Source: a virus. From it: a DNA stretch of 25,141 nt. The position numbers and the translations under genes are program-made. Below are positions 1-25,141 of this stretch, piece after piece. Each line of letters begins with the position of its first letter. Position 1 is the first letter of the stretch. The notes under the pieces are model-generated. The model made no database searches and was not told the DNA's origin. It saw only the letters and a list, made by a program, of their open reading frames with translations. Where the stretch lies: the IMG/VR virus record IMGVR_UViG_3300049157_000010, positions 1 to 25,141 of that record, one strand, 5' to 3'.

Positions 1-1277
1 CCACTTTAATGTCGGATGGGACGAAACTAAAAGGGAAATTTACGCCAGAACAAACCACGCAATTATATGAGGATCACTTTAAGAATGGCACGGCGTACCC
101 AGTAAACTCCCGCAAGCATAAGCAACGCAAGGTTGTCCAGCGGATCATGACCGCATCAGGCGTTCTAGAGACAACGGAATGGCCAGGTAAATACATCCCG
201 GTAGTGCGTATTCTCGGCGAGGAAATCGTCATAAGCGGGGAAACGCGGCGCAAGGGAATGGTGCGGGATATGTCTGACACGCAACGGTCTTACAACTATA
301 TGAGATCTGCGTCCGCCGAGCGTGCCTTGCTAGCACCTAAGGCGCCTATTATTGGGGCAAGGGGCGCCTTCGCGGATCCTAAATGGCGTGATTCCAATAA
401 AAAGAATTTCCCGTATTTAGAATATGAGCCAATTCCAGGTGAACCACCACCTAGCCGACAACCGCCGGTAGACATATCCCCGGGGCTAGTGAATGAAATT
501 CAAATGTGCGCAGAGGAACTTAAGGCGATCACGGGCATTTATGACCCTGCCTTAGGTAATCGAGCAAATGAGGTTAGCGGTATCGCAATCAGAGAACGCA
601 AGGAAGAATCCGACGTTTCAAATTTTCACTACACTGATAACCTAGCAAGAGGCCAACGATTTAACGGCATTATTCTGATTGATCTTATTCAAAAAGTTTA
701 CACTGGCGATCGTATTGTAAGCATACTACATGGTGATGGTAGGGAAGAAAGAGTACAGCTTAATCAGCCTTTTATGGACGACAAGGGAAAGCAGCAAAAT
801 TACGATCTAACAGTGGGTCGCTATGATGCGGTTGTCGACGTTGGACCTAGCTATGCGACGCAAGAGAAGGAATCGGCTGAAGGAATGCTTGAATTCGGTA
901 AGATTTACCCAGAATCGATGCCGCTAATGGGCGATCTAGTGGTTAAGTCTATGCGCTGGCCAAACTCTGAGGAACTGAGCAAGCGGCTACAGTTAGCGCT
1001 ACCACCTGAAATCCTCAAAGGCGAATCACCCCAGATCGCTCAAATTTTGCAGCAATCTGAACAAGAGAAATCGCAGTTACAGCAAGTAATCCAACAGCTA
1101 CAGCAATACGCGCAACAACTACAGCAAGCGCTCACTGACAAACAGGGTGAGACCGCACTGAAGCAACGCGAGATTGAGCGCAAGGAAGAGGAAACCAAGA
1201 ACAAGCATATCGAAGGCATGACCAAACTAGAAATCGATTCAAATAAAGACCTTGGACAATTTGGGGCGTACATGTGA
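1..1277 (+). CDS. Portal protein, P22-like (5' end outside window)
   Basis: This is the C-terminal part of a P22 gp1-type portal, the dodecameric ring at the packaging vertex through which DNA enters and leaves the capsid. The frame is open to the left edge, so the Met at position 9 is internal; 422 residues follow it, against roughly 700 in full P22-like portals. The segment AITGIYDPALGNRANEVSG followed by IAIRERKEESD and FHYTDNLARG matches the conserved core of the family as I know it. Residues about 345-410 are very rich in Gln, Glu and Lys and should form the C-terminal helical barrel or coiled coil. Scaffold and coat genes follow, as in P22. The stop TGA overlaps the next start (TGATG). 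The family assignment is strong and comes from motif recognition, not from a search. Confidence 0.92.
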   Translation, partial: TLMSDGTKLKGKFTPEQTTQLYEDHFKNGTAYPVNSRKHKQRKVVQRIMTASGVLETTEWPGKYIPVVRILGEEIVISGETRRKGMVRDMSDTQRSYNYMRSASAERALLAPKAPIIGARGAFADPKWRDSNKKNFPYLEYEPIPGEPPPSRQPPVDISPGLVNEIQMCAEELKAITGIYDPALGNRANEVSGIAIRERKEESDVSNFHYTDNLARGQRFNGIILIDLIQKVYTGDRIVSILHGDGREERVQLNQPFMDDKGKQQNYDLTVGRYDAVVDVGPSYATQEKESAEGMLEFGKIYPESMPLMGDLVVKSMRWPNSEELSKRLQLALPPEILKGESPQIAQILQQSEQEKSQLQQVIQQLQQYAQQLQQALTDKQGETALKQREIERKEEETKNKHIEGMTKLEIDSNKDLGQFGAYM

Positions 1278-1567
1278 TGAATGAAGCGGAAATTGAAAGC
1301 GAATTGCAAAGAAAAGGATCTACTTCTAGGCGAATTACGCCCGATGATTTAGACGCGTTGATTGGTGATGTGGCTTACCATACGTTTCCTGGTACAACGA
1401 CAACGGTATGTTGCTTGACTCTAACCAATGGGTTCACAGTCGTTGGTGATAGCGCATGTGTTGATAAGGCAAACTTTGACCCAGAACTAGGACGTAAAAT
1501 TGCTCGAAACGAAGCAAGAGATAAAATATGGATATTGGAGGGATACAGACTTAATTGTTCTAACTAG
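1277..1567 (+). CDS. N4 gp49 / Sf6 gp66 family protein
   Basis: A 96-residue protein of the small phage family named after N4 gp49 and Sf6 gene 66; its molecular role is not established. Family marks are the ITPDDLDALI segment, the YHTFPGTTTTVCCLTLTNGF stretch, the VVGDSACVD motif and the closing GRKIARNEARDKIW helix. A GTG at 1274 is in the same frame, but the ATG at 1277 is preferred because it overlaps the portal stop as TGATG and a GGGG stretch lies about 10 bases upstream. It sits between portal and scaffold. No membrane segment or signal peptide is visible. The family call is confident; the function is unknown. Confidence 0.85.
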   Translation: MNEAEIESELQRKGSTSRRITPDDLDALIGDVAYHTFPGTTTTVCCLTLTNGFTVVGDSACVDKANFDPELGRKIARNEARDKIWILEGYRLNCSN

Positions 1568-1575
1568 AGATATCT

Positions 1576-2373
1576 ATGGCAGACGAAAATAGTGAAGCTC
1601 CCGAGACTGGCGAACCAGTCACACCCGAGACTAGCGAACTAGTCAAAGATGAAACTGCCGAAAATAATGAAGTGTCCGATGGGTCGGCAGCACCGGACAA
1701 TGAGGAAACTCAAAAGCCCGTAAAGGGCAAAGGTAGATTTTCCGAAAGGTTTAAAGAAGTAACAGATGCAAGGAATCAAGCTGAGCATCAGGCAAGGGTT
1801 GAGAGAGCCCGTGCTGACGAATTAGAACGTCAGCTACAGACGCAAAGAGGTGCGAAAGAGTTTCCAAAGCTTGCTAACTATAATTTTGACGAAAACAAAT
1901 ATCAGCAAGCTATAAGGGAATACTATGAAGCTGAAACTCAAAGCCAAAAGGCGCTTGACGAACAAACGCAACTAGTGGCTAATGTCCGAGCTAAAGCGGA
2001 AAAGGCAAAAGAAAAGTATGGCGATTTCGATCAAGTGATAATGGGTTCTCAGTTGAGTAATTTGCAGACGCTTAACCAAGCGGCTTATGAAGCATTGTTA
2101 AGATCCCCAAATATGGCAGATATTTCGTACCAATTAGCGAAAAATCCGGCGCAGATTTATGAATTTGGGAGTATGACGCCTTTGGATGCGGTCAAAACAA
2201 TTGGCCGACTTGAGGATGGTTTCAATAAACCAGCCGCAGCTAGTGTGGCCCATATAGGGGAACCTCCCACGATACTAGGGGGTAATAGTTCGGTAGAAAA
2301 AGACCCGCACAAAATGACGACTGAGGAATGGATGGTGTGGCGGAACAAACAAGTGCGTGGCAAAGCGGGATAG
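1576..2373 (+). CDS. Scaffolding protein candidate
   Basis: A 265-residue protein between portal and major capsid genes, the usual place of the scaffold that directs procapsid assembly and then exits. The first ~48 residues are strongly acidic and rich in Glu, Pro, Thr and Asn. Residues about 55-150 are charged and helical with coiled-coil character (repeated Arg, Glu, Ala, Gln). The last ~24 residues are basic with two Trp (EEWMVWRNKQVRGKAG). A basic C-terminus fits the coat-binding end of the P22 scaffold gp8, though I see no direct sequence match to gp8. The call rests on gene order, composition and predicted helicity. The last 46 bases overlap a possible small gene in another frame. Confidence 0.75.
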   Translation: MADENSEAPETGEPVTPETSELVKDETAENNEVSDGSAAPDNEETQKPVKGKGRFSERFKEVTDARNQAEHQARVERARADELERQLQTQRGAKEFPKLANYNFDENKYQQAIREYYEAETQSQKALDEQTQLVANVRAKAEKAKEKYGDFDQVIMGSQLSNLQTLNQAAYEALLRSPNMADISYQLAKNPAQIYEFGSMTPLDAVKTIGRLEDGFNKPAAASVAHIGEPPTILGGNSSVEKDPHKMTTEEWMVWRNKQVRGKAG

Positions 2374-2537
2374 GTGACCTATTTACGATTGAAGGCGTAA
2401 CCGGAAAGTTTAAGGTTACGCAATGCACTCCAAATGAAGCAAAGGTTTTTATATTCGATAGCGGTAAACCGTTAAACAAAATAATTGACGTAAGTTCTAA
2501 CTATCGGCACCCGTCCCTAACGGGATGTAAGTTTTAA
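2328..2537 (+). CDS. Possible small overlapping gene after the scaffold
   Basis: An open frame of 69 residues that begins inside the scaffold 3' end and runs on into the 256-base interval before the capsid gene. Its middle, GDLFTIEGVTGKFKV followed by NEAKVFIFDSGKP, has the alternating pattern of a small beta-barrel and does not look like random translation. The interval downstream of the scaffold stop would otherwise be noncoding. The ATG at 2328 directly abuts a GAGGA and so lacks good spacing; the true start could be a non-ATG codon further in. I do not recognise a family. It may be a real small protein or a decayed remnant. Confidence 0.4.
   Translation: MDGVAEQTSAWQSGIGDLFTIEGVTGKFKVTQCTPNEAKVFIFDSGKPLNKIIDVSSNYRHPSLTGCKF
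2510..2524 (+). other. Small hairpin CCCGT/ACGGG
   Basis: Five perfect base pairs (2510-2514 with 2520-2524) around a five-base loop, followed after a short spacer by GTTTT. It lies at the 3' end of the possible small gene and ahead of the capsid gene. The stem is short and the T-run offset, so at most it is a weak terminator or pause element. Confidence 0.3.
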
Positions 2538-2582
2538 CAGCCACTAGGCGTAGCCCGATCCGTCAATTAGGTGAATTTGAGC

Positions 2583-2599
2583 CCCCTGCGTATGCGGGG
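2583..2599 (+). promoter_or_regulatory. GC-rich hairpin in the capsid gene leader
   Basis: CCCC pairs with GGGG (2583-2586 with 2596-2599) and, beyond a bulged T at 2587, GC pairs with GC around a GTAT loop. It ends about 30 bases before the GTG start of the major capsid gene, with the AGAGGA ribosome-binding site in between. No T-run follows, so it is not a terminator. An mRNA-stabilising or processing structure for the most highly expressed gene is a reasonable inference, untested. Confidence 0.3.
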
Positions 2600-2629
2600 A
2601 TCTTAGCCCTAATTAGAGGATATGCCATC

Positions 2630-3862
2630 GTGGCTAATATTAATGAAGTTGCCGATCAAATCACACACGAAGCGTTAAGGATTCTTCACCAAAAGTTAAA
2701 TTTTTGCTCGAATATCGTCACTGGGTACGATGATAGCTATGGCGTCGAGGGCGCCAAGATTGGATCTGATCTGAGAATCAGGTTACCACATCAATACAAC
2801 ACTGGAACCGGTCCTACCATTGATACCGGAACCGCAGCCGATTCGGTTGGCACCCATACCACGCTGCAAGTCACTTCGCAGCGGCATGTGCCTTTAAGGT
2901 TCACTTCCGTTGAAGACACCCTAGATATCGATGATTACTCTAGGCGTCATATTCAACCCGCTATGTCCAAGCTTGCGGCAAAGGTGGAGTTTGATGTCCT
3001 TGGGCAAGCCCTAAAATACTGCAATGAATCCGTGCTAGCGGCCACTCCCGCGACGGTAATATTCAGGGATGCAATGGAATGCCGGCGCAAATTGGTGGAT
3101 AACTTAGCGCCGGAAGATGAGCGCACTGCCTTGATGGATACCAAGGGCAATCTCGATCTAATCGATGCGAACAAGAATCTGTTTCATGACTCTTCTAACA
3201 TCGAGATGCAATACAAAAAGGGTTACATGGGGGAATTTGGCAGTTTCAATTTCTTCGAAAACACCCTTATCCCTAAGCATTCGAATGGTACCGAAGCGGG
3301 TACCGCTTACCTAACGAATGATGTAACGGCGCAAGAAAAAACCCTTTCTGTTTCAGATACCAATCCCAATGAAGGCACGCTTATTGTCGATACCGGGACG
3401 CTGGCGATTACGGCGGGCTCAGTTTTCACGATCGCCGATGTTTTTGACGTACACCACGAAACTAAGGCCACGACTGGCGTGCTAAAACAGTTTGTCGCTA
3501 GATCGGCATTGACGGGTGCAGGGACGCTCTCAATCTCCCCTGCCATCATTGCATCGGGGCCGTACCAAAACGTGACAGCGGCCGCCGCTAACAACAAGGC
3601 GCTTACGTTTTTGGGTGCTGCGTCGACTACCTACAATCAGTCGATCCTTTTCCAGAAAGGTTTCGCGGCTTTTGCTACTGCCGACCTGGTATTGCCCCGG
3701 GGTACCGATATGGCGTCGCGAAAGGTCTTTGACGGTTTGAGTCTGCGGTTAGTGCGTGATTTCGACGTGAAAACCGATAAGCTGATCACTCGCATAGACA
3801 TCTTGTATGGCTTTAAGGTGCTTCGTCCCGAGCTATGCGCAAGACTGTGGCATACTGGATAA
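2630..3862 (+). CDS. Major capsid protein, P22 gp5-like
   Basis: A 410-residue coat protein that forms the icosahedral head. It shows the P22-type arrangement. An N-terminal region carries IRLPHQYNTGTG and VPLRFTSVEDTLDIDDY. Residues about 225-330 form a beta-rich insertion, where the telokin-like I-domain lies in P22. The C-terminus has PRGTDMASRKVFDGLSLRLV and ITRIDILYGFKVLRPELCAR, which match the end of the P22 coat family closely in my recognition. Translation starts at GTG 2630, nine bases after AGAGGA; the nearby ATG at 2622 is in another frame. It is followed by a strong rho-independent hairpin, suggesting that its transcript level is set apart from downstream genes. High confidence. 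Confidence 0.92.
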   Translation: MANINEVADQITHEALRILHQKLNFCSNIVTGYDDSYGVEGAKIGSDLRIRLPHQYNTGTGPTIDTGTAADSVGTHTTLQVTSQRHVPLRFTSVEDTLDIDDYSRRHIQPAMSKLAAKVEFDVLGQALKYCNESVLAATPATVIFRDAMECRRKLVDNLAPEDERTALMDTKGNLDLIDANKNLFHDSSNIEMQYKKGYMGEFGSFNFFENTLIPKHSNGTEAGTAYLTNDVTAQEKTLSVSDTNPNEGTLIVDTGTLAITAGSVFTIADVFDVHHETKATTGVLKQFVARSALTGAGTLSISPAIIASGPYQNVTAAAANNKALTFLGAASTTYNQSILFQKGFAAFATADLVLPRGTDMASRKVFDGLSLRLVRDFDVKTDKLITRIDILYGFKVLRPELCARLWHTG

Positions 3863-3893
3863 TCGAGCGTAGTGACTTGATCTAGACCATTTA

Positions 3894-3916
3894 GGGGGCC
3901 GATATGGCCCCCTTTT
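3894..3916 (+). terminator. Rho-independent terminator after the capsid gene
   Basis: A perfect seven-base-pair G/C stem (GGGGGCC at 3894-3900 with GGCCCCC at 3906-3912), loop GATAT, followed directly by TTTT. It lies 32 bases past the coat stop and before further late genes on the same strand, so it probably acts as a partial terminator that lowers expression of downstream genes relative to capsid. Confidence 0.85.
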
Positions 3917-3932
3917 CACTTAGGAGATAGCA

Positions 3933-4049
3933 ATGCCTTGCAAAACTGGTTACGGGAAAGGCAAGTCTGACACCATGAAAAAGAAAATGAGCTACAAAAA
4001 GCGGGCGACACCAAAGACTTACAGGAAATCTACGGGGCGAAAACGATAA
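3933..4049 (+). CDS. Small, highly basic 38-residue protein
   Basis: A 38-residue frame starting MPCKTGYGKGKSDTMKKK and ending TGRKR, with about fifteen Lys or Arg and only one acidic residue. AGGAGA lies at 3922-3927 with good spacing to the ATG, and the stop TAA overlaps the next start as TAATG, which supports real translation. Tiny basic proteins next to capsid genes occur in other podoviruses, where they are generally unannotated. Binding to DNA or to the acidic inner capsid surface is a guess from charge only. It is the first gene after the capsid terminator. Confidence 0.7.
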   Translation: MPCKTGYGKGKSDTMKKKMSYKKRATPKTYRKSTGRKR

Positions 4050-4342
4050 TGAATGTAAAAACACTATATAACACTGATTTTTCAGGCACAGAAAAAAACG
4101 TCCCTGATGTCGTCAAATATGGTGATTGCGACTCTTTTCAGCTTCTATTTAAAGCATCAAGTGAAAATGAGGGTTGGATGAAAAGCACAAAGGCGTTCGA
4201 TGTGGGTACAGGCTGCCTTGTTCAAGTAACTACGCAACAAAGAAATCCAGACGGTAGTTATTCTCTTGCAGAAGCATTGGCGTTTGTACCAGGCGTTAAA
4301 ATAGATGGGACTGAGGCAGATCGAAGATTGATCTCAAAATGA
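4049..4342 (+). CDS. Hypothetical phage protein in the head gene block
   Basis: A 97-residue protein that I cannot assign to a named family. It has a compact globular pattern, with DSFQLLFKASSENEGWMKSTKA followed by a beta-like stretch GCLVQVTTQQ and EALAFVPGV near the end. No membrane segment, signal peptide or metal-binding motif is visible. It is coupled on both sides: its ATG overlaps the stop of the small basic gene (TAATG) and its TGA overlaps the sulfotransferase start (ATGA). Position suggests a head-associated or accessory structural protein, but that is inference from neighbourhood only. Confidence 0.75.
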   Translation: MNVKTLYNTDFSGTEKNVPDVVKYGDCDSFQLLFKASSENEGWMKSTKAFDVGTGCLVQVTTQQRNPDGSYSLAEALAFVPGVKIDGTEADRRLISK

Positions 4343-5187
4343 CCGACTACCGCCAAATAAATTGGCTTGCGAGCTATCCGAAAAGCGGATCGACTTGGAT
4401 TCGCTGTTTGCTTGACGCGTATTTTCTGGGTGCGTTAGATATTAATGAACTGTTATCTGCAACAACTGACAACCTTTCGACTAGGTTTGATCTTGGCGAT
4501 GGTGTTGACCCAGTTGACTATCCGCTAGACATACAACACCTTATTAGATCTACTGCTTTGCTTCGTCTTGTCGTTTCTTACAATCTAGGCAAGGTGTCCG
4601 ATATGCCTTTGGTTGTTAAAAGCCATAACGCCAACGTTATAGCTAACGGGATTGAACTGATACCGTACGCTTTGACAAAAACAATAACTTTGATTGTGCG
4701 AGATCCTAGGGACGTGTTGCCGAGCTTTGCTAGGCATATGGGGAAAGGTATCAAGGAATCAATTAAATTTATGAAAAACAATAAATTCAGGCTAAAGTCC
4801 AAAGGGACACGTATGTCTGATTTTGTTTCGTCATGGGATGAGCATACTGCCTCATATGTGGAACGGTCGCACCATGATCCGCTTGTTATTAGATATGAGG
4901 ATATGGTTGAAGATACCAAATACTGGTTTCAGCAGTATCTAGAACATATCGAGGTGAACGTTGACCATACCCGACTAGCAAAAGCGGTTGATATGGCAAA
5001 CATTAAGATTGTTAAGGCTCAGGAAATAAACTCAGGTTTTAAAGAAAAAAGCCACCACTCACCAGATGAGCTATTTTTTGGCGGGACTAATCCGGTAGCT
5101 ACGCGAGATGATTTAGCAGCGGTCAAAGCGGTATTTAGACACACAATGATGCGCTTAGGGTACCTAGGTGTTAAGAGGGCCGCATAA
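4339..5187 (+). CDS. PAPS-dependent sulfotransferase
   Basis: A 282-residue enzyme of the Sulfotransfer_1 type, which moves a sulfuryl group from 3'-phosphoadenosine-5'-phosphosulfate to a hydroxyl or amine. The 5'-phosphosulfate loop is SYPKSGSTW (residues 12-20). KSHNAN (94-99) places His96 where the catalytic base of these enzymes lies. The 3'-phosphate motif is RDPRDVLPSF (121-130) with Arg121 and Ser129. VIRYEDMVED (183-192) is another family mark. Length is typical and no key residue is missing, so it should be active. There is no signal peptide, hence a cytoplasmic enzyme. It is translationally coupled to the head-tail adaptor gene. The acceptor is unknown; it could be a virion protein or glycan, or a host surface sugar or metabolite. 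Confidence 0.9.
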   Translation: MTDYRQINWLASYPKSGSTWIRCLLDAYFLGALDINELLSATTDNLSTRFDLGDGVDPVDYPLDIQHLIRSTALLRLVVSYNLGKVSDMPLVVKSHNANVIANGIELIPYALTKTITLIVRDPRDVLPSFARHMGKGIKESIKFMKNNKFRLKSKGTRMSDFVSSWDEHTASYVERSHHDPLVIRYEDMVEDTKYWFQQYLEHIEVNVDHTRLAKAVDMANIKIVKAQEINSGFKEKSHHSPDELFFGGTNPVATRDDLAAVKAVFRHTMMRLGYLGVKRAA

Positions 5188-5873
5188 TGGCAACAACTTA
5201 TAGTGAGCTCATAACCGAAGTACAGGATGAGCTTGCAGACAATACCGAACTAACGGACGAAGTTGTTAAGCGTCTGATAGGTCGGGGTGAGGCAAAGCTC
5301 AATAGACGCTGCCGATTGCGTGCTATGGAAAAGCTTAAGAGTCGTCCTTACACAATTGACGACACTACGGCAAGAATAAATCACCCTATCGATATGGTTG
5401 AAATGCTGTATGTGCAGATAAAGCGCCAAGAGGAATCTGACTCAGATTATTACAATTTGCAGTATGTCACGCCGCATCGTATGCCGGAATATGCCGACCT
5501 ATCGTTAGGATACTACACCTTGCGGGATAGGCTGGAATTGAATGCGACTGTAGTAAATCCTCACACTGTAAGGATGCACTATATTGGTAGGTTCGATATT
5601 GCGACCAATCTAACAAATTGGTTGCTAACGAACGCGCCCGACCTTTATTTGTATGCGGCATGCGCAGAAGCTACGTTGTATTTCAAGGATAAAGAGGCTG
5701 CCACATACTACGCAATACAGCTAAGAGAAGGAATCAGAGACCTTAACAGTCTGGACGAAAGAGGTAGGGATGATGGTGTGGCCGATATTAGGGATTACGC
5801 CTATATGACAGGCGGGTCATACGCTTATCGATATCGTGGTTATGGCGGCAGTTACAACATTGCTAAAGGCTAA
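5187..5873 (+). CDS. Head-tail adaptor, SU10/P22 gp4-like
   Basis: A 228-residue protein resembling the adaptor ring below the portal in SU10-like and P22-like podoviruses. The N-terminal helix pair carries the pattern LIGRGEAKLNRRCRLRAMEK (residues 30-49), typical of the SU10 adaptor family. A middle beta region follows. Near residues 150-175 the segment APDLYLYAACAEATLYFKD matches the conserved 'P-D-L-Y-L-Y' helix of these adaptors. The C-terminal tail is rich in Tyr and Gly (GGSYAYRYRGYGGSY), likely extended. It starts as TAATG on the sulfotransferase stop and ends as TAATG on the next gene. In P22 this gene lies between coat and nozzle, as here. Confidence 0.8.
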   Translation: MATTYSELITEVQDELADNTELTDEVVKRLIGRGEAKLNRRCRLRAMEKLKSRPYTIDDTTARINHPIDMVEMLYVQIKRQEESDSDYYNLQYVTPHRMPEYADLSLGYYTLRDRLELNATVVNPHTVRMHYIGRFDIATNLTNWLLTNAPDLYLYAACAEATLYFKDKEAATYYAIQLREGIRDLNSLDERGRDDGVADIRDYAYMTGGSYAYRYRGYGGSYNIAKG

Positions 5874-7636
5874 TGGCTTCTCCGATATTAGATGAGTTTG
5901 CGTCACCGACTGGAAATATAGACGGCCGGACGCCTAGCCCTACCGATAACGGGAATAACTGGGTCTCTGAGACTGGCGTTGATATTACCGCGTCCGGCGA
6001 TGTTTCATTCTCTGGACCCAATCAAAGTGCGCTAGTCGAGTTTTCTGACGCAGATCAATTTGTTGAATGCACATGGAATTGCAACGGCGAAGACAATGAA
6101 CTCGATTTATTTGCACGCTGTTCTGCAAGCGCAGAAGATCCAAAGGATGGGTATCACCTTCAAATGCGCCAATCCATTGGCGACCTTAGGATTAGGGAAA
6201 AAAGTACGTTTGTATCAAGCACACTTGGCTCGGCTTATTCTGTGCCCGGCGGTATCAATAGCAGCCAAACGTACAAAGTAGGGCTTAAGGTTCAAGGCAC
6301 CACGTTAACGGCGTACCTTGACGATGTGCAGATAATACAAGTAACAGATAGCACTCACACGTCGCGAACTAAGGCAGGCTTTAAGCACAACGACCATGTT
6401 AATCCAGGTGGGTCACTAGATAATTTTTCAGCTCGCACACCTAACCTTGCGGTCGGTACGGTTCCAACCATAGATATCGCTAGCGTTGCGGCGACTATCG
6501 TAAACGACGCGCCGCAACAAACGATTGTGGGAAGTGTAGCGCCTGTTTTAGCGCAGTCCTTTGATGCAAGCATATTCCCTGGCCAGGATCAAATCGTATC
6601 GAGTTCGGTAGGCGTGGCGGTTGTAAGCGGGATTCGCGCCTTTGTGGTAACGGGTCATGCGCCCATAACGGACGAATTCGCAACGCCTACGGGTGAGATA
6701 AACGGTAGGACTCCGGTACCCGATAGCAACGGCAACACATGGGTAGCTGAAACTGGCGTAACTATATCGTCAAGCGGGAAAGTAGAATTTTCAGGTGCCA
6801 ACAAAAGCGCGTTAATCGAATTTAATGACCCAGATCAATTTGCGCAGTGCACCTGGAATTGCAACGGTGGGGATAATGAACTCGATTTATTCGTTAGGTC
6901 TAGCGCTAGCGCAGAAGATCCTAAGGACGGGTATCACCTAAGGCTTGTACAAAGCGATGGCAACCTAAGGATACGCGAGAAATCGGACTTTATTTCTAAA
7001 ACTATCGGATCCATCTATTCCGTACCTGGTGGAATCAATAGCACTACCACTTACAAGCTAGGCTTAAAGGTTCAGGGTACCACGCTTACAGCCTATCTCG
7101 ATGATGTGCAAATAATACAGGTAACCGATACCACTCACGTAAATCGAAGTAAAACAGGTTTCAAGCATAACGATCACGTTGGTTCTGGCGGTATCTTAGA
7201 CGATTTTAGCGTTAGGACGCCTAACCTAGTCGTTGCGGCACCTAAGTCTATTGGCGTCTCTGCAATAAACGCCGAGATAGAGACGAAAACCCCGGTTGTT
7301 ATAAAGGGAACGGTAGCAACAATAGCGGTCGCCAGCATCAATGCGGTTATTCCGGGCGATCAAGAAATAACCGGGACAGTTGGAAGTGTTACGGCTGAAA
7401 GAGTCAACGCGACGATAACAGTTGTAACAGCGTTTCAGGGTGTAATCGGAACCGTTGGGACAGTCAAAGTATTCCCCGATGCTGGGGTGGTTATCAATGT
7501 AACGGGCGCGCGCAACATACACGCAAAGGTAGGTGTGGTCTCAATCTCCAAATACAACGGAAAACTAAGCGGGATCAAATCAACGAAATGGGTCCAAGAA
7601 CCTTATAACGAAAATCCATGGGAGATAGTTAGTTAA
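5873..7636 (+). CDS. Tail protein with two duplicated lectin-like domains
   Basis: A 587-residue virion protein candidate built from repeats. Residues 4-192 and 264-452 are two copies of one domain at an exact 260-residue offset without gaps. Each begins with a DEFA-PTG segment, has a WNCNG-DNELDLF strand, the block TTLTAYLDDVQIIQVTD, and ends with DNFSARTPNL or DDFSVRTPNL. This layout looks like a LamG/concanavalin-type jelly roll. After each copy come short beta repeats of about 25 residues, of the form VGTV..I.VAS..A.I (193-260 and 455-570). The C-terminus has two Trp ten residues apart (573 and 583). It is probably a receptor- or glycan-binding tail fibre; binding is inferred from fold type. 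A shorter paralogue lies at 10515. Confidence 0.75.
   Translation: MASPILDEFASPTGNIDGRTPSPTDNGNNWVSETGVDITASGDVSFSGPNQSALVEFSDADQFVECTWNCNGEDNELDLFARCSASAEDPKDGYHLQMRQSIGDLRIREKSTFVSSTLGSAYSVPGGINSSQTYKVGLKVQGTTLTAYLDDVQIIQVTDSTHTSRTKAGFKHNDHVNPGGSLDNFSARTPNLAVGTVPTIDIASVAATIVNDAPQQTIVGSVAPVLAQSFDASIFPGQDQIVSSSVGVAVVSGIRAFVVTGHAPITDEFATPTGEINGRTPVPDSNGNTWVAETGVTISSSGKVEFSGANKSALIEFNDPDQFAQCTWNCNGGDNELDLFVRSSASAEDPKDGYHLRLVQSDGNLRIREKSDFISKTIGSIYSVPGGINSTTTYKLGLKVQGTTLTAYLDDVQIIQVTDTTHVNRSKTGFKHNDHVGSGGILDDFSVRTPNLVVAAPKSIGVSAINAEIETKTPVVIKGTVATIAVASINAVIPGDQEITGTVGSVTAERVNATITVVTAFQGVIGTVGTVKVFPDAGVVINVTGARNIHAKVGVVSISKYNGKLSGIKSTKWVQEPYNENPWEIVS
5882..6448 (+). repeat. Lectin-like module, copy 1
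   Basis: Codes for residues 4-192 of the tail protein. It aligns without a gap to copy 2, 780 bases downstream. Nucleotide similarity is visible, but many third positions differ, so the duplication is not recent. Confidence 0.85.
6662..7228 (+). repeat. Lectin-like module, copy 2
   Basis: Codes for residues 264-452 of the tail protein and is the second unit of the in-frame tandem duplication. A third, more diverged relative is in the gene at 10515 (residues about 37-215). Confidence 0.85.
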
Positions 7637-10515
7637 TGATAAGGTTACTATTTTTATTGTTAATCCCCGTTTTTGTGTTTGCGGCTGGCGTTCCACAATT
7701 TGCGGGTCAAGATGTATTTAATAGCTACTATGCAAAATATGAGGCTGAAATCAATTGGTCTGACCCTACGCCAGGTCATGGTGTTGATTGCGCCACCGAT
7801 TCATCTCAAGTTAATAGCCAAGCGTCGGATGAGTATTTTGTAACTATTAACGGTGGTATTGAGTGGGACGCTATCCACAATACATCGCACTCTTATAAAA
7901 AAATATTCGTGTGCCCTGGTAATTATTCAAGGTCCGAGAAATATGGCGGACCCGATGGGGATGATTTGTACTTAACGCAAGGCGGGACGGATCTGCTAAC
8001 GGACAATAAGCCAGATTCGTCATGGCTGTATATAACATGGTGGAATGGTGGATCGTTCATACATCCCTATTCTCACTCCGCAGCGCAGAGGGCAATTGTC
8101 CCGCGTTTAGAATTCAGATCGACTATTAGCGCTATCGCTATTCGTGGGCTTACCCATACAGGCAGCGTGGCCAATACCGGCGCAGTGGATCTCACGCCTG
8201 CAACGATGGCGCAAAATATCATTTTCGATAAGGTATACGTTAATCCCGGTATCAACGGGGATGAAACTATCGGTAGTGGAGGTGGTGGTGGTGGTCTCAC
8301 CTACCCGCCGAATATTCCAGAGTGTCCAAATCCAGGGCTAGTATTTCGGTCTTCATTTGAAGCACCTGTTTATCTAACGTCTGAGTTTGGCGGTGTTGAT
8401 TCGCACGCTTTGCATGGTGGCGATCAGGGTTACGATTTTGACGACCTAGATCACCATTTCAACTATGTGCATCAGCAAGCGCTCGAAGACAACATAATCG
8501 AGACCGAAATAGACAGTTCTACGGCGCGTACGGGTAGTAGAAGCCTAAAGCAAACAGCGAACGATATTACAGGCGGCAGCCAAAACAGATTCCAATGGTA
8601 CGGGCACGATGATGATAGTCGCGGACCCTTTGGTAAGGCTACATTTTCCAGACGTTGGATAAAGTGGGGTAAATCAGTTCCCGAGCTGTTAGGCGATAGC
8701 GACAATTTTTGGATCATGGGCGTACGTCGCACGTCTGACTATTCGGTATCAATGGGTATTCACCATAACGGCAGCATTCACCGTTGGCGGTTTGCGGGCT
8801 TGAGTTATGAGTCTGGCACTAAATGGTCGGAATGGACTAACCCGAGTAATAACGGGTGGTTGGTTTATAACGAAACGTTGCCGTTTCCTAAGAAAAATGA
8901 ATGGTTTTTATTAGAGTTTTTCTTCCTGCGTGACAATGACCCAGATAAGGGGCGAGCGATCATATGGATCGATGGGGAAGTCCTATTTGATATCCATAAC
9001 GTGACAAAAGAATCATCAAATTCTGCGCATCGGTGGTTTGCAAAAGTGAGCGACATCGATGGGTCTGGCGGTGCTAACTGGCCGTTTTGGCAGCATGTGG
9101 ACGACATGGAACTATGGTCATGTACGCAAGGCGATACTTCCCCCCCTGGTATAGGTGGTGGCGGTACGCCAATAACGGGAACGATCACGGGCGACGGTAT
9201 TTTGATGGCGTCAACGAATTCAGATATCACGATACAAAACTCGGTTATTACGGGATGCGGTTATGAAGCGAACCAAGATGACAACGGTATAGAGTATGGT
9301 GGCGCTGACAACGTGCGCATAGTCAATAACGAGATTTTTGATTGCACCACCAATATTGCGGGTGGGTGTAATAACTGTGAAAGCAGGGGCGTGTTTATCG
9401 AGAACAATGATTCTTACCATACGTCAGCATCGTGGGCAAGCTTAGATGGTGCGCCTGGATCCGATGAATCGCCTGATTTTCCCGACGCAAGCGGAGATTA
9501 CAGTTGCAGAGAAAACTTGATCGCTCCACATGGTGCTTCTAACACTTCAGAGCTTGATTCGGATAGGCAAGAAATCATCAAAAACCGAATGTGGGGCGCA
9601 AAGCCAGGGTTTTCGGGTAGTGGGTGTACGTGCGGGGGAGATGGCCAGTATAGCAATTCGGCGATATTTGGTTTTGCAAGAGATTTTAAGCGAATCCTTA
9701 TCAAGGACAATATTTTCCACGATCTAGGCGTGTCGGCCGTTAAGTGGACTGGAATAGATACCGGACTTGCTGACAAATTCAGCATGATCGGGAACATATT
9801 CGCCGACATTAATAACAATGATGCAAGAGACTCAGGTTCGGGCGGGACGTGCGGCAGCATATCGACGCCTATTGATGTAGCGGCCGTACACTTTCTAGGT
9901 AGCACGAACCTGGAAACGTACATGAATACGATGATTAGGGTGAAGGCGGGTTCTAGCTCAGGGTCGGGCACGTTTTACGATACGGCGGGTAGAACTAACC
10001 CTATTGAATTTCGCTGCAATATGGCGATTGATAGCGACGACAAAGAGGGTTCGGACCCTACCCCAGGCCATGTTAATTGGAATGCGTATATAGGGACAAC
10101 GCCATGGACAGTGACAAACGAAACAGCGGATAGTTATAACGCTAGCGCAATCACTTGGGCGAGTAGCGCACCTATTTCCCTAGGCACATGGGTGGCGCCT
10201 ACCACAACCACCTGTACCGTAGGCAATGAGCCCGGATGCTTTCTATTTGTGGCGGAGTCAGCCGGTACAGCGGACGCTACAGAACCGTCATGGTGCAACA
10301 CTCTCGGGTGCGCAGTGACAGACAACGGTGTTATTTATCGCGCAGCACTTGCGCCCTATGCCTTCGAGCGCAAGCGGTGGACAGGACCGGAAACGAAAAT
10401 CTTAAAGGCTGTTACCCCCTGGGGTGGGAAAACCGACTGGACAGTGTGCTCAGGGAAAATATTGGGACTAACTAGCGGTTTTGGCGTAGATGATTCTACA
10501 TTTGAGTTCCCCTAA
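7636..10515 (+). CDS. Parallel beta-helix tailspike candidate with inserted jelly-roll domain
   Basis: A 959-residue protein. Residues 1-17 (MIRLLFLLLIPVFVFAA) look like a cleavable signal peptide, rare for a phage structural protein. Parallel beta-helix repeats occur before and after an insertion: AQNIIFDKVYVNPG near 200, then NSDITIQNSVITGCG, NVRIVNNEIFDC, RGVFIENNDSYH, ILIKDNIFHDLG and FSMIGNIFADI. Between them residues about 228-500 form a separate domain bounded by Gly linkers, resembling a concanavalin-type polysaccharide lyase or lectin (WFLLEFFFLRD, GRAIIWIDGEVLFDI). A C-terminal segment EPSWCNTLGCAVTDNGVIYRA resembles a short module common in phage tails. I count 18 Cys. It probably binds or degrades a host surface polysaccharide; the catalytic residues cannot be named. 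It is coupled by TAATG to both flanking tail genes. Confidence 0.7.
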   Translation: MIRLLFLLLIPVFVFAAGVPQFAGQDVFNSYYAKYEAEINWSDPTPGHGVDCATDSSQVNSQASDEYFVTINGGIEWDAIHNTSHSYKKIFVCPGNYSRSEKYGGPDGDDLYLTQGGTDLLTDNKPDSSWLYITWWNGGSFIHPYSHSAAQRAIVPRLEFRSTISAIAIRGLTHTGSVANTGAVDLTPATMAQNIIFDKVYVNPGINGDETIGSGGGGGGLTYPPNIPECPNPGLVFRSSFEAPVYLTSEFGGVDSHALHGGDQGYDFDDLDHHFNYVHQQALEDNIIETEIDSSTARTGSRSLKQTANDITGGSQNRFQWYGHDDDSRGPFGKATFSRRWIKWGKSVPELLGDSDNFWIMGVRRTSDYSVSMGIHHNGSIHRWRFAGLSYESGTKWSEWTNPSNNGWLVYNETLPFPKKNEWFLLEFFFLRDNDPDKGRAIIWIDGEVLFDIHNVTKESSNSAHRWFAKVSDIDGSGGANWPFWQHVDDMELWSCTQGDTSPPGIGGGGTPITGTITGDGILMASTNSDITIQNSVITGCGYEANQDDNGIEYGGADNVRIVNNEIFDCTTNIAGGCNNCESRGVFIENNDSYHTSASWASLDGAPGSDESPDFPDASGDYSCRENLIAPHGASNTSELDSDRQEIIKNRMWGAKPGFSGSGCTCGGDGQYSNSAIFGFARDFKRILIKDNIFHDLGVSAVKWTGIDTGLADKFSMIGNIFADINNNDARDSGSGGTCGSISTPIDVAAVHFLGSTNLETYMNTMIRVKAGSSSGSGTFYDTAGRTNPIEFRCNMAIDSDDKEGSDPTPGHVNWNAYIGTTPWTVTNETADSYNASAITWASSAPISLGTWVAPTTTTCTVGNEPGCFLFVAESAGTADATEPSWCNTLGCAVTDNGVIYRAALAPYAFERKRWTGPETKILKAVTPWGGKTDWTVCSGKILGLTSGFGVDDSTFEFP
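8272..9166 (+). other. Jelly-roll domain inserted in the beta-helix, flanked by glycine linkers
   Basis: It codes for about 300 residues between a GSGGGGGG linker (8272-8295) and a GIGGGG linker (9147-9164). The domain opens with GLVFRSSFEAPVYL and closes with HVDDMELWSC. The surrounding beta-helix rungs read as continuous if it is removed, which suggests an inserted module. Confidence 0.6.
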
Positions 10516-11507
10516 TGCCTATTTTTGACGACATCGGCAGAACAACGGGTATCCCCGGCGCAATCGATGCTGGGGATCAAGGTGAAATAATTGTTTCGCA
10601 GCCGTCATATGCCGTTCCGGTTGCAGATTCGTTTTCAGCCGGAACTTATTTTTTACACGGAACTGAACCACTAGATGTAAGTAATGGAAGTACATGGGTA
10701 GCGTCCAGTACTTTGCGGATATTCAACAATGAGCTGGATTTTTTAAATCTTAATGAGGCGGCGCGGATCTTGTTCGGATCTGTGGACCAATTCGTTAGGA
10801 TGAAATACAACGCTGGCGGGTTCGACAATAGGTTAGCTGTTCTTGCTAGAGCCATTTATTCAGGCAGTACTATCGTTAGCGCGTACGGCATTGATTTTAG
10901 GCAAGGCGATGGTGAGATACGAATAAGTCGCTATACGAATGACGTGGCTACGTCGCTCGGATCTTACATGGTGTCGCTCGGATCTTCGACTGACTATAAG
11001 TTAGGTATACGCGTACAAGGGTCAACGATTACAGGCTATCTTGACGACGAAAAGGTAATACAAGTTACAGATACGGTGTACACGCTTGGCGTACACGCTG
11101 GTTTTAAGCTAATCGGAATAAATAGCGGTACTTCTAGCGGTGATGATTTCCAGCTAGACCATGCTCAGGAAATAAGGTCTTCCATTGCAAGCATAGATGT
11201 CGCCTCATTCGACGCAGTTCTTGCTAGTCAGGAGGTTAACGCGTCTGTAGGCGTAATTGCAGTTGCAAGCATTAACGCGACAGTAACAGCAAGCGATTCG
11301 CTGTCATCGAGCGTTGGGGTTGTCTCGGTATCCAAAGTAAACGCCTCAATCGAGATTGTTATATACGATACTAATATCGTCGCAACAATAGGTAGGGCTA
11401 ACGTCGTTAGTTTTGACGCTGTAGTAATTAACGAATATGTGGATTTATGGGTTTCCCCGGAGTCTACAAGTGATGAATGGGTAAGTGTTGATATAGTGAA
11501 CTTTTGA
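10515..11507 (+). CDS. Tail protein with one lectin-like domain, paralogue of the gene at 5873
   Basis: A 330-residue protein. Residues about 37-215 are a diverged copy of the lectin-like module duplicated in the gene at 5873. Matching landmarks are ADSFSAG, VDQFVRMKYNAGGFDNRL, YKLGIRVQG, YLDDEKVIQVTD and HAGFK. It is followed by four short beta repeats (IASIDVASFDAVL, VGVIAVASINATV, VGVVSVSKVNASI, IGRANVVSFDAVV). The C-terminal tag has Trp312 and Trp322, the same ten-residue spacing as in the larger paralogue. The first ~36 residues are unique and may be an attachment segment. Likely a second, shorter receptor-binding or fibre subunit. Start ATG overlaps the stop of the beta-helix gene (TAATG). 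Confidence 0.72.
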   Translation: MPIFDDIGRTTGIPGAIDAGDQGEIIVSQPSYAVPVADSFSAGTYFLHGTEPLDVSNGSTWVASSTLRIFNNELDFLNLNEAARILFGSVDQFVRMKYNAGGFDNRLAVLARAIYSGSTIVSAYGIDFRQGDGEIRISRYTNDVATSLGSYMVSLGSSTDYKLGIRVQGSTITGYLDDEKVIQVTDTVYTLGVHAGFKLIGINSGTSSGDDFQLDHAQEIRSSIASIDVASFDAVLASQEVNASVGVIAVASINATVTASDSLSSSVGVVSVSKVNASIEIVIYDTNIVATIGRANVVSFDAVVINEYVDLWVSPESTSDEWVSVDIVNF

Positions 11508-11517
11508 GGATAAATAA

Positions 11518-11973
11518 ATGGCAACTGGCGACGTTACACTATTTGAAGAGCATTCGCTAGATCTTGGCGATGGTGACCACACATTTGGAACTGATACGCT
11601 TAAATTCGGGATTATAGACAATACGTCTGCGCCTACCGCTGCAACAGCTACTCCCGCATGGGGTGATTTTTCGGCTAATGAGGTAAGTGCGGCGGGTGGT
11701 TATATAGCGAACGGTTTAACGCTTGTAACCGCATGGGCGGAGGTTGGCGGTGTTGCCACGTTACAGGCGACATCTTTCACTATTTCTCAGAATGCATCGG
11801 GGTTTACTAATGGATTTTGGGGGATCATTTACAACGACACGTCGGTAGGCGATCTCGCGATTGGGTTTATGGAATTGGGAGGTGTCGACGAAACTAGCGG
11901 CGATATCATCGTAAAATTCAATAACGCGAATTCTGGCGTTCTTGGTAATGTGATGACCATAACGGTAAATTGA
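11518..11973 (+). CDS. Small virion protein candidate
   Basis: A 151-residue protein with a good GAGGA ribosome-binding site before the ATG. It is Gly-, Thr- and Ala-rich and beta-patterned throughout, without cysteines or membrane segments. The start MATGDVTLFEEHSLDLGDGDH and the later TLKFGIIDNTSAPTAATATPAW look like a type of small phage structural protein seen in other tail regions, for which I know no established function. It lies between a lectin-like tail protein and a fibre candidate, so a tail or decoration role is inferred from place and composition. Confidence 0.65.
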   Translation: MATGDVTLFEEHSLDLGDGDHTFGTDTLKFGIIDNTSAPTAATATPAWGDFSANEVSAAGGYIANGLTLVTAWAEVGGVATLQATSFTISQNASGFTNGFWGIIYNDTSVGDLAIGFMELGGVDETSGDIIVKFNNANSGVLGNVMTITVN

Positions 11974-11974
11974 T

Positions 11975-12775
11975 ATGCCTATTGAAGATACAGCCGCTTT
12001 TGTTGGCAACTGGTCGTCAAGTGCTGCGAGTAACAAGCCTACTGATAACCCAGGCAAGCGAATCGATGGTGCAGGCGAAATAAGGCAGCTTAAGAAGGTA
12101 ATAAAGGACTCATTCCCTAATGTGTCGGGTGCCGTAACAAGGACGCAGCAACAACTAAATGCCATCGATATAACAACTAGCTTGAGTGATGCGCTTGCGG
12201 CAAAAGCAACTATTTCCTATGTTGATACGCAAATAGCTTCTGTTAGTGGCGCAGCGGTCACACAAGCCTATGTCGACTCTGCAGACCAAACTAATGCTAC
12301 AGGGATAGCTACTAATGCCGCCAATATACTTTCAAATGATAACGAAATAGCATTTTTGAATGATGTTGTTGGTCCATCTAACGCTTCGTTTGATTCTACA
12401 GGTGGCGGCGGTCTTGCGTTCACAACTAGCTTCCAGACGCTTGAGACGACAGAAATCACATTAGCGAAGTCCACAACCAGCGTTATAGCGTTGGGGAATC
12501 TTTACATCGCTAATGGGTCCGTTGAGACTCCGTTGCTTGAATGGAGGATTGTGCAAGATCCATTCGGGTCGCCTTCGGTTATTTCGTTTACAAACTCACA
12601 ACCATTGCCAGCTTCAAGTGTATTGTCACTCCCGACTGTGTTGGGTTTTGTCTCGGGGTCGTTTGGTGTCAATGAGGTATTTGGATTGCAGGGTAGAATT
12701 ACGGCTGTACCGGGCGCTGGCACTATCTCGTTTACATCGGGCGCCATTGCGGTAATAGAAGTAACCGTTCCATGA
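11975..12775 (+). CDS. Tail fibre / needle-like protein candidate
   Basis: A 266-residue protein. The N-terminus contains GAGEIRQLKKVIKDSFPNV and then VTRTQQQLNAID, a segment typical of the virion-attaching part of podovirus tail fibre proteins in my recognition. Residues about 65-125 are Ala/Asp/Thr-rich with a helical, coiled-coil-like pattern (VTQAYVDSADQTNATGIATN). The rest is beta-rich and globular (LEWRIVQDP, FGLQGRITAVPGAGTISF), fitting a receptor-binding or trimer tip. P22 has its needle gp26 near the nozzle gene, and this protein with a helical shaft and a globular tip could fill that role, but no gp26 motif is evident. Its TGA overlaps the next ATG. Confidence 0.6.
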   Translation: MPIEDTAAFVGNWSSSAASNKPTDNPGKRIDGAGEIRQLKKVIKDSFPNVSGAVTRTQQQLNAIDITTSLSDALAAKATISYVDTQIASVSGAAVTQAYVDSADQTNATGIATNAANILSNDNEIAFLNDVVGPSNASFDSTGGGGLAFTTSFQTLETTEITLAKSTTSVIALGNLYIANGSVETPLLEWRIVQDPFGSPSVISFTNSQPLPASSVLSLPTVLGFVSGSFGVNEVFGLQGRITAVPGAGTISFTSGAIAVIEVTVP

Positions 12776-14349
12776 AACTAGAGCTAAATAAGTTAGGGTC
12801 CATTGGCTTAATCACGGACGTTAACCCTCACGATTTGCCATCTAGCGCTATCACCGATGGCAAGAATGTGTCGTTTATTAATGGCTACATTACGCCAGCA
12901 AAGGGATATGAGTCCTATGTGGACTTAGCTCCAATTACGGGAACTGCGCAGTATTTAATACCGCTGCAAACCGATACCGATTACTTTTGGATATTCCCCG
13001 CTGATATAGATGGGGATGGGACTGCCGAGAAAATATACAAGTATGATGGCGGTACAACGGACAATATAACTCGGGTGTCTGGCGGTGATTACACTAGCGA
13101 CAATCAATGGAATGGTTGCATTCTTCACGGTGTCGTCATTTTGAATAACGGCGAAGATGCGCCTCAAAAGCTTTTCGAGTCAGACGCCAATTGTACTAAT
13201 CTTATTTATGACGGTGTAACGGATTGGGAAACGCAGGATTACAAGGCGAAAGTTATACGGTCGCATCGTAACTTTTTGTTTGCGTTGAACGTCACCGATG
13301 CGGGTGCCAGATATCGAACAATGGTGCATTGGAGCTCGCCCGCTGTACCAGGATCGGCCCCATCGAGTTGGGACTATACCGACCAAACAGAATTAAGTAA
13401 CCGCAGAGTATTGAGCCAGACCAATGGAGAAGTAATAGACGGGCTTACCCTTAGAGATGATTTCTTTGTATACAAAGAGGATTCCGCTTACGTCTTTACT
13501 TTCACGGAAGATCCGACATTTGTTTTTTCGTCAAGATCATTATTTCTTGATCGCGGTATTTATGCGCAAGATTGTGTTGTTGATATCGGGGGCGAGCATT
13601 TTGTGGTTGGCGATGGTCGTGTATACATTCACGATGGGACCACGCCACGAGATGTTTTATACGGCCGCAATGCAAAGGCGTTATTCGGTTCCATAGATCA
13701 AGATAACTATGAGAGAACTTTTTGCATTCATAACAGAAGCGCTTATGAGGTATGGGTGTGCTATCCCGAAGCTGGCGTTTCTGTTCCTAACAAAGCGCTT
13801 GTATATAACTACCTTGAAAACACATGGTCACCACCACGTGATATACCGTCGATCTATTACGCTGCCTTAGGCGTCAAGGTTGCTAGTTCGGTTAGCGACT
13901 ATTGGGATTATGAAAGCGTAATGACTTGGGACGCGGAGGACGAGCTAGTTTGGAACGAACAGCAATTCTCGCCAATAGGTGATGCACTCGTAGGTGCAGG
14001 TGCACATTTATGGCACATGGATACAGGTTTGCTATATAACGGCAGCACGCCAGACGTATCGGTTGAACGCAGTGGGTTGATTATTGAAAGCCCCGGCGCT
14101 TGGTACATGATAACTGAGGGATATCCAAAATTGGCGGGCGCTTCTGAGGTTCAACTGAGAATCGGCGGGCAAAAAGCTATAGGTGGCCCTGTTACATGGA
14201 GCAATAGCAGGACTGTCGGCGGTGGCTCTAACAGGAAAGTGAACTTTCGCGTGAATGCACCTATTCACGCGTGGCAATTATCGGGCGCGGGGGATTGGCG
14301 CCTTTACGGGATGGACGTAATCGCGAAGCTAACAGGTGGCGGCAGATGA
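12772..14349 (+). CDS. Tail nozzle protein candidate, gp10-like beta-propeller
   Basis: A 525-residue protein resembling the tail hub or nozzle of podoviruses (P22 gp10 / T7 gp12 role), which closes the DNA exit channel. The N-terminus LGSIGLITDVNPHDLPSSA followed by WTDG-like 'ITDGKNVSFINGYITPAKGY' is the usual opening of these proteins. Repeated beta blades follow: DYFWIFPADIDGDG, CILHGVVILNNGEDAPQKL, RNFLFALNVTD, VHWSSPAVPG, DDFFVYKEDSAYVFTF, GEHFVVGDGRVYIHDG and KALVYNYLENTWSPPRD. These fit a beta-propeller. The C-terminal region (residues about 430-520) is another beta domain. Its start overlaps the fibre gene stop (ATGA). Role inferred from architecture, length and gene order. Confidence 0.75.
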   Translation: MKLELNKLGSIGLITDVNPHDLPSSAITDGKNVSFINGYITPAKGYESYVDLAPITGTAQYLIPLQTDTDYFWIFPADIDGDGTAEKIYKYDGGTTDNITRVSGGDYTSDNQWNGCILHGVVILNNGEDAPQKLFESDANCTNLIYDGVTDWETQDYKAKVIRSHRNFLFALNVTDAGARYRTMVHWSSPAVPGSAPSSWDYTDQTELSNRRVLSQTNGEVIDGLTLRDDFFVYKEDSAYVFTFTEDPTFVFSSRSLFLDRGIYAQDCVVDIGGEHFVVGDGRVYIHDGTTPRDVLYGRNAKALFGSIDQDNYERTFCIHNRSAYEVWVCYPEAGVSVPNKALVYNYLENTWSPPRDIPSIYYAALGVKVASSVSDYWDYESVMTWDAEDELVWNEQQFSPIGDALVGAGAHLWHMDTGLLYNGSTPDVSVERSGLIIESPGAWYMITEGYPKLAGASEVQLRIGGQKAIGGPVTWSNSRTVGGGSNRKVNFRVNAPIHAWQLSGAGDWRLYGMDVIAKLTGGGR

Positions 14350-14609
14350 CCTTTCGCCCCGATGTTTCGCCAGTCTTCAAGAATTCAGAATTGCGGAACC
14401 TAGCAGCATGGGCTTCGCGGCAACTGTATCGATTATCTAATGAGCAACAAATTTCTAACTTTGTGATTCTCGCAAAGCAATATAAGGCGCCGGATAAACC
14501 TCAGGATGGGCAAATTGCCTATGCGGATGGTACAGAGTGGAATCCAGGGTCAGGACGTGGCGCCTATCGCTACGATGCAACTGGGTCGACGTGGCAATTG
14601 TTGGGGTAA
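14346..14609 (+). CDS. Small phage protein with C-terminal YADGT-WNPGSG motif
   Basis: An 87-residue protein. The frame is open further upstream to 14271, but the ATG at 14346 is chosen because it overlaps the nozzle stop as ATGA, the pattern used across this block. The N-terminal half is helical (SELRNLAAWASRQLYRLSNE). The C-terminal half, GQIAYADGTEWNPGSGRG followed by AYRYDATGSTW, is a short module I recognise from many small phage tail-region proteins of unknown role. Placed between nozzle and ejection genes, it is likely a minor virion or assembly protein. Confidence 0.7.
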   Translation: MTFRPDVSPVFKNSELRNLAAWASRQLYRLSNEQQISNFVILAKQYKAPDKPQDGQIAYADGTEWNPGSGRGAYRYDATGSTWQLLG

Positions 14610-14612
14610 ATT

Positions 14613-16343
14613 ATGGGAAATTTTTTTGGTGATATTGGTGGATTTCTCGAAGACACCGTTAGCAATGCGGGTGATTTCTTTGTAAGCCCATTGCTGGCGC
14701 AGGCCAATATGGTGGGAAATGCTACGGGTCTTACATCGGGTGGGCTTTTCGGGTCGGGTGGCCCCGATTCCATAACCAATGTAAGCCAGCAAGTGCCATG
14801 GGCACCATTACAGCCTCATTTGCAAAGCATGTATACCCAGGCGAGCACCTTGCCTGTACAGCGGCCCTACCCCGGCGCGACGGTCGCCCCAACCAACGTC
14901 AATCAAACATTGGGGCGTCAAGGATTGCTTCGCACTGCGGAGTTTGGGTTGCCGAATATCGCGCGTAAGGGAATGGAGCAATTCAATCAGCTCCAAAGTT
15001 ATGGGAGCGGACGCGGTTGGAGCAATGACCTACTTCCACGCGAGAATTTGCCGGGGCAAGTGGCGGGCTTTAATTTGGCACCCGCTGCCAATGTTGACCG
15101 GTACCAATCGCCTAGTATGCCGGGCCGCTTTGAGATTCCCGACGCGCCCAGTGCATCGCCGACGCAGTTGGCTGCAATGCTACCGCCAGCGCAGCTCGCA
15201 GGCATGCTGCAACCCGCTAATTTGCCAGGTCAGTTCGATCAAGCCATTGGCGATGTGACCCAGGATCCAGGCGTTCAGGCGCAGATAGCGGCGAACCGGG
15301 ATCAAGTCACCCAGGCCATGCTAGAGGATTGGCTGCCACGCACCAATATGAATGCGGTCGCTTTTGGCGGCATGGGTGGCAGCGGTCAAGGCAAGGCGCA
15401 GCAATTGGCGCTAGGACGCGGCGCAAGGGAGCTAGGACTGGCGAACGCGGCTACCTATGGCCAGGCCCGGGGGCAAAATGTTACGGCCAGGGGACAGGAC
15501 GTAACGGCGCGTGGCCAGGATATTACCGGGCTTCTAACCGGACGTGGCCAGGATGTGCAGCAAATCGGACAAAACCTTGCCGCTTATCTTCAGGGGCGTG
15601 GCCAGGATGTTACCCAGATCGGCCAGAATCTCGACGCGTATTTAACTGGACGCGGCCAGGATCTCACGACTGCACTGGGTGCAAGAGGGCAAACTCTAGA
15701 GTCGCTACTCGGCCAGCGTCAGCAAGATTTGACCGGTCGCGGCCAGGATATTACATCGGGCGTAAATCAGCGTGCTCAGGATCTAAACCGCATTTTGACG
15801 TCCAGAGGGCAAAACCTGGAATCCTTGCTAGGCCAAAGGACGCAAGACATCAATCAACGCAATGCCGACATTAACGCGCTCATTAACCAGCGCAATCAGG
15901 ATTACGTGGGGCGTGGCCAGAATCTAACGGCTAGGGGCCAAAACATTACCGCGGCAACGGGCGCAATGAATTTCCTTCCAACGCTGAGCAATCTGCAGAC
16001 CCAACCCTACTTGCTCCAAAACATGATCGGCGAGCAAATAAGGGCGGATGAGCAACGGCGCATAGATGCCGAGATTGCACGCCACAATTTCACCCAGCAA
16101 GCGCCTTATGACCGACTAGGCGCCATTAGCTCAATCTTGCAAGGCGGACCGGGATACGGAACTACTACCGCAACCGGACCCAACCCGAACCAACGCAATG
16201 AGTTCCAAGACTTGCTAGGACTTGGATTAACCGGCGCTGGTTTATTTATGGGCGGACCGGCGGGTGGGGTTGCGGGTAATGCGGTAGGACAAGGATTATA
16301 TGGCGGTGGTAGTCCGGTATTTGGCCGTGACTGGAATATATAG
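14613..16343 (+). CDS. Internal / DNA-ejection protein with 7- and 11-residue repeats
   Basis: A 576-residue protein at the place of the P22 ejection genes (gp7, gp20, gp16). The start MGNFFGDIGGFLEDTVSNAG is a helix like those opening other podovirus internal proteins. A Pro- and Gln-rich region follows, with a short LAAMLPPAQLAGMLQPANLPGQ repeat around 186-207. Residues 286-446 carry a motif R-x-Q-(D/N)-(V/I/L) (for example ARGQDVT) recurring every 7 or 11 residues, which predicts a long coiled coil or amphipathic helix. The C-terminal ~45 residues are Gly-rich and hydrophobic (LGLTGAGLFMGGPAGGVAG), a possible membrane-inserting segment. Likely ejected into the host envelope as part of the DNA conduit; inferred from order and composition. 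Confidence 0.72.
   Translation: MGNFFGDIGGFLEDTVSNAGDFFVSPLLAQANMVGNATGLTSGGLFGSGGPDSITNVSQQVPWAPLQPHLQSMYTQASTLPVQRPYPGATVAPTNVNQTLGRQGLLRTAEFGLPNIARKGMEQFNQLQSYGSGRGWSNDLLPRENLPGQVAGFNLAPAANVDRYQSPSMPGRFEIPDAPSASPTQLAAMLPPAQLAGMLQPANLPGQFDQAIGDVTQDPGVQAQIAANRDQVTQAMLEDWLPRTNMNAVAFGGMGGSGQGKAQQLALGRGARELGLANAATYGQARGQNVTARGQDVTARGQDITGLLTGRGQDVQQIGQNLAAYLQGRGQDVTQIGQNLDAYLTGRGQDLTTALGARGQTLESLLGQRQQDLTGRGQDITSGVNQRAQDLNRILTSRGQNLESLLGQRTQDINQRNADINALINQRNQDYVGRGQNLTARGQNITAATGAMNFLPTLSNLQTQPYLLQNMIGEQIRADEQRRIDAEIARHNFTQQAPYDRLGAISSILQGGPGYGTTTATGPNPNQRNEFQDLLGLGLTGAGLFMGGPAGGVAGNAVGQGLYGGGSPVFGRDWNI
15468..15950 (+). repeat. Coding repeat, R-x-Q-D/N-hydrophobic motif at 7- or 11-residue steps
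   Basis: Within the ejection protein the motif Arg falls at residues 286, 293, 300, 311, 329, 347, 358, 369, 376, 387, 398, 409, 416, 427, 434 and 441; Ile replaces Arg at 318 and 336. All steps are exactly 7 or 11. At DNA level the unit shows as repeated GGCCAGGAT-like words. Confidence 0.9.
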
Positions 16344-16352
16344 GGGGATGTG

Positions 16353-17624
16353 ATGGCGTTCGATTTCAACCAATACATGGCCAACCCTATGACCCAAATC
16401 GGTTTAGGGTTGTTGGGCAACAATCAGGGCAATTATGGCGGATTTGGCTTGCAAGGGATTGGGCAAGGCTTGCAAAACACTATGGCTGTACGCCAGCAGC
16501 AAGCCGAGCAAGAACGGTTGCGGCAAATGCAGGAAATGCGTCAACAGCAATTCGATATGCAACGCCAAGCCTTTGATCAAACTCTAGCGGATAGGCAAGG
16601 GGTCAGTAGGGCTATTGGTAGCTTATTGGGGTCAACCCAGGTAACAGGTGTCCCATCGATTGGTACGGGAACGGCGCAGCAAGGGCCACAAGACGATCTA
16701 GAAGCGTTGCGGGTTCTAGCGCAACACAAGCCAGAAATATACAAATCGATTCTCTCTCAAAGGGAAACGGCGAAAGCGTTAACGACGCAGCGGTATCTGG
16801 AAAAACAGGCGGATGATTTCCTGCAATACGCTGAACAAAACGATGTGACGCCAGCAGAGTTTCCAGAATACATGCTACCCAGGCTACAAAAAGCCTACCC
16901 TGATTACGCTAAAAGCATTATCGACGCGCGCAAGAAATCGATTGAGACAGACAAAGAACTCGTTTCGATGGGAATGGATCCCGGTAGCAATGAGGCGCAA
17001 CGGGCGATGCGGCAGAGATTAGGAATAATCCCTAAGGATTGGGAAGTGATGAAAGAAGCTATTGCAGTAGCTAGCCAAATCACCCAGAAAAGTAAAGATA
17101 AGCTTTCAGGTGAGGCGGGACTTCGAAAGGAATTGACTGGCCAGCAACGGGATTACAAAGATTTCAATGTGCAATATGCCGGGTTGTTGGATAGCTATGA
17201 GCAAGCAACCGCAAACAAAAATCTCAAGTCGAATGTTGCGGACGTTGCACTGATTACCCAATTTATCAAAATGGGTGACCCAGGTAGTACCGTAAGCTCA
17301 AGCGAAGCGGCGGGCGTGGCTTCTACGCGTGGCGCTAGCAGTTGGGCGCAGGGGCTTTATGATCGTGTGGTAAAGGGCAAGGGTTTGCTGACCCAGGGCG
17401 AGCGCGATCAAATCAGAATGCTAGCCGAGCGCAGGCGGCAGTCCTATGAATCAACTAATGCGAGCCTATTGAAAGGGTACCAGGGCATTGCAGAGTCCGC
17501 TGGCTATGACTGGACGCGGATCAATGTAGTACCAGGGGTACAGCGAGAAACGGGCTCAGTGGCGCCCTCGACGCGCAAAGAGGGGGAGTATTTCTTAGAT
17601 CCGCTCACCGGGTGGAGTCAATGA
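16353..17624 (+). CDS. Second internal / DNA-ejection protein
   Basis: A 423-residue protein. A GTG at 16350 is in frame, but ATG 16353 is preferred, with GGGGGA ending about four bases before it. The N-terminus is Gly/Gln-rich (NQYMANPMTQIGLGLLGNN, then GFGLQGIGQGLQ). A strongly Gln-, Arg- and Met-rich helix follows at residues about 48-88 (QAEQERLRQMQEMRQQQFDM), a likely coiled coil. The rest is charged and helical and ends in an extended hydrophilic tail. This helix-rich, Gln-rich composition after a nozzle gene is typical of podovirus internal virion proteins. No enzymatic motif is visible. It is followed after one base by the third protein of the group. Confidence 0.7.
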   Translation: MAFDFNQYMANPMTQIGLGLLGNNQGNYGGFGLQGIGQGLQNTMAVRQQQAEQERLRQMQEMRQQQFDMQRQAFDQTLADRQGVSRAIGSLLGSTQVTGVPSIGTGTAQQGPQDDLEALRVLAQHKPEIYKSILSQRETAKALTTQRYLEKQADDFLQYAEQNDVTPAEFPEYMLPRLQKAYPDYAKSIIDARKKSIETDKELVSMGMDPGSNEAQRAMRQRLGIIPKDWEVMKEAIAVASQITQKSKDKLSGEAGLRKELTGQQRDYKDFNVQYAGLLDSYEQATANKNLKSNVADVALITQFIKMGDPGSTVSSSEAAGVASTRGASSWAQGLYDRVVKGKGLLTQGERDQIRMLAERRRQSYESTNASLLKGYQGIAESAGYDWTRINVVPGVQRETGSVAPSTRKEGEYFLDPLTGWSQ

Positions 17625-17625
17625 A

Positions 17626-19296
17626 ATGCCAATCGTAAACGTTAAAGGTTTTGGGAAGTTTCATATGCCCGAAGGTATGAGCCGCGATCAAATGGAAACG
17701 GCCATTCGGGTGAAAATATCGGAGATAACCACGCGTGAGGCATTCGGCAGTTCCAATGCCGCAAAGCCCTATGAGCCTTTACCGGATTGGGCTGAGGGCT
17801 ACTTAGATCCGGGAATCGGGGCAATCCAGTTTGCAAGTAAATTCGGCCCAAAAGCGCTTAATGAGCGTATTCAAAACCAAGTTAATGCACGCGAGCTGGG
17901 CATTGCAAAGCAGCGCAAGGCAGAGGGGGATGAAGGCTTTGACGTAGGGCGTATGCTCGGCAGCGTGGGTGCCACGTTGCCGATGGGCTTCGCGGGTATG
18001 GTACCTAGAGCACTCAGTTTTATGGGTGCCGTAGGGCGTGGTGCGGCGTCGGGTGCAGGTGGTTCCCTATTGGCGCCAAAGGTGGCTGATAAAGAATCCG
18101 ATTATTGGAAGCAAACCAGGGATCAGGGAATCCTAGGCGGTGTTTTAGGCGCGGGTCTAGGTGGTGCGGGTGCCTTTCTAGCCCCCAAAGTGACTGCGCA
18201 AGCCCAGAAGCTTATGGATAGAGGCGTACGCTTGACGCGTGGACAGCAAGCGGGTGGGACCGTAAAACGAATCGAGGATATGGGCCGATCTATGCCTTTC
18301 ATGGGTGCCAAAATCACGGAAGAAACCAACAAATCGCTGGACGACTTTAATAGGGCGCTTGGCCAGGATCTCTTAAGCGATGTCGGCGAGATATTGCCAG
18401 AAAGCGTTAAGCCCGGTCACGGAATGATTAGCTACGTCACTAAGAAGGTGTCTGACAAATACGATGATACGCTGGCGAAAATGTCGGGCCAAATGGACGA
18501 TGAGCTTGATGACGACATAATGCAAATCTACGGGCAATACGTGGATAGCAATGCGCCTAAGGGATTGCGTAAGGAATTCGAGGGATTATTGCAGCGGGAA
18601 GTGATCGACACCATTGGATCCGGTCCGGTCGATGGCAAGGTGCTGCAAGCCACTCAATCGCACATCAAAGATGCCATTGCCAAGAACAAGCGAGCCAAGG
18701 AATACCTCAGGGGTAGGGTGCTAGTCGATGCCCAGGAACAGCTAAAGGACGCAATCGATAGGATGCTTGCTCGGCAGAATGCGCCCGATCTAGTAGACGA
18801 TCTCGCAGGGGCGAACCGGGCTTTTGCCAAGCGCAAGATATTGGACGATGCATTCTCGCGAGCGGGTGTAGATGCGCGTGGCGGTTTTGTTATGCCTAGC
18901 CAATATGGTGCGGCTATTAGAGCGGCAAGAAGCACTACGAAATCTCAGATCGCGCAGGGCAAAGGATTGGGTCAAGACTTCGCGGCCGCTGCGGAGGAAA
19001 TGCTCCCACCGAAATATGCCGATAGCGGAACGGCCGGTAGAAGCCTAAGCAATATGGGTGGGATTCTAAGCATCCTAGGGTTGGCTGGGGAAGTGGACCC
19101 AATAGTAGGCGCGTCGATTTTTGGAACCGGCGCACTAGGGTCATTGCCCTACTATCTTCCCCAGTCGGTAAGCCCGATGTTGCGCGATGCTATGACGGCG
19201 GGAACACCGGGCTTGTCTATGCTTATGTCGATGCCGCAGACCCCTGACTTATCAGGTATGCAACCAGAACTATATAACCCACTATTTCCACGTTAG
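17626..19296 (+). CDS. Third internal / DNA-ejection protein
   Basis: A 556-residue protein. The first ~35 residues (VKGFGKFHMPEGMSRDQMETAI) match a short N-terminal motif found in many phage internal virion proteins, of the form 'F-x-x-P-x-x-M-x-x-x-x-M-x-x-A-I'. Two Gly/Ala-rich hydrophobic stretches around residues 105-150 and 165-190 (GILGGVLGAGLGGAGAFLAP) could insert into membrane. The middle is charged and helical. The end carries another Gly-rich hydrophobic region (LSNMGGILSILGLAG, then GASIFGTGALGSLPYYLP). No lysozyme or transglycosylase motif was found. It probably forms part of the trans-envelope DNA channel. It is the last late + strand gene; its final 74 bases overlap a candidate small gene on the opposite strand. 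Confidence 0.7.
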   Translation: MPIVNVKGFGKFHMPEGMSRDQMETAIRVKISEITTREAFGSSNAAKPYEPLPDWAEGYLDPGIGAIQFASKFGPKALNERIQNQVNARELGIAKQRKAEGDEGFDVGRMLGSVGATLPMGFAGMVPRALSFMGAVGRGAASGAGGSLLAPKVADKESDYWKQTRDQGILGGVLGAGLGGAGAFLAPKVTAQAQKLMDRGVRLTRGQQAGGTVKRIEDMGRSMPFMGAKITEETNKSLDDFNRALGQDLLSDVGEILPESVKPGHGMISYVTKKVSDKYDDTLAKMSGQMDDELDDDIMQIYGQYVDSNAPKGLRKEFEGLLQREVIDTIGSGPVDGKVLQATQSHIKDAIAKNKRAKEYLRGRVLVDAQEQLKDAIDRMLARQNAPDLVDDLAGANRAFAKRKILDDAFSRAGVDARGGFVMPSQYGAAIRAARSTTKSQIAQGKGLGQDFAAAAEEMLPPKYADSGTAGRSLSNMGGILSILGLAGEVDPIVGASIFGTGALGSLPYYLPQSVSPMLRDAMTAGTPGLSMLMSMPQTPDLSGMQPELYNPLFPR

Positions 19297-19360
19297 CGCC
19301 GGTTAGGTAGTGGATCGCGTAAAGCCCTAAAAATGCCAAGCCCGCTTGATTGGTGCTCAT
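19223..19360 (-). CDS. Small two-segment membrane protein, overlapping tail to tail
   Basis: A 45-residue frame translated by hand: MSTNQAGLAFLGLYAIHYL, a short turn (TGANVE), then IVGYIVLVAYLIS and a polar end. Both hydrophobic stretches could span a membrane. AAGGGG lies five bases before the ATG, and the start is 12 bases past the stop of the 82-residue gene, in line with the - strand operon. It runs 74 bases into the 3' end of the + strand ejection gene. No family recognised; the call rests on the ribosome-binding site, operon placement and hydrophobic pattern. Confidence 0.5.
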   Translation of the reverse strand: MSTNQAGLAFLGLYAIHYLTGANVEIVGYIVLVAYLISQGSAAST

Positions 19361-19372
19361 GATAGCCCCTTG

Positions 19373-19621
19373 CTAGTGTTTGGTTTGCATATCGATGTCT
19401 GCCTTTAATAAGGCGTTTTTCATATTCATGAAACCATTTAAATATTCTTTTAGCGGTGTCGGGCACGTATGGGTATAAGGAATATCGTGCACCCGCATAG
19501 CTTCCCTATATCCGGCCGCAATCGCTAACGCGAGCAAATCAAGGCCATCTTCGCTAACGCTTTTGGCTGCGCGTAGGCAATCGATAGCGCCGTTTTTGAA
19601 CGATTCTGTGTGCTGTTCCAT
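19373..19621 (-). CDS. Hypothetical protein, 82 residues
   Basis: An acid-base balanced small protein, helical in its first two thirds (FKNGAIDCLRAAKSVSEDG, LALAIAAGYREAMRVHDI) and with a THTCPTP segment before a final helix (LNGFMNMKNALLKADIDMQ). GGGGAC precedes the ATG at usable spacing. It lies nine bases after the 74-residue gene. No membrane helix, metal-binding pair or known domain is evident. I do not recognise a family. Confidence 0.65.
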   Translation of the reverse strand: MEQHTESFKNGAIDCLRAAKSVSEDGLDLLALAIAAGYREAMRVHDIPYTHTCPTPLKEYLNGFMNMKNALLKADIDMQTKH

Positions 19622-19630
19622 TTTTGTCCC

Positions 19631-19855
19631 CTACTTTAGTTTAATCACGTTGGTGTAGAATGACCGCATTATGTACCTGCTAATCTGTATTTGATTCTTA
19701 TCCACTTTTGTCGAGTCTGGCAAGTAAATGTATTGGTCACCCACAAGCTGGCTTTCAAGCCTATTGATGTAGTGCTTCAGTGCATTTATTACCGTTAGCA
19801 TTTCCTCTTTGTAAATAGCCACAATGATCGAGTCACTAGGATCTAGGATGTACAT
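19631..19855 (-). CDS. Hypothetical protein, 74 residues
   Basis: A small soluble-looking protein with a central amphipathic helix (KEEMLTVINALKHYINRLESQ) followed by a beta-like piece (DQYIYLPDS) and a basic C-terminus (RYIMRSFYTNVIKLK). The ATG overlaps the stop of the Rha-domain gene as TAATG, so the two are probably translated together. No family is recognised. It could be a partner of the upstream regulator, but there is no direct evidence beyond coupling. Confidence 0.65.
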   Translation of the reverse strand: MYILDPSDSIIVAIYKEEMLTVINALKHYINRLESQLVGDQYIYLPDSTKVDKNQIQISRYIMRSFYTNVIKLK

Positions 19856-20682
19856 TAGTGATACTCGTCTTTATAGAAGGCGTCGAGCATGGCTTTAGGG
19901 TAGGTGTTTACTGTACCCCATACAGGGTGTGGTGCGCGGCCCAATTCAATGCCATTATTATTGGCAATTCCGGTCAAGGTTCTACCGGCGCTATTGGCTT
20001 CGTTGTTGCTTATAGAATAATGACGATATAGCTTATTGTAAGCCGTAATCGAGAAATGCTCCGCGCCGGATGCAAAGTCCTCGATTTTCCCCTCAGTGAT
20101 GCGCTGGCGTTCGGCAATGATCTTTTGCTCGACCTCTAGGGCCGCTACACGGCGTTCGTGTTCAACGAGTAGTTGAGCCTGGACAACTAGGAGTTCTGCG
20201 GTAGTTTTTGGCTTTTTGGCCTCCTCAAGCTCCATCCAGCGGTCGATTAAGCGCATACGGTGCTCAATGCTGTATCCGGTCACTAGAAGCAAGGTGCCTT
20301 TCTTAGTGCACATAACTTCTCTGCGGCTTTCGCCTTTTTCGTCCATGTAATTGGTGTTTGTAAATAACCGACTCATATCTGAGTTGGTTGAAATGTCGCT
20401 TACAATAGCTTTATCTATATCACGTATAACGTTGGCATGCCGTTTCTCACAAATCTCCGCGATCTCGCGGCTGCTCATGGTCAGGTCGTTCAAGGTCATT
20501 AGGTTGTTCATGGGTTGTGGCTCTTCTTTAATTAAAGTGGCAATAAACTCCGCTCTCCCCCGATAGCCCCCAGCCTTAACGGCAGTGTCTATTGAATCGA
20601 TGACTATTGGCGATAGATAAAGCTCGATCTTTTTAAGATTTGTTTGCTTACGCCATTTTTTTTGTGATTTAGTGGTTGCCAT
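19855..20682 (-). CDS. Rha-family phage regulator with ribbon-helix-helix-like N-terminus
   Basis: A 275-residue protein if translation begins at the second of two tandem ATG codons (20682), which is better spaced from AAGGGGGA than the first at 20685. In the numbering from the first ATG, residues about 17-53 (KKIELYLSPIVIDSIDTAV, then YRGRAEFIATLI) resemble a ribbon-helix-helix DNA-binding unit. Residues about 66-151 are a Rha-type domain (TMSSREIAEICEKRHANVIRD, then TLLLVTGYSIEHRMRLIDRW). A coiled coil follows at 163-200. A C-terminal module at 208-272 (FSITAYNKLYRHYSI, HPVWGTVNTYPKAMLDAF) resembles ones seen in phage antirepressors. Rha proteins are phage regulators known from lambdoid phages. 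It likely binds DNA and regulates phage or host genes. Confidence 0.8.
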   Translation of the reverse strand: MATTKSQKKWRKQTNLKKIELYLSPIVIDSIDTAVKAGGYRGRAEFIATLIKEEPQPMNNLMTLNDLTMSSREIAEICEKRHANVIRDIDKAIVSDISTNSDMSRLFTNTNYMDEKGESRREVMCTKKGTLLLVTGYSIEHRMRLIDRWMELEEAKKPKTTAELLVVQAQLLVEHERRVAALEVEQKIIAERQRITEGKIEDFASGAEHFSITAYNKLYRHYSISNNEANSAGRTLTGIANNNGIELGRAPHPVWGTVNTYPKAMLDAFYKDEYH

Positions 20683-20894
20683 CATTCCCCCTTAGGCGGC
20701 TCTGCTAGCAACGCCTGGATCTTGTTTAGGGCAAGGATGAGTGCACCTATAGCGCCTGCTAGATATGGGCCGTATCCGATTGAGCTAATTGGCTCGCCTG
20801 GTTGCAGGCTAGCGTAAAGAGACGACAGCGTGGTTAGGAAAGAAATCGCCGCGCCGTTGAATGCGCTTAGGATTACTTTTTGGGTTTTGGTCAT
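20682..20894 (-). CDS. Two-helix membrane protein, holin-like candidate
   Basis: A 70-residue protein with two hydrophobic segments, about residues 9-28 (SAFNGAAISFLTTLSSLYAS) and 44-63 (YLAGAIGALILALNKIQALL), a short loop containing PGEPISS, and a polar C-terminus (EPPKGE). Size and layout fit a class II type holin, the pore former that times lysis, but many small phage membrane proteins look similar and no endolysin gene is in the window. The start overlaps the preceding stop as ATGA and the stop overlaps the Rha gene start. Confidence 0.55.
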   Translation of the reverse strand: MTKTQKVILSAFNGAAISFLTTLSSLYASLQPGEPISSIGYGPYLAGAIGALILALNKIQALLAEPPKGE

Positions 20895-21169
20895 GTCTTA
20901 GTTTTGGTGCGGAATTTATCGATAACACGCTGCGCCATGTCTAAACGTGTCAGGGCTTCAATATAAAGCTCATCGGGTCGCATCGGCTGATTTTCTGAGA
21001 GCGTGGAGGGAACAAGTGCGTGCTCAATCTCGTTTATACATATAAGCGCCTTAGATAGCCTTTCAGAAAGGCTATTCACATAATGCCATGGATCTGCGTC
21101 AATCATAGCTCTCTTGATCGCAAGCTGAGCTGTAAGCCGTGAAAAAATCTCTTGCGAGTTCTTATCCAT
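20891..21169 (-). CDS. Hypothetical helical protein, 92 residues
   Basis: A mostly helical soluble protein (SQEIFSRLTAQLAIKRAMID, then LSERLSKALICINEIEHAL and ELYIEALTRLDMAQRVIDKF) without signal peptide or membrane helix. It starts as TAATG on the preceding stop and its own stop overlaps the holin-like gene start, so it belongs to the same transcript. No family is recognised and no motif suggests an activity. Confidence 0.65.
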   Translation of the reverse strand: MDKNSQEIFSRLTAQLAIKRAMIDADPWHYVNSLSERLSKALICINEIEHALVPSTLSENQPMRPDELYIEALTRLDMAQRVIDKFRTKTKT

Positions 21170-21366
21170 TATTCTGTTACCACCTGTATATCACGCGCCT
21201 GCTGAGCAAGTTCTTTAATGTCGGTATCAGTGATTACCTTGCCCTCTAAGGTGCGCTTATGTTGTAAGAGTTCTAACTCTAGTATTGAGATATTTTGTGA
21301 ACGCAAGAAATCTCTAAGCGTGAGATATGCTTTGATGATCTTTTCAACATCGCTAAGCGTAATCAT
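21169..21366 (-). CDS. Hypothetical helical protein, 65 residues
   Basis: A short charged helical protein (LSDVEKIIKAYLTLRDFLRS, then ILELELLQHKR and TDIKELAQQARDI). There is no membrane segment or cysteine. The ATG overlaps the stop of the lipoprotein candidate (ATGA) and its ribosome-binding site is weak, so translation probably depends on coupling. No family is recognised. Confidence 0.6.
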   Translation of the reverse strand: MITLSDVEKIIKAYLTLRDFLRSQNISILELELLQHKRTLEGKVITDTDIKELAQQARDIQVVTE

Positions 21367-21677
21367 TTCGCACCCGCCATAAAATTCTCGACTGAATTCA
21401 TTATTGAATTGGCTTGGTACACGTTGCCACTCTCGGCGGAATCTATTGCCTGGTTTAAACGATCTTCAATAAAAAGCGCTTCGTCTAGACTCAGTGATTT
21501 AGCGGCATAGGATCTGCTGGCCTCAAGCTTTAAATTTTTGATTTGAATGATCGTAAATGCGATTTCATCGTTCTTGGTTTGTATGTTTGGCGTTGAACAT
21601 GAATTTAAAAACAAGATTATGAACGTTAGTGTAGTCGCAACAACTAAAACCGATGCCACTATTTTTGGTGCTTTCAT
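21363..21677 (-). CDS. Small lipoprotein candidate, possible outer-membrane spanin partner
   Basis: A 104-residue protein with a basic start (MKAPK), a hydrophobic stretch, and a lipobox-like LNSC with Cys27 as the predicted lipidated residue; Asn at the -2 place is not ideal. The mature part is helical and charged (DEIAFTIIQIKNLKLEASRS, DEALFIEDRLNQAIDSAESG). AGAGGAG lies seven bases before the ATG, and the gene overlaps the stop of a membrane protein with one N-terminal helix by four bases. That order, inner-membrane coiled coil then lipoprotein, is typical of two-component spanins that fuse the Gram-negative envelopes at lysis. Direct family evidence is lacking. Confidence 0.6.
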   Translation of the reverse strand: MKAPKIVASVLVVATTLTFIILFLNSCSTPNIQTKNDEIAFTIIQIKNLKLEASRSYAAKSLSLDEALFIEDRLNQAIDSAESGNVYQANSIMNSVENFMAGAK

Positions 21678-22057
21678 TTGTCACTCCTCTTGTTTTTTGC
21701 TCGATCTATTCTCAAATCAATATCGTGTATCTTGGTATTTATTTGGTCAACCGCGTTCTCTATTCTTTGCAGTTGTTTAGATCGGGCGTCTATCTCCCAT
21801 TTATTGCGTCGGACAATATCAAGCGTTTCGCGAATCGCTTCAGTATTTTCGTGTATCAATTTGGCGCTTTTGTCGTCGACATCATGCAAGGCCAAAAGAA
21901 TTTCTTGCCGTTCAAGCTGCGCCGCAAATACCTCATGTTCTACTAATGCGAATCGCACAAAACCAACCACTATCCACCCAACCAAAACGGTCGCTACAGT
22001 CCATATAAAGGGTGGCTTTAAATGCCATCCAGTTTTCTGTATCTCATTGTTTTCCAT
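21674..22057 (-). CDS. Single-pass membrane protein with coiled coil, possible inner-membrane spanin
   Basis: A 127-residue protein: a short N-terminal tail, one membrane helix at about residues 18-38 (FIWTVATVLVGWIVVGFVRF), then a long charged helix to the end (LERQEILLALHDVDDKSAKL, RSKQLQRIENAVDQINTKIH). This N-in/C-out layout fits i-spanin-like proteins, and it is paired by a four-base overlap with a lipoprotein. The start has a strong GAGGAAAGG site, which supports the 40-base overlap with the upstream gene. It could instead belong to an envelope or exclusion function. Confidence 0.6.
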   Translation of the reverse strand: MENNEIQKTGWHLKPPFIWTVATVLVGWIVVGFVRFALVEHEVFAAQLERQEILLALHDVDDKSAKLIHENTEAIRETLDIVRRNKWEIDARSKQLQRIENAVDQINTKIHDIDLRIDRAKNKRSDK

Positions 22058-22338
22058 CGCCTTTCCTCAGTCGAAAGGCCGAGTATATCATTGGATGGAT
22101 TCACTTGATCTAGAGTACAATGCTCGGGATACCGTATGCGCAGCGTGCCGTTTAGCATAGACTCTTGTCCTGAATATCTTTTCACTCGCTTGGAATGCAC
22201 TGTAATTGGTGTAATAGTGATAGCGAAGTCTGACTTATCGCATCTATCAATGGACCTGTACAGCGCATATGCTAAAAGCGCCACGCCAATCGGGGTGATT
22301 AGGTAAGGGATAAGAATTGCTGCGAATACGTGTTGCAT
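22018..22338 (-). CDS. Small membrane protein with soluble C-terminal domain
   Basis: A 106-residue protein with one N-terminal hydrophobic segment (residues 4-26, VFAAILIPYLITPIGVALLAYAL) followed by a soluble, partly beta-like part (DFAITITPITVHSKRVKRY) ending in a basic tail. AAGGA precedes the ATG by eight bases. Its last 40 bases overlap the start of the next gene in another frame. I do not recognise a family; the topology suggests an inner-membrane protein. Confidence 0.6.
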   Translation of the reverse strand: MQHVFAAILIPYLITPIGVALLAYALYRSIDRCDKSDFAITITPITVHSKRVKRYSGQESMLNGTLRIRYPEHCTLDQVNPSNDILGLSTEERRWKTMRYRKLDGI

Positions 22339-22353
22339 TGGTAGAGTCCTTTT

Positions 22354-22443
22354 CTAGAAAAACATCATTGCTAACGTCATAAGCACTACCACTAATATAA
22401 CCGCAAATAGGAATTCAATTGCTGATTGTTTTTCGTCGCTCAT
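22354..22443 (-). CDS. Tiny single-helix membrane protein (29 residues)
   Basis: Translated by hand: MSDEKQSAIEF, then one hydrophobic run LFAVILVVVLMTLAMMFF to the stop. This is a clean single-pass membrane peptide with an acidic/polar N-terminus. A GGGGAC lies about 9 bases upstream of the ATG. It fills the gap between the 106- and 52-residue genes. Such tiny phage membrane proteins are common in lysis and exclusion regions; the function is unknown. Confidence 0.45.
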   Translation of the reverse strand: MSDEKQSAIEFLFAVILVVVLMTLAMMFF

Positions 22444-22464
22444 TTCTGTGTCCCCGTGTAGTTG

Positions 22465-22623
22465 TCATGGTCTTATTTCGCGCGGTTGATATTGCGGAAG
22501 ATAATCATCTATATCGCCTTCGCCATACACAAAATAAAAGACTGTGAACGCGATTACAAAAGTAATGGTTAATGCAAGGAAGAAATAATAGGCAACACTC
22601 AACCAAAAATAAAATTTCTTCAT
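22465..22623 (-). CDS. Small membrane protein (52 residues)
   Basis: Translated by hand: MKKFYFWLSVAYYFFLALTI, continuing hydrophobic to about residue 33, then an acidic and Pro/Tyr-rich tail (GEGDIDDYLPQYQPREIRP). Its ATG overlaps the stop of the HTH gene as ATGA, the coupling pattern of this operon, and a GAGAGA stretch lies upstream. It is a one- or two-pass membrane protein of unknown function. Confidence 0.55.
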   Translation of the reverse strand: MKKFYFWLSVAYYFFLALTITFVIAFTVFYFVYGEGDIDDYLPQYQPREIRP

Positions 22624-22829
22624 TGGTATAGTTCTCTCTCTCGCATGTACTCAATACCTTGACGAAAGTGTTCATATAAAGCGCTTATCTCTTTCTCTAA
22701 TCTAACCGACTGCCGCCTATGATGATAAAGGTCGTTAAGCATCGATGGGCTGCAGCCGATTAGCTTTGATATCCTCCTGCGGCTTAGACCGACTGTTGCC
22801 AATCGGTCTAGTTTGTAACGGATTTGCAT
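22620..22829 (-). CDS. Small helix-turn-helix protein
   Basis: A 69-residue protein. Residues about 8-45 (LATVGLSRRRISKLIGCSPS, then MLNDLYHHRRQ) fit a lambda-repressor/Cro-type helix-turn-helix, with RRRISKLIGCSPSMLNDLY as the two core helices. It is followed by a charged helix (EKEISALYEHFRQGIEYM) that may dimerise. Likely a DNA-binding regulator of phage genes. It is the only small HTH in an otherwise envelope-related cluster, and it is coupled to the 52-residue membrane gene downstream. Target sites cannot be told from the window. Confidence 0.65.
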   Translation of the reverse strand: MQIRYKLDRLATVGLSRRRISKLIGCSPSMLNDLYHHRRQSVRLEKEISALYEHFRQGIEYMRERELYQ

Positions 22830-22836
22830 CCGTTAA

Positions 22837-23361
22837 TCACTTGGTTTGTCGCACTATTACTGGCGGAGTGGATAGTTTCAGCGGCTTGTCTGCCAGCATG
22901 TAATCCCCAGCCCATTCCACATAGGTGCCATCAGTTGTGAAGAAAAATATGGCGTCACCGTTTTCGCCGTAACTCCCGTCTTCCGCAGGGGATGGGAGCG
23001 TGACAATACCGGAAGACCGCCATCTAACTTGACTAGGGTTGGTTATCTGAGAATTAACGGATGACACCTTGCCCTTGATTGTTAGGAACGACATCACCTT
23101 GCCAAAACTGACTAGATAAATGTATGAAACTTTGTTGGGGTCATTCCACAACGATGTGCGCTTGTTTATTTGCTGGCGTTCCAGAGACCAATTAAGCGAT
23201 ACAGGCGGTTGCGTACGTAAAAGCGTTTTCTGATTTCTTTCGGTTAACGCTTGTTCGGTTTTCGATGTTTCATTAGCATCGCAGCCAACAAAAGCCAATA
23301 GACAGATAGCGGCAGCGAGTGCTAGCAAGTAGTATTTTGTGTATTGCGACCATAGTTTCAT
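22837..23361 (-). CDS. Lipoprotein of a phage/bacterial membrane-protein pair
   Basis: A 174-residue protein. An upstream in-frame ATG at 23370 abuts AGGGGA too closely; ATG 23361 is nine bases from it and overlaps the previous stop as ATGA, so it is chosen. The signal peptide (KYYLLALAAAICLLAFVGC) ends in a lipobox-like FVGC with Cys27. The mature part contains the block KRTSLWNDPNKVSYIYLVSF, then GKVMSFLTIKGKVSSVNSQ, which I recognise from uncharacterised lipoproteins of phages and bacteria. A beta-rich end follows (AIFFFTTDGTYVEWAGDYML). It is probably anchored in the envelope and acts with the membrane protein encoded just upstream. Function unknown. Confidence 0.7.
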   Translation of the reverse strand: MKLWSQYTKYYLLALAAAICLLAFVGCDANETSKTEQALTERNQKTLLRTQPPVSLNWSLERQQINKRTSLWNDPNKVSYIYLVSFGKVMSFLTIKGKVSSVNSQITNPSQVRWRSSGIVTLPSPAEDGSYGENGDAIFFFTTDGTYVEWAGDYMLADKPLKLSTPPVIVRQTK

Positions 23362-23801
23362 GTGTTGCATTCCCCTAATTGGTAAGGCGTATCATTTGAT
23401 TTAAATATGGTTCTAGTTATTTGTTTGGCGCGTGAGTTGTATTCAGCTCGCACGTCATTGCACTGGTATTGTAAGCCATCCGATATGCTGACTAGTCTGG
23501 AATGTTCTATCTTATCCTCATAGGTCCAGTTTGCCCGTTCACCAGCATCTTGTTTGAACCGTTCCACCGCTAAACTCGCTATCTCTAACTTGCGCATTAT
23601 CGATCGAAACGATTCATGCTGATTATGGAAATACTCGTAGTTGTATATGATCTTATCGGTTTCAGTTACCTTTGAAATAACAGAGAAAGGCTTCCATATA
23701 GTGCTAAGCACAATCGTAGAAACTATGATTATTAGACCGATTGACAATATCGCTATAATCGGACCCTTAAAGAAATTTCTTTCGAAAGTTTCCCAACTCA
23801 T
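23358..23801 (-). CDS. Single-pass membrane protein paired with the lipoprotein
   Basis: A 147-residue protein with one membrane helix (residues 13-35, GPIIAILSIGLIIIVSTIVLS) and a periplasmic-side helical domain (FHNQHESFRSIMRKLEIASL, then QYQCNDVRAEYNSRAKQITR and a tail NDTPYQLGEC). A strong GGAGGA lies seven bases before the ATG. Its stop overlaps the lipoprotein start (ATGA), so the two are made together. The segment with AEYNSRAKQI resembles small membrane proteins that I have seen next to such lipoproteins. A two-component envelope complex (spanin-like or exclusion) is an inference. Confidence 0.65.
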   Translation of the reverse strand: MSWETFERNFFKGPIIAILSIGLIIIVSTIVLSTIWKPFSVISKVTETDKIIYNYEYFHNQHESFRSIMRKLEIASLAVERFKQDAGERANWTYEDKIEHSRLVSISDGLQYQCNDVRAEYNSRAKQITRTIFKSNDTPYQLGECNT

Positions 23802-24968
23802 TTATTCATCCTCCCAAGGGCCCCATCGCTTAGCGCCTTTGTAGCCTATCGCTAAATCTAGGAATTCCTTTTTAGCGTCGTAAGAGTCCGACTTAAACCA
23901 TTTCTTGGCGAATGCGTTAATGTTGCCGGAACCCAACGAAAGCATATCAAGCAATACTGTTACGGCTGTTTGAGGTAATTCCATAGATTCACCACAAACA
24001 GCTTGCGTGATTAGTTCCGATGTGCGATCGCTACCCGTTTTTTCTAGAACACGCTTGTATCCAAGGTACCCCGTTGCTATATCAATCGACCGCTCGGCCG
24101 TCATTTCTTTGAGCATTGCCTGGAAAAGGTCACTCTGCGCTTTCGCAACAAAATATCGTTGGGATAGGTCAGGGCCATCTAGAGCATCAATCTTGTATAG
24201 ATCTTGCGCGTCCTTGCAAGAATTAAAGTATGGGCATTTCATGCATCCGATCCCTGGTATTGCTCGCCTAGTGTTGTCTGCAATGTCGCAAGCTAAGAGA
24301 ATATCCTCAGACCATTTGTTAAGCTTTGCTTCCCCATCCTCATCGAGGACGATAGTGTCATGATAAATATTCTGAGTTTGTAGGTTCCCTATTCGGCGGG
24401 TGATTGCTTGCGGCGGGTTTACCACGCTTTGATCGGCGTGCGCTAGAACACTGTGACCTTTTAGCTGAAGTGTGTCTAATGCGTTGGCGGTCGATTGCCA
24501 ATCTGTTTTCCAATCAGTGGTTACAATCGAGGGATATTCTAGTCCTGATTGGGTTTCGATTTCCTCATAGTGCAGCATATCGATGCGAGCAATGAATCTA
24601 GCATCTGGTATGTCACACGCATATCCCGCAGCGTCCATACCTAACTCGATCTCATATGATGCGCCAAGAGGTAGGCCGTTTTGCTCTAGGAAACCCTTTG
24701 CGAGATCTCGTCCTGTAATGGCGCTCTCAATGTGTACAGGTGGCAGTTTGTTACCCCTGAATACCCTAGGCTCTGAGCATAGCTTTGTGAGGGTTTTTTC
24801 GTATGGTGCGACGTCTTGCCCTTTACCAGAGCTCTCTATAACCGCATGCGCGGAGACTCCAACTTCAAATATTGTGTTATCGCGTGGCACATGGTTTTCA
24901 TAGAAATCTAAGGCTTTTGGACACGTTTCTTTTAAAAGTCTAAGATCGGACGAACTATAGGTTTTCAT
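23802..24968 (-). CDS. PD-(D/E)XK nuclease with iron-sulfur cysteines, RecB/Cas4-like
   Basis: A 388-residue nuclease candidate of the PDDEXK_1/RecB-AddB-Cas4 group. Visible motifs are VGVSAHAVIES with His41, FIARIDML with Asp130, TTDWKTD with Asp152 and Lys154, and a following Gln168 (LQLKGHS), the usual H-D-(D/E)xK-Q order. One Cys near the N-terminus (Cys16 in KETCPKAL) and three later (Cys242, Cys245, Cys251 in GCMKCPYFNSC) match the four-cysteine 4Fe-4S arrangement of AddB and Cas4 nucleases. AGGGGGC lies five bases before the ATG. It probably acts as an exonuclease in phage replication or recombination. No cas1/cas2 or helicase is in the window. Confidence 0.85.
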   Translation of the reverse strand: MKTYSSSDLRLLKETCPKALDFYENHVPRDNTIFEVGVSAHAVIESSGKGQDVAPYEKTLTKLCSEPRVFRGNKLPPVHIESAITGRDLAKGFLEQNGLPLGASYEIELGMDAAGYACDIPDARFIARIDMLHYEEIETQSGLEYPSIVTTDWKTDWQSTANALDTLQLKGHSVLAHADQSVVNPPQAITRRIGNLQTQNIYHDTIVLDEDGEAKLNKWSEDILLACDIADNTRRAIPGIGCMKCPYFNSCKDAQDLYKIDALDGPDLSQRYFVAKAQSDLFQAMLKEMTAERSIDIATGYLGYKRVLEKTGSDRTSELITQAVCGESMELPQTAVTVLLDMLSLGSGNINAFAKKWFKSDSYDAKKEFLDLAIGYKGAKRWGPWEDE

Positions 24969-25141
24969 GTTTGCCCCCTAGGCAATTGAGTATATTTTGT
25001 CTGACGATTTTTAGCCTTTCTAGTTTAAATTCTAGTTTTACTTGTAAGGCTTCTAGATCGGATGCCGCTTCTGTTAGTCCTAGTTCTGTCAGGAGATGAT
25101 TGTCGTCTGTATCCCAATAAGTTGCTCCCCTATTATTCTCG
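24955..25141 (-). CDS. C-terminal end of an unknown protein (cut by the window edge)
   Basis: On the - strand a frame is open from the right edge to a TAG at 24955-24957, giving about 61 residues. They include LLTELGLTEAASDLEALQVK and LEFKLERLKIVRQNIL, a charged helical pattern that looks like real coding sequence. It overlaps the nuclease gene start by 14 bases. The start lies outside the window, so no function can be given; gene order suggests a replication or recombination partner of the nuclease. Confidence 0.55.
   Translation of the reverse strand, partial: ENNRGATYWDTDDNHLLTELGLTEAASDLEALQVKLEFKLERLKIVRQNILNCLGGKHENL

Follow-up and report, generated by a model that had tools for sequence, protein, structure and literature searches.

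The window, as we call the whole 25,141-base stretch of a viral record that was analysed, encodes a protein in which a short motif recurs 18 times at steps of only 7 or 11 residues. We consider it on balance probable that this is an ejection protein whose straight, amphipathic 7/11 helix is used side by side in a trans-envelope DNA conduit, akin to the H protein of phiX174. The way in which short-tailed phages cross the envelope of Gram-negative hosts is poorly resolved because ejection proteins diverge and refold on ejection, and a fixed 7/11 motif across unrelated-looking ejection proteins would offer a sequence handle on the conduit. Such a motif predicts which residues pack and which face the lumen, it lets array-type ejection proteins be recognised in unannotated phages and, since P22 gp20 already carries it, the idea is testable in P22.

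Motif and spacing of the array

The open reading frame at 14613-16343 (+) was translated into 576 amino acids and the motif was found at 18 positions across a stretch of 155 residues (residues 286-441), the first base of codon 286 being 15468. The positions were 286, 293, 300, 311, 318, 329, 336, 347, 358, 369, 376, 387, 398, 409, 416, 427, 434 and 441, which gives the steps 7,7,11,7,11,7,11,11,11,7,11,11,11,7,11,7,7, i.e. 8 sevens and 9 elevens. A sequence-only reading of the window had counted 18 positions between the same two residues and given the same order, and both were reproduced exactly from the translation. The motif had been described there as Arg-x-Gln-Asp; its recurrence stood but its strictness was slightly overstated, given that the strict form was present in 10/18 copies and R-x-Q-[DN] in 14/18. 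The form R-x-[QA]-[DNT]-hydrophobic was present in 16/18 copies, and positions 318 and 336 read I-G-Q-N. Counted by column over the 18 copies, R has 16 occurrences, Q 17, D 11 and N 6, with G at position +1 in 13 copies and L, I, V or Y at position +4 in all of them. The 11-residue unit is the 7-residue unit with four extra residues after position 6 (RGQDVT-A versus RGQDIT-GLLT-G).

The 7/11 spacing pattern is not due to chance. In 20,000 shuffles of the segment there were never more than 4 motifs or more than 1 fitting spacing, compared with 16 and 15 observed, and when 16 motifs were placed at random in 200,000 trials no more than 9 of the 15 spacings fitted, compared with all 15 in the window. 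Nor is the array the product of a recent tandem duplication: no DNA tandem array was detected in the repeat region by Tandem Repeats Finder, the sole repeat reported being a 10-bp repeat at 16171-16194 that is unrelated to the array. Codon identity among copies sharing a residue was close to the expectation from codon usage for R (0.21 versus 0.26), Q (0.49 versus 0.50) and D (0.53 versus 0.53), and above it for Gly (0.42 versus 0.28). Given that the residues persist while their codons match at roughly the rate set by codon usage, the repeat pattern appears to be old and is probably maintained by selection.

Genome neighbourhood and family of the array protein

In the window, the portal is of the P22 type and the adaptor of the SU10 type, the major head protein belongs to PHROG 283 and a further virion protein to PHROG 3287; the source is a short-tailed phage related to P22, LUZ24 and phiEco32. 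The genes used for orientation are:

3..1277, + strand, P22-type portal protein, 5' truncated at the window edge (Pfam PF16510, E=7.7e-100)
5187..5873, + strand, SU10-type adaptor protein (Pfam PF24175, E=4.9e-21)
12772..14349, + strand, upstream virion structural protein, PHROG 3287, LUZ24 gp56 family (E=3.8e-90)
14613..16343, + strand, array protein of 576 aa, ejection-type, LUZ24 gp53 / phiEco32 gp23-24 family (PHROG 4287, family HMM, hhalign)
16350..17624, + strand, next gene, 424 aa, PHROG 13634, second putative ejection protein (PHROG match; synteny with locus L102)
17626..19296, + strand, third gene, 556 aa, place and order as P22 gp16 with marginal similarity (BLASTP E=0.007, single comparison)

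The PHROG 3287 gene matched 267 phage records and links the window to LUZ24, phiEco32, Bjorn and Vibrio phages. The array gene follows it and precedes other ejection-type genes, which is the position of the PHROG 4287 family. The two genes downstream of the array gene occupy the places of further, putative ejection proteins; a PHROG 13634 gene (BLAST E=6e-7) also adjoins the 1,620-aa array protein of locus L102, and the third gene had no PHROG match.

The array protein itself matched the PHROG 4287 'DNA ejection protein' family at residues 413-553 (E=9.8e-11). A family HMM grown from a LUZ24 gp53-type protein finds relatives across IMG/VR. Its alignment to the window protein falls into three pieces (53, 82 and 71 bits), of which the middle one extends for part of its length into the array; the window protein was itself among the hits of this model. 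When the alignment of the relatives was used without the window protein, hhalign gave a probability of 97% over residues 443-555. The array is located between the conserved N- and C-terminal parts of the protein, which is divided as follows:

14757..15002, + strand, N-terminal conserved part, residues 49-130 (GG..T..PW..QP; family HMM piece 1, 53 bits)
15210..15467, + strand, conserved helix and glycine turn ahead of the array, residues 200-285 (family HMM, alignments, AlphaFold helix 219-250)
15468..15965, + strand, 7/11 array, residues 286-451, 18 copies of R-x-Q-[DN]-phi (motif spacing and predicted helix)
15975..16259, + strand, C-terminal conserved part, residues 455-549, a helix and then a Gly/Ala-rich hydrophobic tail (family HMM piece 3, 71 bits; hhalign)

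The glycine turn reads GGMGGSGQG at about residues 252-260 of the window protein and GQYGGSRQG in relatives. Family, operon place and the N- and C-terminal parts are common to the window protein, LUZ24 gp53 and phiEco32 gp23/gp24 (PHROG 7477 and 4287), whereas the latter proteins are about 310-350 aa long and have no long array. Given the PHROG 4287 match, the gene position and the homology to LUZ24 gp53 and the phiEco32 ejection proteins, the assignment of the array gene product as an ejection (internal virion) protein appears well supported, in line with the DNA-ejection context suggested by the sequence-only reading. In the phiEco32-like phage SU10, gp20-24 are absent from the virion after genome release (PMC9509320), which indicates that they are ejected.

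No match to the array protein was obtained by tblastn against phages or by a peptide scan of IMG/VR, a failure attributed to low-complexity masking and divergence, and the relatives were reached via the neighbouring PHROG 3287 gene. Most of these relatives are without the long array, which is thus not essential to the family. P22 gp7 and T7 gp14 share the gene position of the array gene as the first of the ejection proteins, and P22 gp7 also has a Gly-rich C-terminus, but their usual size is 181-240 aa (PMC8954989) compared with 576 aa here. Membership of the P22 gp7 family is not claimed, the likeness being limited to 33 Gly-rich C-terminal columns (probability 69%) with no match to Pfam PF25688, and profile comparison with T7 gp14 gave a probability of 0.1%, i.e. 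no similarity.

Two further observations concern this family. In phiEco32 (L205 10292-12325) two adjacent genes belong to the same ejection family, both PHROG 4287, in an apparent duplication. Three relatives (L011 9021-10115, L069 9230-10258 and L078 9979-11268) have a C-terminal segment like S74-type (intramolecular chaperone/peptidase) domains (SDRRLKRNIVKVG..LGVMAQEVQ), an odd terminal segment in an ejection protein.

The spacing rule in other phages

Arrays in other ejection proteins were collected by a scan with a 7-step DNA pattern and by reading of all open reading frames, and in a separate scan of IMG/VR the gap was left free so that the spacing result was not pre-selected. The free-gap scan yielded 37 matches at spacing 7, 15 at spacing 11 and 1-3 at any other length; the matches at 7 and 11 were nearly all real R-G-Q-D pairs and most of those at other lengths were chance frames, two real pairs being found at 14 (7+7). 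Among 226 distinct consecutive R-x-Q-[DNE] pairs at most 40 residues apart in other phage loci, 223 were spaced by 7, 11 or their sums, i.e. 7 (101), 11 (72), 18 (38), 29 (9) and 14, 25 and 36 (1 each), with exceptions at 20, 26 and 27; some of these loci were picked by the 7-step pattern, so the excess of 7 over 11 carries little weight, while the lack of other spacings is independent of the selection. The sequence-only reading had turned on whether step lengths vary freely in homologues; the sizes were fixed, and when repeats were compared among related phages it was the number and order of the steps that differed.

Long arrays were found in L102 (28 copies in a protein of 1,620 aa) and in L187 (a protein of at least 981 aa). 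Both genes adjoin a PHROG 3287 gene, which indicates that the same gene slot holds arrays of different length, and the PHROG 13634 neighbour of L102 is also shared with the window. The array proteins of L120 and L103 were 49% identical over 222 residues, an 11-step being aligned to a 7-step by a gap of four residues and a further gap comprising seven residues. These gaps suggest growth or loss in register-preserving amounts, and the 7-against-11 alignment agrees with the earlier suggestion that the array grew by insertion of four residues.

Short versions of the array were present in P22 gp20, with RGQ[DN] at residues 223, 230 and 241 (steps 7, 11), in Sf6 gp12 at residues 220 and 227 (step 7), and in phage S149 (11), Bjorn (11, 11), LUZ24 gp51 and NV1 (18). 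P22 gp20 and Sf6 gp12 (Pfam Inj_translocase, PF16928) thus have copies at the same steps as the window protein but form a separate ejection protein family, the members that were read having 0-3 copies compared with 18. Several IMG/VR array proteins matched the gp20 family PHROG 2534/917, whose proteins leave the phage when the host is infected, and together with P22 gp20 this indicates that two kinds of ejection protein carry the motif. It is tempting, if clearly more speculative than the conduit reading of the window protein, to regard R-x-Q-[DN] at 7/11 steps as a general code for an uncoiled (18/5) conduit helix in both the LUZ24 gp53-type and P22 gp20-type families, in which units might change without loss of register and the length of the conduit might be tunable.

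Neither the motif nor its 7/11 spacing was described in the open-access papers searched. Helical DNA-delivery proteins are already known, and the interleaved R-x-Q-[DN] array is a variant not described in those papers.

Several analyses of spacing were set aside. A family-wide lag analysis (peaks at 4, 7, 11, 18 and 36) was discarded, given that the peaks at 18 and 36 were gone without L072 and that an N-terminal control gave similar peaks at 4 and 22. A second IMG/VR scan (gap 35-65, no Thr constraint) had much background among the matches listed and its peak at 18 was not used alone, and a scan of genomic contigs was nearly all background with one distinct pair. Pfam suprabasin and collagen hits to L102 were composition artefacts.

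In P22 gp20 the motif stretch (residues 223-244, L203 2736-2800) falls where the Inj_translocase match (12-228) ends or past that point. The giant array proteins of L102 (2226-7088, -) and L187 (5389-8331, +), presumed ejection proteins, have in common a calcium-loop-like segment, DxNNDGKMDFNDFxIFAANQNK, that resembles dockerin or EF-hand loops. An 834-aa relative (L072 9061-11565, +) carries a helical 18-residue array whose motif differs (LG..LA.EQARLGL..QR), preceded by another, separate array, of about 9-10 residues (APQIxFxPx).

Helix geometry and predicted structure

Heptads give left-handed and hendecads slightly right-handed coiling, an unstrained helix has about 3.63 residues per turn, and the four-residue insertion that turns 7 into 11 is the textbook 'stutter' (PMC4786415). 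Sevens and elevens were nearly balanced in the window (8/9) and in L102 (21/20), L187 (11/11), L186 (5/5), L120 (3/4) and L103 (4/3), with a mean of 3.605 residues per turn in the window and 3.59-3.61 across the six arrays. With units drawn at random the chance of such a balance in all six arrays was about 0.001, a probability weakened by the homology within two pairs and by the counting of spacing 18 as 7+11, which partly builds the balance in; we regard a balance beyond random as suggestive only. The order of the steps in the window gave a phase walk no tighter than that of a random order, and only the 8:9 balance stood out.

The period of the window array differs from that of a canonical coiled coil with a uniform 3.5 or 3.67 residues per turn: the phase analysis that the sequence-only reading had called for put it between the heptad and the hendecad values. 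Given that 8 sevens and 9 elevens come close to the unstrained period, the hydrophobic stripe would hardly supercoil, which supports the near-straight geometry proposed in that reading. Drift of the stripe over the 155 residues came to about 20-110 degrees, according to the helix taken as reference, several times below that of a pure heptad. Hydrophobicity peaked at 99.25-100 degrees per residue (a period of 3.60-3.62 residues) in the window, L102, L187 and L120 arrays. The arrays of L186, L072 and L077 had their strongest peak away from 100 degrees, as expected where an 18-residue unit adds harmonics. In the window the directions were 38 degrees for hydrophobic residues, 7 for Arg, 211 for Gln and 227 for Asn, which places Gln about 170 degrees from the hydrophobic stripe and sets a hydrophobic/Arg side against an amide side. 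The net charge of the array is only about +3.

Without an alignment, AlphaFold predicted residues 260-453 as a single helix, most of the array having a pLDDT of about 92, in a setting where single repetitive sequences easily give over-predicted helices. With 32 relatives it gave two helices (258-354 and 360-448) separated by a weak break at 355-359 (pLDDT about 51; pTM 0.31). The prediction that the array is a long alpha-helix is well supported; Gly follows Arg in most window repeats, which is unusual for a stable helix. The computed length was about 29 nm for one helix and about 14 nm for the arms of a hairpin. Foldseek matched no solved structure, and its viral matches had low TM.

Comparison with known DNA-delivery proteins and alternative explanations

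The H protein of phiX174 forms a decameric alpha-helical tube (residues 151-271) with three hendecads, a kink and then eleven heptads, and N, Q or R occupy 18 of the 23 inward positions of its lumen (PMC7354561). It resembles the window array in combining helical repeats of 11 and of 7 residues within a protein that delivers DNA, but its repeat types are segregated whereas the window array interleaves them about 1:1 with an R-x-Q-[DN] motif; the likeness is one of repeat pattern, the window array being known from sequence and a predicted helix. Sf6 gp12 assembles as a decamer, the channel of which measures about 25 angstrom; the coiled coil predicted for residues 222-293 has been assigned to the stem, and the phiX174 H tube fits this stem (PMC4755594). 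The Sf6 gp12 motif (220-230) is located at the start of this predicted coiled coil.

The array combines two interchangeable units: one is the heptad R-x-Q-D-phi-T-x, the other a hendecad that adds four residues, usually hydrophobic in the middle. Near-equal numbers of the two hold the period at 3.60 residues per turn and the predicted helix almost uncoiled, with the hydrophobic/Arg stripe and the opposite Gln/Asn-rich stripe running nearly straight along it. By analogy with the H protein and Sf6 gp12, such helices may form a tube with the amide side towards the DNA, the number of units would set the length of the conduit, and a straight slim helix could pass the tail channel without unfolding.

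The array may instead turn back on itself near residues 355-359, giving two antiparallel arms, each about 14 nm long, packed against one another and against the flanking helices; it would then be a compact stalk or spacer and not a tube wall. The broken helix of the 32-sequence model is compatible with this, and straight 18/5 helices would fit antiparallel packing as well as tubes. We nevertheless consider such a hairpin unlikely, given that the break is weakly predicted, that the motif register runs through it unbroken (347 to 358 to 369), that the single-sequence model is one helix and that the 28-motif array of L102 would require several hairpins.

It also seems quite unlikely that the array acts non-specifically in the capsid, as a spacer or to condense DNA, a role for which any helix would suffice and in which the 7/11 steps would stem from tandem duplication of one unit. 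Low-complexity composition, variable length and absence from most relatives would suit such a role, but R, Q, D and the hydrophobic position have been kept in spite of randomised synonymous sites, motif pairs hardly ever show another spacing and the rule recurs in a second protein family, that of P22 gp20.

Very doubtful is a helix lying on or in the envelope, or forming an outer-membrane pore, in the manner of apolipoprotein 11-residue repeats: there was a weak Pfam apolipoprotein match (E=3e-4), but the hydrophobic moment is low (mean 0.28 per 18 residues), the charge is near zero, the lipid-binding score exceeded its threshold of 0.68 in only 11% of the segments scored and the Gly/Ala-rich hydrophobic tail elsewhere in the protein is the likelier membrane part. 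The insertion of T7 gp14-type ejection proteins in the outer membrane (PMC8954989) is a precedent for this alternative. Membership of the Apolipoprotein A1/A4/E family was rejected (Pfam 21 bits against a cut-off of 90).

Other features of the window

A sulfotransferase-like gene at 4339-5187 (+; Pfam PF00685, E=4e-12) lies between the capsid and adaptor genes and is unusual cargo for a head/tail structural operon. A Rha/Ant-type anti-repressor at 19855-20685 (-; Pfam Phage_pRha, E=3e-16; PHROG 63) hints at temperate ancestry. Related copies of a lectin/laminin-like domain, from weak Pfam hits, were found in two genes, at 5873-7636 (two copies) and 10515-11507 (+), and are possibly virion or fibre decorations.
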